From: Rhizoctonia solani | Taxonomy: Eukaryota; Basidiomycota; Agaricomycetes; Cantharellales; Ceratobasidiaceae | Length of the DNA: 64,000 nt | Reading direction: 5' to 3' | Assembly: GCF_016906535.1 (NCBI RefSeq) | Contig: NC_057384.1 | Span: forward strand, 868,001 to 932,000 | In this document: one piece after another, positions 1-64,000 of the stretch | How the letters are laid out: every line of letters begins with the position of its first letter | Position numbering within the stretch: the first letter of the stretch is position 1 | The notes under the pieces: generated by a model | Told to the model about the DNA's origin: nothing | Databases searched by the model: none | What the model saw: only the letters and a program-made list of their open reading frames with translations | Position numbers and translations under genes: made by a program

Positions 1-1354
1 CCTGTCACCTTTCACCTTTATCCCTCATCGACTACAATAACTTTGCCCTTCACAGCTCACTGCTATGTAGAGTAAATTCCTCTACGGGACCCCAAAAGTC
101 TCGGTAGCTCTCCGAGAGTCGCTATTGTCGGTGAGCACTCCGGTGCGTTCAGTATGACGCTCGGAAGCACTTGTGGAGTACTCCCAAATGCTTTCTGAGT
201 AACTTGGATCGATGAGATCCTAACGAAGAGGTTCCCCAAACTGGATCACTGCAGAGCGCTCCAGGATTTTTGGGTCTCGCGCAGTCAGTCGGAACATGCA
301 GCTAATATTTAGACCAGTAAATTGATCAATTGAGTCGATCTCTTCTCCATAGCCTCCCAGTGGGATCGAGGGTATCTTCATAGGAGATTCATGTAGGGGA
401 TTCCATCTCTTTGCGAGTCTTGGAAGAGCCCTAGTTCGATAAAGAGCAAAGACATGCCTTGGAGAAGATCACGGTCTTTACGTACAGAGATCACTACCGG
501 GAACCTCCGTAGATTGACAACTTCTGAACAGCCTCAAGCATTTGATGAGGCAATGACAGTGAGCGAATGAACGTTACTGTGCACCCTGCTACAAGGCAAA
601 TGATAGTTCCCGCCGTTATAGACAGTAAGATTGAGTCAAAGCGTGATAGGTTTTGCTTTCACCCGATGCCTACAAGCCTTCTAATTGGAACAGAACTTAA
701 AATTAGCCCCAAAGAGTCGTGAATGAATTATCTGCTTACATGGAACGTGTGAAATGCAGCTAGGATGATCGATTATTCGTGTGCAATATCTATCTGCGAT
801 TGAAACCCTCATGCACTTTGGGGGCAATATGGAGAACCGCTAGTTACCAGATGATTGCGCCCCAAAAAAAGCTCGGGCTCTTACATCCTCATATGTGTGT
901 TCTGACAGCATAGCACCTTAAGATGTACGGGTCCACTGATTGAATGGAATGTACGGCTAAGCATCCAGTTTGTAATCTGCTACACTAGAATTCGACGTGA
1001 CATCTCGGATTCGTCGACTCGGTCTAGAGCGTGCCAGAGGCAGGTATCATGGCTGGAGACTTCTAAGGTGTTCATCGCAAAGAGCCGTCGCGTTTGAGGG
1101 TACTTACATGTTGATTAAGAATCTTCGAGCGTTGAATAAGGGTGTGTCATGAGCCCACCCATCTTTTCCTAGTTGGCGGCTAATCTCTGGGGCTCTCCAA
1201 TGCGTCCGAGGGGCCATCGCAGATGACTGCAGGACTCAATTCCAGACTCCCCCAGATTGACCCAGGGCGTTTCAGGGTAGGCCCCCCCATGGGAGATCGC
1301 CGGAGACCTTTAGACAAAGAGTCCATCTAGCTCGTTGGTTACCTTTATGCGTAC
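1..1354. other. Unassigned CpG-containing DNA
   Basis: No convincing gene was recognised here. Unlike most of the window it keeps many CpG dinucleotides. Positions about 130-300 resemble 2425-2590 in direct orientation (see that repeat). Short open frames are not supported by any motif. Confidence 0.5.
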
Positions 1355-1361
1355 TATAAAA
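1355..1361 (+). promoter_or_regulatory. TATA-like box before cytochrome c-like ORF
   Basis: A TATAAAA sequence lies about 84 nt before the ATG at 1445, a usual distance for a fungal promoter. Inferred from sequence and position only. Confidence 0.35.
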
Positions 1362-1444
1362 TGGTACCGTTCGTCTAAGTATAGATAACATTACTACACA
1401 ATACCTCTTGGGTTGGTGCAGGACAAGTGAATCACTTTCCATAG

Positions 1445-1708
1445 GTGATGACCTCAGACGACAGTAAAGCATCCTATTCGATGAAATTGAGTGGCGAGAT
1501 TATTCACTTCATGACTGTAGATGAAAAGCTTATGCTGGGCTATCAGCTATTCATGGATCGTTGTGCGAAGTGCCACACAGTGGATACCGCCATTTCGGAA
1601 AATGGGTGTGGGCAATCAGAGAAGGACAAAGTGAAGCAAGGCCCGTCCCTGAAACAGCTGCACGGTCAGTTTAGCGTGAACTTGTTTGGCATGAATACTA
1701 AATCTTAA
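1445..1708 (+). CDS. Cytochrome c-like protein, N-terminal exon or fragment
   Basis: The 87-residue ORF holds a c-type haem-binding motif, RCAKCHT (CXXCH, residues about 40-45), followed after a short insertion by KQGPSLKQLHGQ, which resembles the region after the haem site of mitochondrial cytochrome c (electron carrier between complexes III and IV in the intermembrane space). The next ORF, 1732-2034 in another frame, contains GTKIAY after a PEY stretch, resembling the GTKM region that supplies the methionine haem ligand, but with Ile where Met is expected. A short intron ending near the AG at 1722 could join the two frames. A third segment near 1884-1915 (REAIIAFIQ) resembles the C-terminal helix. 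The insertion between CXXCH and the glycine-proline region and the missing Met suggest a diverged paralogue or pseudogene. This is the only gene in the window outside transposons. Confidence 0.45.
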   Translation: MMTSDDSKASYSMKLSGEIIHFMTVDEKLMLGYQLFMDRCAKCHTVDTAISENGCGQSEKDKVKQGPSLKQLHGQFSVNLFGMNTKS

Positions 1709-1731
1709 CGTATAATTTATAGAGAGATTCA

Positions 1732-2034
1732 ATGGTCCTCTTCAAAGATATTTTCGAAAAGTCGAACCAACAACCAGAATACTCGAGGTCCGTTGGAACC
1801 AAGATAGCCTACATCAGCACCTCCAGCACAATTCAGTTCTGGACGAAAGCTGTTGTAACCCTTCAAATAAGGGTGCGCTGTACAGATTTCAAAGAGAAGC
1901 AATCATCGCGTTCATTCAGTGCGGTATGGCGCTCTTTCAGAGCAAAAAGGATCAACTCTCAAATCGAACCACGGAGAATTGAGAAATGTGTTTCTTGCAT
2001 TCACTGGACACCCAAAATAGGAAATCGTATGTGA
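1732..2034 (+). pseudogene. Possible second exon of the cytochrome c-like gene
   Basis: The first third (residues about 8-28) resembles the segment of cytochrome c leading to the GTKM motif, with Ile replacing Met. The remainder shows no family likeness in this frame, while a better C-terminal match lies in another frame near 1884-1915, so either another intron or a frameshift is needed. Kept as a tentative, probably broken, continuation of the gene at 1445. Confidence 0.3.
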
Positions 2035-2394
2035 ATAAAATATCTGCTATTTCTGGGGCGGTAGGATATGAAATTTTGAAGGTGTTGCACAATGGATGTT
2101 TTGCGGCAAGGATTGGGCAGTGGTAAAATGGAGCCTCAACCTGCTGAGGCATGATAGCAATGTAATGGTGTCAGTGAAATTAAGTTAGAGAATCTGGTAT
2201 TCCAATGAGATAGGGGCCAAAGGAACAGAAGAAAACTGGACAAACCTGTAACAAAATACCCAGACCTTACCTGTACCAGTATAGCAGCCAATCTGCCATA
2301 TAGGTAATAACTGACTACCTGCAAGGTGGATATTGGCACTGGGAGTGTTATTTAGGTTCTTGAGTTCCCCTGACCCTATAAGGTCTCAATAATC
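2035..2394. other. Unassigned intergenic DNA
   Basis: No recognisable gene, LTR or repeat was seen between the cytochrome c-like region and the repeat starting about 2395. Confidence 0.4.
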
Positions 2395-2640
2395 TTGGGA
2401 GCACTCTGAGACTTACTCTTGTCAACAAGCACTCCAGACCATCCAACATGACACTTGGAAGTGCTTGTGGAGTGCTCCCAAGTGCTTGCTGATCAACCTG
2501 GATCTGTTAGACTCTAACATGGAGGTTCTGCAAACCAGAGCACTTAAAAGTGCTCCAAGGTTTTGGGGTCCCTGTGGAGGGCTCCCTGTATGTGTTAGGT
2601 GGAGCCTGTATCCCAAGCACCCAAATTTGGAAGTTTTGAA
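2395..2640 (+). repeat. Diverged direct repeat of 85-320
   Basis: Both segments contain a colinear run of matches (for example GGAAG..CTTGTGGAGT.CTCCCAA and later GCTCCA.G.TTTTGGGT) with roughly two thirds identity judged by eye. The copy at 85-320 is CpG-rich and this copy is CpG-poor. The element family is not known. Confidence 0.5.
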
Positions 2641-2778
2641 ATACAAGTATGACATGCTATCCCTGGGCAACTACCCATAAGCCAAAATCTTGCATGTAGA
2701 ATACATTACAAACCATTGAGTGCTCTACAATCTCCAAATCTTGATACAGACCCTGGATACAAGACCTAATTTGGTTGC

Positions 2779-2990
2779 TGTTGTAGACACAATCAATACC
2801 AGGGATTCAATTCCCATTTTCTCAAATTTAAACAGACTCAAACAGACAACATTCTCAATCATGTGACTCCAGCACTTAGGACACACCCTAAGCACTTTGC
2901 CATGTCTCCTCCTCTACTTAGTCAGCTGCATAGCCACCTCCACCTTGATGACATCATAGGTGACATGTATGCATGAGTAAGGCTGCTGAT
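2779..2990 (+). repeat. Family A LTR, 5' fragment
   Basis: Begins TGTTGTAGACAC and follows the U3 of the intact family A LTR at 39471 up to the position where a second A LTR is inserted (2991). Its remaining 3' part is not seen in the window. Confidence 0.8.
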
Positions 2991-3585
2991 TGTTGTAGAC
3001 ACATGTATACCAAAGGGAATTATTCTGATTTTCTTGAATTTAAACAATGACAAATGGACTACATTTTTGATCACATGACATTGGCGCTTATATCATATGC
3101 TAAGCGCCAAGTCATGTCCCCATCTGTGCTTACTTCATCATGCATAGCTACCTCCACCTGATGACATCACTACAACACATCAGTGACACATATGCATGAG
3201 TAAGGCCAACTGCAGAGTGGGGTTCTTATTTGATATAGACTGCTTCCTTTCCCACACACAATGTATTTGCAATTAGCACTCTCTGTAATAATATAAGGAG
3301 GCTCACCAACCATGGTAACACCCAGGTTGATTACCTCTTGTTGTATCCCCACACTGTACAAGGCCCCTAAGGCCAGTAACTACTAAGTCCCACCTGTACT
3401 TGTTGCCTTAAGCAACTTACCTATTGTAGATACATAGCTTGCCATCACCCTTACAGCCTTGGTCATTGTAATCAGATAGTTTGTTGTTGTAGGTAGCCAC
3501 CACACTGCCTTAAGCAGTCTAGATACAAAGTCCACATGGCCACAAGCGCCTGCTACCTAGACAGCCCTTAAGGATGTCTAGGACA
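2991..3585 (+). mobile_element. Family A solo LTR inserted in an A LTR
   Basis: Begins TGTTGTAGAC and ends TAGGACA, about 595 bp. It is flanked by perfect 5-bp duplications CTGAT at 2986-2990 and 3586-3590. An LTR thus lies inside an older LTR of the same family. Confidence 0.85.
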
Positions 3586-3591
3586 CTGATG

Positions 3592-5261
3592 TGTCATGAC
3601 CCATGCCTTTGCTGGCATGTCTCCCAACCAAGCCACCTACTAATAGGATACTTCACAGTCTTTAGAAGGCCATACATACTCACATATATGCAGCCAGAAC
3701 TGTCATTACTCTAAGGGTTCATGACTTAGAGACTGACAGTCCACCCAGTCACATGACCTCCCCCCTCCAGTCTTTTATCAAATACTATACTAAACTACTT
3801 CAGATTTGGGGTGGGGGGATTGTTGTAAATTGGGGGAAAAGAGGTTGAGACTCTGGTGCTGAGCAGAGTCTGTGTTGCAAGATTCCCAATTTCCAAGCTA
3901 AGTAAACAAGTAGCTTCTTTAGGGTTCTCTGGGTCTAGCTATCTTGAATACAATCAACTACAGATATATCCATTCTCAGTGTAAAGTGTCTTAGTAAGTA
4001 TTTCTCTAAGAGCAAGAGTAATGGCTCAAGTTCCCTTTGGCAGAGATAGTTATGTAAGTTTCACTCCTAGTTGCAGGAGCTAACTGGTTACTTAGTATAT
4101 ATCCTTCTGAGGATGATTGCCTTCTGTTCACTTAACCTAAGAACTCTGTATCAGGTCTACAACCTTTCCACACTATGGGTACTTGGGAGATCCACTTATA
4201 CAAGTTTAAGTTATTTGAAATCTTGAGGCACAATATATCACACAATTGAGGGGGGCAAGCCCAAACCCAAGAGTGACAGTCAACAGTAACAGTGAGTGGA
4301 GTGGTGGGAAGGGTGAAGGGGTGCCCTCCAAGGGTATGCAAGAGTCCCCTTTTATACCCTAGAGTGGCAAGGTTACTGAGTCATTCACCTAGTCAGAGTA
4401 TGAATATGACTTGCTTAGGACTGTGCTTCCTAAGACTTTGATTGGTGGGTGGGAAGGCATGGATATGACTAGGATTGAATGTGACTGCTCTTGGGTTGAA
4501 CTGCAATTAGTTAAAAATAGAAACATCTAGATACATGACTCAGTCTATCAAAAAATGCTTGGCAGCCAATGAGCACTTAGAGTGAGTCATTAGTGTGAGT
4601 CATTCTGGTGGCAAGCAGAATGGCTCATAAGCAGGATTTGCAGTGCCACTAGAAATTACTAAATAAGGAAAACCTTAGTAATCTCATGAAAGGTATGACT
4701 CAACTGAGCTAGGAATAAGGTTCATTTCCCAAGTTAGAGCTAGTCATGTGCTGAGCTAGATGTAAAGATATGAATATAATTATTAGTAAGGTACCTGAGC
4801 CACATAGATAGAATCTTGTGAAGCTAATATCTTCATGAGATCTTATCATATGAGCACGTGACAGGCAGCGTTAGAACGAGCGAAAGGAGCTCTATTGAAC
4901 GATATGTAACACATACAGTCAATATGAGCGTTACATAGAGTAATGACAGGAATAATAGAAAATAGGAGACAAATGGCCATTAAATCAGAAAGTAAGATAT
5001 ATGCAGATTATTGTGGATGGTGAGCTGTGAATGAAATATTGTGAGATACATAACAGGGATGACATAATCTCTTCTATAATAATACATTATTCAGACCTTG
5101 CCTGCAGGCTCCCTTAACATTGGCCTGTGGCAAGGGGGGCAGGGGAGTGCAATGTCCCCCAGCAACTTATATCATTCATATATTACTGTGCATCATCTAT
5201 ACTATATATCTTTGACAGTGGATATATATGGTAATAACCCTTCCAGATATGGGTAATGACA
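3592..5261 (+). repeat. Family C/D 5' LTR, split by an F solo LTR
   Basis: LTR sequence runs 3592-3820 and 5056-5261. It starts TGTCATGACCC, includes the CACATGACCT pyrimidine-rich block and ends GGGTAATGACA. It is directly followed, 2 nt later, by a primer-binding site. The 5 bases before it (TGATG) do not match the GGATA after the family C 3' LTR at 23438, so these two LTRs probably did not arrive together. Confidence 0.85.
3821..5055 (-). mobile_element. Family F solo LTR, copy 1
   Basis: About 1235 bp, ends TGTTGTAAATTG...ACATAACA, with perfect GGGAT target duplications at 3816-3820 and 5056-5060. It is nearly identical to 54940-56176. A good TATA box (GGGTATAAAAGG) on the minus strand near 4345-4370 suggests the element is oriented minus; strand is inferred from this alone. 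No internal region of this family is present. Confidence 0.85.
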
Positions 5262-5263
5262 TT

Positions 5264-5274
5264 GAAAACAAGCT
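5264..5274 (+). promoter_or_regulatory. Family C/D primer-binding site
   Basis: GAAAACAAGCT starts exactly 2 nt after the LTR end at 5261, the same spacing as in families A and B. Its perfect complement AGCTTGTTTTC is at 7817-7827, downstream in the leader. Confidence 0.7.
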
Positions 5275-5579
5275 GCTTACCTATACCCAGTATATATGCA
5301 TGTATGTACATATGTGTTGCCAATAGGGGATGTAGGGATGACTAATGCCCCTACATCAATGATGCACAACATATTGTCCCAACAACACAACTTCAGATTA
5401 CCATTTATGGTAACCCACCTTCCTAATTAGGAAAGAGACATGACTTGAAGAAGACTTTCAAGACAAATGGAGACCAAGCAATTTAGACTTGCCAAAAATG
5501 GCAATCCCCTTTCCAAATTAGGAAAGAAGATGAAATGGATGGATGACTAAGCTTAGTCAGCTGAACTATGATGAGTCAG

Positions 5580-6705
5580 TGTTACACTCCCTTAAATTAT
5601 ACCATTGGAATTGCACAATTTTTCTATTATTTTTAGTTTTTTGTACAGACTCAATATCTTTTGTTTTTTCATCACGTGATTTTGGTGCTTATTATGCCAG
5701 GATGCCAAGCCAAGATGTTGTGCCAAGGGCGCTTAAGAGAAATCCATGCTTCTGTGCAGCCCACAGCATGCTTCTCTTTTCACATGGACTCTTCTTTTCA
5801 CATGTGCATAGACCATGTACATAGCTACCTCTTTTCTATATTGTTACAAACTCCTTAACTATACCATTGGATTTGGACAATTTTTCTAATATTTTTAGTA
5901 TTTTTTACGAACTCTTTATCTTCACTTTTTCAATCATGTGACCTTGGTGCTTATTATGCCAAGATGCCGTGCCAAGGGCGCTTAGGAGAAATCCACGCTT
6001 CTGTGCAGCCCACAGCACTCTTCTTATTTCATTTATGTACTTCTTTTTCTCACGCGCACAGACCATGTAGATAGTGCCTCTTGGTCTATATATACAGCAG
6101 GAAAATCACTTGGAAACCCCAAGTTGATTTTACCTTGTCTCATATTCATTGAGGAGGATAGCCCAGCCAGCTAAGTAGCTGGCCCCCAGCAGTAGCAACA
6201 CTTACCCCTACCTTTACTCATCACACTTCCCAGGCCTCAGGCCCCCTTGCATCAGCAGTAGTTAGTAGTAGGTTGCCTTAAGCAATAGTAGTATAGCCTT
6301 AGATAGCCTGTTATGTAAGCAGTGTATTAGTTGTATGGCCTTAAGTGCCCGCTCCACTAGCAAGTACCCACCTTACAGTGGTGTACAACATATATATACA
6401 GCAGGAGAATTGCTTGGAAACACCAAGTCAATTTTACCTTGTCTCTTACTCACAAGACAGGTTATCAGAAGCCAGCTAAGTAGCCAGCCACCAGTAACAC
6501 CCATGCTTACCCTCCTATTCTTACCTATCACACCTCTAGGCCTAAGGCCCCCTTGCATTAGCAATAGTTAGTAGAAGTTGCCATAAGCAACTTAGTTGAT
6601 AGTAGTATAGCCTAGATACATAGTTAGATAAGCATTGTTTGTAGTAGTATGGCTGTAAGCGCCCATCCACTAGTGAGTACCCAACCTTACAGTTGGCATA
6701 CAACA
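5580..6705 (+). mobile_element. Family B solo LTR (outer), interrupted
   Basis: TGTTACACTCC...GGCATACAACA with GTCAG target duplications at 5575-5579 and 6706-6710. Its own sequence is 5580-5841 plus 6396-6705. The gap is a second B LTR. The complete D leader at 58070 lacks this insertion, confirming the empty site. Confidence 0.85.
5842..6390 (+). mobile_element. Family B solo LTR inside the TATA box of another B LTR
   Basis: 549 bp, TGTTACAAACTCC...GTGTACAACA, with target duplication TATAT at 5837-5841 and 6391-6395. The target is the TATATATA promoter box of the outer LTR, so the older promoter is split. Confidence 0.85.
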
Positions 6706-7049
6706 GTCAGCAATCAAGCCACATAATCAACTCAGTGATGACAAATCAAGTATGACTAAGCATAATGACAAATGCTTAGTCAGTAATCAACTCACATGAT
6801 CAACTAATGAATGACAAATCACTTACAACCAAGCATGATGACAAATGCTTAGTCAGCAAGTATTCAACTCAGCCACAAGTCACATGATGATGCCTGTGCT
6901 CAATCTCTGGGTAAAACCAGGCTGCATTGGGGAATAAGACTACCATATAAGGAAATTGGATGAGTCATACTTATATTATGGCTCTGCATGCCAAGAGTAT
7001 GAGTCATACTTAAGCAGTGTTCCACATGATCATGTGCTAAAAATAGAAC

Positions 7050-7609
7050 TGTTACAACCTCCTAACATATACCATTGGATTCGCACAATTTTTCTGTTAT
7101 TTTTACTATTTTTACGAACTCAATATCTTTACTTTTTCGATCACGTGATCTCGGCGCTTATTATGCCGAGATGCCGCGCCGAGATGCCGTGCCAAGGGCG
7201 CTTAGGAGAAATCCACGCTTCTGCGCAGCCCGCAGCACGCTTCCTTTTTCACATGTAGTCTTCCTTTTTACACACGCACAGACCACATGTATTTAGTTGA
7301 CTTGTCTATATATACAGCAGGAAAATCGCTTGGAGCCCCCAAGTCGATTTTACCTTGTCTCTATTCATTGAGGAGGGATTACTCAGCCAGCTAAGTAGCC
7401 GGCCCCCAGTTGTCTTCAGAAGTTACCCCTTTTACTTAACTCATCACACCTCCCAGGCCTCCGGCCCCTTTGCAGTAGATAGTATCAGAAGTCCGCCTTA
7501 TAGCGGCATTAGTATAGCCTTAGTACAGTAGATTACATAAGCTTGTAGTAGTACGGCCTCAAGCGCCCGCTCCCACTAGCGCGTACCCACCTTACAGTGG
7601 TGTACAACA
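7050..7609 (+). mobile_element. Family B solo LTR
   Basis: 560 bp, TGTTACAACCTCC...GTGTACAACA, flanked by AGAAC at 7045-7049 and 7610-7614. The D leader at 58330 shows the uninterrupted site. This copy keeps more CpGs than its neighbours, including CACGTGATCTCGGCGCTTA, so it is comparatively young. Confidence 0.9.
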
Positions 7610-7781
7610 AGAACCAACTCTGCCAAGACCTCACCTCACTGGTGTATTTCTTGGCATCCAACTGGCTAATCAAACACTGTCACATGGTTCTTTGACTCAT
7701 ACTGCTTCTGAGGCTGTGCTATGGGTCCAAGAGGCTGTGCTCCTATTTGAAATATTTATATAGACCCAAGTGAAGCCCAGG

Positions 7782-7827
7782 TATATATAGGGGCAGAACA
7801 AGCTGCTTAGAAAGCCAGCTTGTTTTC
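7782..7827 (+). promoter_or_regulatory. Leader promoter and PBS complement of C/D
   Basis: TATATATA at 7782-7789 is followed 35 nt on by AGCTTGTTTTC (7817-7827), the exact complement of the PBS at 5264. In families A and B the same TATA-to-complement spacing (34 nt) marks the RNA 5' end in the LTR. Here it lies in the internal leader. Confidence 0.55.
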
Positions 7828-8587
7828 CCTTGTCTTACAACTTATAGGGACAAGCAGGTGCTGCTACACCTGAAAAGAGCAACTGAGTGATCAATTTCAA
7901 ATTCAACTATCAACAACTGTCAATAAAGGGTCTCCACTGACCCTTCTATCTGATTTGTGATAAGAGTACTATCAGAGTCTTCTCATCACTTGGACCCTAG
8001 GTGTCCATTACTTTACTTGCAAACAGCTAAAGACCTCTTTGTGGGTTGCACTATTTTTGCTCTGATTAATAGAAGCTCTTGAGTATTCTATTTGAATAAG
8101 ATAATGAGGTATCATTGACTATAAATTAAGATAGCCTTATCTTAAAGAACCACTTCTTTGAAACACATGTGTTAAGAGTTGTGTAAGTACAGGAGTAAGA
8201 AAGAATTATTATATACAAGATGTATATGGGAATAACTAAGAATTAGTATTAAGAATCAGAGTATATGCGCAGAATATATGCACAATATAGGCTAGGTTAT
8301 CAGGAATAACAACTCCTAACAAATAGTCTAGCAACTATGAAGTGCAGGTGGTTGGTTATGTATAGTACCTTAGACTAATGTTACTTAAGCCTAAGTGACT
8401 AAGGGTATGTATACTTAAGGTCTCTGGGATAGTACCTTAAGTAAGAGGGTTATCTGACTAATGTACAGGATTTATAGGATTTGCCTAATAAGTATAGGAC
8501 TTATATATGCTTAAGTAAGACTTAAGGCTTATGGGGTTTACCTAAAATATATCTAGGATTTATGAGATATTGTAGATAAAGCTATCT

Positions 8588-9148
8588 TGTTGTACACCAC
8601 TGTAAGGTGGGTACTCACTAGTGGCGGGCGCTTAAGGCTGTAACTAATACAGACACTACTTATCTAATCTAACTACCTAAGGCTAACTACTACTGCATAA
8701 GGCAGCTTACTACTAACTACTGGTGACAATGGGGCCTGAGGCCTGGAGGTGTGGTAGGTCAAGGAAAGGGGTGAGTGCTACTGTTACTACTGGGGGCTGG
8801 CTACTTAGCTGGCTGGCTACCTTCTCTAATGTGTAAGAGACAAGGTAAAATTGACTTGGTGTCTCCAAGCAATTTTCCTGCTGTATATATAGACAAAGCA
8901 CACTATTTACATGGTCTGTGCGTGTGAGAGAAAGAAGTATAGAAGACAAGTGAGAAGCATGCTGCGGGCTGCGCAGAAGCGTGGATTTCTCCTAAGCGCC
9001 CTTGGCACGGCATCTTGGCGCGGCATCTCGGCATTATAAGCGCCGAGATCACGTGATCGAAAAACATAAGGTATTGAGTCCGTAAAAAATACTAAAAATA
9101 ATAGAAAATTTGGGCAATTCTAATGGTATATGTTAGGAGGTTATAACA
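8588..9148 (-). repeat. Family B 3' LTR
   Basis: 561 bp. On the minus strand the TATA box is at 8891-8884. Thirty-four nt downstream lies AAGTCAATTTTAC (8857-8845), which is complementary to the PBS at 14257-14269. The CACGTGATCTCGGCGCTTA block lies further upstream in U3, near 9036-9056. Confidence 0.9.
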
Positions 9149-9160
9149 TTGCCCCCCCCC

Positions 9161-9947
9161 TTAAAGGCTCTTGGCGGAGTCACAAGCCTTTTTCAGTTGT
9201 GACTTGTTGAAGCGTTGAATTTCTTTCTGGCTGTGTTCCAGCAGTTCTTTGGGTTCCCATGAGTTGTCTTCCGGACCATATCCCTTCCATTTGATCAAGT
9301 AGAACCATTTTCCTTGTTGTCTTTCAGAGTCAATGATCTGCTCTACTTTGTACTCCTCCTCTCCTTCTATTGTTTCAGGTGGACGGCGTTCCGGGAGTGG
9401 TTGACTAGGGGATTTGTGGACTTTGGACAGTAGTCCTACATAGAATACATTGTGGATTTTCATGGTTTCCAGGAGTTCCAGGCGGTACGCATGGCTGGAG
9501 ATTTTTTTGGTGATTTTGAAGGGTCCTAGGCGCTTTGGGTCTAATTGTTGGAGTTAGAATGGATCTCCACATTTTTTGCGTCCAGCCAAACTTTCTCTCC
9601 AATTGAATATTCCGGGGTGACTCCCTTGGTTCCTGCCATTTTTTCCTTTGTCATTTCAGGGCGGATTCTGCTTCCTTCCATTCTTGTGCTAAGGTATCAG
9701 CCACATTGTCAGATTCTGGTACGTTTGCTGGGACATTGGACGGGTTCATGACCGGGTTCCTTCCATATACCAATTCAAAGGGGGTTCTTCCGGTGGCGGA
9801 GTGTTTAGCATTGTTGTATGCGTATTCCACTAATGGCAACCAGGAGGCCCAGTCCAAGTGGTCTGCTGCTATGTATGATCTCAGGTAGAACTTGATGAAT
9901 TGATTCACCCTCTCCGTCTGACCGTCTGACTCCGGGTGGTAAGCCAA
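9161..9947 (-). pseudogene. Family B integrase C-terminal half and chromodomain, frameshifted
   Basis: Pieces 9947-9651 and 9463-9161 lie in different frames. The first starts at AYHPESDGQTERVN, which carries the catalytic Glu of the DDE integrase, followed by the C-terminal part of the core. The second has the GPY/F-end motif NVFYVGLL and a chromodomain (EEEYKVEQI...WFYLIKWKGYGPEDNSWEP), which reads histone marks to direct integration. At least one frameshift near 9545-9650 separates them. The frame ends about 13 nt before the polypurine tract. Confidence 0.85.
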
Positions 9948-9988
9948 TGAGAATGAGGGCTTGATCCCAAGACGTTGGTACAGTGCCC

Positions 9989-10600
9989 TTAGGAATTTCC
10001 CTGTAAATGTGGTTCCCTGTCTGATATTGTCCTAACCGGCAACCCATGGAGTTTCCACACATGTGAGACAAATAGTTCTGCTAATCCCTTGGACAAGACT
10101 TTCTTGGTAGTTGGAATGAAGTGTCCAAATTTGGAGAAGGAATCTATTACTACCAGAATTGCGTCAAATCCTTGAGATTTAGGGAAGCCTGTGATGAAGT
10201 CATAGGAAATTGTGTGGAAAGGGAAAGGGGGGACTTCCAAGGGTTTCAGGGAGATAACTGGAGCATGTGCGCGTTGATTGGCCTGGCAAACTGGGCAGCA
10301 TTCCACCCATTCTTTTGTAGAGGATTTCATTCCTGGCCACCAATAATTCCTACTGACAAGTTCAAGCGTCCTTGTTGTCCTGGATGTCCTGCCAGTGGAG
10401 AGTTGTGGAATTCCTTCAGAAGACGTTCCTTCAGGGTTTCTGAGTCTGGGACAACTAGCTTCCCTTGGTACCATAGGAGGTCCTCTTCCCAATTGTAGTC
10501 CCTGTAAGCTTTCCAAATGGAGGGGGGTGCAAGGTCTGCATCCTCTGTGAGAAATTGGATGATAGGTTCCAGAGATGGATCTTCCCTGACTCTGGAGCAA
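9989..10600 (-). pseudogene. Family B integrase N-terminal half
   Basis: The open frame enters integrase from a shifted frame. From about residue 65 it reads LELVSRNYWWPGM, then CPVC (second half of the HHCC zinc site), then the DDE core with the first Asp in VVIDSFSKFGHF and the second in TISDR. Its last residues (EPHLQGNS) are out of frame, so the core is broken again near 10030. Confidence 0.85.
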
Positions 10601-11931
10601 ATTTCTGTGACAATTTCAACTTCTTCTTTGGAGGTATTGGCAAAGACCTCTGCTGGTAACATGACCTCTGGATCTGGCGGCATGTCTACGTAATCTGCCC
10701 TCCTAGATAGCGCGTCTGGCTTTCCTGATTGCTTTCCTGGGCAATAGTGGATCTCAAAGTTGAAATTGCCCAAGAATATGCGCCATTGGGCATGCCTGCG
10801 ATTGAATGTTCTGGCCTGCATCCAATATTCCAAGTTTTGATGATCCGTGAACACCTGTATGGGTTTACCCGTTGCTTCTAAGAAAATACGCCACTCCTCC
10901 AGGGCCTTGATGATGGCTAGGAGTTCCTTGTCATGGGTGTTGTAGTTGGCCTCAGCACCAGAGAAGGATTTCAACATATAGGCTACTGGGTGTAGGCGGT
11001 TATCCTCTCCTTGCTGACTCAGGATTGCTCCCATGGCTACTCCTGACGCATCTGTTTCTAGATAGTAGGGCAAATTGGGATCTGAGTGGACTAGAACCAG
11101 TGACCTTGTTACTAAGGACTTCAATTCCTGAAACACTGTCTCTTCTAGGTTACCCCATGACCAGGGGGTTTCCTTTTTGGTGAGATTGTGGAGAGGCCGT
11201 GCTACTGAACTGAAATTGGGGATGAAGCAACAAAGGTAGTTGACAAAACCAAGGAAGGCCTGGACTTGCTTGACTGTCTTGGGTGTGGGCCAGGAGGTGA
11301 CGGCTTCTATCTTCTTTTGATCCATTGAGAAGCCTGCAGGTGAGATGACGATTCCTAGATAATCCACAGTGGTAACATGGAAGTGACATTTGGACAGCTT
11401 ACAGAACAGCTGATTCTTTAATAACCGCAATAAGACTTCCCTAACATGTTCTGGGTGTTTGTTAGGGTCTTTGGAGAAGATTAGGATGTTGTCCAAGTAA
11501 ATGACTACTGTGATATCAATGAGGTCGCGGAATAGGTTGTTCATAAAATGTTGGAATGCTGCCGGGGCGTTTGTCAGACCAAAGGGCATTACTAGGTATT
11601 CAAATAGGCCATATTTAGTCCTGAAGGCAGTCTTCCATTTGTCCCCTTCCTTGATCCTGACATTGTTGTAACCCCAGTGCAAATCTAGCTTAGTGAACAT
11701 TTTAGCGTTTCTAAGTTTGGCCATAAGGTCATCCTGTCTGGGGAGTGGGTAGACATTTTTCTGGGTAACGTCATTCAGTTTCCAATAGTCCACAACCAGT
11801 TGTAGGGAGCTGTCTGCCTTCTTTACAAACATTACCGGGGCACCTGCTGATGAAGTACTGGGGCGGATCTTGCCCGTGGCTAGTTCTTTGTCAATATGTT
11901 GCTTCAGTGCCTTAGATTCCGCATTGGTCAT
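10327..11931 (-). pseudogene. Family B reverse transcriptase, RNase H and integrase start
   Basis: A 534-residue open frame. RT: RPSTSSAGAPVMFVKK, KLDLHWGYNNVRI, MPFGLTNAPAAFQHFMN and active site VIYLDNILIFS, where the second catalytic Asp of YxDD is Asn, expected to abolish polymerase activity. RNase H: YYLETDASGVAMGAIL, NTHDKELLAI, VFTDHQNLEYW. Integrase zinc site start: EFHNSPLAGHPGQQ, after which the frame shifts. The start Met at 11931 is internal; the true polyprotein begins near 12,580. Confidence 0.9.
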
Positions 11932-12677
11932 GCCGTAGATTGGACCTGTTGTGAGTTTGGCATCCAGAGTGAGGTCAATTGAGATATCATACTCCCTATG
12001 TGGAGGGAGGACCTTAAACTCCTCTTTGCCAATACTCTAGCAAACTTGTGATACTGAGGGGGGAGGTCTGCTAAAGGATTAGGGTCTGCTTCTTCTTCCA
12101 AGGCAATTTGGGCCTGTTCAGGGAATGTGACTGTTCCCTGTTGCCAATCAATGAGTGGGGATTCTGATGTAAGCCAGGTCATCCCTAGGATAGCGGAGGT
12201 GTTCCCAATGGGGCAGACTAGGAAGGGGATGGTGTGTGAATGGCCATTGGCCAAGACCGTGAGCTGAACCTGGTGCCAAATGCAACCAGTCTGGGAAATT
12301 GTACCGTCTAACATTCTCACAACTTGTGGATTTTTGAGTTGGGTTTTTGGTATTTTATATTTTTCCACAATCAAAGGGGAGATAAAGTTTGACGTGGCTC
12401 CTGAGTCAATGAGAGTTTTGAGGGTGTCTGCTGGTTGATTTGACATAATCAGATCAAGATAGAGTAATGGTTTTTTATTTGAATCAAGAGCAATAGAGAC
12501 AAATTCAACAACCAGGTCTGATACATGTGATTCTATGGATTTCACCAAGGACTTGACGGCAGTCCTTGGCTTCATTCTTTTTCCAACTCTACTACTTCTC
12601 CCACCTTGGCGGCTTCTTTGATGGTGGCCTTCCATCCATTGGGGCATTGTTTGATCCCGTGTCCCTTTTGACCACAT
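11928..12677 (-). pseudogene. Family B protease region of pol
   Basis: The pol frame overlaps the gag C-terminus and carries the retroviral-type aspartic protease signature TLIDSGATSNFIS (near 12415-12380) and AILGMTWL downstream. After about 12035 the frame is shifted relative to the RT frame, and the last 30 residues shown in this frame are out of phase. Entry from gag is in the -1 frame. Confidence 0.85.
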
Positions 12678-13762
12678 TTTATGCAGAGTCCTGAAGCGTG
12701 GCGGCGGTCCCGTTCTTCTGGTGTGACGTAATTAGGGTCCTTGGATAAACGGACCCTCTGCGTGGTGGTGGTAGAGGTGGTGGCCACGGTGGCTGGGGAC
12801 TTGGCGGGTGCCTTTTTTGGCTGGTTCTCCTTGTTTTTGTGGCAGATGTTATCAATTTTTATTGAGGCTGCAAAAATTGCCTCAAGCTTGTTGGGGATGC
12901 TATCCTTGGTTGACAGCAGCTCCTTGACTTTCCAATGGAGACCTTGCGTGAATTGCGCAATGAAGGCCTCCTTGTTCCAGTCTAATTCCGCCATCAAATT
13001 GCAGAACTCTGTGACGTACTTGGAGGTGGTTGTTGTCTGGGAGAGGGTGGCAATTTTTCTGGCCGCAGCCCGTTTGGCGTTGGGGTTGGCAAAGGCCTCT
13101 TTAAATTTGGTGGTTAGGCCCTGGATAGTGGTAGGGGGGTTGCCCTTGCCCTCAATAATTGCCCCAATTATGGGGAGCGCCCAATCGGCTGCCTTGTCCT
13201 CCATGTGGTAGAGGATCCAGACAACCATCTGTTCTTCCTTGTCAAATTGATCCCTGTGAAGGGCAACCCAAAGCATCATTTGGTCCAGCCACTGGGTGGC
13301 TTTTTGTCCCCTAGTGTCTCCCTTATAGGGGTCTGGGAGGTCCATCTTGGGTTGCTTCACGCTGGACCCGGCATCAAAGGGGGTGAGGGACCCAAGGTGC
13401 CACTTAGGCGTTCCTTGAGGTTCCTTTTTTGGGTGCCTTGGTTCTTCCTTGTCCTTGGAATCAAAACCCATGCCTTGAGAGGGCCGGAACAGGGCTTTGA
13501 GTCCAGGCCTAACCGTGCCTGGAGTGTGGGTTTCCCCTCCTGAGTGGGTAGGAGGGGTGACAGGCCCAGTCAATGGGCCAGGCTTGGTTTGGGCTCCGCC
13601 CTGATCCTTGTCTCCAACAAGGTTGTTGGTCTCCTTGCATATGGCAGTGAGCTGAATGATTTGCTTGCCTTGAGACTTGACTTGGTCCTGGAGGGACCCA
13701 ACTTGGGTGGTGAGGGCTGCAATAGCCTCAAGGAGAGCGCTAAGGGTTGGCTCTGGTTCCAT
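12572..13762 (-). CDS. Family B Gag with CCHC zinc knuckle
   Basis: A 396-residue Gag. The N-terminal 120 residues are Pro/Gly-rich with a short heptad-like start (ALLEAIAALTTQVGSLQDQVKSQ). A capsid-like domain follows at about 140-305 (PDPYKGDTRGQKATQWLDQM, ..KEAFANPNAKRAAARKIATL.., FTQGLHWKVKELL). The nucleocapsid knuckle CIKCGQKGHGIKQC is at about 355-370 (C-x2-C-x4-H-x4-C). It forms the cytoplasmic virus-like particle and packages RNA. The frame is uninterrupted, unlike pol, so it might still be translated. The stop is two codons after GAAAAA, where a -1 shift enters pol. Confidence 0.9.
   Translation of the reverse strand: MEPEPTLSALLEAIAALTTQVGSLQDQVKSQGKQIIQLTAICKETNNLVGDKDQGGAQTKPGPLTGPVTPPTHSGGETHTPGTVRPGLKALFRPSQGMGFDSKDKEEPRHPKKEPQGTPKWHLGSLTPFDAGSSVKQPKMDLPDPYKGDTRGQKATQWLDQMMLWVALHRDQFDKEEQMVVWILYHMEDKAADWALPIIGAIIEGKGNPPTTIQGLTTKFKEAFANPNAKRAAARKIATLSQTTTTSKYVTEFCNLMAELDWNKEAFIAQFTQGLHWKVKELLSTKDSIPNKLEAIFAASIKIDNICHKNKENQPKKAPAKSPATVATTSTTTTQRVRLSKDPNYVTPEERDRRHASGLCIKCGQKGHGIKQCPNGWKATIKEAAKVGEVVELEKE
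12578..12584 (-). promoter_or_regulatory. Candidate -1 frameshift site, family B
   Basis: GGAAAAA (in gag phase G GAA AAA) lies two codons before the gag stop, and the pol frame is -1 to gag with an open read-through. It is weaker than a canonical XXXYYYZ heptamer but in the same place as in families A and C. Confidence 0.4.
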
Positions 13763-14256
13763 TCCTGGCAGGTCTCTTGGAGTGGGAGATGGGCTGCAAG
13801 TGAGTGGTTGGGAATGGGATGGAATGGAGCGGCTGGTGGGGTGCGAGTAGGGATGTGGGACGCCAGAGCGTGTGGATGGAATAGTGGATACGGCGTGGGG
13901 AAGGTAGGTGCCTGATACAGGACTTATGAGCAGTTTTTATGCAGTGTATATACACTAAACCCTTGCGTCAAATACCTAGCGTTGGACAATCCCTACAACA
14001 AATCAACAGATCTGGCAATTGTGATACAAGCGGGTTTTTTGCAAGCGGGTACTTCAGCTGACTAGGGTTGCTAACTGCAGAGTTCCAGCAAAACTCGTGG
14101 TATGCAGACAATAGGACTCATTAGCCTTATGGCAATTTGGTACTACGTGGGGGTGGGGGACTTTTGATTATTATGTCCCGCAAGGTAGCCCCAATCACGG
14201 TTTTTTCCCTTGTGCTAGTACTAGGAGTCTTCTTGTTTGTTGATCAAGCCTACAAG

Positions 14257-14269
14257 AAGTCAATTTTAC
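14257..14269 (-). promoter_or_regulatory. Family B self-priming PBS
   Basis: On the minus strand GTAAAATTGACTT begins 2 nt after the 5' LTR end (14272). It is fully complementary to AAGTCAATTTTAC in the 3' LTR (8857-8845), and matches 12 of 13 positions in the 5' LTR (14541-14529). This fits Tf1/sushi-type priming by the RNA's own 5' end and not a tRNA. Confidence 0.75.
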
Positions 14270-14271
14270 AA

Positions 14272-14830
14272 TGTTGTACACCACTGTAAGGTGGGTACTT
14301 GCTAGTGGCGGGCACTTAAGGCCGTAACTAATACAGACACTACTTATCTAATCTAACTACCTAAGGCTAACTACTACCGCGTAAGGCGGCTTACTACTAA
14401 CTACTGGTGACAATGGGGCCTGAGGCCTGGAGGTGTGGTAGGTCAAGTAAAGGGGTGAGTGCTACTGTTACTACTGGGGGCTGGCTACTTAGCTGGCTGG
14501 CTACCTTCTCTAATGTGTAAGAGACAAGGTAAAATTGAATTGGTGTCTCCAAGCAATTTTCCTGCTGTATATAGACAAAGCACACTATTTACATGGTCTG
14601 TGCGTGTGAGAGAAAGAAGTACAGAAGACAAGTGAGAAGCATGCTGCGGGCTGCGCAGAAGCATGGATTTCTCCTAAGCGCCCTTGGCATGGCATCTTGG
14701 CGCGGCATCTTGGCATTATAAGCGCCGAGATCACGTGATTGAAAAACATAAGGTATTGAGTCCGTAAAAAATACTAAAAATAATAGAAAATTTGGGCAAT
14801 TCTAATGGTATATGTTAGGAGGTTATAACA
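14272..14830 (-). repeat. Family B 5' LTR
   Basis: 559 bp, near-identical to 8588-9148, with the shared TATCT duplication beyond it. The TATA box is shortened to TATATA here. Confidence 0.9.
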
Positions 14831-15949
14831 TATCTACAATATAAGGGGTATGGTGGATTGAAACACTATCACTCAATCACAACAATCCTTACAGTATTGT
14901 TGCACTATACTCAATGTTGAATTCAACAACTGTGACAGTCAAGGGGCACAGGGTTGCAGTAAGTACACTAATAGGTTACCCTGTGTCTGTTGGGACTGGC
15001 CTATGGTCTTAGTGCGCCAAATAACCTCCTATGCTATTTACAGTGAGTCAATCACTAAAGTAAATGTGCAGATAAGCTGTTAAAGGCTTGTGTGTATATG
15101 TCAATATACAAGAGTAAAAGTAGGATAATGGGATGCATTAGAAGCGTCTTCACAGGGTCCTTTTATACCCTGAGAAGGCGCACAAACAAGTATATACATG
15201 ATTGATACCAAGAGGGGGTACAGGAGGTACATGTGGCAACTGAAACACTTGAGGGAGCCAATACTTTGGTACATAGTAAACAAACAACAGTTCCTAATAT
15301 TTGCCCCAAGGCAATGTTTGCCCCAAGGCAGTATTTACCTATGTGGGTCCTTAGATGTCCCAAGGCTAAATGTTTCATCCTTGGAGTAAACAGTTCCAAA
15401 GGTAGGATACTGCTGCATTGGGTAGTTACAGTAAATGGGGCATAACTCTGCCAAATGCTGTCCGTTTTGGGAGTTTGACCCAGCGTTCTGGAGTGCACAA
15501 ACATGCGCACCTAGGCGCAAGCAATTTGGCAGTATGGGATGCCCGGGTGATGGAGAAAAGGCGCATTTAGTGCGTCGGCGCTTAAGGGTTGATTAAGCGC
15601 TGGAGCACTTGCCTATGCAACAGGGGGGACCCTGAATATTTCTGTGTGTAGCCACAAGATAGAATCTTGCATAATAAATACTACAAACAAGAGAAATATT
15701 ACTTGTTACTGTTTACCTACTCAGCTGAATTTATATATATTTAAATGAGTGAGAAAACAGCATATATGCAAAAGGCATCGCATATTGAGGGTATTCCTGA
15801 GGTTTGTAGGTTTTGTAAAGGTCACTATTGGATAGAGGGACCTTGAGAACCTTAGTTCGCATCTTTATCTCATTTGTTTACTGTAAGATTACTAGTGTAA
15901 TTAATAAAATAAGTACAGATTGAAGAAGTAATGTCATATCCATAACAAC
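14831..15949. other. AT-rich leader or unrecognised LTR before family C gag
   Basis: Continuation of the sequence interrupted by the B element. No ORF with motifs. A minus-strand TATA-like box (GGGTATAAAAGG, about 15160-15172) resembles that of the F LTR, so an unrecognised minus-oriented LTR may be present. I could not find matching ends or target duplications. Confidence 0.4.
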
Positions 15950-16190
15950 ATGTCTGCCACTCCTGAGCCTGACAGTGCCCCAGGGGGTGCAGATATTAGA
16001 AGAAACCCTACTAGAACCAGTCAATCTTCAACCTTTGATGAAGGACCAGCAAGAAGGAGGGGAATCTCAGGAACCTCATCTGTAGGAACCTCTAGAGCCT
16101 CTTCTCCTACCTATGCAGCGAGGGGACCATCTGTCATGCCAGGATCAATGCCTGGCTCTGAGGATGAAACTACTGTGATTGAGGACAATA
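15950..16190 (+). pseudogene. Family C gag, 5' part
   Basis: About 80 residues from an ATG, Ser/Thr/Pro/Arg-rich and probably disordered, cut at codon EDN by a palindromic insertion. Beyond the palindrome (17762) the frame resumes in phase, so the start of gag is here and not at the Met at 17785. Confidence 0.8.
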
Positions 16191-17759
16191 CACTGAGCAG
16201 CAAAAGTATTGCAGGTCAGGAGAGGTCAAAAGTTTACCTCCATTGCTGAGCAGCCAATCAGTGAATCCCATCCAAATTATACTGACACATGTGGCCATTG
16301 TAACACTATGCTTTAGCACATAATCTTACAAATCCATCAAGGACTGAGCTCACAACCCTGCTTTTGCTGTAATGCAGCCTGCAAAACTTTTGCCAATTGT
16401 GTTGAGCATCTTAAAGATCTGCACATAACTGATTATGCAGTTCAGTATAAGCTCTGGTTTTTTGCACACACATTCCCAATTATAAGGGCTATTGCTGGAC
16501 AGAGTATCAGCTTGTTCCACTTATTAGGGACTGTGTAACAGAACTGTCTTCTCAGGGCCAGTAAAAGAAACTCAAAATTGCAGTTGCATTGCACTCAAGG
16601 CACTGTGTGGGCTGGAAATGCTTTGGGGTATTTCAGGTGACTACTGGTACCCAGTGAAATAGTTTCTGTGACCTTCCCATAGCTGGGACTGGAAATATAA
16701 GAGATTGCAGTGGGTTAGGCTGTATGAGCTGAAGATTGAAATGCCAGTCATAAGCTGGAATCCAAGCCAAATGACATAGAACCTCTAGCAGTAGTAGACA
16801 TAGATCAAGGGTATGCTGAGATCAGTTATCTATGGCAGCAGTGATGTGTACACAAAGATAGCATGCAGTATACACAGAGATTGCAGCCAATGGGTGGGGT
16901 CTCAAATTGGACATCTTCTAACTCTGTGATTGTGAATTGGAAAAGGTTGAAACTCATACAGTATAAGGTTTCTTTAAGACAGACCTTATAATGGAAAACT
17001 GGATGTTTCCTGATTGACAATCACAGAGTTAGAAGATGTCCAATTTGAGACCCCACCCATTGGCTGCAATCTCTGTGTATACTGCATGCTATCTTTGTGT
17101 ACACATCACTGCTGCCATAGATAACTGATCTCAGCATACCCTTGATCTATGTCTACTACTGCTAGAGGTTCTATGTCATTTGGCTTGGATTCCAGCTTAT
17201 GACTGGCATTTCAATCTTCAGCTCATACAGCCTAACCCACTGCAATCTCTTATATTTCCAGTCCCAGCTATGGGAAGGTCACAGAAACTATTTCACTGGG
17301 TACCAGTAGTCACCTGAAATACCCCAAAGCATTTCCAGCCCACACAGTGCCTTGAGTGCAATGCAACTGCAATTTTGAGTTTCTTTTACTGGCCCTGAGA
17401 AGACAGTTCTGTTACACAGTCCCTAATAAGTGGAACAAGCTGATACTCTGTCCAGCAATAGCCCTTATAATTGGGAATGTGTGTGCAAAAAACCAGAGCT
17501 TATACTGAACTGCATAATCAGTTATGTGCAGATCTTTAAGATGCTCAACACAATTGGCAAAAGTTTTGCAGGCTGCATTACAGCAAAAGCAGGGTTGTGA
17601 GCTCAGTCCTTGATGGATTTGTAAGATTATGTGCTAAAGCATAGTGTTACAATGGCCACATGTGTCAGTATAATTTGGATGGGATTCACTGATTGGCTGC
17701 TCAGCAATGGAGGTAAACTTTTGACCTCTCCTGACCTGCAATACTTTTGCTGCTCAGTG
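16191..17759. mobile_element. 1.57-kb foldback (palindromic) element in gag
   Basis: Left arm 16191-16933 and right arm 17017-17759 are 743 bp each and near-perfect reverse complements, with an 83-nt centre. Ends are CACTGAGCAGC/GCTGCTCAGTG with TA duplicated (16189-16190, 17760-17761), as for Tc1/mariner-type transposition. No transposase. Its terminal sequence is shared with the palindrome at 53407. Confidence 0.9.
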
Positions 17760-19512
17760 TAGTACAGTAGAACACCCTAGCATTGTGATTACTGACACTT
17801 CTAGCTTAGAACCCATAGTAGTGCAGGATACACCTCCTAGACTACCAGCCACTCATATCCAGCCTTCCAACAGATCTTCTGTCACTATAGAAGACATTAC
17901 TGCCCAGGAAGGGGATACCACTCTTAGGAGACACAACCTTACTGGTACCACCATAAGACAAGCAAGAACAAGAAGCACTTCCAATATGGGGTATCATGAA
18001 ACAGCCCTACAGAGCATTCCTGCATCCATTACATCTAGTAGGAGAACAAGCCCTGTAGAGCTTGACCAAAGGCTGGGGGAACCCACACTGGGTCACCAGC
18101 CAACAGCATTAATTGCACACCAACCACAACCCCAGATACCTATGCAGGGGTTACCTATATCCAGGGCTGCTATAGCTGACTATGAGGCCAAGAGCCATCA
18201 GGTGATGCCTCAAGTCAGGGTAGAAGCAGCCATCAGCAGTGCCATCAATGATATCAAAGATGACATTGCCTTGAAGATGGGCCCTATCAAATACATACAT
18301 GCTAATAGCTCTGAAAGTGCAGCTGCCCTGAGACAAGTGGGCAGAGATGTAGCAGACCTCAACCTACAGACCAACTATATAAGAAGGAGCTTAGGTGAAG
18401 TCTCTGAGGAGCAAAGAGCAGCTCAAACAGCCCATAACCACCTTGTAAATCAAGTAGAGGAGCTACAAGACAAGGTGGATGCATTGCCTCAACTCTTTCA
18501 AGATGTGGAATCCAGAATAGCTACCATGGAGGAAAGACTTTTGGAAGCAATTTTGGAGGTAGACAGGAAGATAGGACTACTTAAAGAACCAGAAACAGAA
18601 AGAACTGAGACGGAAAGCAACAGTGAGGAAGAGGATGGTGATAATCTTCACCTCTCTAGACAGAGACAGTCCTCTCCAGCCAGAAGAACCTCCATTCCAA
18701 AGGAAGCCAGACTTAAACAGCCAAATGTCTTCAATGGAAAAAGAGGTACTGAAGCTGAAACATTCATCATGAAGGTGGAAATATATTTCAAAGAGTACCC
18801 TGGTACCTTCACTGATGAAAGAAAGATCAGGGCCACCTTAACCAATATGGGAGAAGGTGAACCAGTCAAATGGGCCAGTCCCCTGATGCAGAAACATCTC
18901 AGTGATGAACCTCATGAGTACCTGACTTCCTGGAATGCATTCAAAGCAGCATTCCTACTCAACTTCAGTGATCCATCCAAAAGAGATAGGGCTATTAGGG
19001 AGATCAATAGCCTAAAACAAACTGGATCAGCACAAATTTATGCCAGTCAATTCTGAATTATAAAAGAAGATCTTGATTGGGATGAGAAAGCTCTCATTGA
19101 CACCTTCAAAAAGGGACTCAAGATTAACCTGCAGTCAGAATTGATTTGCATGAAGATCACTACTCCTAAAATTGACAACTACTCTTTGGAGCAAATCATT
19201 GAAGTAGCCATCAGGACTGATGACACTCTTCAACAGGCAGCTTCAATCAGGGACACTACTACACCACCTAGTATCCTAAAGAAAGGAAGGACCAACAACT
19301 ATAGACCTACAGAGAGGTTCCCTGCAGAGACTTTTCTGAAGAGAAGCCAGGCAGGTGAATGCCCAAAATGTGGGAGCAAGACTCACAAGATAAAACAATG
19401 CCCTGAGAAATTCTACAAACCTGACCCAGTACTGGGAAAGATAGGGACAGAGAAAAGGATAGAGGAGGATTGTGAATCCATAGAGTCAAAAAATTACCAA
19501 GGGCCTCTGTAA
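17760..19512 (+). pseudogene. Family C gag, main part
   Basis: Continues gag in frame. Coiled-coil-like stretch at 18300-18590 (ADLNLQTNYIRRSLGEVSEEQRA onwards), then an acidic linker, a capsid-like domain at about 18700-19130 (KQPNVFNGKRGTEAETFIMKVEIYF; WNAFKAAFLLNFSDPSKRDRAI) and a CCHC knuckle CPKCGSKTHKIKQC near 19357-19398. A single in-frame TGA at 19054-19056 breaks it, and no other stop intervenes before 19141, where the frame continues. The TGA is most simply a CGA with C to T change. Ends at TAA 19510-19512 beside a slippery site. Confidence 0.85.
19488..19494 (+). promoter_or_regulatory. -1 frameshift heptamer, family C
   Basis: A AAA AAT in gag phase (XXXYYYZ) lies five codons before the gag stop. 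The -1 frame is open from here into pol at 19515. Confidence 0.55.
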
Positions 19513-19514
19513 CC

Positions 19515-22500
19515 ATGTCAGAGAGTCCCCTAGAGCCCTCAGAGGATAGTGATGAGGTGTATATTATGAAAGGAACAAATGATACTCTACCCACTTACAC
19601 TTCCATTGAGGGAATCATGGACCCCATCAAAACGCTTATTGACTCTGGCTCTTCACAAAACTTCATGGATATTACCTTTGCTAGGAACCTCAAGATTCCT
19701 CTGATTGAACTTCACTCCCCTAGGACAGTCATAGCCATTGATGGAAAAGAAGTAGAAGAAAAAATTTGATATAAGGCCATTCCAAACCTTATCATTGAAG
19801 GAAGAACCTTCAGACAAACCTTTTATGCTATGCCACTAGGAGATACTCCACTCATTCTAGGTCTCTCTTGGCTAAGAGAAGCCAACCCTACCATCTGCTG
19901 GAGGGATTTCTCATTAAGCTACCAGGATGAGGAACCTATGAAAGGAAAACTGGCAGAGATAGAGGAACTCCCTTCTGAGATAGAAGACTTCCAAGATGTA
20001 TTCTCTGAAGAGCTCTTTAAACAACTACCTCAACACAGATCCTTTGATTGCTCCATTAACTTCAAGGAAGGGAGTGAACTTCCAAAACCTGCTAAAGCCT
20101 ATCCCATGTCTCCAGCAGAGTCCAAAGCCATGAAAGAATATATGGAGAAGGAACTATTGGATGGGAAAATTGAACCAAGTCACTCTCCTATTGCTTCCCC
20201 ATGCTTCTTTGTGAGGAAAGCTGATGGGGGACTGAGACTAGTAGTGGACTATAGGAAGATCAATGGCATCATCATCACAGATCAATTCCCCATGCCCTTG
20301 CAGTCTGACCTTCTAGAAAAGGTCAAGGATGCCAAGATTTTCTCCAAACTTGATCTGAAATCAGGATACAATAACATCAGAATCAAGGCAGGGGAGGAAT
20401 GGAAAACTGCTTTCAGGACAAAGGATGGTCTCTTTCAATATTGTGTGATGCCTTTTGGATTGAGAAATGCCCCTTGAATCTTCCAGAGGTTGATGAATCA
20501 TATTTTGTATGACATGACTGATGTGTCAGTGATTATCTGCTTAGATGAGATACTGATCTACTCTAGGAATAGGGAAGAACACACCAAACATCTCAGGGAA
20601 GTACTTAGAAGAATCAGGGACAACAACCTGTACCTGAAACTTGCAAAGTGCCTATTCTACACCACTGAAGTAACCTATATTGGCATTGTGATTACCCCAG
20701 AAGGTATCTCCATGGAGAAAGAAAAGATCAAGGCAGTACAGGAATGGAAGGAGCCTAAGACTGTCAAGCAACTGCAGTCTTTCATAGGATTTGCCAACTT
20801 CTACAGACGCTTTATCAAGGACTTCAGCACTATTGTAAAACCCCTAACTCTACTTACCAGGCAGGAAGTAAAGTGGAAGTGGGGTGAAGCTGAACAGCAA
20901 GCCTTTGATAGAGTCAAGGAGGAAATTGGAAAGGACCCAGTACTTATTCACCCTGATGCCCAGAAACCTTACTTCTTACAAACTGATGCCTCTGGAGTAG
21001 CTATGGGTGCTGTGCTTAGCCAAAGACACACTGATGGCTACCTACACCCTATTGCCTTCCTATCCAAGAGCTTTGATGATCCCCAGACTAACTATGACAC
21101 ACATGACAAGGAGCTACTAGCCATCATTACTTCCCTGGAACATTGGAGACTTTTCCTGGAAGGCACAACTGAGCCCATCACTGTCAACACTGATCACAAA
21201 AACCTGGAATACTGGAAGACAGTCCACACCTTCAACAGGCAACATGCAAGGTGGTACCAAATCCTGGCACCCTTCAACTTCAACATTGTCTACAGACCTG
21301 GAAAAATATCTGAGAAGCCTGATGCCCTATCAAGAAGACCTGATCACTTGGACATTCCTAACAAGGAACAGATAATGATTGATCCTAAACACTTCCTGGT
21401 AATGAAGGCAGAGGTAACAACAGACATTATTTCTCAGATCAGAGAGGCTCAGGAGGAAGATGAGTCAATTCAAACACTGATTGCTACTGTCAAACACAAG
21501 GAAGAACTACCTACTAGTGTAGCAAAACAGTTTGCTAAATACCAATGGAAAGAAGAGCTCCTATGGTATGAGGAAAGAATCTTTGTACCAGACAGCAAGG
21601 CTATCAGACTTGAACTCCTAGAACAGTACCATGACTCCCCCATTGCTGGCCATCAAGGGCAAGCACATACTTTGGAACTCCTGTCAAGAGATTATTACTG
21701 GCCAGGAATGAAAGCCCAAGTAAACAGATATGTGGAATCATGTGAAAACTGCCAAAGGAGTAAAGGCCACAAACATACAGTCCCCATAAGACCACTACCT
21801 ATTCCAAGCAGGCCCTGGGAGGATATTGCCTATGACATGATAGTCAAACTCCCACTATCCAATGGATATGACAGTATTCTAGTGGTAATAGACTGCTTTT
21901 CAAAGCAGGCTCACTTTATTCCTTGCATAGATAAAACCAATGCTAAGGAAATGGCTGAAATCTTTATCAAGGAAGTATGGAAACTGCATGGTACCCCTAG
22001 GACAACAATCTCAGATAGAGGCAGGGTATTCAACAAGGAATTCCAAAGGGCCTTATATGAGAAATTGGGAATAAAGCCTCTATACTCTACTGCCTATCAC
22101 CCTGAGACAGATGGCCTTGCAGAAAGAACAAACCAATGGTTGGAGGGATTCTTGCGCAGCTACTGCAACTATGCACAAGATGATTGGGCAAAATGGCTAC
22201 CTATAGCTGAGTTCTGTCACAACAATCAAGTCAACTCTGCAACTGGCAAATCAGCCTTTGAGACAGTGTATGGGATGCACCCAAGATGGAATATTGCACC
22301 TACCACCTCCAATGTACCACATGCAGAAGACATGACCAAACAAATGGAACTAATTTGGGATGAAGTCAAGGCTTCCATGGAGTTCCACAAAGCAAAGGAA
22401 AAGGCACCCAGACAGGAATACAAAGTAGGAGATAAAGTGTGGCTAATGACCACCAATATCCAAACAAAGAGACCTGCAAAGAAACTGGACAACAGAAAAG

Positions 22501-22961
22501 CTGGACCCTTCACTATCACTGAAAAGATCTCATCCCATGCTTACAGACTAGACCTTCCTAACAACATAAAAATCCACAATCTCTTCCATCTCAATCTCCT
22601 GGCTCCCTTCAAAGAGGACACTGACTTCCACAGAAGACAAGTGAAACCTCCTCCCATTATAACAGAAGAAGGAGAAGAGGAGTATGAAGTGGAAAAGATT
22701 GTGGCATGGAAAAAGGACAAGGAGGGACTGAGATATCAGGTCAGATGGAAAGGATATGATGAGCTAGAGGATACCATGGAGAGGGCTGAAAAGATTGCCC
22801 AACTGCCTGAGATCATGGAGAGATTCAAAAAGGAGTTCCCTAATGGGCCTCTACCTCCTGAAATCAAAACCTTAGGAAAGAAAAAGAGGACAATAAAGGG
22901 GAAACCTGCTTATATGAGTGTGTCTCACTCTAACAGATATGCACCTCTTCAAGTCCCCTAA
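19515..22961 (+). pseudogene. Family C pol polyprotein (protease, RT, RNase H, integrase, chromodomain)
   Basis: One frame throughout, broken only by TGA at 19767-19769 and 20475-20477, both at contexts expected to be CGA. Protease: LIDSGSSQNFMD (about 19640). RT: FFVRKADGGLRLVVDYRKIN, KLDLKSGYNNIRI, then VIICLDEILIYS, where the YxDD active site reads CLDE. RNase H: LQTDASGVAMGAVLSQ, THDKELLAI, NTDHKNLEYW. Integrase: HHCC zinc site (YHDSPIAGH, CENCQ), DDE core with Asp in VVIDCFSK, Asp in TISDRGR and Glu in LAERTNQW. GPY/F (KAGPFTI) and a C-terminal chromodomain (EEEYEVEKI, RYQVRWKGYDELEDTMERAE) in which the usual EDTWEP Trp is Met. Three nonsense codons in gag-pol and the altered RT site make it non-functional, though integrase looks intact. 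Confidence 0.93.
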
Positions 22962-22964
22962 AGA

Positions 22965-22983
22965 GGTGCAAAAGGGGGGGCAA
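22965..22983 (+). promoter_or_regulatory. Polypurine tract of family C
   Basis: GCAAAAGGGGGGGGCAA directly precedes the 3' LTR; plus-strand DNA synthesis primer. It matches the tract before the D 3' LTR at 62944. Confidence 0.8.
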
Positions 22984-23438
22984 TGTCATGAGCCATGCCC
23001 CTATTGTGCCCTTTATTCACACACCAGGGCACTCATGGTACACACTACGGCCACCGGAAACCCGCATATACTCGCACTTATGCACTCAGAACCCCCAGGT
23101 TCCCACATATAAGAGACTTATGGTCAACATGGCTGGACTTAGTGATATTCTCTAAGTCTAGGTCACATGACCTCCCCCCCTCCAGTCCTTTATCAAATAC
23201 TATACTAAACTACTACAGATTTGAGGTGGGGGGGGATGACATAATCTCTTCTATAATAATATAATATTCAGACTTTGCCCACAGGCTCCCTTAACATTGG
23301 CCTGCAGCAAGGGGGGCAGGGGGAGTGCAATGTCCCCCAGCAACTTATATTATTAATATATCACTGTGCATCATATATACTATATATCTTTGACAGTGGA
23401 TATATATGGTAATAACCCTCCAGATATGGGTTATGACA
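22984..23438 (+). repeat. Family C 3' LTR
   Basis: 455 bp, TGTCATGAGCC...GGGTTATGACA, the same LTR family as the ends of element D at 57293. TATA-like ATATATAAGAG near 23105. The right flank GGATA begins D gag sequence, so C inserted into a D copy there. Confidence 0.9.
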
Positions 23439-24150
23439 GGATAACTTTGAACATGGCCCTTGCATGGAGCTGACATCTCCAATACAAGGCATGGAACAGG
23501 GACATCAGGAAGGAGTAGGAATTACCCCTTCTGAACAGGCTGACCAACCAGATATGGAACCATTTCAACTTGCTACTGCTAGGATCCTAGACCCTAGGCA
23601 TGAGAATCCAGGGAATAACACACCCTTGGAGGACCCTGTTGCTAGGGAAAAGGAAACCCCTTTGGTAGATGAGGCAACCAGGAATAAGACAGTGAAGGAT
23701 TTTATTGAAGACTTCTTTGCCAAATTCCCTGAGGAGACTCAACCACCAAAAACTGAGGCAAACAAGAAATGGATTACTAATGACCACCTTACAAGTACCC
23801 AAAAGGTCTATGGATTCTTAATGGAACTAATAATGGGAGTCAAAAGGTTGGAGAAACATATTGACAACCATCTAAAGATGGAACAGGAAATGCTGGATCA
23901 TGGTATTTCTCAGGAAGTAATTGACCAATTGGATAAAGTACTTCCCTTGTCTGCCCTCTGGGAGGCCAAGAACAACAGTGAATCCAATTCCAACAAATCA
24001 GGGTCTACTGAAATCCAATGTGAGGTGTGTGGGAGAACTAACCACTCTACTGAAGAACATAGGAAATCATGTGATTCTGGGGCAAAGGGCAATAAAGGGT
24101 CTGATAAGCGGAAAGATAAGGGTCCTGGCAACCCAGGGTATAAAGGAAGG
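23439..24150 (+). pseudogene. Family D gag fragment, copy 1
   Basis: Matches residues about 65 onward of the D Gag at 58922 (MELTSP.QGMEQGHQEG). It has a knuckle-like CEVCGRTNHSTEEH (C-x2-C-x4-H-x4-H, with His in place of the last Cys of a CCHC). Upstream codons are missing because family C inserted at 23438. The frame is cut at 24150 by an A solo LTR. Confidence 0.85.
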
Positions 24151-24720
24151 TGTTGTAGACACACGTGATACCAGGGAATTTATTCACCTTTTCTCAAATT
24201 TAAACAAAACCTAACGGACTACATTTTCAATCACATGACTTTGGCACTTATATCATATGCTAAGCGCCAAGCCATGTCCCCATCCATGCTTAATCAGCAT
24301 ACATAGCCACCTCCACCTATGATGTCATCATGACATGTCAGTGACACATATGCATGAGTAAGGCCAACTGCAGAGCAGGGTTCTTATTGGATTAGTTATT
24401 TGACATCATGTATTTGTAATTAGCTCTTGTATAGAATATATAAGGAGGCTAACTGACCATGGTAACACCCAGGTCAATTACCTCTTGTCACACTCTGATC
24501 ATTGTACAAGGCCTTACAGCCAGAACACCACTTAGACACATGCCTTAAGCATTGCACCCACTGTACTTATGTAGCCTGCCATTGCCCCTAAGGCCCTGGC
24601 CACCATAGCTTAGTATTTAGACATTGTAGGGTAGAACTCACCGCCTTAAGTGGTACACTTGTATTAGTCACACAGCCACAAGTGCCTGCGCCCTTGACAT
24701 CCTTACAGATGTCTAGGACA
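24151..24720 (+). mobile_element. Family A solo LTR
   Basis: 570 bp, TGTTGTAGACAC...TAGGACA, with GAAGG duplicated at 24146-24150 and 24721-24725. The uninterrupted site is seen at 59790 in the other D copy. Confidence 0.92.
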
Positions 24721-25560
24721 GAAGGCATCCCATGCCTGGGAAGTCATCACAAACCACCACTGTCACCACTACCTCTTTATCCATTCCCATTACTAAGACA
24801 TCATGCCTGCCATCAGAACAGAGACCAGGATCTCCAAGGCAACTGGGGATGCCACCTCTTACCACCTTGACAGATCCAGTGAGCACAGGACCAAGTTCCC
24901 TTGGTCCCAGGACAACCTGGATCAATGGGCACCCCCAGATCCATCCATGGGCTGGGACATGGGGAATGATCAACCCCCTATCACCAACATCTATGACTGG
25001 CATAAGGTCATCACAAGATGTGACTCTTTCCAACAATCCAAGGCTTATGCCAAACTACTTGATCCCTAAGCAACCCTTGATTACATACCAATGGGTCAGC
25101 AATGGAAGTGCTACTGGATTGGAAGAACCCTATGCTGTCTAATTAGGGGATACCTCTGCTGGGTTGGCAGTGAGCCACCAAAACAACCTAAACTGATTCA
25201 AAGCACCAAGTTATTTGTGTGTAGAGGTAATGTGGGTGCCTCTGTGGAGGATGTAGTGAGGGCCCCAGTGCTAAAGCACACAAGGAAGTTGGCAGAGTGG
25301 CATCTAGACATTGAGGAAATTGATCCTGAATGGTGGATACCAATCTCAACAGTAAGGGAATGGCTGGCTGCAGAAATTGAAAACTGGAAAAACAAATTAC
25401 CATCAGGCTTAGGTGGCTATGTAGACAACCTCACCCTTGAAGATGTCTATTACATGATCCTGGAATGCAAAATGAGCATAGAGGATCTACATGACTGGCT
25501 CAAACAATGGGCCATGCAAGCAGCTCAGAATGACCTGAGCAGGAGTATATCCAACCTAGC
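24721..25560 (+). pseudogene. Family D gag end and ORF2, copy 1
   Basis: Continues D gag and then D ORF2 in the -1 frame (WWIPISTVREWLAAEIENWKNKL, LHDWLKQWAMQAAQND). Relative to the complete copy, gag ends early at a TAA (CAA in copy 2), the shift heptamer is CCTAAAC instead of CCCAAAC, and an extra stop lies at 25067-25069. It ends where a B LTR begins at 25561. Confidence 0.85.
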
Positions 25561-25799
25561 TGTTACATCCTTACAAACTATACCATTGGATTCCCATCTT
25601 TTTTCTATTATTTTTAGTATTTTTTACAGACTTGATACCTTTTGTTTTTCAATCATGTGATCTTGGCACTTACCTTGCCAAGATGCTGTGCCAAGGGCAC
25701 TTACCACAGTTCCATGCTTCTGCGCAGTTTGCAGCACACTTCCTTTCTTCTTTCTCCCCCACTGCCTTGTATTTGTAAATACTGTTTTCTGTGTATATA
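25561..25799 (+). repeat. Family B LTR, 5' half only
   Basis: TGTTACATCC through U3 to the TATA region, where a Tc1-like element begins. The 3' half of this LTR is absent on the other side. Confidence 0.75.
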
Positions 25800-27430
25800 C
25801 TGTGCTGTTCAAAACTGTTCACAGATATGCTGTTTTCTTCATGAACAAGCCATTATTTCACCACTAGTGTGCAGACCAGTTTGAAATTTTACTCAGACAA
25901 GCACTATCACCTCTCCTATGTGGTGTACATTGTTTGGTCTGATATGGTTGAGAATTGACTCAGTAACAAACAGAATTATCAGGGTATGTCTGTGAACAGT
26001 TTTGAACAATGGGGTCTAGCCCCCCAATGATTTCATGGTGACATCAGCTGTGATGTCATATGATGTCATTCAATGATGTCATACTCTACTGGCAGGTTAT
26101 TCAATCTCTCCTGATTGCTCTGAGTCTGCCTCAACCCTTTGCTGTCCTCTGCCTACCATGCCTAAAGCTTTGCCTCCCTCTGATGTCCAGAATGTTGTTG
26201 ATAAGTTCAAAAAAGGCCTTCACTACTCAGAAATTCACTCTCAAACTGGTGTCAGTACTGGAATGATTAGCAGGATAAGGGCAATGCACTTTCCTGAGCT
26301 CCCCAAGCACTCTGGTGGCCACCCTTCTAAGCTCTCACCAACCAATATTTGCCATGCCACCCACTTGTTGACTGGCCCTGCCCCCACAACCCCATGCCTA
26401 GTTGCTCAAGAGATCTCTAGCACAAATGGGGTCCCTGTCTCAAGCCTTAATGTGCATTGGGCAGTGCAGAAAGCTGGTGTGGTACCTTTTGTCAAGCCCA
26501 AAAAGCCAGCTATGACAAAGGAACATATCAAGGCATGCTATGAATTTGCTATGGCACACCAGCACTGGACAATTGATGACTGGAAGAGGATCCAATGGTC
26601 AAATGAGACCAAGTTCAACAGATTTGGGTCAGATGGGCACCACTATGCCTATAAAGGGTTGGCTAGGCACCTCAGCCCCACCAGATCATCAAAACACCAC
26701 AAGCATGGAGGAGGCCATATCATGATTAGGGCATGCATGGGATGGGAAGGCTCTGGTCTTATGTGCAAGATAGATGGGTCTCTCACTGCTACCCCCCAAA
26801 TTTTGGCTTGGGCCAGCATGCAACCACTTGTACTGGTCATGTGACTGTGTCCAGGACAGTTGGACATGGAGAAGGTCATATTTAAGCAAGACAATGCAAG
26901 CTCCCACAAGGCCCATGTTGTAAAGGACTGGTTCCAAGAGAATGGCTTAGAGGTCTTTGAGTGGCCTGCTAACTCCCCAGACCTCAATCCAATTGAAAAC
27001 CTTTGGGATCAAGTCAAGAGGGAACTTTATAGCTATGAAACCCCTGCAAGTGGGATGTTGGAATCATGGGAGAGGGTGCAGGAGATTTAGGACAAATGTA
27101 GTGCCCAGAAGTGCCAGGATTTGATAGAGGGTATGCCTAGGAGGATTCAGGCTTGGATCAAAGCCAGAGGTGGCCCCACCAAGTATTGATATTTGCTTGA
27201 CTTGTATATCCTGTAGTCCATTGTTCAAAACTGTTCACAGATATTGTTCCATTGTTCTGAATGTATCTTCATCAAATCTCATTTAAACTGAATAAGATAA
27301 ATTGTGTTAAACAGAGAAGATACTACCAGGTTTGCCAGATTAACTTCAAATTTATCATGTGACAATTGATTGAGTAACAACTGAAACAGTACAAAAGTTC
27401 CAATGCTGTGAACAGTTTTGAACAGCACTG
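25800..27430 (+). mobile_element. Tc1-like DNA transposon
   Basis: 25-bp terminal inverted repeats (25800-25824 and 27406-27430, CTGTGCTGTTCA.../...GAACAGCACTG, one mismatch) surround a Tc1-type transposase gene. The left flank is TA; the right has TC where TA is expected. The left flank is a B LTR and the right flank is a C/D LTR, so the element does not sit in a single target. Confidence 0.88.
26158..27187 (+). pseudogene. Tc1/mariner transposase, inactivated
   Basis: N-terminal helix-turn-helix region (LPPSDVQNVVDKFKKGLHYSEIHSQTG, then a second HTH with GHPSKL). Catalytic core: first motif WSNETKFNRFG, where the first Asp of the DDE triad is Asn; second Asp in FKQDNASSHKA (about 26885); Glu in SPDLNPIENLWD (about 26980). 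The first ORF (26158-26844) ends at a TGA near 26842. The second (26860-27090) stops at TAG, after which the frame continues with a C-terminal helix to TGA at about 27187. The normal product would cut and paste the element at TA sites. The lost Asp and two stops show it is dead. Confidence 0.9.
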
Positions 27431-27432
27431 TC

Positions 27433-27938
27433 AGAGACTTATGGTCAACATGGCTGGACTTAGTGATATTCTCTAAGTCCAGGTCACATGACCTCCCCCC
27501 CTCAGGACCCCCAATTATTGTGGAGGAGGCATCATCCAGTTTCTGGACATTGGCGCTTATTTTCAGCCAATCAGCATCAAGAATCCTGGAATCCTGTGAT
27601 CTGATTGGCTGAAAATAAGCGCCAATGTCCGGGAACTGGATGATGCCTCCTCCACAATAATTGGGGGTCCTCCCCCCTCCAGTCCTTTATCAAATACTAT
27701 ACTAAACTACTACGGATTTGAGGTGGGGGGGGGATGACATATTCTCTTCTATAATAATATATTATTCAGACCTTGCCTGCAGGCTCCCTTAACATTGGCC
27801 CATGGCTAGGGGGGCAGGGGGAGTGCAACATCTCCCAGCAACTTATATTATTAATATATCACTGTGCATCATATATACTATATATATCTTTGACAGTGGG
27901 TATATATGGTAATAACCCATCCAGATATGGGTTATGAC
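27433..27938 (+). repeat. Family C/D LTR, 3' part, with a MITE inside
   Basis: Starts at AGAGACTTATGG, just after the LTR's TATA box, and ends GGGTTATGACA. Interrupted by 27504-27671. Beyond it family A pol begins (AACCTGGTCAAAAAGG), so this LTR ended an element inserted in an A copy. Confidence 0.85.
27504..27671. mobile_element. 168-bp hAT-like MITE
   Basis: Inverted repeats of about 65-70 bp starting AGGACCCCCAATTATTG, with 8-bp duplication CCCCCCTC at 27496-27503 and 27672-27679. No coding capacity. It contains ATTGGCGCTTATTTT, resembling the GGCGCTTAT block in A and B LTRs. Confidence 0.75.
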
Positions 27939-29353
27939 AACAACCTGGTCAAAAAGGATACTCCCTGGAAATGGGACACTAAGGAATAGGAGGCCTTCCA
28001 GGGGCTGAAGGATGCTCTCACCAATGTCCCCGTCCTGTGCCATGCCAACCCTACAAAGCCCTATTTCCTTGAGGCAGATGCATCTGGTGCTGCCTTAGGA
28101 TCTATTCTAAGCCAACATCAGGAGGATGGCTGCCTACACCCCTTAGGGTTCCTGTCAGAATCTTTCAAGGGAGCCAAACAGAATTATGACATGCATGACA
28201 AAGAACTACTTGCAATCATGCGTTCATTTGAGTACTGGCATATATTCCTAGAAGGGACAGCACATCCAATCACTGTCTTCACCAACCACCAGAACCTTGA
28301 GTACTGGAAGGAGTCCCACACCTTTAATTGCCACCACACACAATGGCACCTACTGCTTGCTGGGTATAATTTACAAATTGTATACCACCCCAGCAAACAA
28401 TCCAGTAAACCAGATGCACTGTCCTGACAATCCAATCATGCCAATGTTCCACCTGCCAACCAAACCATGCTACCCAACCCTGTCTTTGCCAACGTTGCAC
28501 TAGCCCTACCCAAGAAAGAGTTACAATGCTGCACAGAGTCCAGCCTGGACCAGGACAAGTCCCTGGAGGAGATCCTCAAGTTCCTGCAAAACAAATCCAA
28601 AGCCCTGCCATCCATCAAATGGGCATTTAAGGATTACCAAATGGAAGCTGGATTGTTGTTCTACCAGGGAAGGATTGTGGTACTGGACATAGGAACCTTC
28701 CAAACAGATCTACTCTGTATATTCCACAACAGCCCCCTGGCCAGTCACCCAGGGAGACAATGTACCCTAGAACTGGTGACACAAAACTACTATTGGCCAG
28801 GTATCAGGGCCAACACCTATTGGCATGTAGATTCCTGCAAGATCTGTCAACGCATCTGCAAGCCTAGATACGCCTCCATTCCACCACAGCCCCTTGAATT
28901 ACCTACTAGGCCATGGCAACACATCTCTTACAACATGATTGTTGACTTACCCAAGGATGGTAATAGCAATTCCATACTAGTCATAGTGGATAGCTTTACC
29001 AAGTACATAATTCTGGTAGAATGTTCCAAGAAACTTAAGGCCCTGGAACTAGCCAATCTATTCCTGAGACATGTATGGAAGAAATATGGAATGCCTGAAA
29101 AAACAGTATTGGACTGCAGACAAGTATTCAATAACAAATTCCTGAAGGCCTTGTACCCACGCCTAGGAATAGACCCCCATTACTCATCTGCTTATCACCC
29201 CCAAAGCAATGGGCAAACAGAACATGTAAACCCATCTGTCAAACATTTCCTGAGGGCGTATTTGGGCATCAACCAGAAAGACTGGGCAAAATGGCTCCCA
29301 ATGGTGGAATTTGCATACAACAATGCAGTACACAGTGCAACCAGCAAAACCCC
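27939..29353 (+). pseudogene. Family A pol remnant: RNase H and integrase
   Basis: RNase H (FLEADASGAALGSILSQ, MHDKELLAIM, VFTNHQNLEYW), a stop near 28427, then integrase (FHNSPLASHPGRQCTLEL, CKICQ, VIVDSFTKY, YHPQSNGQTE). The second core Asp region reads VLDCRQVF, where the intact copy has VSDRGRVF. Many Arg to Cys/His/Gln and Asp to Asn changes relative to 42126-45317 follow from CpG loss. The 5' part of the element lies beyond a C/D LTR junction and is not in the window. It is cut at 29353 by an H LTR. Confidence 0.9.
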
Positions 29354-30473
29354 TGTCAGAGTCTGACCAACAAAGAATGGGATATATGCCTAAAGAGGCA
29401 GTGCTGGCTTTGGGGATAAGCAGAAGACTGCAACCAACATCTTAGAGAGAGATTTTACTTGCCAAATATGGCACAAGACCCCTTAGAGTAGAGCAGGAGA
29501 GTGGGGAGGGTAGTCAGTAGATTGACAGGAGGTCAAGTTCTGGTCTGAATGCCAGAACTCTCCCTTCATTATATACATCATACAGAACAAGGGAACTGTA
29601 AGGTACAAAAGAGAACAATGGAAGACATACTACAAAGGTATGGGTAACTAAGAGAACAATAGAACAATGCAACTAAGGACATATGGTAACTAAGTAACCA
29701 GAGGACAAAGCTAACAGGCTAAATAAAGGGACCATTCACATTCCATGTTGATTGCTCTGCCAGGGGAGTTGTTGTAGACACACTTATACCCAGGGAATTT
29801 ATCCCCATTTTCTCAAATTTAAACAAAGACAATTGGACAACATTTTCAATCACATGACTTTGGCACTTATACCACATGCTAAGCGCCAAGCCATGTCCCC
29901 ATCCATGATTAATCAGCATACATAGCCACCTCCATCTATGACATCACCATGACACGTCAGTGACATGTATGCATGAGTAAGGCCAACTGCAGAGCGGGGT
30001 TCTTATTGGACTACATATTTGATATATTGTATTTGTAATTAGTAGATACTCAGGAATATATAAGGAGGCCAACCAACCACGGTAAACACCCAGGTCAATT
30101 ACCTCTTGTTGCATCCCCACTTTGTACAAGGGCCTTACTGCCCAGTAACCACTTAGTTTACATTGTCTACACCACCTTAAGCAGCCTCTCTGTTGTACTT
30201 ACATAGATTGCCATTGCCCTTACGGCCTTGGTTACCGTAGTATAGCTGGTTGTTGTCATAGGTGACTTGCACACCGCCTTAAGCGGTTTACACTTAGATA
30301 CATCTGGCCGCAAGCACCCACCTCCTTGACATCCTTACAGACGTCTAGGACAGGAGTCCTGCATGGCCTGTGGTCATGTTGGGAACATCCCCTGGTCCAT
30401 ATAATTCGTAAATTTTAGATAAAAAGATAATAGAATAATAGGGTATCTGTGTTCATGCCTCTTGGGTCATGAC
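29354..30473. mobile_element. Family H solo LTR with a nested A solo LTR
   Basis: TGTCAGAGTCTG...GGGTCATGACA, target duplication ACCCC at 29349-29353 and 30474-30478. After removing the nested A LTR its length is about 532 bp. Orientation is not determined and no internal region is seen in the window. Confidence 0.85.
29770..30352 (+). mobile_element. Family A solo LTR in the H LTR
   Basis: 583 bp, TGTTGTAGAC...TAGGACA, with GGAGT at 29765-29769 and 30353-30357. Confidence 0.92.
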
Positions 30474-31094
30474 AACCCCCTTCAAAGCCCTGCATGGGTG
30501 GGAACCCACTCTGACCCCAAGTAATGTTCCCACAGATGTCCCAGAAGCAGATGAACTGGCATCTCAAATGGAAGCTCAGTGGAGGGAAATCAAATCTGCA
30601 CTCCAGCAATCCAAGTCAAGGATGGTAGCCAGCAAGGAAGGGGATCCATTGGAATTCAAGGTTGGAGAAGAAGTCTGGCTAGATGCCAAAAACCTTAAAC
30701 TCAAAACATTAAGCCCCAAACTTACCAAATAACAAGTAGGGCCATTTAAGGTTATTGAGAAAATCTCTGATTGTGCTTACCACTTGGAACTACCACCATC
30801 TATGCAAGTACATAATGTCTTCTATGTGGGACTATTGTCCAAAGTCAAAAGGGATAAAAACCAGAACTTCCAGAAGAGACCACTGCCTGTTATCATTGAC
30901 GGCAAGGAAGAATACAAAATAGAAGGGATCACAGACACAGGAGAATGCAATGGGAAATGGTACTTCAGAGTTAAATGGAAGGGATATTGGTCTGAAGAAA
31001 ACACATGGGAACCTTGGGAAAACTTAAAAAATGCCAAAAGTTTTTTTTAGAAAAATACAAAAAAGAAATGAAAAAGAAGGCCTTTTGAGGGGGG
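30474..31094 (+). pseudogene. Family A pol remnant, C-terminus with chromodomain
   Basis: Resumes pol after the H LTR (TPFKALHGWEPTLTPSNVP), then GPF motif and chromodomain (KEEYKIEGI, WYFRVKWKGYWSEENTWEP). Stops at 30730 and near 31048 break the frame. The polypurine tract GAGGGGGGGGCAG precedes the LTR at 31099. Confidence 0.88.
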
Positions 31095-31098
31095 GCAG

Positions 31099-31331
31099 TG
31101 TTGTAGACACACTTGATACCAGGGAATTTATTCCCATTTTCTTGAATTTAAACAAAGTAGATCAGACTACATTTTCAACCACATGACTTTGGCGCTTACA
31201 TCACACACTAAGCGCCAAGCCACGTCCTCATCTGCGCTTAATCAGCATATGTAGCCACCTCCACCTATGACATCATCATGACACATCAGTGACACATATG
31301 CATGAGTAAGGCCAACTGTGGAGCAGGGTTC
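31099..31331 (+). repeat. Family A 3' LTR, truncated by the next A element
   Basis: Begins TGTTGTAGACACAC right after the polypurine tract and runs to GGGTTC, where the 5' LTR of another A copy starts. Confidence 0.85.
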
Positions 31332-31902
31332 TGTTGTAGACACAATCAATACCACAGAATTTATTCCAATTTTCTCAATTTTAAACAAAATTAAACAGAC
31401 AACATTTTCAATCACGTGACCTTGGCACTTATATCATACTCTAAGCGCCAAGCCACATCCCCATCTGTGCTTAGTCAGCATATGTAGCCACCTCCACCTA
31501 TGACATCATTATGACATGTCAGTGACATGTATGCATGAATAAGACCAACTGCAGAACGGGGTTCTTATTGGATTAGGTATTTGATATCATGTATTAGTAA
31601 TTAGCCAAACTGTAGAATATATAAGGAGGCCAACCAACCATGGTAACACCCAGGTCAATTACCTCTTGTTGCATCCCACAATTGTACAAGGCCTTACAGC
31701 CAGAACACTAAGTATTTACAACACCTTAAGCATCAACTCCACTGTACATATGTAGCTAGCCATTGCCTTTAAGGCCTTGGTCATTGTAGTTTTGTAGCTA
31801 GACATTGTTGGGTAGAACCTTGCCGCCTTAAGTGGTATATTTGTATTAGTCACACAGCCACAAGCGCCTGCACCCTTGATGTCCTTACAGACATCTAGGA
31901 CA
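31332..31902 (+). repeat. Family A 5' LTR (copy A4)
   Basis: 571 bp. AGGTCAATTACCT at 31652-31664 lies downstream of the TATATAAGG box and is complementary to the PBS AGGTAATTGACCT at 31905-31917, 2 nt after the LTR. Confidence 0.9.
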
Positions 31903-31904
31903 CT

Positions 31905-31917
31905 AGGTAATTGACCT
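31905..31917 (+). promoter_or_regulatory. Family A self-priming PBS (copy A4)
   Basis: AGGTAATTGACCT, 13 of 13 complementary to the predicted RNA 5' end in the adjacent LTR. Confidence 0.75.
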
Positions 31918-32382
31918 TAAGTTGGTTGCAAACTGTGCCTACCAGCACCACCCACACCTAACCCAACAAGAAGAAGGACTCCTGTACTAGCACAAGGGAA
32001 ATACCGGAGATTGGGATTGCCTTTTGCTGTCAATAATCAAACCAGCATCATCCCCTCCTAGTACCAAATTGCTATAAGGCAGACAGTCCCTATTGCCTGC
32101 ATACCCTGGTTGCCACACCTTTTACCAGCAGACCTAGACAGCCAATACACCCACTTGCAGAGATTGGGTTCTACATCACGCCTGCCCATGGCTGTGATTA
32201 GTAACTCCTACTGTTCAACGCTAGGTTGTTTGACGCAAGGTCTTAGCAATCAAGTAATAAAGTGCTCATAAGTCCTGATATAGGCACCTACCCCCTTACA
32301 CCATTACCATTACCTCCCGCACTCCCCCTTGATCTTCATCCCAAGCAACCGCCCACGCTGGACACTCATTCCTGCACATCCA

Positions 32383-33757
32383 ATGGCAACCCGCTCCAGG
32401 CCGCCCTCTCAAGCCTGCTCCCCTGTCAATCAAGGACAGCTGGAATCCCTACTTCTGCCAGCCTCCCCTGAGCTTGGCAAAGTCTCTCTTGAGCAGGTCA
32501 TCTGCCTCCTGTGGGGATTACAATCCCAAATCAACTGCCTTGAGCAGACCCTCTTGGAACAAAGTGAAATTAATCAAGAGGTTTGCACCAACATTGAGAA
32601 CATCTCCCAAGTGGTCAATGTTGTCAAGGATGGGCCTGCCCAGCTCCAACTCCCCCAGGGTCCCCACACCCCAGAAGATCAAAAACCCCCTGCAGTTGAG
32701 GAAACTCCCTGGGCCACGCCCAAAGCCAAGCCTATTGGCAAGGCTCAACCCTTCCTTGGGGCCCCAGCCCCTATCATCTCTACAGGGGCCCCTAGGTGCA
32801 ACCCCCTTACCCTGTTCAACCCTTACCCCTCCTCTTCCTTCCCTTTGGGACCAGCTCCAGCCACCCAAGGACCTCCACCAGCACCTGTCATCACCCTGGC
32901 GCCTGTCATCACCCTGGCGCAGCCTCCAGCCCCCTCCACTGTAAAAGTGGATCACCCCAATGCCTTCAAAGGCAAAATTGGCTTGGAGGCCAAGCAATGG
33001 CTCACCTGTATGTTGGCCTGGGTACGCCTTAACCAAAGGCAATTCCCAACAGACTTGGAGGTCCTCTCTTTCCTCCTCATGAATATGACAGAGGCTGGCA
33101 GAGCCTGGGCTCACCCCCACCTGGACCAATCAGGGTCCCACTGTGCACTCATCCAAACTGTGGATGAATTCAAAATTGAGTTCCTGGCCACCTTTGGCAA
33201 CCCAGATGCTACCCAAGCAGCGGAGCAGAAGATCACTTCCCTCACCCAGACCAGCACTTGTGCCAAATATATTACTAAGTTCCGCATGCTGCAAATGGAA
33301 CTTGATTGGAACAATGCTGCACTCTGCGGCCAATTTGCACGTGGACTTCACTGGGAGGTCCAAAGACAAATTGCCATGAGAGAGAGGCAACCCCGTACTC
33401 TGAGGGAGCTGCAAGACGCTGCCCTCATCATTGACAATGCCCTTTGTGAGGAGCAAGCCAGCCACCCGCAGCAGGGTAATAAGCCTGGCAAAACCTCAAC
33501 CACCCCCCAACCAGGGGGCAAGCACCAGCCAACAGGCCACAAAAACCAGTTCCCTTTCCTCCAATCCCAATTACATCTTGGAGGAAGAACACAATTGCCG
33601 CCGCACAGAAGGCCTCTGCGTGAAATGAGGCAAGGCCAGTCACAGGTTTGCCAAGTGTAGAACCAGCTGGAAGGCTACCCCTAAGGAGGATAAAGGGAAA
33701 GCCAAGGAAACCACCAAATTGGGCAAAGACTCCAAGTACCAATTGGGAAAAGAGTAA
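32383..33757 (+). pseudogene. Family A gag (copy A4)
   Basis: From MATRSRPPSQACSPVN to the stop at 33755-33757. N-terminal helical segment (SLEQVICLLWGLQSQINCLEQTL), Pro-rich linker with a short tandem duplication (PVITLAPVITLA), and capsid-like domain (VDHPNAFKGKIGLEAKQWL; FARGLHWEVQRQI). A frameshift near 33525 moves the zinc knuckle to another frame, where its second cysteine is followed by TGA (CVK-stop-GK...HRFAKC). GGGAAAA at 33745-33751 is retained before the stop. The extra N-terminal residues upstream of 32383 are probably not translated. Confidence 0.88.
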
Positions 33758-35595
33758 GGGTACCTGCTGCCACGCGCAAGGACCCCAAGGACTCTGGGCT
33801 TATCAAAATTTGTAATATATCAAATAGTAACAATAGAATCTCCCCTCTGTTTACAATTTCCATTAAGCCAGAGAAACAAGCAGAACCATTAGAAGTCCTG
33901 ATAGATTCAGGTGCCACATCCTCATTCCTTCATCCCTGCACTGTGGAGTTACTCTGCCTCCCACTCATTGATCTCCCTAAACCATGCACTGTCACTATGC
34001 TTGATGGGTCAAGCCCCCAGGCTGGCAAAATCTGGAAGAAGGCATCACTGTCCTTCACCTATGATGGCAAAAAGATGACGGAAACATTCCTCATCTGTAA
34101 CACCAGAAATCACTCAGCTATCCTAGGTTTGAAATGGTTAGACGCCCACAACCCAGAAATTGATTGGAACTCCTGTACCCTAACCTTCCCTCACATGCCA
34201 CTGGAACAAGTAGCCATTGCCAAAGAAGAGGAAGCCAACAAAAACCCCCTTGAAGGAGTACCCTCCAAGTACCATTGATATGCCAAGGTATTCAGAGAGG
34301 AAGAACTCAACAAGCTTCCACCACACTGGCATTACAATATTGGGATAGAGCTTATGGAAGAAGGACCTCTTTATTTGCCCCTATACAGCATGACCAACAC
34401 TGAATCCGCCACACTCAAGCATTGGCTCAGGGACAAACTCAAAGCAGGAAAAATCCACCCAAGCAAGTCTTCTATCAGCTCTCCTGTAATGTTTGTACCT
34501 AAGAAGGATGGTTCCCGTTGCTTGGTTGTAGACTACTGTTGCCTAAACAACCAGACAAAGAAAAATGTCTACCCCTTACCTTGTCCAGATGACCTCATGG
34601 CCCAGCTCTGTGGCACCAAGATCTTCACCAAGTTAGACCTAAGATGGGGATACAATAACGTCCATGTTAAGGAAGGCAATGAATGGAAAACGGCATTCTG
34701 CACCAAGTATGGCCTCTACAAATCCCTGGTTATGACTTTTGGTTTAACAAATGCCCCTGCCGCCTTTCAACACTTCATGAACAAGTTGTTTAAAGATCTA
34801 TTGGATGTATGCATCATCATTTACCTTGATGATATCCTAATCTACTCAAAGGATGATGCATCCCACACACAACATGTACACAAAGTCCTGAAACGGCTAA
34901 TGGAGAATCAACTGTTCTGTAAGGCCTCTAAATGCACCTTCCATGTCACATTGGTGGAATATTTGGGAATCATTGTCTTGGATAAAGGGTTCAGTCTGGA
35001 TAAACTCAAAATCCAGGCAGTACAGGAATGGCCAAGGCCCACTAAGGTAAAGGAGGTTCAATCACTCCTAGGGTTTGCCAACTTCTTGCACTGTTTTGTT
35101 GCCAATTTCAGCCACATGGCCAGGCCACTACATAACCTGGTCAAGAAGGATACACTTTGGAAATGGGACTCTAGAGAACAAGAGGCCTTCCAGGGACTGA
35201 AAGATGCCATCACAAACGCCCTGGTCCTCTGTCATGCCGACCCATCAAAGCCTTATTTCCTGGAAACAGATGCATCTAGCGCAGCCCTTGGGTCCATCCT
35301 TAGCCAACAACAGGAGGATGGACACTTACATCCCCTGGGTTTCCTATCAGAGTCATTCAAGGGAGCCAAACAGAATTACAACACCCATGACAAGGAACTC
35401 CTGGCCATCATTAGATTGTTTGAGTATTGGCAAATATTCCTAGAAGGAACTCTGCATCCCATTACCATATTCACCAACCATTGCAACCTGGAGTACTGGA
35501 AGGAATCCCAAATGTTCAACTGTTGCCATGCTAGATGGCATCTGTTATTAGCTGGATATAATTTCCAAATTGTGTACAGGCCCAGCAAGCAGTCA
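33758..35595 (+). pseudogene. Family A pol (copy A4), protease, RT and RNase H
   Basis: Protease VLIDSGATSSFLHP (about 33895), then HSAILGLKWL. A TGA at 34276-34278 interrupts. RT YLDDILIYS retains the active-site Asp pair, but many Arg codons of the intact copy read Cys, His or Gln (for example CLVVDYCCLNN). RNase H FLETDASSAALGS, THDKELLAI. Cut by an inverted C/D solo LTR at 35596. Confidence 0.9.
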
Positions 35596-36049
35596 TGTCA
35601 TAACCCATATCTAGAGGGGTTATTACCATATATATCCACTGTCAAAGATATATATAGTATATATGATGCACAGTGATATATTAAAAATATAAGTTGCTGG
35701 GGGACGTTGCACTCCCCCTGCCCCCCTAGCTGCGGGCCAATGTTAATGCCTGTGGGCAAGGTCTGAATATTATATTATTATAGAAGAGATTATGTCATCC
35801 CCCCCACCTCAAATCTGTAGTAGTTTAGTATAGTATTTGATAAAGGACTGGAGGGGGGGAGGTCATGTGACCTGGACTTAGAGAATATCACTAAGTCCAG
35901 CCATGTCAACCATAAGTCTCTTATATGTGGGAACCTGGGGGTTCTGAGTGCATAAGTGCGAGTATATGCGTGTTTCCGGTGGCCGTAGTGTGTACCATGA
36001 GTGCCCTGGTATGTGAATAGAGGGCACAATAGGGGTGTGGCTCATGACA
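35596..36049 (-). mobile_element. Family C/D solo LTR, inverted
   Basis: 454 bp with AGTCA duplicated at 35591-35595 and 36050-36054. On the plus strand it reads TGTCATAACCC...GCTCATGACA, so the LTR is in minus orientation. Confidence 0.92.
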
Positions 36050-37511
36050 AGTCAGGGAAACCCAATGCACTTTCCCAACAATCAGACCACACCAACATTC
36101 CACCAGAACCCCAGTCCATGCTACCAGACCCTGTATTTGCCAACATTGCCCTAGTCACACCAGAAAAAGAGCTGCAGCACCAGATTGAGTTATCTCTGGA
36201 CCAAGACAAGTCCCTGGAGGAGATCCTACAATTCCTCCAGAATGAATCCAAAGCACCCCCATCCATAAAGCACGCATTCAAAGACTATGAGATGGAAGCA
36301 GGGTTACTGTTCTACCAAGGAAGGATTGTGGTTCCAGATGTCAGGACCTTACAAACAGACCTACTGCGCATTTACCATGACAGCCCTTTGGCAGGACATC
36401 CTGGAAGGCAACAGACCCTGGAATTAATATCACATGTCTACTACTGGCCAGGCATCCACGCTGACACATATTGGCATGTGGACTCTTGCAAACCTTGCCA
36501 ATGGATCCAGAGGCCAAAGTACTCTTTGATACCTCCTCAACCCCTTGAACTTCCCACCAGGCCCTGGCAACACATATCTTATGACATGATTGTAGACTTG
36601 CCTAAAGACAGTAACAACAACTCCATTCTAGTCATTGTGGACAGCTTTACCAAGTACGTCATCTTGGTGGAATGTTCCAAGAAGCTCAAAGCACCGGCAC
36701 TGGCAGACTTATTCCTACAGCACGTGTGGAAATGCTATGGCATGCCTGAGAAAACAGTCTCAGATTGTGGAAGGGTCTTCAACAACAAATTCCTTAAGGC
36801 ATTGTACCAGCGCCTAGGAATAGATCCCCACTTCTCTTTGGCTTACCACCCTCAAAGCAATGGCCAGACAGAACAAGTAAACCCCACAGTCAAACATTTC
36901 TTACAGGCTTACTTGGGAATTAATCAGAAGGACTAGGTCAAATGGTTACCTATGGCAGAATTTGCCTATAATAACGCAGTACATAGCAGCACTGGCAGAT
37001 CCCTGTTCAAGGCACTATATGGATGGGAACCTTCCCTCACCCCAAGTAACATTCCAACAGATGTCCCAGAAGCAGATGATATGGCCACACAAATGGAAGT
37101 GCAATGGCAAGAGATCAAGGCTGCACTCCGGCAATCCAAGACACGCATGGTAGCCAGGGAATCAGGAGAACCACTGGAATTCAAAATCAGAGAAGAGGCC
37201 TGGCTAGATGCCAAAAATGTGAAACTAAAGACCCTGAGTCCAAAGTTAACCAAGCTATGCCTAGGCCCCTTCAAAATAATTGAGAAAATCTCTGATTGAG
37301 TGTACCATCTAGAACTCCCGCCATTCATGAAAATCCACAACATCTTCTATGTGGGACTACTGTCTAAAGTCAAGAGGGACAAGAAACACGCCTTTGAAAA
37401 CCACCCACCACCAGTTACTGTGGACGGAGAAGAGGAATATGAGGTCAAAGGTATAACAGATGCTGAGGAGAGAAACGGGAAATGGTTCTTCCAGGTCAAA
37501 TGGAAGGGTTA
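36050..37511 (+). pseudogene. Family A pol (copy A4), integrase and chromodomain start
   Basis: Resumes after the solo LTR. Integrase zinc site (YHDSPLAGHPGRQ, CKPCQ), core (VIVDSFTKY, VSDCGRVF, YHPQSNGQTEQVN). TAG at about 36934 replaces a Trp codon and TGA at 37297-37299 lies where the intact copy has CGA. The chromodomain starts (EEEYEVKGI, WFFQVKWKGY) and is cut at 37511 by the LTR of the inverted A element, so no 3' LTR of this copy is present. Confidence 0.9.
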
Positions 37512-38084
37512 TGTCCTAGACGTCTGTAAGGACGTTGAGGGCGCGGGTGCTTGTGGCCGTGTGAGAATACAGGTGGTGCCGCTTAAGGCAACAAGGGCTA
37601 CCCTACAACGTCTAACTACTAAACTACAATGACCAAGGCCGTAAGGGCAATGGCTAGCTACGTATGTAAGGTGGTGTCAACGCTTAAGGCGTGTATGTAA
37701 TGCTAAGTAATCTGGCTGTAAGGCCTCATACAAGTGGGGATGTGACAAGAGGTAATTGACCTGGGTGTTACCATGGTTGGTTGGCCTCCTTATATATTAC
37801 AGAGCTACCTAATTACAAATACAACTATATGCAATACCGTATCAAATAAGAACCCCAATCCGCAGTTGGCCTTACTCATGTATACGTGTCACTGACGTGT
37901 CATAGTGATGTCATCAGGTGGAGGTGGCTACGTATGCTGAGGTAAGCGTGGATGGGGACGTGGCTTGGCGCTTAGCGTATGATATAAGCGCCGAAGTCAC
38001 GTGATCGAAAATGTTGTCTGTTTGCCTTCGTTTAAATTCGAGAAAATGGGAATAAATTCCCTGGTATTGGCTATGTCTACGACA

Positions 38085-39470
38085 CTGCCCCCCCTCTAAG
38101 GGCCTTGGCAGCGCCGAGGGCCTTCTTTTTCATGTCTTTTTCGTATTTTTGTAAGATTTTTTTGGCATTTTTTAAGTTTTCTTGGGGTTCCCACGTGTTT
38201 TCCTTGGATCCGTACCCCTTCCATTTGACTCAGAAAAACCACTTTCCATTCCTTTCTTCAGCATTGGTGATCCCTTCCACCTTGTATTCTTCTTCTCTGT
38301 CCACAGTGACTGGTGGAGGGCAATTCTCAAAGGCGCGCTTCTCATCCCTTTTGACCTTAGATAGGAGTCCTACATAGAACACGTTGTGGATCTGCATTGT
38401 TGGGGGGAGTTCTAGGCGGTAAGCCCGGTCGGAGATTTTCTCAATAACCTTGAATGGCCCCAGGCGTTGTTCCGTTAGCTTGGGGCTCAAGGTTTTGAGG
38501 TTGACATTCTTGGCGTCTAGCCAAGCCTCTTCTCCAATCTCAAACTCTGTTGGGCTTCCACTTTCCCCGGCCATCATTTGTTGTTTAGATTGCCAGAGTG
38601 CCAACTCCACTTCCTTCCACTGAGCCTCCATTGTCTGGGCCAGATTGTCTGCTTCTGGCACGTCTGTTGGTACGTTCAAAGGGGTTAAGGTAGGCTCCCA
38701 TCCATACAAGGCCTTGAAAGGGGTCTTGCCCATGCTGCTATGTACGGCATTGTTGTACGCAAACTCTGCCATTGGGAGCCATCTGGTCCAGTCCCTTTGG
38801 TTTACCCCTGAGTAAGCCCTGAGGAAGTGTTTGATGGAGGGATTGACGCGTTCCATTTGTCCGTTGCTCTGGGGGTGATAGGCGGAAGAGAAGTGTGGGT
38901 CAATGCCAAGGCGTTTATACAGGGCCCTTAAGAACTTGTTGTTGAAGACTCTTCCTCTGTTGGATATGGTTTTTTCCGGCATGCCATGGCGCTTCCATAC
39001 GTTTTCCAGGAATAGTTCTGCTAACTTGGGTGCCTTGAGTTTTTTGGAGCATTTTACAAATATCCTGTACTTTGTGAAGCTGTTGACAATTACCAGGATT
39101 GAGTTGTTGCTTCCATCCTTTGGTAGATCTACTATCATGTTGTAAGACACATGCTGCCAGGGTCTAACAGGGACTTCAAGAGGCTGAGGGGGAATAGACG
39201 CATATTTAGGTTTCCTGATCCATTGGCATATTTTGCAGGAATCCACATGCCAGTACGTATCAGCGCGGATGCCGGGCCAGTAGTAGTTCCTTGATACTAG
39301 CTCTAGAGCGTGCTGTCTTCCCGGATGTCCTGCCAAGGGGCTGTTGTGAAATATACGTAGTAGATCCATCCTTAATGTTCCAACGTCAGGGACCACAATC
39401 TTTCCTTGGTAGAAGAGTAGGCCAGCCTCCATTTCATAATCCTTAAACGCGCGTTTGATGGAAGGAGGCG
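38085..39470 (-). pseudogene. A5 pol, integrase and chromodomain
   Basis: Integrase zinc site (FHNSPLAGHPGRQ, CKICQ), core Asp in VIVNSFTKY changed to Asn (first catalytic Asp lost), second in TISNRGRVF changed to Asn, Glu in GQMERVN. GPF (QRLGPFKVIEKIS) and a chromodomain interrupted by TGA at 38230-38232, where the intact copy has CGA. Cut at 39470 by the young A element, whose 5-bp duplication is AGGCG. Confidence 0.9.
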
Positions 39471-40038
39471 TGTCGTAGACACAATCGATACCAGGGAATT
39501 TATTCCCATTTTCTCGAATTTAAACGAAGATGAACGGACTAGATTTTCAATCACGTGACTTCGGCGCTTATATCATACGCTAAGCGCCGAGCCACGTCCC
39601 CTTCCGCGCTTAATCAGCATACGTAGCCACCTCCACCTATGACGTCATCATGACACGTCAGTGACACGTATGCATGAGTAAGGCCAACTGCGGAGCGGGG
39701 TTCTTATTTGATACAGTATTTGATTTAGTACATTTGTAATTAGCTAGCTTGTGGAATATATAAGGAGGCACACCGACCATGGTAACACCCAGGTCGATTA
39801 CCTCTTGTCGCACTCCAAACATTGTACGAGGCCTTACAGCCAGCAATTACTAGTTACACGCCTTAAGCGTCGCCCTCACTGTACTTACGTAGCTCGCCGC
39901 CGCCTTACAGCGCGTGGTCATTGTAGTTTAGTAGTTAGACGTTGTAGGGTAGAAGCTCGCCGCCTTAAGCGGTACACTGTATTAGTCACACGGCCACAAG
40001 CGCCCGCGCCCTCGACGTCCTTACAGACGTCTAGGACA
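39471..40038 (+). repeat. Family A 5' LTR
   Basis: 568 bp, TGTCGTAGACAC...TAGGACA. U3 has CACGTGACTTCGGCGCTTA and an inverted GGCGCTTA/TAAGCGCC pair. U5 is rich in short hairpins with CTTACA or CTTAA loops. Confidence 0.95.
39757..39803 (+). promoter_or_regulatory. LTR promoter and predicted RNA 5' end
   Basis: TATATAAG at 39757-39764. AGGTCGATTACCT at 39791-39803 starts 34 nt from the TATA box, where transcription should begin, and is the exact complement of the PBS. Confidence 0.7.
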
Positions 40039-40040
40039 CT

Positions 40041-40053
40041 AGGTAATCGACCT
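40041..40053 (+). promoter_or_regulatory. Family A self-priming PBS
   Basis: AGGTAATCGACCT, 2 nt after the LTR end, 13 of 13 complementary to 39791-39803. No tRNA-type PBS starting TGG is present. Confidence 0.8.
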
Positions 40054-40525
40054 TAAGTCGGTTGCAAACCGTGCCTACCAGCACACCCACTCAGCTCAAC
40101 AACGAGAAGGCCCCTAGTACTAGCACGAGGGAAATCAGGTGATCGGGATTGCCTTTCGCTGTCAATAATCAAACCAGCGTCGTCCCCACCTAGTACCGAA
40201 TTGCTACAAGGCTAACGGGTTCTAATCGTCCGCATACCATCGGTCACCGCACCCTTCGTTAGCGACCCTAGACAGCCAATCCACCCGCTTGCAGAAGCAC
40301 TGCCCCGCATCACGCCCGTCCACGGCAGCTGATCAGGGTAAGAACTGTCCAACGCTAGGCCGGTTGAGGCAAGGGTTTAGCGTATACATACGATAAAGCG
40401 CTCATAAGTCCTGATATAGGCACCCACTAGTTCCCCACACACTTCCCACCATTACCTCCCGCACTCCCCCTCGTTCTTCTTCCCGGGCATCTACCCACGC
40501 TGGCCGGTCATATCCAACACATCCC

Positions 40526-41883
40526 ATGGCAACCCGCTCCCGGCCACCCTCTCGAGCCCGCTCCCCTATTGATCAGGGAGAGTTGGGACCCTTCCTTCCG
40601 CCAGCCTCCCCTGAGCTCGGCAAAGTATCACTCAAACGGGTCATCCGCCTCCTTTGGGGGCTCCAATCCCAAGTTGACCGCATCGAGCGGACCCTCTCGG
40701 AACAAGCTGAAGTTAGTCGAGAGGTTCGAACCAACGTTGAGAACATCTCGCAAACCGTTGATACTGTCAAGGATGGGCTTGCCCAGCTCCAACAATCCCG
40801 GGGTCCCCACACCCCAGAAGAACGAAAACCTCCCGCGGTCGAGGAAACTCCCAGGGCCGCGCCCAAAGCCGAGCCTATTGGCAAGGCTCAACCCTTCCTC
40901 GGGGCCCCAGCCCCCATCATCTCCACAGGGGCCCCCAGGCGCGACCCCCTATCATTATTCAACCCCTATCCCTCATTGTCCTTCCCTTCGGGACCGGCTC
41001 CAACAGCCCCCAAGGACCTCCACCAGCGCCTATCGTCACCTTGGCGCAACCTCCAGCCCCCTCCACTGTAAAGGTGGACCACCCAGACGCCTTCAAAGGC
41101 AAAATTGGCTCGGAGGCCAAACAATGGCTAACACGCATGTTAGCCTGGGTACGCCTCAACCAAAGGCAATTCCCCTTGGACCTGGAGGTCCTTAGCTTCC
41201 TCCTCATGAACATGGAAGACGCAGCCGGGGCCTGGGCCCATCCCCACCTGGACCAACTAGGGTCCCATCGCGCGCTCATCCAAACCGTGGATGAGTTCAA
41301 AGTCGAATTCCTGGCCGCCTTTGGCAACCCAGATGCAACCAGAGCAGCGGAGCGGAAAATCACTTCCCTCACCCAAACCAGCACATGTGCTGAATATATC
41401 ACTAAGTTCCGCACGCTGCAAATGGAACTCGACTGGAACGACGCCGCACTTCGCGGCCAATTCGCGCGAGGACTTCACTGGGAGGTCCGCCAACAAATTG
41501 CCACGAGGGAGAGGCAACCCCGTACCTTGAGGGAGCTGCAAGACGCTGCCCTCATTATTGACAACGCCCTCCGCGAGGAGAGAGCCAGCCACCCGCAGCA
41601 GGGTAATAAGTCTGGCAAATCTTCTACCACCCCCAACCGGGGGGCGAGTACTGGCCAACAGGCCACCAAAACCGGTCCCCTCTCCTCCGACCCCAACTAT
41701 GTCTCGGAGGAAGAACGCAACCGCCGCTGCGTAGAAGGTCTCTGTGTCAAATGCGGTAAACCAGGGCATAAATTTGCCAAATGCAGGACCGGATGGAAGG
41801 CCACCCCCAAGGAGGATAAGGGGAAGGCCAAGGAAACCGCCAAAATTGGCAAAGAATCTGGACCCAAATCGGGAAAAGATTAA
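40526..41883 (+). pseudogene. Family A Gag, one frameshift
   Basis: MATRSRPPSRARSPI starts a basic N-terminus, then a helical segment (VIRLLWGLQSQVDRIERTLSEQ), a Pro-rich linker, capsid-like domain (VDHPDAFKGKIGSEAKQWLTRM, FARGLHWEVRQQIA) and CCHC knuckle CVKCGKPGHKFAKC near 41741-41783. Two extra bases near 41003-41010, compared with both other A copies, put the first 160 residues out of frame with the rest; the downstream frame is 41041-41883. Structural particle protein. Either a real defect or an assembly error in a C-rich run. Confidence 0.9.
41871..41877 (+). promoter_or_regulatory. -1 frameshift heptamer, family A
   Basis: G GGA AAA in gag phase (XXXYYYZ), two codons before the gag TAA (41881-41883). 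After a -1 slip the frame is open into protease. GGGAAAA is kept in copies A4 (33745-33751) and A5 (47932-47926). Confidence 0.65.
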
Positions 41884-44800
41884 GGGTACCTGCTGCCGCG
41901 CGCAAGGACCCCAAGGACTCTGGTTTTGTCTCGGAAATATGTAACATATCGAATAGCCACAATAGAATCTCTCCTCTTTTTACTATTTCCATCAAACCAG
42001 AGAAGCAAGCGGAACACTTAGAAGTCCTGATAGACTCAGGCGCTACCTCATCCTTCCTACACCCCCGTACAGCGGAACTACTCCGCCTCCCACTAATAGA
42101 CCTCCCACAACCACGCACTGTTACTATGCTCGATGGGTCGAGCCCCCAGGCTGGAAAGATTTGGAAAAAGGCCCACCTAACCTTCCTATTTGATGGCAAA
42201 CGCATGACGGAAACCTTCCTGATTTGCAATACCGGATCACACGCTGCCATCTTAGGAATTAAATGGTTAGAGAACCACAACCCCGAAATCGATTGGAACA
42301 CGCGCACCCTCTCATTCCCTCACACGCCCCCGGAACACGTAGCCATTGCCAAAGAGGAAGAAGCGGACAAGAATCCTCTTGAAGGAGTACCCCCCGAGTA
42401 CCATCAATATGCCAAGGTATTTGGGGAAGAAGAATTCAATAAGCTTCCTCCCCACCGGCACTATGACATTGGGATTGAACTTACCAAAGAAGGCCCCCTC
42501 AATTCGCCCCTTTATAGTATGACAGACGCCGAGTCCGCCACACTCAAGGACTGGCTCAGGGACGAGTTGAAAGCCGGGAAAATCCGCCCAAGCAAATCTT
42601 CTATCAGTTCCCCTGTGATGTTTGTTCCCAAGAAGGATGGTTCCCGTCGCTTGGTTGTCGACTATCGTCGCCTTAACAACAGGACAAAGAAAAATGTGTA
42701 CCCGTTACCCCGTCCAGATGACCTCATGGCCCAGCTCCGTGGTGCCAAGGTCTTCACTAAGCTAGATCTAAGATGGGGTTACAACAATGTCCGTGTCAAG
42801 GAGGGTGACGAATGGAAAACTGCCTTCCGCACCAAGTATGGATTGTATGAATCCCTAGTCATGACGTTTGGTCTAACCAATGCCCCCGCCGCCTTTCAAC
42901 ATTTCATGAACGAACTGTTCAAAGACTTGCTTGATGTATGCGTCATCATTTACCTTGATGACATCCTAATCTACTCCAAGGATGACGCGTCACACACTCA
43001 GCACGTTCATGAGGTCCTACGCCGGTTAATGGAAAACCAGTTGTTCTGCAAGGCTTCCAAACGTACCTTCCACGTTACCTCGGTGGAGTACCTAGGGATC
43101 ATTGTATTGGATAAGGGATTTAGCCTGGATAAGCTCAAAATCCAGGCAGTCCAGGAATGGCCAACGCCAACCAAAGTCAAGGAAGTCCAATCTTTCCTAG
43201 GGTTTGCTAATTTCTTGCGCCGATTTGTTGCCAACTTTAGTCACACGGCTAGACCCTTACATAACCTGGTCAAAAAGGATACGCCTTGGAAATGGGATAC
43301 AAAGGAACAGGAAGCATTCCAAGGACTAAAAGATGCCATCACCAACGCCCCCGTGTTATGCCACGCAGACCCTACCAAGCCTTACTTCCTCGAAACAGAC
43401 GCGTCTGGTGCTGCCCTGGGTTCTATACTTAGCCAACGCCAAGAAGATGGGCGCCTCCATCCGCTCGGTTTCCTATCCGAATCCTTCAAGGGAGCTGAGC
43501 AGAACTATGACACACACAATAAGGAGCTCCTGGCAATTATCCGTTCCTTTGAGTATTGGCGTATATTCCTGGAAGGCACTGCACACCCCATTACTGTCTT
43601 TACGGATCACCGCAACTTGGAATACTGGAAAGAGTCCCGGACATTCAACCGGCGTCACGCACGTTGGCATTTACTTCTTGCCGGGTACAATTTCCAAATA
43701 GTCTATTGTCCAGGGAAACAATCCGGGAAGCCGGACGCCCTTTCACGCCGCTCAGACCATGCCGATATACCTCCTGCCAACCAGACCATGCTCCCCAACC
43801 CTGTCTTTGCCAACGTAGCGCTAGTCACACCTGAGAAGGAACTCCAGCGCCAAATTGAGGCCAGCCTAGACCAAGACGAATCCCTGGAAGAAATATTGCA
43901 ATTCCTCCAGAACAAGTCCAGGGCACCCCCATCCATCAAACGAGCATTCAAGGATTACGAGATGGAGGCCGGGCTACTCTTTTACCAAGGACGAATCGTG
44001 GTCCCTGATGTCGGAACCCTGAGAACAGACCTACTACGCATATTCCACGATAGCCCACTAGCTGGCCACCCAGGCAGACAACGGACATTAGAATTAGTGT
44101 CCAGGAACTATTACTGGCCCGGTATCCGTGCTGACACCTATTGGCATGTTGATTCATGTGAAACCTGCCAACGGATCCGGAAACCCAAGTACGCCTCCAT
44201 CCCGCCGCAGCCGCTTGAACTCCCCGTTAGGCCCTGGCAACACGTGTCTTACGACATGATAGTAGACCTGCCCAAGGACGGGACCAATGACTCTATCTTG
44301 GTCATAGTCGACAGCTTCACAAAGTATGGGATTTTTGTCAAATGTTCCAAGAAGCTGAAGGCACCCGAACTAGCGGACTTATTCTTGGAACACGTATGGA
44401 AACGGCACGGTATGCCGGAAAAGACAGTCTCAGATAGGGGAAGGGTATTCAATAACAAGTTCCTTAAGGCACTGTACAAACGCCTAGGCATTGACCCGCA
44501 CTTCTTGTCGGCTTATCATCCACAAAGCGACGGTCAAACCGAGCGGGTCAACCCCTCCATCGAACATTTCCTAAGGGCCTACTCGGGAGTTAACCAAAGG
44601 GACTGGACCAAATGGCTCCCTATGGCGGAATTTGCATACAATAATGCCGTACACAGCAGCACAGGCAAAACCCCCTTCAAGGCCCTTTATGGTTGGGAAC
44701 CTACCTTAACCCCATCAAACGTGCCAACCGATGTCCCTGAAGCAGACGATCTTGCCCAAACTATGGAAGCTCAGTGGAAAGAAGTGGAATCAGCACTCCG

Positions 44801-45317
44801 GCAATCCAAACAACGTATGACAGCCGGAGAGGAGGGAAGCCCAGCGGAATTTGAAATTGGAGAAGAAGCTTGGCTAGACGCCAAGAATGTCAACCTCAAA
44901 ACACTGAGTCCCAAACTAACGGAGCAACGCTTGGGACCCTTCAAAGTAATTGAGAAAATCTCCGACCGAGCTTACCGCCTGGAACTTCCCCCAACTATGC
45001 GAATCCACAACGTCTTCTATGTAGGACTTCTGTCTAAAGTCAAAAGGGACAGTAAACGTACCTTTGAAAATTGTCCCCCACCTGTCACCGTGGACGGAGA
45101 AGAAGAATACGAGGTAGAAGGGATCACCGATGCTGAAGAAAGGAATGGAAAATGGTTCTTCCGAGTCAAATGGAAGGGATACGGGTCCGAGGAAAACACA
45201 TGGGAGCCCCGAGAAAACTTAAAAAATGCCGAAAAAATTTTAGAAAAATACGAAAAAGAGATGAAAAAGAAGGCCCTCGGCGCTGCCAAGGCCCTTAGAG
45301 GGGGGGCAGTGTCGTAG
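41878..45317 (+). CDS. Family A Pol polyprotein: protease, RT, RNase H, integrase, chromodomain
   Basis: Intact open frame of about 1146 codons if entered from gag by -1 shift; the first Met (42126) lies after the protease motif, so it is unlikely to be the real start. Protease LIDSGATSSFLHP (about 42026). RT: RRLVVDYRRLNN, KLDLRWGYNNVRV, active site YLDDILIYS (42951-42977) with both Asp. RNase H: FLETDASGAALGS, THNKELLAI, FTDHRNLEYW. Integrase: HHCC (FHDSPLAGH, CETCQ), DDE residues in VIVDSFTKYG, VSDRGRVF and GQTERVN. GPY/F-type motif (RLGPFKVIEKIS) and a C-terminal chromodomain ([28 protein letters not shown], about 45103-45266), expected to guide integration to heterochromatin. No catalytic residue appears lost. 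Confidence 0.95.
45294..45309 (+). promoter_or_regulatory. Polypurine tract, family A
   Basis: TTAGAGGGGGGGCAG lies immediately before the 3' LTR and overlaps the end of pol. Confidence 0.8.
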
Positions 45318-45877
45318 ACACAATCGATACCAGGGAATTTATTCCCATTTTCTCGAATTTAAACGAAGATGAACGGACTAGATTTTCAATCACGTGACTT
45401 CGGCGCTTATATCATACGCTAAGCGCCAAGCCACGTCCCCTTCCGCGCTTAATCAGCATACGTAGCCACCTCCACCTATGACGTCATCATGACACGTCAG
45501 TGACACGTATGCATGAGTAAGGCCAACTGCGGAGCGGGGTTCTTATTTGATACAGTATTTGATTTAGTACATTTGTAATTAGCTAGCTTGTGGAATATAT
45601 AAGGAGGCACACCGACCATGGTAACACCCAGGTCGATTACCTCTTGTTGCACTCCAAACATTGTACGAGGCCTTACAGCCAGCAATTACTAGTTACACGC
45701 CTTAAGCGTCGCCCTCACTGTACTTACGTAGCTCGCCGCCGCCTTACAGCGCGTGGTCATTGTAGTTTAGTAGTTAGACGTTGTAGGGTAGAAGCTCGCC
45801 GCCTTAAGCGGTACACTGTATTAGTCACACGGCCACAAGCGCCCGCGCCCTCGACGTCCTTACAGACGTCTAGGACA
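45310..45877 (+). repeat. Family A 3' LTR
   Basis: 568 bp, differing from the 5' LTR at two CpG-derived positions (near 45430 and 45649). Confidence 0.95.
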
Positions 45878-45882
45878 AGGCG

Positions 45883-47919
45883 CTTTGGACTTGTTCTGCA
45901 GGAATTGGAGGATTTCCTCCAGGGACTTGTCTTGATCTAGGGATGACTCAATCTGTTGTTGCAGCTCCTTCTCTGGTGTAACTAAGGCTACGTTGGCAAA
46001 TATGGGATTAGGAAGCATGGTCTGGGCGGCGGGCAGAATGTTGGCATGGTCCAAACGGCGTGAGAGGGCGTCTGGCTTTCCCAATTGCTTTCCTGGGCGG
46101 TAGACAATTTGGAAGTTATAACCTGCTAACAGCAAGTGCCATCTAGCGTGGCAACAGTTGAACGTTTGGGACTCCTTCCAGTACTCCAGGTTGCAGTGAT
46201 TGGTGAACACGGTGACAGGGTGAACAGTTCCTTCCAAGAAGATACGCCAGTACTTGAAGGAGCAAATGATAGCCAAAAGTTCCTTATCATGGGTGTTGTA
46301 GTTCTGCTTGGCACCCTTGAATGACTCAGATAGAAAACCTAGCGGATGGAGGCGGCCGTCTTCCTGACGTTGGCTGAGTATGGAACCTAAGGCTGCGCCT
46401 GACGCATCTGTTTCTAGGAAGTAGGGTTTTGTTGGATCTGCATGACAGAGAACTGGTGCGTTGGTGATTGCATCCTTTAGTCCTTGGAAGGCTTCCTGTT
46501 CTTTGTTACCCCAATCCCAGGGCGTGTCTTTCTTGACCAGGTTATGCAATGGCCTGGCCATGTGGCTAAAGTTGGCAACAAATCAACGGAGGAAGTTGGC
46601 AAACCCTAAGAATGATTGGACTTCTTTAACCTTTGTGGGGACCAGCCATTCTTGTACTGCCTGAATCTTGAGCTTATCCAGGCTAAAACCCTTATCCAAG
46701 ACAATGATTCCCAGGTATTCCACAGAAGTGACGTGGAATGTACACTTTGATGCCTTACAAAACAGTTGGTTATCCAATAGCCGCTGCAGGACTTCATGAA
46801 CATGTTGCGTGTGAGTTGTGTCATCCTTTGAGTAGATCAGGATGTCATCAAGGTAAATGATGACGCAAACGTCTAACAGATCTTTAAACAATTTGTTCAT
46901 GAAATGTTGGAAGGCAGCGGGGGCGTTGGTTAAGCCAAAGGTCATGACTAGGGACTCATATAGGCTGTACTTAGTGCGGAAGGCCGTTTTCCATTTGTTG
47001 CCTTCTTTTACCTGGACGTTGTTATATCCCCAACGTAGATCTAGTTTAGTGAAGATTTTGGCACCACAGAGCTGGGCCATAAGATCATCAGGACGGGGCA
47101 GCGGGCATACATTCTTCTTGGTCCGGTTGTTAAGGCAGCGGTAGTCAACAACCAATTGGCGGGAGCCATCCTTTTTGGGTACAAACATGATGGGGGAACT
47201 AATGGATGATTTACTGGGACGGATTTTCCCAGCCTTGAGTTTGTCCCTGAGCCAGTCCTTGAGCGTGGCAGATTTGGCGTCAGTCATGCTATAGAGGGGC
47301 AAATTCAAAGGTCCTTCTTCTGTGAGTTCAATTCCAATGTCATAATGCCAGTGAGGAGGAAGTTTGTTGAATTCTTCTTCCCCAAATACCTTGGCGTATT
47401 GATGGTACTCAGAGGGTACTCCTTCAAGAGGGTTCTTATCTGCTTCCTCTTCCTCAGCAATGGCCACGTGTTTGGGGGTTGTGTGAGGGAAGGTAAGGGT
47501 GCGCGTATTCCAATCAATATCTGGGTTGTGGGCCTCCAACCATTTCAATCCCAAAATAGCAGCATGAGAACCGGTATTACATATAAGGAAGGTCTCTGTT
47601 ATTTTCTTGCCATCAAGGGAGAAGGTCAGGACTGCCTTCTTCCAGATTTTGCCAGCCTGGGGGCTCAACCCATCAAGCATAGTGACAATACGGGGTATAG
47701 GGAGATCAATGAGTGGAAGGCGGAGTAGTTCCGCAGTACGGGGGTGTAGGAAGGATGATGTGGCGCCTGAATCAATCAGGACTTCTAATGATTCCACTTG
47801 TTTTTCTGGCTATATTGGAATTGTGAAAAGGGGTGCAATTCTATTGGTACTAGATATATTACAGAATTCCAAACGTAAGCCAGAGTCCTTGGGGTCCTTG
47901 CGCGCGGCAGCAGGTACCC
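45883..47919 (-). pseudogene. A5 pol, protease, RT and RNase H
   Basis: Protease VLIDSGATSSFLHP, then HAAILGLKWLEAHN. RT with intact YLDDILIYS and MTFGLTNAPAAFQHF. TGA at 46585-46583 interrupts after GFANFLR, at a codon that is CGA in the intact copy. RNase H FLETDASGAALGS, THDKELLAI, then linker up to the insertion point at 45882. With 38085-39470 it makes the whole pol of A5. Confidence 0.9.
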
Positions 47920-49275
47920 TTACTCTTTTCCCAATTGGTACTTGGAGTCTTTGCCAGTCTTGGCGGTTTCCTTGGCTTTCCCCTTATCCTCCCTGGGGGT
48001 AGCCTTCCAGCCGGTCCTGCATTTGGCAAACTTATGCCCTGCTTTGCCGCATTTCACACAGAGACCTTCTGTGCGGCGGTGGTTGCGTTCCTCTTCCAAG
48101 ACGTAGTTGGGATTGGAGGAGAGGGGACCGGTTTTTGTGGCCTGTTGGCCGGTACTTGCCCCCCGGTTGGGGGTGGAAGAAGTTTTACCAGGCTTACTAC
48201 CCTGTTGTGGGTGGCTGGCTTGCTCCTTGCAGAGGGTGTTGTCAATGATGAGGGCAGCGTCTTGTAGCTCCCTCAGGGTTCAGGGTTGCCTTTCCCTCGT
48301 GGCAATCTGTCTTTGGACCTCCCAGTGAAGTCCTTGCGCAAATTGGCCGCGGAGCGCGGCGTTGTTCCAGTTGAGTTCCATCTGCAGCGTGCGGAACTTA
48401 GTAATATATTCAGCACAAGTGCTGGTTTGAGTGAGGGAAGTGATTTTCCGCTCTGCTGCTCTGGTTGCATCTGGGTTGCCAAAAGCAGCCAGGAATTTGT
48501 TCTTGAACTCATCCACGGTTTGGATGAGTGTGCAATGGGACCCTAGTTGGTCCAGGTGGGGATGGGCCCAGGCCCCTGCCGCTTCCTCCATGTTCATGAG
48601 AAGGAAGCTGAGGACCTCCAGGTCCAAGGGGAACTGCCTCTGGTTGAGGCAAACCCAGGCCAACATGCGTGTTAGCCATTGTTTGGCCTCTGACCCTATT
48701 TTGCCTTTGAAGGCATCTGGGTGGTCCACCTTTACAGTGGAGGGGACTGGAGGCTGCGCCGGGGTGACAATAGGCGCTGGTGGAGGTCCTTGGGGGGCTG
48801 GAGCCGGTCCCAAAGGGAAGGAGGAGGAAGGGTATGGGTTGAATAATGAGAGGGGGTTGCGCCGGGGAGCCCCTGTGGAGATGATGGGGGCTGGGGCCCC
48901 AAGGAAGGGTTGAGCCTTGCCAATAGGCTTGGCTTTGGGCGCAGCCCTGGGAGTTTCCTTGACCGCAGGGGGTTTTTGTTCTTCTGGGGTGTGGGGACCC
49001 TGGGTGTGCTGGAGCTGGGCAAGCCCATCCTTGACAGTATCAACCGTTTGCAAGATGTTCTCAACATTGGTTCAAACCTCTCGGCTAACTTTGGCTTGTT
49101 CCGAGAGGGCCCGCTTGATGCGGTCAACCTGGGATTGGAGTCCCCAGAGGAGGCGGATGACCCGCTCGAGAGATATTTTGCCAAGCTCAGGGGAGGCTGG
49201 CGGAAAGAGGGGTTCCAGCTGTCCCTGATTGACAGGGGAGCGGGCTCGAGAGGGTGGCCGGGAACAGGTTGCCAT
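47920..49275 (-). pseudogene. A5 gag
   Basis: Starts MATCSRPPSRARSPVN. TGA at 49074-49072 replaces CGA of the intact gag (after AKVSREV). The capsid-like domain is open at 49053-48280, then a small insertion around 48280 shifts the frame. The CCHC knuckle region near 48060-48000 and the GGGAAAA site before the stop remain recognisable. Confidence 0.88.
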
Positions 49276-49762
49276 TGGGTGTGTGGGGTAAGACCGGCCA
49301 GCGTGGGTGGATGCCCGGGAAGAAGAACAAGGGGGAGTACAGGAGGTAATGGTGGAGAGTGTGGTGGGGACTAGTAGGTGCCTATATCAGGACTTATGAG
49401 TGCTTTGTTACTCAATTGCTAAGACCTTGCGTCAAACAACCTAGCGTTGAACAGTAGGAATTACTAATCACAGCCGTGGGCGGGCGTGATGTAGAACCCA
49501 ATTTCTGCAAGCAGGTGTATTGGCTGTCTAGGTCCGCTGGTAAAAGGTGCGGCAACCGGGGTATGCGGGCAATAGGGAATTCCTGCCTTATAGCAATTTG
49601 GTACTAGGAGGGGACAACACTGGTTTGATTATTAACAGCAAAAGGCGATCCCAATCTCCGGTATTTCCCTTGTGCTAGTACAGGGTTCCTTCTTGTTGTT
49701 GGGCTAAGTGTGGTGGGTGCTGGTAGGCACGGTTTGCAACCAACTTCAGGTCAATTACCTAG

Positions 49763-50335
49763 TGTCCTAGACGTCTGTAAGGATGTCAAGGGCGCGGGTG
49801 CTTGTGGCTGTGTGAGAATACAGGTGGTGCCGCTTAAGTCAACAAGGTCTACCCTATGACGTCTAACTACTAAACTACAATGACCAAGGCCGTAAGGGCA
49901 ATGGCTAGCTACGTATGTAAGGTGGTGTCAACGCTTAAGGCATGTATGTAATGCTAAGTAATCTGGCTGTAAGGCCTTGTACAAGTGGGGATGTGACAAG
50001 AGGTAATCAACCTGGGTGTTACCATGGTCCGTTGGCCTCCTTATATATTACAGAGCTACCTAATTACAAATACAACTATATGCAATACCATATCAAATAA
50101 GAACCCTGATCCGCAGTTGGCCTTACTCATGTATACGTGTCACTGATGTGTCATAGTGATGTCATCAGGTGGAGGTGGCTACGTATGCTGAGGTAAGCGT
50201 GGATGGGGATGTGGCTTGGCGCTTAGCGTATGATATAAGCGCCGAAGTCACGTGATCAAAAATGTTGTCCGTTTGCCTTTGTTTAAATTCGAGAAAATGG
50301 GGATAAATTCCCTGGTATTGACTGTGTCTACAACA
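49763..50335 (-). repeat. A5 5' LTR
   Basis: 573 bp in minus orientation. PBS AGGTAATTGACCT (minus, 49760-49748) sits 2 nt from it. The matching site in this LTR (50013-50001) has two CpG-type mismatches. Confidence 0.88.
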
Positions 50336-50631
50336 GCTGGACTTAGTGATATTCTCTAAGTCCAGGTCACATGACCTCCCCCCCTCCAGTCCTTTATCAA
50401 ATACTATACTAAACTACTACAGATTTGAGGTGGGGGGGGATGACATAATCTCTTCTATAATAATATATTATTCAGACCTTGCCTGCAGGCATTAACATTG
50501 GCCCGCGGCTAGGGGGGCGGGGGGAGTGCAACGTCCCCCAGCAACTTATATTATTAATATATCACTGTGCATCATATATACTATATATATCTTTGACAGT
50601 GGATATATATGGTAATAACCCCTCCAGATAT
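50336..50631 (+). repeat. Family C/D LTR, 5' truncated
   Basis: Starts inside the LTR at GCTGGACTTAGTG and runs to GATATGGGTTA, directly abutting A5 on the left and an A LTR on the right. The terminal TGACA is missing. Likely a recombination scar. Confidence 0.75.
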
Positions 50632-50636
50632 GGGTT

Positions 50637-50905
50637 ACAACACCCAGGTCAATTACCTCTTGTTGCATCCCCCCATTGTACAAGGACCTTAGGTCCAGTA
50701 AATACTTAGTTTACTAGTTCCACGTTGCCTTAAGCGGCTTCCCAGTTGTATTTAGGTAGCTTCCCATTGCCATATAGGCCTGGACACTGTAGTATAGTTG
50801 GTTGTTGTTGTAGGTAGCTTAACCGTTGCCTTAAGCAACTCTTACTTAGTTCCATACGGCCGCAAGCGCCCTCCTCCTCAACGCCCCTTAAGGACGTCTA
50901 GGACA
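50637..50905 (+). repeat. Family A 5' LTR (copy A6), U3 missing
   Basis: Begins at ACACCCAGGTC and ends GGACA. AGGTCAATTACCT at 50646-50658 pairs with the PBS AGGTAATTGACCT at 50908-50920. Confidence 0.82.
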
Positions 50906-51390
50906 CTAGGTAATTGACCTTTGTTGGTTGCAAACCGTTCTGCACCCATCCCACTAAGCATCAACAAACAAGAAGGGTACCTGTACTAGCACTAGCAAAA
51001 TCACATGATTGGGGCTACCTTGCGGGACAGAATAATCAAAAGTCCCCCACCCCCACATAGTAGCGAATTGCTATAAGGCAGACTACCACTATTGTCCACA
51101 TACCACATGGTTGCCGCACCTTTTGCTAGCAAACCCAGACAGCAGATACACCTGCTTGCAGAGACAAGGTACTACATCACGCCTGCCCACGGCAGTGATT
51201 AGCTACACTTACTGTTCAATGCTAGGTTGTTTGACGCAGGGTTTTAGCGTATAACACAATAAAGCGCTCATAAGTCCTGACAAAGGCACATACTAGTCCC
51301 CCCTCACTTCCCACCATTCTCTCCCAGACTCCCACACGCTCTTCTTCATGGGCCTCTATCCACGCTGGCCGCTCCTACCCCCCACACTCC

Positions 51391-52921
51391 ATGGCAACCC
51401 ACTCCAGGACGTCCTCTCAAGCCCAATCCCCTTTCAATCAGGGATACATGGAACCCCGCCTTCTGTCAACCACCTCTGTTGAACTTGGCAAGGTATCCCT
51501 TGAACGTGTCACACACCTCCTCCTTGGCCTTCTTGGCCACGTTGAACAGCTTGAAAGGGAAATTGCCAAAATTAAGGAAGCAGGGGTCAAAACCCAAACC
51601 AACGTCAAGAACATATCCCAAACCGTTGATGTTGTCAAGGATGGGCTTTGAAGCCTCCAACTCCAAGGGCCTTGCACACCAGAAGGCCCCCAGCCCAAAG
51701 CCATGGAAGAAATGCCACGCCCCCTACCAAAAGCCAAGCCTACTGGATTGGCTAGTGGGCCAACCTTCTGGCCAGAACAGCTGCAAGGGCTTCCTGCCTT
51801 TGCCCAGCCAACCCCAAGAAGAGCCGCACCCCTGCAAGTCCTGTCTCCCCCTCCATCTCCACGTCTCCAATCCCCAATTGGAGCACCTGCCCCTCTCCCA
51901 CCGGCTCCAACCACCACCTACCCTGCCCCGGTCAAAGTAGACCACCCAGATGCCTATACAGGCAAAATCAGGAGCAAGGCCAAGCAATGGCTAACCTGGA
52001 TGCTGGCATGGACCTGCCTTAACTTGCAGATGTTCCCCACTGATCAGGAGGTTCTATCCTTCCTCCTGATGAACATGAAGGACTCCGCTGGGGCTTGGGC
52101 CCACCCTCACCTTGACCAGCTCAGCTCACACTGGGCCATTATCCAAATGGTTGAAGGGGTCAAGTTGGAATTCCTGGCAGCATTTGGCAACCCTGACGCC
52201 ACAAGGGCTGCCAAGCAGAAGATCACCACGCTCACCCAGTCTGGCACGTGCGCAGACTACATTACTAAGTTCAGAACCCTTGCCATGGAACTGGACTGGA
52301 ATGATGCGGCCCTTCAAGGCCAATTTGCCTGTGGCCTCCACTGGGAGGTTAGCCGTCAAATTGCTACCCACTGTCCTGGACACAGTCACATGACCAGTAC
52401 AAGTGGTTGCATGCTGGCCCAAGCCCAAATTTGGGGGGTAGCAGGTGTAATCATGGGTTGTCAGCAGAGGAATAATAGGGCTCTATGGCTTAGTGGTCAA
52501 GCTGGTTCAATTCTGGCTAGTTCTATTTTCCTCTGTTTATGACACCCACAAACATTGCCCCTGGACCCTCCTTGAGCTGCAGAACGCAGCACTTGTTGTC
52601 AACAACGCTCTCCGCAAAGAGCGGGCTAGCCATCCACCAAAGGATAGTAAGCCTAGCAAGCAATCCAACCCTGCAAGGGGGACAAGTACCAGCCAGTCAA
52701 CTACTGGATCAAGGAAGCTCTCTGACAACCCCAACTTTGTGTCTGAAGAGGAAAGGAACCGCCACTGCACTGCAGGCACCTGCATCAAGTGTGGCAAGAT
52801 GGGCCACAAGTTTGCGGAATGCCACACAGGTTGGAAGGCCACCCCTATCAAAGACAAGGGGAAGGCAAAGGAAACCGCCAAAATTGGCAAAGAATTTGGA
52901 CCCAAATCAGGAAAAGACTAA
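51391..52921 (+). pseudogene. Family A-related gag (copy A6), diverged
   Basis: N-terminus MATHSRTSSQAQSPF with a helical segment (RVTHLLLGLLGHVEQLEREIAKIKE), a TGA at 51649-51651, then the Pro-rich linker and capsid-like domain (VDHPDAYTGKIRSKAKQWL) in 51703-52371. A 173-bp insertion (52372-52544) interrupts. The gag tail with knuckle CIKCGKMGHKFAEC follows at 52555-52921. It differs from the other A copies more than they do from each other, so it is a subfamily. The shift site reads AGGAAAA here. Confidence 0.88.
52372..52544. mobile_element. 173-bp insert: Tc1 antisense fragment plus tRNA-like sequence
   Basis: TG...CA ends and 5-bp duplication CCCAC (52367-52371, 52545-52549). The first about 70 bp are the reverse complement of Tc1 transposase DNA near 26797-26866. 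The 3' part has a pol III A-box match TGGCTTAGTGG (52486-52496) and B-box match GTTCAATTC (52505-52513), only 8 nt apart, as in a tRNA lacking its anticodon arm. Confidence 0.65.
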
Positions 52922-53096
52922 GGGTACCTGCTGCCGCGCACAAGGACCCTAAGGACTCTGTTTTGATCTTGGAATTTTGTAATATATCAGAATCTTATAG
53001 AAATAAACCCCTATTCACAATTCCAATCCAACCAGAGAAACAAGTGGATACACTAGAAGTCCTGATAGATTCAGGTGCCACCTCATCATTCCTACA
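52922..53096 (+). pseudogene. A6 pol start, protease
   Basis: The -1 frame opens into protease VLIDSGATSSFLH, then a family B LTR cuts it at 53097. The remainder lies beyond the window, past the B element. Confidence 0.8.
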
Positions 53097-54366
53097 TGTT
53101 GTACACCACTGTAAGGTGGGTATGCGCTGGTGAAGGCGGGCGCTTGTGGCCGTAACTACTACACTAGCTTAAGTAATCTAACTACTAAAGGCTATAAACT
53201 ATCTACTAAGTCACTTATGGTGACCGCTAACTATCTACTGTTGACGCAAAGGGGCTGGAGGCCTGGAGGTGTGGTGAGTGAGGTGAAGGGGTGGTGCGTC
53301 AGCAGAACTTCTGGGGGCTGGCTACTTAGCTGGCTGGGTCCTCCTCAATGGATATGAGACAAGGTAAAATCAACTTGGTGTCCCCAAGCAATTTCCCTGC
53401 TGTATACACTAAGCAGCAAAATATTGCAACCCCCATGAGGAATAGCTGGAGGCCAAGCAACACACTTTCAGGTATAGGTTTATATACAAGATCTGTAGAC
53501 CTGTATGAGAGCTAGGTGATGTCAAAAAACAGGGTGAAAATACCAATCTTGGTGTGCTAAACAGGGAGGATAAGAAACAGGGGTTTTTCCAGCCTGCCAA
53601 CCAGTAAATATCTTGCTCAGAGCTGCTAATGAAACTTGAAGAGAAACAAAATCTGAGTAGTATAGCACTTTCAAGCGTGCAGATCTGTGCGCTTGTTGTG
53701 GAGATATGCGCCTTCAGATCTAGGGAGGGTTACTAGGAAACCTCCCATTTTCAGCAATTTCCAATCAGTCTCCTAGTAACCCCTCCTACATTGGAAGGCG
53801 CATATCTCCACAACAAGCGCACAGATCTGCACGCTTGAAAGTGCTATACTACTCAGATTTTGTTTCTCTTCAAGTTTCATTAGCAGCTCTGAGCAAGATA
53901 TTTACTGGTTGGCAGGCTGGAAAAACCCCTGTTTCTTATCCTCCCTGTTTAGCACACCAAGATTGGTATTTTCACCCTGTTTTTTGACATCACCTAGCTC
54001 TCATACAGGTCTACAGATCTTGTATATAAACCTATACCTGAAAGTGTGTTGCTTGGCCTCCAGCTATTCCTCATGGGGGTTGCAATATTTTTGCTGCTTA
54101 GTGTATATAGACATTGGTGCGCTATTTACATGGTCTGTGCGCGTGAGAAAAGAAGTACATGATGGAAATAAGAAGTGTGCTGCGGGCTGCGCAGAAGCGT
54201 GGATTTCTCCTAAGCGCCCTTGGCACGGCATCTTGGCGTGGCATCTTGGCATAGTAAGCGCCAAGATCACGTGATTGAAAAACAAAAGATAATGAGTCCA
54301 TAGAAAATAGTAAAAATAACAGAAAAATTAGGAGAATCCAATGGTATAATTTAGGAGGTTGTAACA
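53097..54366 (-). repeat. Family B 3' LTR with a palindrome in its TATA box
   Basis: Starts TGTTGTACACC and ends GTTGTAACA on the plus strand. About 570 bp of LTR once the insertion 53407-54103 is removed. It belongs to the B element running off the right end of the window; the left flank CTACA is one half of its target duplication. Confidence 0.85.
53407..54103. mobile_element. 0.7-kb foldback element
   Basis: Two arms of about 330 bp, almost perfect reverse complements, around a centre near 53737-53775. Ends CACTAAGCAGC/GCTGCTTAGTG and TA duplication (53405-53406, 54104-54105). It splits TATATATA of the LTR. The outer 20 bp resemble those of the palindrome at 16191. The mirrored short ORFs in both arms are products of symmetry. 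Confidence 0.88.
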
Positions 54367-54378
54367 TTGCCCCCCCCC

Positions 54379-54939
54379 TTAAAGGCTCTTGGCAGCGTCA
54401 CAAGCCTTTCTGAGTTTAGCCTTGTTGAAGCGCTTAATCTTGTCCTGGCTGTGTTCCAACAGTTCTTCTGGTTCCCAGGAGTTGTCTTCCAGGCCATATC
54501 CCTTCCATTTTATCAGGTAAAACCATTTCCCTTGTTGCCATTTGGAGTCAATGATCTGTTCCACCTTGTACTCTTCTTCCCCTTCTATTGTCTTGGGGGG
54601 AGATTGTCCTGGGAATGGTTGACTTGGTGATTTGTGACTCTTGGACAGTAATCCCACGTAGAAAACATTGTGGATTTTTAGGGTTTCTGGTAGCTTGAGG
54701 CGGTATGCATGACTGGATACTTTCTCTAGCACTTTGAATGGGCCTAGCCGTTTAGGGTCCAATTTGTTGGAATTAGTCCTAAGTTCCACGTTTTTCCCAT
54801 CCAACCAGACTTTTTTGCCAACTGTGTACTTGGGAATTGTCCCTTTATCCCTGGTCATCTGTTCCTTGCTCATTCTGAGGGCTGCTTTGGCTTCTTTCCA
54901 TTTGTTGGCTAGAGTATTGGCCACTTGGTCTGCCTCCAG
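54379..54939 (-). pseudogene. Family B pol C-terminus with chromodomain (copy B7)
   Basis: Open frame of 181 codons: integrase C-terminal domain (VGKKVWLDGKNVELRT, KRLGPFKVLEKVS, NVFYVGLLSKSH) and chromodomain (EEEYKVEQI, WFYLIKWKGYGLEDNSWEP). Cut at its N-terminal side by the F solo LTR at 54940. The reading resumes at 56182 on the other side. Confidence 0.9.
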
Positions 54940-56176
54940 TGTTGTAAATTGGGGGAAAAGAAGTTGAGACTCTGGTGCTGAGCAGAGTCTGTGTTGGAAG
55001 ATTTCCCAATTTCCAAGCTAAGTAAAGAAGTAGCTTCTTTAGGGTTCTCTGGGTCTAGTTATCTTGAATACAATCAACTACAGATATATCTTTTCTCAGT
55101 GTAAAGTGTCTTAGTAAGTATTTCTGTAAGAGCAAGAGTACTGGCTCAGGTTCCCTTTGGCAGATATAGTTATGTAAGTTTCACTCCTAGTTGCAGGAAC
55201 TAACTGGTTACTTAGTATATATCCTTCTTTAAGGATGATTGCCTTCTGTTCACTTAACCTAAGAACTCTGTATCAGGTCTACAACCTTTCCACACTATGG
55301 GTACTTGGGAGATCCACTTATACAAGTTTAAGTTATTTGAAATCTTGAGGCACAAAATATCACACAATTGAGGGGGGCAAGCCCAAACCCAAGAGTGACA
55401 GTCAACAGTAACAGTGAGTGGTAAGAGTGAAGGGTGGGTGGTTGCCCTCCAAGGGTATGCAAGAGTCCCCTTTTATACCCTAGAGTGGCAAGGTTACTGA
55501 GTCATTCACCTAGTCAGAGTATGAATATGACTTGCTTAGGACTGTGCTTCCTAAGACTTTGATTGGTGGGTGGGAAGGCACAGATATGACTAGGATGGAA
55601 TGTGGCTGCTCTTGGGTTGAACTGCAATTAGTTAAAAATAGAAACATCTAAATACATGACTCAGTCTATCAAGAAATGCTTGGCAGCCAATGAGCACTTA
55701 GAGTGAGTCATTAGTGTGAGTCATTCTGGTGGCAAGCAGAATGACTCATAAGCAGGATTTGCAGTGCCACTAGAAATTACTAGATAAGGAGAACCTTAGT
55801 AATCTCATGAGAGGTATGACTCAACTAAGCTAGAAATAAGGTTCATTTCCCAAGTTAGAGCTAGTCATGTGATGAGCTAGATGTAAAGATATAAATATAA
55901 TGATTAGTAAGGTACTTGAGCCACATAGATAGAATCTTGTGAAGCTAATATCTTCATGAGATCTTATCGTATGAGCACGTGACAGGCAGCGTTAGAACGA
56001 GCGGAAGGAGCTCTATTGAACGATATGTAACACATACAGTCAATATGAGCGTTACAAAGAGTAATGACAGGAATAATGGAAAATAGGAGTCAAATGGCCA
56101 TTAAATCAGAAAGTCAGATATATACAGATTATTGTGGATGGTGAGCTGTGAATGCAAAATTGTGTGATACATAACA
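54940..56176 (-). mobile_element. Family F solo LTR, copy 2
   Basis: 1237 bp with TCCAG duplications at 54935-54939 and 56177-56181. Nearly identical to 3821-5055. Strand inferred from the minus-strand TATAAAA box near 55484. Confidence 0.9.
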
Positions 56177-56181
56177 TCCAG

Positions 56182-57292
56182 GACATTAGCTGGTATGTTG
56201 GATGGATTCATTACCAGGCTTCTTCCATAGACTAACTCAAAGGGGGATTTCCCTGTGGAAGCATGTTTTGCATTGTTGTATGCATATTCCGCTAGGGGTA
56301 ACCATGTGGCCCAATTTGAGTGGTCTGCGGATACATAGGACCAGAGGTAAAATTCTATGAACTGATTTACTCTCTCTGTCTGGCCATCTGATTCCAGGTG
56401 GTAAGCCAATGAAAAGGACAGTTTGATTCCTAGCCGTTGGTAAAGAGCCCTGAGGAATTTGCCTGTGAACATGGTTCCTCAATCCAATATGGTTTTGACT
56501 GGTAGCCCATGGAGTTTCCAAACATGGGTAACAAACAAGTCTGCCAATCCCTTTGCTGTGACCTTTTTTGAAGTAGGAATGAAATGGCCAAATTTGGAAA
56601 AGGAATCTATGACAACTAAGATTGCGTCAAACCCTTGTGACTTAGGGAAGCCTGTAATGAAATCATAGGAAATTGTGTGGAAAGGAAATGGGGGGACTTC
56701 CAGTGGCTTCAGGGCAATGACTGGCGCATGAGGACAACAGTTAGCTTGGCATGTTGGGCAGCATTCCACCCATTCCTTGGCTGAGGACTTCATCCCTGGC
56801 CACCAATAATTCCTGCCAAGTAGTTCTAAGGTTTGCTGTTGACCTGGGTGTCCTGCCAAAGGTGAATTGTGGAATTCCCTTAGTAGCCGCTCTTTCAAGG
56901 CTTCTGAGTCTGGGACAACTAGTTTTCTGCGGTAACATAGTAAATCTTCTTCCCAGTCATAGTCCCTATAGGCCTTGCAAATAGAAGGGGGTGCGTTGTC
57001 TACATCCTCAGTAAGGAATTTGATAATTGGTTCCAGTGATGGATCTTCCTTGAGCTTGGTGCAAATATCCAAGACAACTTCTAATTCCTCTTCCAATGAA
57101 TTTGCAAAAACTTCTGATGGAAGCATGACTTCTGGTTCTGATGGGAGATCTACATAATCTGATCTTCTAGAAAGGGCGTCTGGCTTTCCTGATTGTTTAC
57201 CTGGGCAATAGTGGATTTCAAAGTTGAAGTTGCTCAGGAAAATCCGCCATTGGGCATGTCTGCAGTTGAAAGTTTGCGCCTGCATCCAATAT
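56182..57292 (-). pseudogene. Family B integrase (copy B7)
   Basis: 57285-56479 reads from the RNase H end (RHAQWRIFLSNFNFEI) through the integrase zinc site (FHNSPLAGHPGQQ, CPTCQ) and core (VVIDSFSKFGHF, TILD), where a stop interrupts near 56480. 56472-56182 continues (YHLESDGQTERVN with catalytic Glu). The integrase His-rich motif YHPES reads YHLES here. The D element at 57293 separates this part from the RT at 63407. Confidence 0.9.
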
Positions 57293-57754
57293 TGTCATGA
57301 CCCACTCCATTCTTTCCATGAGTCCTGACCTTGTCAAGCCTCCAACACACTCATGTTGCACACCAACATGACCGCAAGCACGCATATACTCGCACATATG
57401 CACTCAGAACCTCCAGGTTCCCATATATAAGAGACTTATGGTTGACATGGCTGGACTAAGTGATATTCTCTAAGTCCAGGTCACATGACCTCCCCCCCTC
57501 CAGTCCTTTATCAAATACTATACTGAACTACTACGGATTTGAGGTGGGGGGGATGACATAATCTCTTCTATAATAATATAATATTCAGACCTTGCCCGCA
57601 GGCTCCCTTAACATTGGCCTGCGGCTAGGGGGGCGGGGGGAGTGCAACGTCCCCCAGCAACTTATATTATTAATATATCACTGTGCATCATATATATATA
57701 TATCTTGACAGTGGATATATATGGTAATAACCCCTCCAGATATGGGTTATGACA
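57293..57754 (+). repeat. Family D 5' LTR
   Basis: TGTCATGACCC...GGGTTATGACA, with ATATATAAGAG TATA-like box near 57424 and AGGTCACATGACCT inverted block. Confidence 0.92.
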
Positions 57755-57756
57755 TT

Positions 57757-57767
57757 GAAATCAAGCT
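57757..57767 (+). promoter_or_regulatory. Family D primer-binding site
   Basis: GAAATCAAGCT, 2 nt after the LTR. Complementary to AGCTTGATTTC at 58547-58557 in the leader. In the other copy both sites carry the compensating A/T change. Confidence 0.7.
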
Positions 57768-58511
57768 GCTTACCTATACCCAGTATATATATACATATAT
57801 ATGTGTATATGTATTGCCTATAGGGGATGTAGGGATGACTAATGCCTCTACATCAATGATGCACAACATATTGTCCCAACAACACGACTTCAGATTACCA
57901 TTTATGGTAACCCACCTTCCTAATTAGGAAAGAGACATAACTTGAAGAAGACTTTCAAGACAAATAGAGACTAAGCAACCTAGACTTACCAAAAATGGCA
58001 ATCCCCTTTCCAGATTAGGAAAGAAGATGAAATGGATGGATGACTAAGCTTAGTCAGCTGAACTCTGATGAGTCAGCAACCAGATCACATGATCAACTCA
58101 TTGATGACAAATCAAGTATGACTAAGCATGATGACAAATGCTTAGTCATCAAGTACTACCTGCACTGCCACAATCACATGGTGATGGCTGTGCTTGATCT
58201 CTGGGTAAAACCGGGCTGGATTGGGGAATAGAATTACCATATAAGGAAATTGGATGAGTCATACTTATATTGTGGCTGTGCATGCCAAGAGTATGAGTCA
58301 TACTTAAGCGGTGTTCCACGTGATCATGTGCTAAAAATAGAACCAACTCCGCCAAGACCTCACCTCACCGGTGTATTTCTTGGCATCTGATTGGCTAATC
58401 AAGCACTGCCACATGGTTCTTTGACTCATACTGCTTCTTGAGGCTGTGCTATGGCTCTGAGAGGCTGTGCTCCTATTTGAAATATGTATATAGACCCAAG
58501 TGATGCCCAGG

Positions 58512-58557
58512 TATATATAGGGGTGGAACAAGCTGCTTAGAAAGCCAGCTTGATTTC
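58512..58557 (+). promoter_or_regulatory. Leader promoter of D
   Basis: TATATATA at 58512-58519, then the PBS complement starting 35 nt later at 58547. The segment from about 58320 resembles a U3/R region although it lies outside the LTR. Confidence 0.55.
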
Positions 58558-58921
58558 CCTTGTCTTACAACCTATAGGGACAAGCAGGTGTTGCTACACC
58601 TCAAAAAGAGCAACTGCGTGATTTATTTGAAATTCAACTATCAACAACTGTCAACAAAGGATCTCCACTGATCCTTCTATCTGATCAGTGATAAGAAGTA
58701 CTGTCAGAGTCTTCTCATCACTAGGACCCTAGGTGTCCACTGCTTTACTTGCAAATAGCTAAAGACTTCCTCTGTGGGTTGCGCTATTTTGCCTCTTGAT
58801 AACTAAGACTTCTTGTCTTCTACTTGCAAATAGCTAAAGACTTCCTTTGTGGGTTGCACTATTTTGCTTCTTACTAACTGAGACTTCTTGTCTTCTTCTT
58901 GCAAATAGCTAAAGACTTCCT

Positions 58922-60262
58922 TTGTGGGTTGCGCTATTTGGCTTCTTACTGACTAAGATAGGTATATCTTGGAACTTGCAAGTAATAGAGACTATTATAG
59001 TGCTCTATCTGACCTTTTGCAACAATATGGGATTTCATAAGATGCAACCTAGGCGTGTATTTGGGACTTTGCCCCAATTGGATAACCCTGAACATGATCA
59101 TGTCATGGAGCTGACATCTCCTATGCAAGGCATGGAACAGGGTCATCAGGAAGGAGTAGGAATTACCCCTTCTAAACAGGCTGACCAACTGGATATGGAA
59201 CCATTTCAACTTGCCACAGCTAGAATCCTAGACCCTAGGCATGAGAATCCAGGGAATAACACGCCCTTGGAGGACCCTGCCACCAGGGAAAAGGACACCC
59301 CTTTGGTAAATGAGGCAACCAGGAATAAGACAGTGAAGGATTTTATTGAAGACTTCTTTGCCAAATTCCCTGAGGAAACTCAACCACCAAAAACTGAGGC
59401 AAACAGGAAATGGATTACTAATGACCACCTTACAAGTACCCAAAAGGTCTATGGATTCTTAATGGAACTAATAATGGGAGTCAAAAGGTTGGAGAAACAT
59501 ATTGACAACCATCTAAAGATGGAACAGGAAATGCTGGATCAAGGTATTTCTCAGGAAGTGATTGATCAATTGGATAAAATACTTCCCTTGTCTTCCCTCT
59601 GGGAGGCTGAGAACTACAGTGAATCCAATTCCAATAAATCAGGGTCTACTGAAATCCAATGTGAGGTGTGTGGGAGAACAAACTACTCTACTGAAGAACA
59701 TAGGAAATCACGTGACCCTAGGGCAAAGGGCAATAAAGGGTCTGACAAGCGGAAAGATAAGGGTCCTGGCAACCCAGGGTATAAAGGAAGGCATCCCATG
59801 CCTGGGAAGTCATCTCAAACCACCACTGGCACCACTACTTTCTTATCTATCCCCATTACTAAGACATCATGCCTGCCATCAGAACAGAGACCAGGATCTC
59901 CAAGGCCACTGGAGATGCCACCTCTTACCACCTTGACAGATCCAGTGAGCACAGGACCAAGTTCCCTTGGTCCCAGGACAACCTGGATCAATGGGCAACC
60001 CCAGATCCATCCATGGGCTGGGACATGGGGAATGATCAACCCCCTATCACCAACATCTATGACTGGCATAAGGTCATCACAAGATGTGACTCCTTCCAAC
60101 AATCCAAGGCTTATGCCAAACTACTTGATCCCTCAGCAACCCTTGATTACATACCAATGGGTCAACAATGGAAATGCTACTGGATTGGAAGAACCCTATG
60201 CTGTCCAATCAGGGGATACCTCCGCTGGGTTGGCAGTGAGCCACCAAAACAACCCAAACTAA
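58922..60262 (+). CDS. Family D ORF1, Gag-like protein
   Basis: Up to 446 residues; the likely start is the Met near 59027 (MGFHKMQPRRVFG), as the preceding residues overlap leader repeats. Acidic and polar N-terminus, helical region (TVKDFIEDFFAKFPEE, VYGFLMELIMGVKRLEKHIDNHLKMEQEML), then a knuckle-like CEVCGRTNYSTEEH with one His replaced by Tyr in this copy (His in copy 1), a basic Lys-rich stretch, and a Pro/Thr/Ser-rich tail. The layout (helical domain, zinc knuckle, basic tail) suggests Gag, but no family could be named. It ends at TAA directly after CCCAAAC. Confidence 0.75.
   Translation: MWVALFGFLLTKIGISWNLQVIETIIVLYLTFCNNMGFHKMQPRRVFGTLPQLDNPEHDHVMELTSPMQGMEQGHQEGVGITPSKQADQLDMEPFQLATARILDPRHENPGNNTPLEDPATREKDTPLVNEATRNKTVKDFIEDFFAKFPEETQPPKTEANRKWITNDHLTSTQKVYGFLMELIMGVKRLEKHIDNHLKMEQEMLDQGISQEVIDQLDKILPLSSLWEAENYSESNSNKSGSTEIQCEVCGRTNYSTEEHRKSRDPRAKGNKGSDKRKDKGPGNPGYKGRHPMPGKSSQTTTGTTTFLSIPITKTSCLPSEQRPGSPRPLEMPPLTTLTDPVSTGPSSLGPRTTWINGQPQIHPWAGTWGMINPLSPTSMTGIRSSQDVTPSNNPRLMPNYLIPQQPLITYQWVNNGNATGLEEPYAVQSGDTSAGLAVSHQNNPN
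60253..60259 (+). promoter_or_regulatory. -1 frameshift heptamer, family D
   Basis: C CCA AAC in ORF1 phase, a canonical XXXYYYZ form, immediately followed by the TAA stop. The -1 frame is open for another 155 codons. Confidence 0.6.
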
Positions 60263-60726
60263 TGCAAAGCACCAAGTTCTTTGTGTGTAGAGGTAATGTG
60301 GGTGCCTCTGTGGAGGATGTAGTGAGGGCCCCAGTGCTAAAGCACACAAGGAAGTTGGCAGAGTGGCATCTAGACATTGAGGAAATTGATCCTGAATGGT
60401 GGATACCAATCTCAACAGTAAGGGAATGGCTGGCTGCGGAAATTGAAAACTGGAAAAACAAACTGCCATCAGGCTTAGGTGGCTATGTGGACAACCTCAC
60501 TCCTGAGGATGTCTATTACATGATCCTAGAACGCGAAATGAGCATAGAGGATCTACATGACTGGCTCAAACAATGGGCCATGCAAGCAGCTCAGAATGAT
60601 CTGAGCAGAAGTATATCTAACTTAGCAATCCATGAACTAAGTGATGAAGGAGGACATGAGTCTGACCTTGAAAGTAACAAGGCCATGAACAAATGGAATC
60701 CCTTGGATTATGCTGATGGAATGTGA
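60260..60726 (+). CDS. Family D ORF2, unknown protein fused to Gag by -1 shift
   Basis: About 155 residues after the shift point. Trp-rich and acidic (WHLDIEEIDPEWWIPISTVREWLAAEIENWKNKL, then LTPEDVYYMILEREMSIEDLHDWLKQW), mostly helical by appearance, with an acidic tail (ELSDEGGHESDLESNK). It is conserved in D copy 1 (25200-25560) with few changes, whereas the long upstream overlap of this frame with ORF1 (from 59869) is broken by a stop in copy 1, supporting the frameshift model. I recognise no family. Confidence 0.65.
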
Positions 60727-60937
60727 TGAAATATGTAACATTCCATTAGTTACCTTACATTCTTCTCTTCTTCCTTTTCTTCCAATGTTTGATCCTTCTT
60801 AGTAACCATGTGTCTTATCTGATCTTCCAAGAATCATTTTATCTCTAAGTGCCAAATGGAGGAAGAGAAAGGATGCTTTTATTAAGACAGGAACCAGAAC
60901 AGACAAGACAAGGAAAGACAAGACAAAGAGGAACTAT

Positions 60938-62549
60938 CTAATACAGCTTATCACCAATATACACAAAGGTACAATTGGTGTCAATCCAATTCTTGCCATC
61001 AACTGTGGCATAACTACAATCAGCAAATACAGAAGGCTTAGAATTGGAACATATAACAGTAGAGCGCCCCCATTGGCAATGGCGCTCTGATCTGTAACTA
61101 GTGCGGAAATTGAAATCTTCCTGCACCCACATCTTCAAAGGAACCTTGGACCAATCCATATCATCCAGCACTGCATACTGAACCATAGGATGGTCACTAA
61201 ACTCATCAGAGTTAAGGTTCTGCCTGAACCTAATGTGGTGCCCCCAAGAACAAGCAAGGGCTGACTTCCCTGTCTCTGAGGGACCCCACAAAACAAGGAT
61301 CTTACCACAATCAGATTCAGGGTCACGTTCCAATATATTGGAAGTAACCCACTCCTGAACACCAGGTGGCAGGTTGACTGTAGCCCTGGTAACAACTTGT
61401 CAGCATTCTCTTCTATCATGAAAAAGAAGAGGACTTACTTCTTAAGGGCCTTGGGTTCACATACACCCTGAGGAAGGGCACCCTTGTCCCTGTAGAAGTA
61501 ACCAGTGAAAGCCTTGAGGTTGTTATACCCCATGGCCATATCACAAGGTTGGCGCTCCTTTAAGCAACCAAAAAATCCCTCAGCATCCTCTGCCTCCATG
61601 GCATAGGCAAAATCTTCATTACGCTGTAATAAGAGAACCATCAGCTGAGAACCTCTTTCCATAACCAGGGACTTACATTGGTCTTAGCCTTCAACCCTGC
61701 AGGGCACTGGCCTAATAAGAACTCCTCTGGGCAAACCTTCCCTTATCATCCCTAAGTACAAGAAGACGCTCATGAGGGCGCACTCCCTTATACTTCCATA
61801 GGTTCAGGGCCTCTGATGAGATGAGGGTCCTGGCCCAAACAATAACATGGCAATGCCAATCAGGCTGCCATTCACCTTCCCTCAGGTCATGGGACTCAGT
61901 GACTCCCATGGCATACTCCAAAAGGGAATTTTCCCCACTCCTCAGAGTAAGAAGATGATCTACAAGACTTGAATAATCTTCAGTAAAAGTAAAAACATCC
62001 TGGGTATAACTACTTACTCTTTTATAACCTCATGGCAAGAGGTTTCCCTTGTCTCCTCACTCTTGACATAACAAGCATAAGTGAGAAGATAACACTTCCC
62101 CTTACAACAAAAGTGCCTTCCTTCTTGGGGAAGAACCCCAATGTCCTCCTGCCCTTCAGGGGCTGCAGGAACAATAGATTCCCTTGACTCCAATGGAGCC
62201 ATGGATGGGACAATGGAGCTTCCTCCATTTTCTAAGTCTTCCCTGTTGCTGGGCACTGCTAACCAACGCCTGGACAAGGGGGGAAGCACGCAGGATATCT
62301 GTGACTTTACAGTTATCTTTTAGTAAAAGGATTTTGCTATCAAACAAGACCACTTACTCCTTCTTCTTGGGAGTCCAGATCCAACCTTCTTTTGAGAGTC
62401 CTGGGAGTGAGCTGTGACAGAGGCAGCTCTTGACTCTGCCACACAGTAGATGCAATCTGGGAGACATAGGGGGTGGCATCCAACAGCCCTGAAGGCTGTG
62501 AATCCAAGACTGTGGAGGGAGTGGTGCTGGCAGTTGGGCATTGAGACAT
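60938..62549 (-). CDS. Rep-like HUH endonuclease / SF3 helicase gene, antisense in element D
   Basis: Minus-strand pieces carry, in order, the signature motifs of Rep proteins of CRESS-DNA viruses: motif I-like LLTYA (about 62088-62074), HUH motif HCHVIV (about 61856-61839), a motif III-like YFYRDKG with the nicking Tyr (about 61503-61480), Walker A GPSETGKS (61285-61262), Walker B VLDDMD (about 61174-61151) and motif C ICSNSKPS (about 61057-61031). Pieces are separated by short stretches starting GTAAGT (for example near 62019, 61658 and 61441), suggesting fungal introns. ATG at 62549 and a TATAAAG box at about 62592-62586 could start it. One junction near 61710-61735 does not read cleanly and may be a frameshift. 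A viral-derived or plasmid-derived gene, resident in the retroelement. Exact exons are unresolved. Confidence 0.75.
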
Positions 62550-62944
62550 GTTGATGACTTATCCCACCTCCCACTGCCCTCTTCTTTATACCATGGGGGC
62601 CAAGAGACTGAGTCAGAGGGAAATGACTTACTATACCAATCCTTTCTGAACAATAAAATGGCACCATACAGTAACCAAGCAACCATGAAATATGTTGCTA
62701 ACCAGGAACTTCCAGAAGACTTGAGAAGTTGCTTTACAAAGACTGTAGTGTGGGAACTTTCCCACAGGAAGAAAACAACATTCCAACAAGGATCACATGA
62801 CCAAGAACAAGTCAGGTGACCTCAGAACAACTCATTGCACAATTGTACTTAGGAGAACTTGACACCTAATAAGATATCTATCCAGATATCTTTTCTAATG
62901 GCACAAGTTCATGTCCCCTAAACTATGTGCAAAAGGGGGGGCAA
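62550..62944 (+). other. 3' untranslated region and polypurine tract of D
   Basis: No ORF of note. It ends GTGCAAAAGGGGGGGGCAA (about 62927-62944), matching the tract of family C, as does the GTCCCCTAAA just before it. Confidence 0.75.
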
Positions 62945-63406
62945 TGTCATGACCCACTCCATTCTTTCCATGAGTCCTGACCTTGTCAAGCCTCCAACAC
63001 ACTCGTGTTGCACACCAACATGACCGCAAGCACGCATATACTCGCACATATGCACTCAGAACCTCCAGGTTCCCATATATAAGAGACTTATGGTCGACAT
63101 GGCTGGACTTAGTGATATTCTCTAAGTCCAGGTCACATGACCTCCCCCCCTCCAGTCCTTTATCAAATACTATACTAAACTACTACGGATTTGAGGTGGG
63201 GGGGATGACATAATCTCTTCTATAATATAATATTCAGACCTTGCCCGCAGGCTCCCTTAACATTGGCCTGCGGCTAGGGGGGTGGGGGGAGTGCAACGTC
63301 CCCCAGCAACTTATATTATTAATATATCACTGTGCATCATATATACTATATATATCTTGACAGTGGATATATATGGTAATAACCCCTCCAGATATGGGTT
63401 ATGACA
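62945..63406 (+). repeat. Family D 3' LTR
   Basis: 462 bp, few substitutions and short AT-repeat length differences relative to 57293-57754. Confidence 0.92.
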
Positions 63407-64000
63407 AATATTCCAGGTTCCAATGATCTGTGAACACCTGTATGGGTCTATCTGTTGCTTCTAAGAAGATCCGCCACTCTTCCAGTGCCTTGATAATTGC
63501 CAGCAGCTCCTTGTTGTGCATGTCATAGTTTGCTTTGGCGCCAGAGAAGGATTTGGACATGTATGCAACTGGGTGGAGACGGTTATCCTCTCCCTGTTGG
63601 CTCAGGATGGCTCCCATGGCTACTCCTGAAGCGTCTGTCTCTAGGTAGTAGGGGAGGTTTGGGTTGGAGTGGATAAGAACCGGGGACTTGGTAACTAAGG
63701 ATTTCAGTTCCTGGAACGCAACTTCTTTGGGATCACCCCATGACCAAGGGGTTTCCTTCTTTGTCAGGTTGTGCAGGGGGCATGCAACAGAGCTGAAATT
63801 GGGAATGAACCGGCGGAGGTAATTGACAAACCCTAGGAAGGCCTGGACCTGCTTGACTGTCTTAGGTGTGGGCCACGTTGTAATGGCTTCAATCTTCTTC
63901 TGGTCCATGGAGAAGCCAGCAGGGGAGATGACAATACCAAGGTAGTCAACTGTAGTGACATGGAAGTGACACTTGGATAGTTTGCAGAACAATTGATTCT
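63407..64000 (-). pseudogene. Family B RT end and RNase H (copy B7), runs off the window
   Basis: Reads MFCKLSKCHFHVTTVDYLGIVIS (RT thumb), GFVNYLRRFIPNFSSVACPL and RNase H YYLETDASGVAMGAIL, MHNKELLAI, VFTDHWNLEY, with the break at EYW exactly at the D insertion. No stop is seen in this part. The RT active site lies beyond the window end. Confidence 0.9.

What the first reader, a model, noticed from the sequence alone, without database searches (positions are those of the whole stretch)
60938..62549. CRESS-type Rep gene carried antisense inside an LTR retroelement
All expected HUH and SF3-helicase motifs occur in order on the minus strand between D ORF2 and the D polypurine tract, with GTAAGT-type introns and its own TATA box. 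Rep relics in fungal genomes are known, but one riding in a complete LTR element with perfect target duplications would let the element spread it and could supply a nuclease/helicase. Catalytic motifs look intact.
Basis: partly seen in the sequence, partly recalled or inferred. Interest (0 to 1): 0.85.

Follow-up and report, generated by a model that had tools for sequence, protein, structure and literature searches.

The report
Viral Rep gene inside a retrotransposon
A jumping element in a plant-pathogenic fungus carries, on its reverse strand, a replication gene related to those of geminivirus-like DNA viruses; many copies of the element carry the gene and it shows signs of selection, although the copy in this window is broken.

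Summary
Element D (57293-63406; 462-bp LTRs, 5-bp target duplication AATAT) carries on its minus strand a 5-exon gene for a divergent geminivirus/genomovirus-like Rep (HUH endonuclease plus SF3 helicase). It is no private insertion. Of 23 D elements found by their ORF1/2 sequence in this genome (Rhizoctonia solani), 19 carry Rep, one is cut within it and three end before it; 8 of the 19 keep the whole gene model open (487 aa). Between Rep lineages (dS above 0.2) dN/dS is 0.12-0.23, and 0.01-0.08 in the helicase half at its deepest splits. Changes shared by several copies are more often synonymous than singletons (P 0.004). D lacks gag-pol; it shares R-U5, leader and polypurine tract with an open Ty3/gypsy chromovirus, so it is probably moved in trans. 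Most likely Rep acts on the element's own DNA; that step is inferred, and no canonical CRESS origin was found. Antisense extra genes in LTR elements and Rep-carrying DNA transposons are known; my searches showed no LTR element with a Rep.

The parts
57288..57292 (.). target-site duplication AATAT, left
   Evidence: same 5 bases at 63407-63411
57293..57754 (+). 5' LTR (TGTCAT...ATGACA)
   Evidence: repeat families D1, D3, D4; LTR alignment
57755..58800 (+). primer-binding end and leader, 94-96% identical to the gypsy element in L039
58746..58970 (+). three 75-bp tandem repeats at the junction between shared leader and D-specific part
   Evidence: family D2
59027..60262 (+). ORF1 (411 aa), no Pfam match above cut-off; dN/dS 0.19-0.61 in pairs with 25 or more changes
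59869..60726 (+). ORF2 (285 aa), overlaps ORF1 in another frame; ends in place without inner stops in 11 of 13 copies examined
60878..60883 (-). AATAAA downstream of Rep; in 18 of 19 D copies (not L012)
60938..61385 (-). Rep exon 5 (SF3 helicase: Walker A GPSETGKSA, B LDDM, C ICSN)
61439..61623 (-). Rep exon 4 (geminivirus Rep central domain-like)
61677..61967 (-). Rep exon 3 (HUH motif II HCHVIVWA); 67 nt shorter than the reference copy at about 61729, motif III missing, frame lost
62018..62298 (-). Rep exon 2 (HUH motif I YLLTYA)
62358..62549 (-). Rep exon 1 (start codon)
62585..62590 (-). TATAAA, 41 nt before the Rep ATG in 15 of 19 D copies (in L023 the stretch taken ended too early to tell)
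62745..62783 (.). 39-bp block invariant in the 16 copies aligned, holds palindrome TGTGGGAA-CT-TTCCCACA (62749-62766); candidate Rep or promoter site
62931..62944 (+). polypurine tract
   Evidence: shared with L039
62945..63406 (+). 3' LTR (5 substitutions in 459 compared sites against the 5' LTR)
63407..63411 (.). target-site duplication AATAT, right

Best explanation
D is a non-autonomous Ty3/gypsy LTR element of Rhizoctonia solani in which gag-pol has been replaced by ORF1, ORF2 and a reverse-strand, intron-bearing gene for a geminivirus/genomovirus-like Rep. Shown: the anatomy, the multi-copy association, and selection on the Rep protein. Inferred: D RNA is packaged and copied by the proteins of a chromovirus partner (represented by L039) with which it shares R-U5, leader and polypurine tract. 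The Rep mRNA is made from its own TATA promoter on the other strand, so its four introns lie antisense in the genomic RNA and survive retrotransposition. Rep then works in the nucleus on D DNA (linear cDNA or circles, possibly at the invariant palindrome upstream of the gene) as a nicking enzyme and helicase that raises the element's copy number or integration success. Selection acts through the elements that transpose; copies decay once inserted, as the window copy has.
For: The 23 Rep matches in the genome are the window, 17 in L009-L025, two in one interrupted D copy (L028), a stub in L030, and two in a gypsy chimera (L026, L027; pol beside the Rep fragment confirmed); none was found outside retroelement sequence. 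Of 23 D elements 19 carry Rep (grouping mine, counts are lower bounds). Gene model whole in 8 of 19, all four introns GT-AG in 16 of 19. Pairs with dS above 0.2: dN/dS 0.12-0.23; helicase half 0.01-0.08 where its dS exceeds 0.27; exon 3 dS 0.72-0.76 against dN 0.07-0.08 in two pairs. Shared changes 123 synonymous to 80 nonsynonymous, singletons 60 to 75, P 0.0038 (120:71 against 63:84, P 0.00028, without duplicate L021). Catalytic motifs kept in more distant R. solani proteins. P0018 passes Gemini_AL1_M, 25.3 bits against a cut-off of 24. BFVD: 17 matches with E up to 0.001; 7 of them bear a name and all 7 are geminivirus or genomovirus Reps. L039 with open gag and pol shares LTR and leader at 93-96%. 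Invariant 39-bp block, permutation P 0.002. LTR pairs differ by 0.4-1.1% in 6 of 7 copies.
Against: No NANTATTAC nonanucleotide on either strand of D. The conserved LTR hairpin also occurs in the partner, which has no Rep, so it is no Rep-specific origin. ORF1 differs far less between copies (dS at most about 0.15) than Rep exon 3 (0.72-0.76), so some Rep sequence came in by recombination and part of the selection may predate D. Among the closest copies L013, L014 and L017 dN/dS is 0.9-1.35. The shared-against-singleton contrast is significant over the gene and in the helicase half, not in the HUH part (P 0.26) or N-terminal tail (P 0.81). The window copy is broken. Gemini_AL1 (PF00799) was matched by none of 17 relatives at E up to 1. 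AlphaFold models are of low confidence (pLDDT 35.8 and 46.1). No expression data. Movement in trans is inferred from shared ends only.
Confidence: 0.5

Rival explanations
1. Rep serves the host or the fungus-virus relation rather than the element: an endogenised Rep kept because it interferes with ssDNA viruses or plasmids, spread as cargo by D.
For: Selection is on the protein; no Rep was found outside retroelement sequence in this genome, so any host benefit would have to come from such copies.
Against: Many decaying copies (8 of 19 whole) and presence in 19 of 23 D elements, the other four being truncated, fit an element function better. No viral relative was found in IMG/VR at the sensitivity.
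Confidence: 0.15
2. Rep is a regulator, not a replicase: it binds its own promoter region as geminivirus Reps do (recalled), and it or the antisense transcript limits D and partner expression.
For: The invariant 39-bp palindromic block lies about 200 bp upstream of the Rep ATG; antisense genes of plant LTR elements are thought to regulate retrotransposition (PMC7264820, passages and section 7).
Against: Strong constraint in the helicase half and retained HUH and Walker motifs are not needed for a mere repressor.
Confidence: 0.15
3. Passenger: Rep was captured by chance and the selection seen took place earlier, in donor lineages outside D.
For: Rep dS far exceeds ORF1 dS; L011 is a mosaic of two Rep lineages (exons 1-3 near L014, exons 4-5 distant); dN/dS near 1 among the youngest copies.
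Against: Less distant D copies still show excess synonymous change (L009 against L020: dS 0.097, dN 0.021), as do changes shared within D (P 0.0038). No donor locus in this genome at the sensitivity.
Confidence: 0.15
4. ORF1-ORF2 and Rep are together a captured CRESS genome (capsid-like genes facing Rep), endogenised inside a gypsy element.
For: Convergent layout ORF1-ORF2 against Rep resembles an opened ambisense CRESS circle (layout recalled); the 12 ORF1 homologues found are all from R. solani, as restricted as Rep.
Against: No Pfam match above cut-off for ORF1, ORF2 or three ORF1 homologues; no nonanucleotide.
Confidence: 0.05

Closest known systems
Antisense additional ORFs (aORF-3R) of LTR retrotransposons: Grande, RIRE2, Retand, PvRetro13; brtn of Boty in Botrytis (PMC7264820, passages and section 7 read; brtn seen only in its reference list)
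   Same: Reverse-strand gene next to the 3' LTR, own promoter reported for Grande, present in all or most copies of some families
   Different: Those proteins are said to show no clear similarity to others, apart from an SMC domain in PvRetro13 and a transposase 28 domain in Retand; here the gene is a recognisable Rep with four introns, and D has no gag-pol
Geminivirus-like transposon of Tuber melanosporum (PMC3198968, section 8 read)
   Same: Fungal geminivirus-like Rep amplified as a repeat (42 genes or remnants)
   Different: Tuber element has 37-bp terminal inverted repeats, two transposase ORFs and an interrupted Rep, no obvious target duplications; D has LTRs, 5-bp duplications, no transposase profile, and several unbroken Reps
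Endogenous geminivirus-like Reps of fungi such as Laccaria and Aspergillus (PMC3198968, passages)
   Same: Rep of the geminivirus type in fungal chromosomes
   Different: The text has no mention of Rhizoctonia or retrotranspos- (term counts)
Rep of Geminiviridae and Genomoviridae
   Same: Motif order (recalled), Gemini_AL1_M match, structural matches
   Different: About 130 residues before motif I, four introns, no recognised origin, about 16% identity in the best structural matches
Non-autonomous LTR elements (LARD, TR-GAG; recalled)
   Same: Shares LTR parts, leader and PPT with an autonomous element but lacks pol
   Different: Carries ORF1, ORF2 and an antisense Rep under selection

Membership tests
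CRESS-type (geminivirus/genomovirus-like) Rep | HUH motifs I, II and III in order | tested here: met
   Met in the 8 whole copies and in several R. solani relatives (some of the predicted proteins lack parts); NOT met in the window copy, where motif III is missing. Motif identities recalled from the family
CRESS-type (geminivirus/genomovirus-like) Rep | SF3 helicase motifs A, B, C | tested here: met
   GPSETGKSA, LDDM, ICSN in the whole copies and in relatives that reach that part
CRESS-type (geminivirus/genomovirus-like) Rep | Match to a curated Rep profile | tested here: met
   Gemini_AL1_M: P0018 25.3 bits, cut-off 24; 8 of 17 relatives at E up to 1. Window pieces and the L014 and L020 proteins stay below cut-off
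CRESS-type (geminivirus/genomovirus-like) Rep | Match to Gemini_AL1 catalytic profile PF00799 | tested here: inconclusive
   No match at E up to 1 in 17 relatives; six-frame genome search also empty, but its 14 controls were empty too
CRESS-type (geminivirus/genomovirus-like) Rep | Rep fold | tested here: inconclusive
CRESS-type (geminivirus/genomovirus-like) Rep | Cognate origin with NANTATTAC nonanucleotide | tested here: not met
   None on either strand of the window D element
CRESS-type (geminivirus/genomovirus-like) Rep | Nicking and helicase activity | not testable with these tools
   needs protein
Non-autonomous Ty3/gypsy LTR element | Paired LTRs and target-site duplication | tested here: met
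   Window AATAT; matching 5-bp duplications in 4 of 7 two-LTR copies, not in L011, L014 (4 of 5 bases), L025
Non-autonomous Ty3/gypsy LTR element | No gag-pol; leader, R-U5 and PPT shared with an autonomous element | tested here: met
   ORF1 and ORF2 without retroelement profile; shared ends with L039, which has gag and pol
Non-autonomous Ty3/gypsy LTR element | Movement in trans by the partner | not testable with these tools
   inferred from shared sequence
LTR element with antisense aORF-3R | Reverse-strand gene next to the 3' LTR in most copies | tested here: met
   19 of 23 elements
LTR element with antisense aORF-3R | The gene lies downstream of gag-pol | tested here: not met
   D has ORF1/ORF2 in place of gag-pol, so it is like this kind, not a full member
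Geminivirus-like DNA transposon (Tuber type) | Terminal inverted repeats and transposase | tested here: not met
   LTRs with 5-bp duplication instead; no transposase profile in ORF1/ORF2
Helitron | RepHel with SF1 helicase, no target duplication (recalled) | tested here: not met
   SF3-type helicase motifs and a 5-bp duplication

The most novel reading that the evidence does not exclude
D is a hybrid mobile element: it spreads by reverse transcription with borrowed machinery and also copies its own DNA in the nucleus with a captured CRESS Rep, nicking at a non-canonical palindromic site (62749-62766) on circular or linear D DNA. It would join retrotransposition and rolling-circle replication in one element.
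Probability: 0.18. Interest if true: 0.92.

Novelty: new variant of a known kind. Interest (0 to 1): 0.7.

Why it matters
Antisense genes of LTR retroelements are a puzzle because their proteins mostly show no clear relatives (PMC7264820). Here one has an identifiable enzymatic origin and shows selection, so its role becomes testable. It also shows a route by which a viral replication gene can spread through a genome, and gives a multi-copy record of its decay and recombination.

Tried and rejected
LTR hairpin CCCGCAGGC...GCCTGCGG as a Rep origin: the stretch folds only moderately better than shuffles (z -2.1), and the hairpin occurs, with matching changes on both arms, in the partner LTR; rejected as Rep-specific. 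CRESS nonanucleotide: none. ORF1/ORF2 as diverged gag-pol of the partner: tblastn best E 0.44. Relatives by the search for related loci in IMG/VR and in GTDB genomes: pattern matches but none confirmed; plasmids: none; PDB by sequence: none; PHROGs: nothing below E 0.02 in four proteins. Six-frame PF00799 and PF08283 searches: empty, controls empty too, so uninformative. A profile search with A3 reached no protein outside Rhizoctonia and Ceratobasidium. ORF1 frame check was started one base late, so its stop counts are void; its length figures show that ORF1 differs in length in 4 of 13 copies. In the shared-against-singleton count L015 and L028 (rearranged) and L026 and L027 (chimera) were dropped beforehand; 17 rows were used. 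VIA-align did not single out a Rep.

Full report
What is there. The window lies in contig 15 of a 40.7-Mb, 16-contig genome. Proteins of Rhizoctonia solani with RhiXN_ tags sit on contigs of the same lengths (for example 2166229, 2432125 and 1669390), so the organism is R. solani. Element D spans 57293-63406, with LTRs of 462 bp that differ at 5 of 459 compared sites and AATAT on both sides. The ORFs on either side carry integrase zinc-finger and RNase H matches, so D sits in the pol of another gypsy element.

The Rep gene. Comparing 19 D copies gives a gene of five exons and four short GT-AG introns on the minus strand. In the window the exons are 62549-62358, 62298-62018, 61967-61677, 61623-61439 and 61385-60938. 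TATAAA lies 41 nt before the ATG in 15 of 19 copies and AATAAA downstream in 18 of 19. The model is whole (1464 nt, 487 aa) in 8 of 19 copies; two of these, L020 and L021, are an inverted duplication 99.94% identical over 5.3 kb, so at most seven are independent. In the window copy exon 3 is 67 nt shorter than in the reference copy and the frame is lost. The missing piece holds a Y-x-x-K stretch at the place expected for HUH motif III (inference from motif order; motifs recalled). So the window copy is dead although the other motifs can still be read.

Is it part of the element? ORF1/ORF2 of D match 31 stretches (a lower bound), which I group into 23 elements. Nineteen hold Rep, whole or damaged; L030 is cut inside Rep; the copies at C2, C9 and window 23439-25560 end before it. 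Of the 23 Rep matches none lies outside retroelement sequence; two (L026, L027) are a Rep fragment abutting gypsy pol in antisense, 98.6% alike over 5.1 kb, so that chimera is present twice. In strain RHS01 the tags of an ORF1 protein (matching a quarter of ORF1) and a Rep protein are consecutive (06479, 06480), and another pair is near (04183, 04186), which suggests the same layout there.

Who moves D? The D LTR end with its primer-binding stretch occurs at 20 places; nine fall in D elements that I know, eleven I did not assign (some may be far ends of interrupted D copies), and two of these were fetched. L039 holds an open gag (Retrotrans_gag 3e-14) and pol (RT, RNase H, integrase zinc finger, chromodomain). 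It shares with D the LTR from about position 56 on, the leader to position 1508 and the PPT with the 3' LTR. Five more copies of its pol are at least 96% alike, one in this window (19563-22958, two stops). D is therefore most simply a non-autonomous partner; movement in trans is inferred.

Selection. For pairs with dS above 0.2 the whole gene has dS 0.20-0.34 and dN 0.039-0.052; in the helicase half dN/dS is 0.01-0.08 where dS exceeds 0.27, 0.05-0.21 at dS 0.08-0.17, and higher among the closest copies. Exon 3 reaches dS 0.72-0.76 with dN 0.07-0.08 in two pairs. Introns differ by up to 47% in the seven pairs examined. Changes found in two or more copies are 123 synonymous and 80 nonsynonymous, singletons 60 and 75 (Fisher P 0.0038; 120:71 against 63:84, P 0.00028, with L021 dropped); by region the contrast is significant only in the helicase half (P 0.0034), not in the N-terminal tail (P 0.81) or HUH part (P 0.26). 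The youngest copies show no constraint (dN/dS 0.9-1.35 among L013, L014 and L017). This is what one expects if elements need Rep to spread and decay after insertion. Against it: Rep differs far more than ORF1 (dS at most about 0.15) and L011 is a mosaic, so recombination has brought in Rep alleles from more distant sources, and part of the constraint may be older.

A possible site. Of 397 columns upstream of Rep 91 vary among 16 copies; the longest invariant run, 39 bp (62745-62783), holds an 8+8 palindrome. Placing the variable columns at random gives such a run in 0.24% of trials, a test that ignores relatedness; a perfect hairpin of that size turns up in 57 of 1000 shuffles of the stretch. 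It is a candidate, no more. D holds no canonical nonanucleotide.

How it probably works. Because Rep is read from the opposite strand, its introns are not removed from the genomic RNA; this explains why they persist (established logic of intron-marked retroelements; recalled). I think Rep most likely acts on the element's own DNA in the nucleus (about 0.5), against host service, regulation or passenger status.

What is known. Antisense additional ORFs next to the 3' LTR are known in plants and, as brtn, in Boty of Botrytis (title in a reference list); their proteins are said to show no clear similarity to others, though an SMC domain (PvRetro13) and a transposase 28 domain (Retand) are named (PMC7264820, passages and section 7). 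A geminivirus-like Rep in a DNA transposon is known from Tuber (PMC3198968, section 8 and passages). A survey of endogenous geminiviral sequences in plants holds neither 'LTR' nor 'retrotranspos-' (PMC7758297, term counts and passages). My searches for a Rep inside an LTR element showed none in the 7 to 20 titles listed by each, finding no paper at all; several of them matched hundreds of papers or more of which I saw only the top of the list, and the library holds only open-licence papers.

Noticed in passing
L026 4229-4877 and L027: A Rep fragment (exons 4-5) fused antisense to gypsy pol, in two near-identical copies on C8 and C16; a protein named 'Retrotransposable element Tf2' (P0031), on a contig of C16's length, contains Rep sequence.
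   Followed up: partly
window 5056-8170, 15944-16185, 17760-23438: An interrupted copy of the probable autonomous partner of D, 88-97% identical to L039, with pol at 19563-22958 (two stops).
   Followed up: partly
window 23439-25560: Remnant of a second D element (ORF1/ORF2 part only), directly abutting an LTR and lacking Rep.
   Followed up: partly
L020 and L021 (C12:237950-251000): Two D copies in inverted arrangement, 99.94% identical over 5.3 kb: a recent palindromic duplication.
   Followed up: partly
window 53418-54091: Large inverted repeat, arms of 324 nt 98% complementary with 26 nt between them.
   Followed up: no
L038 (C4:528200-535700): A further element that shares the D LTR end and primer-binding stretch but has a different interior.
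   Followed up: no
L011: Mosaic Rep: exons 1-3 close to one lineage, exons 4-5 distant from it, as template switching between packaged RNAs would give.
   Followed up: partly
P0040: A protein named 'Vegetative incompatibility protein HET-E-1' matches D ORF1 over 57% of it at 88% identity; perhaps a mis-annotation.
   Followed up: no
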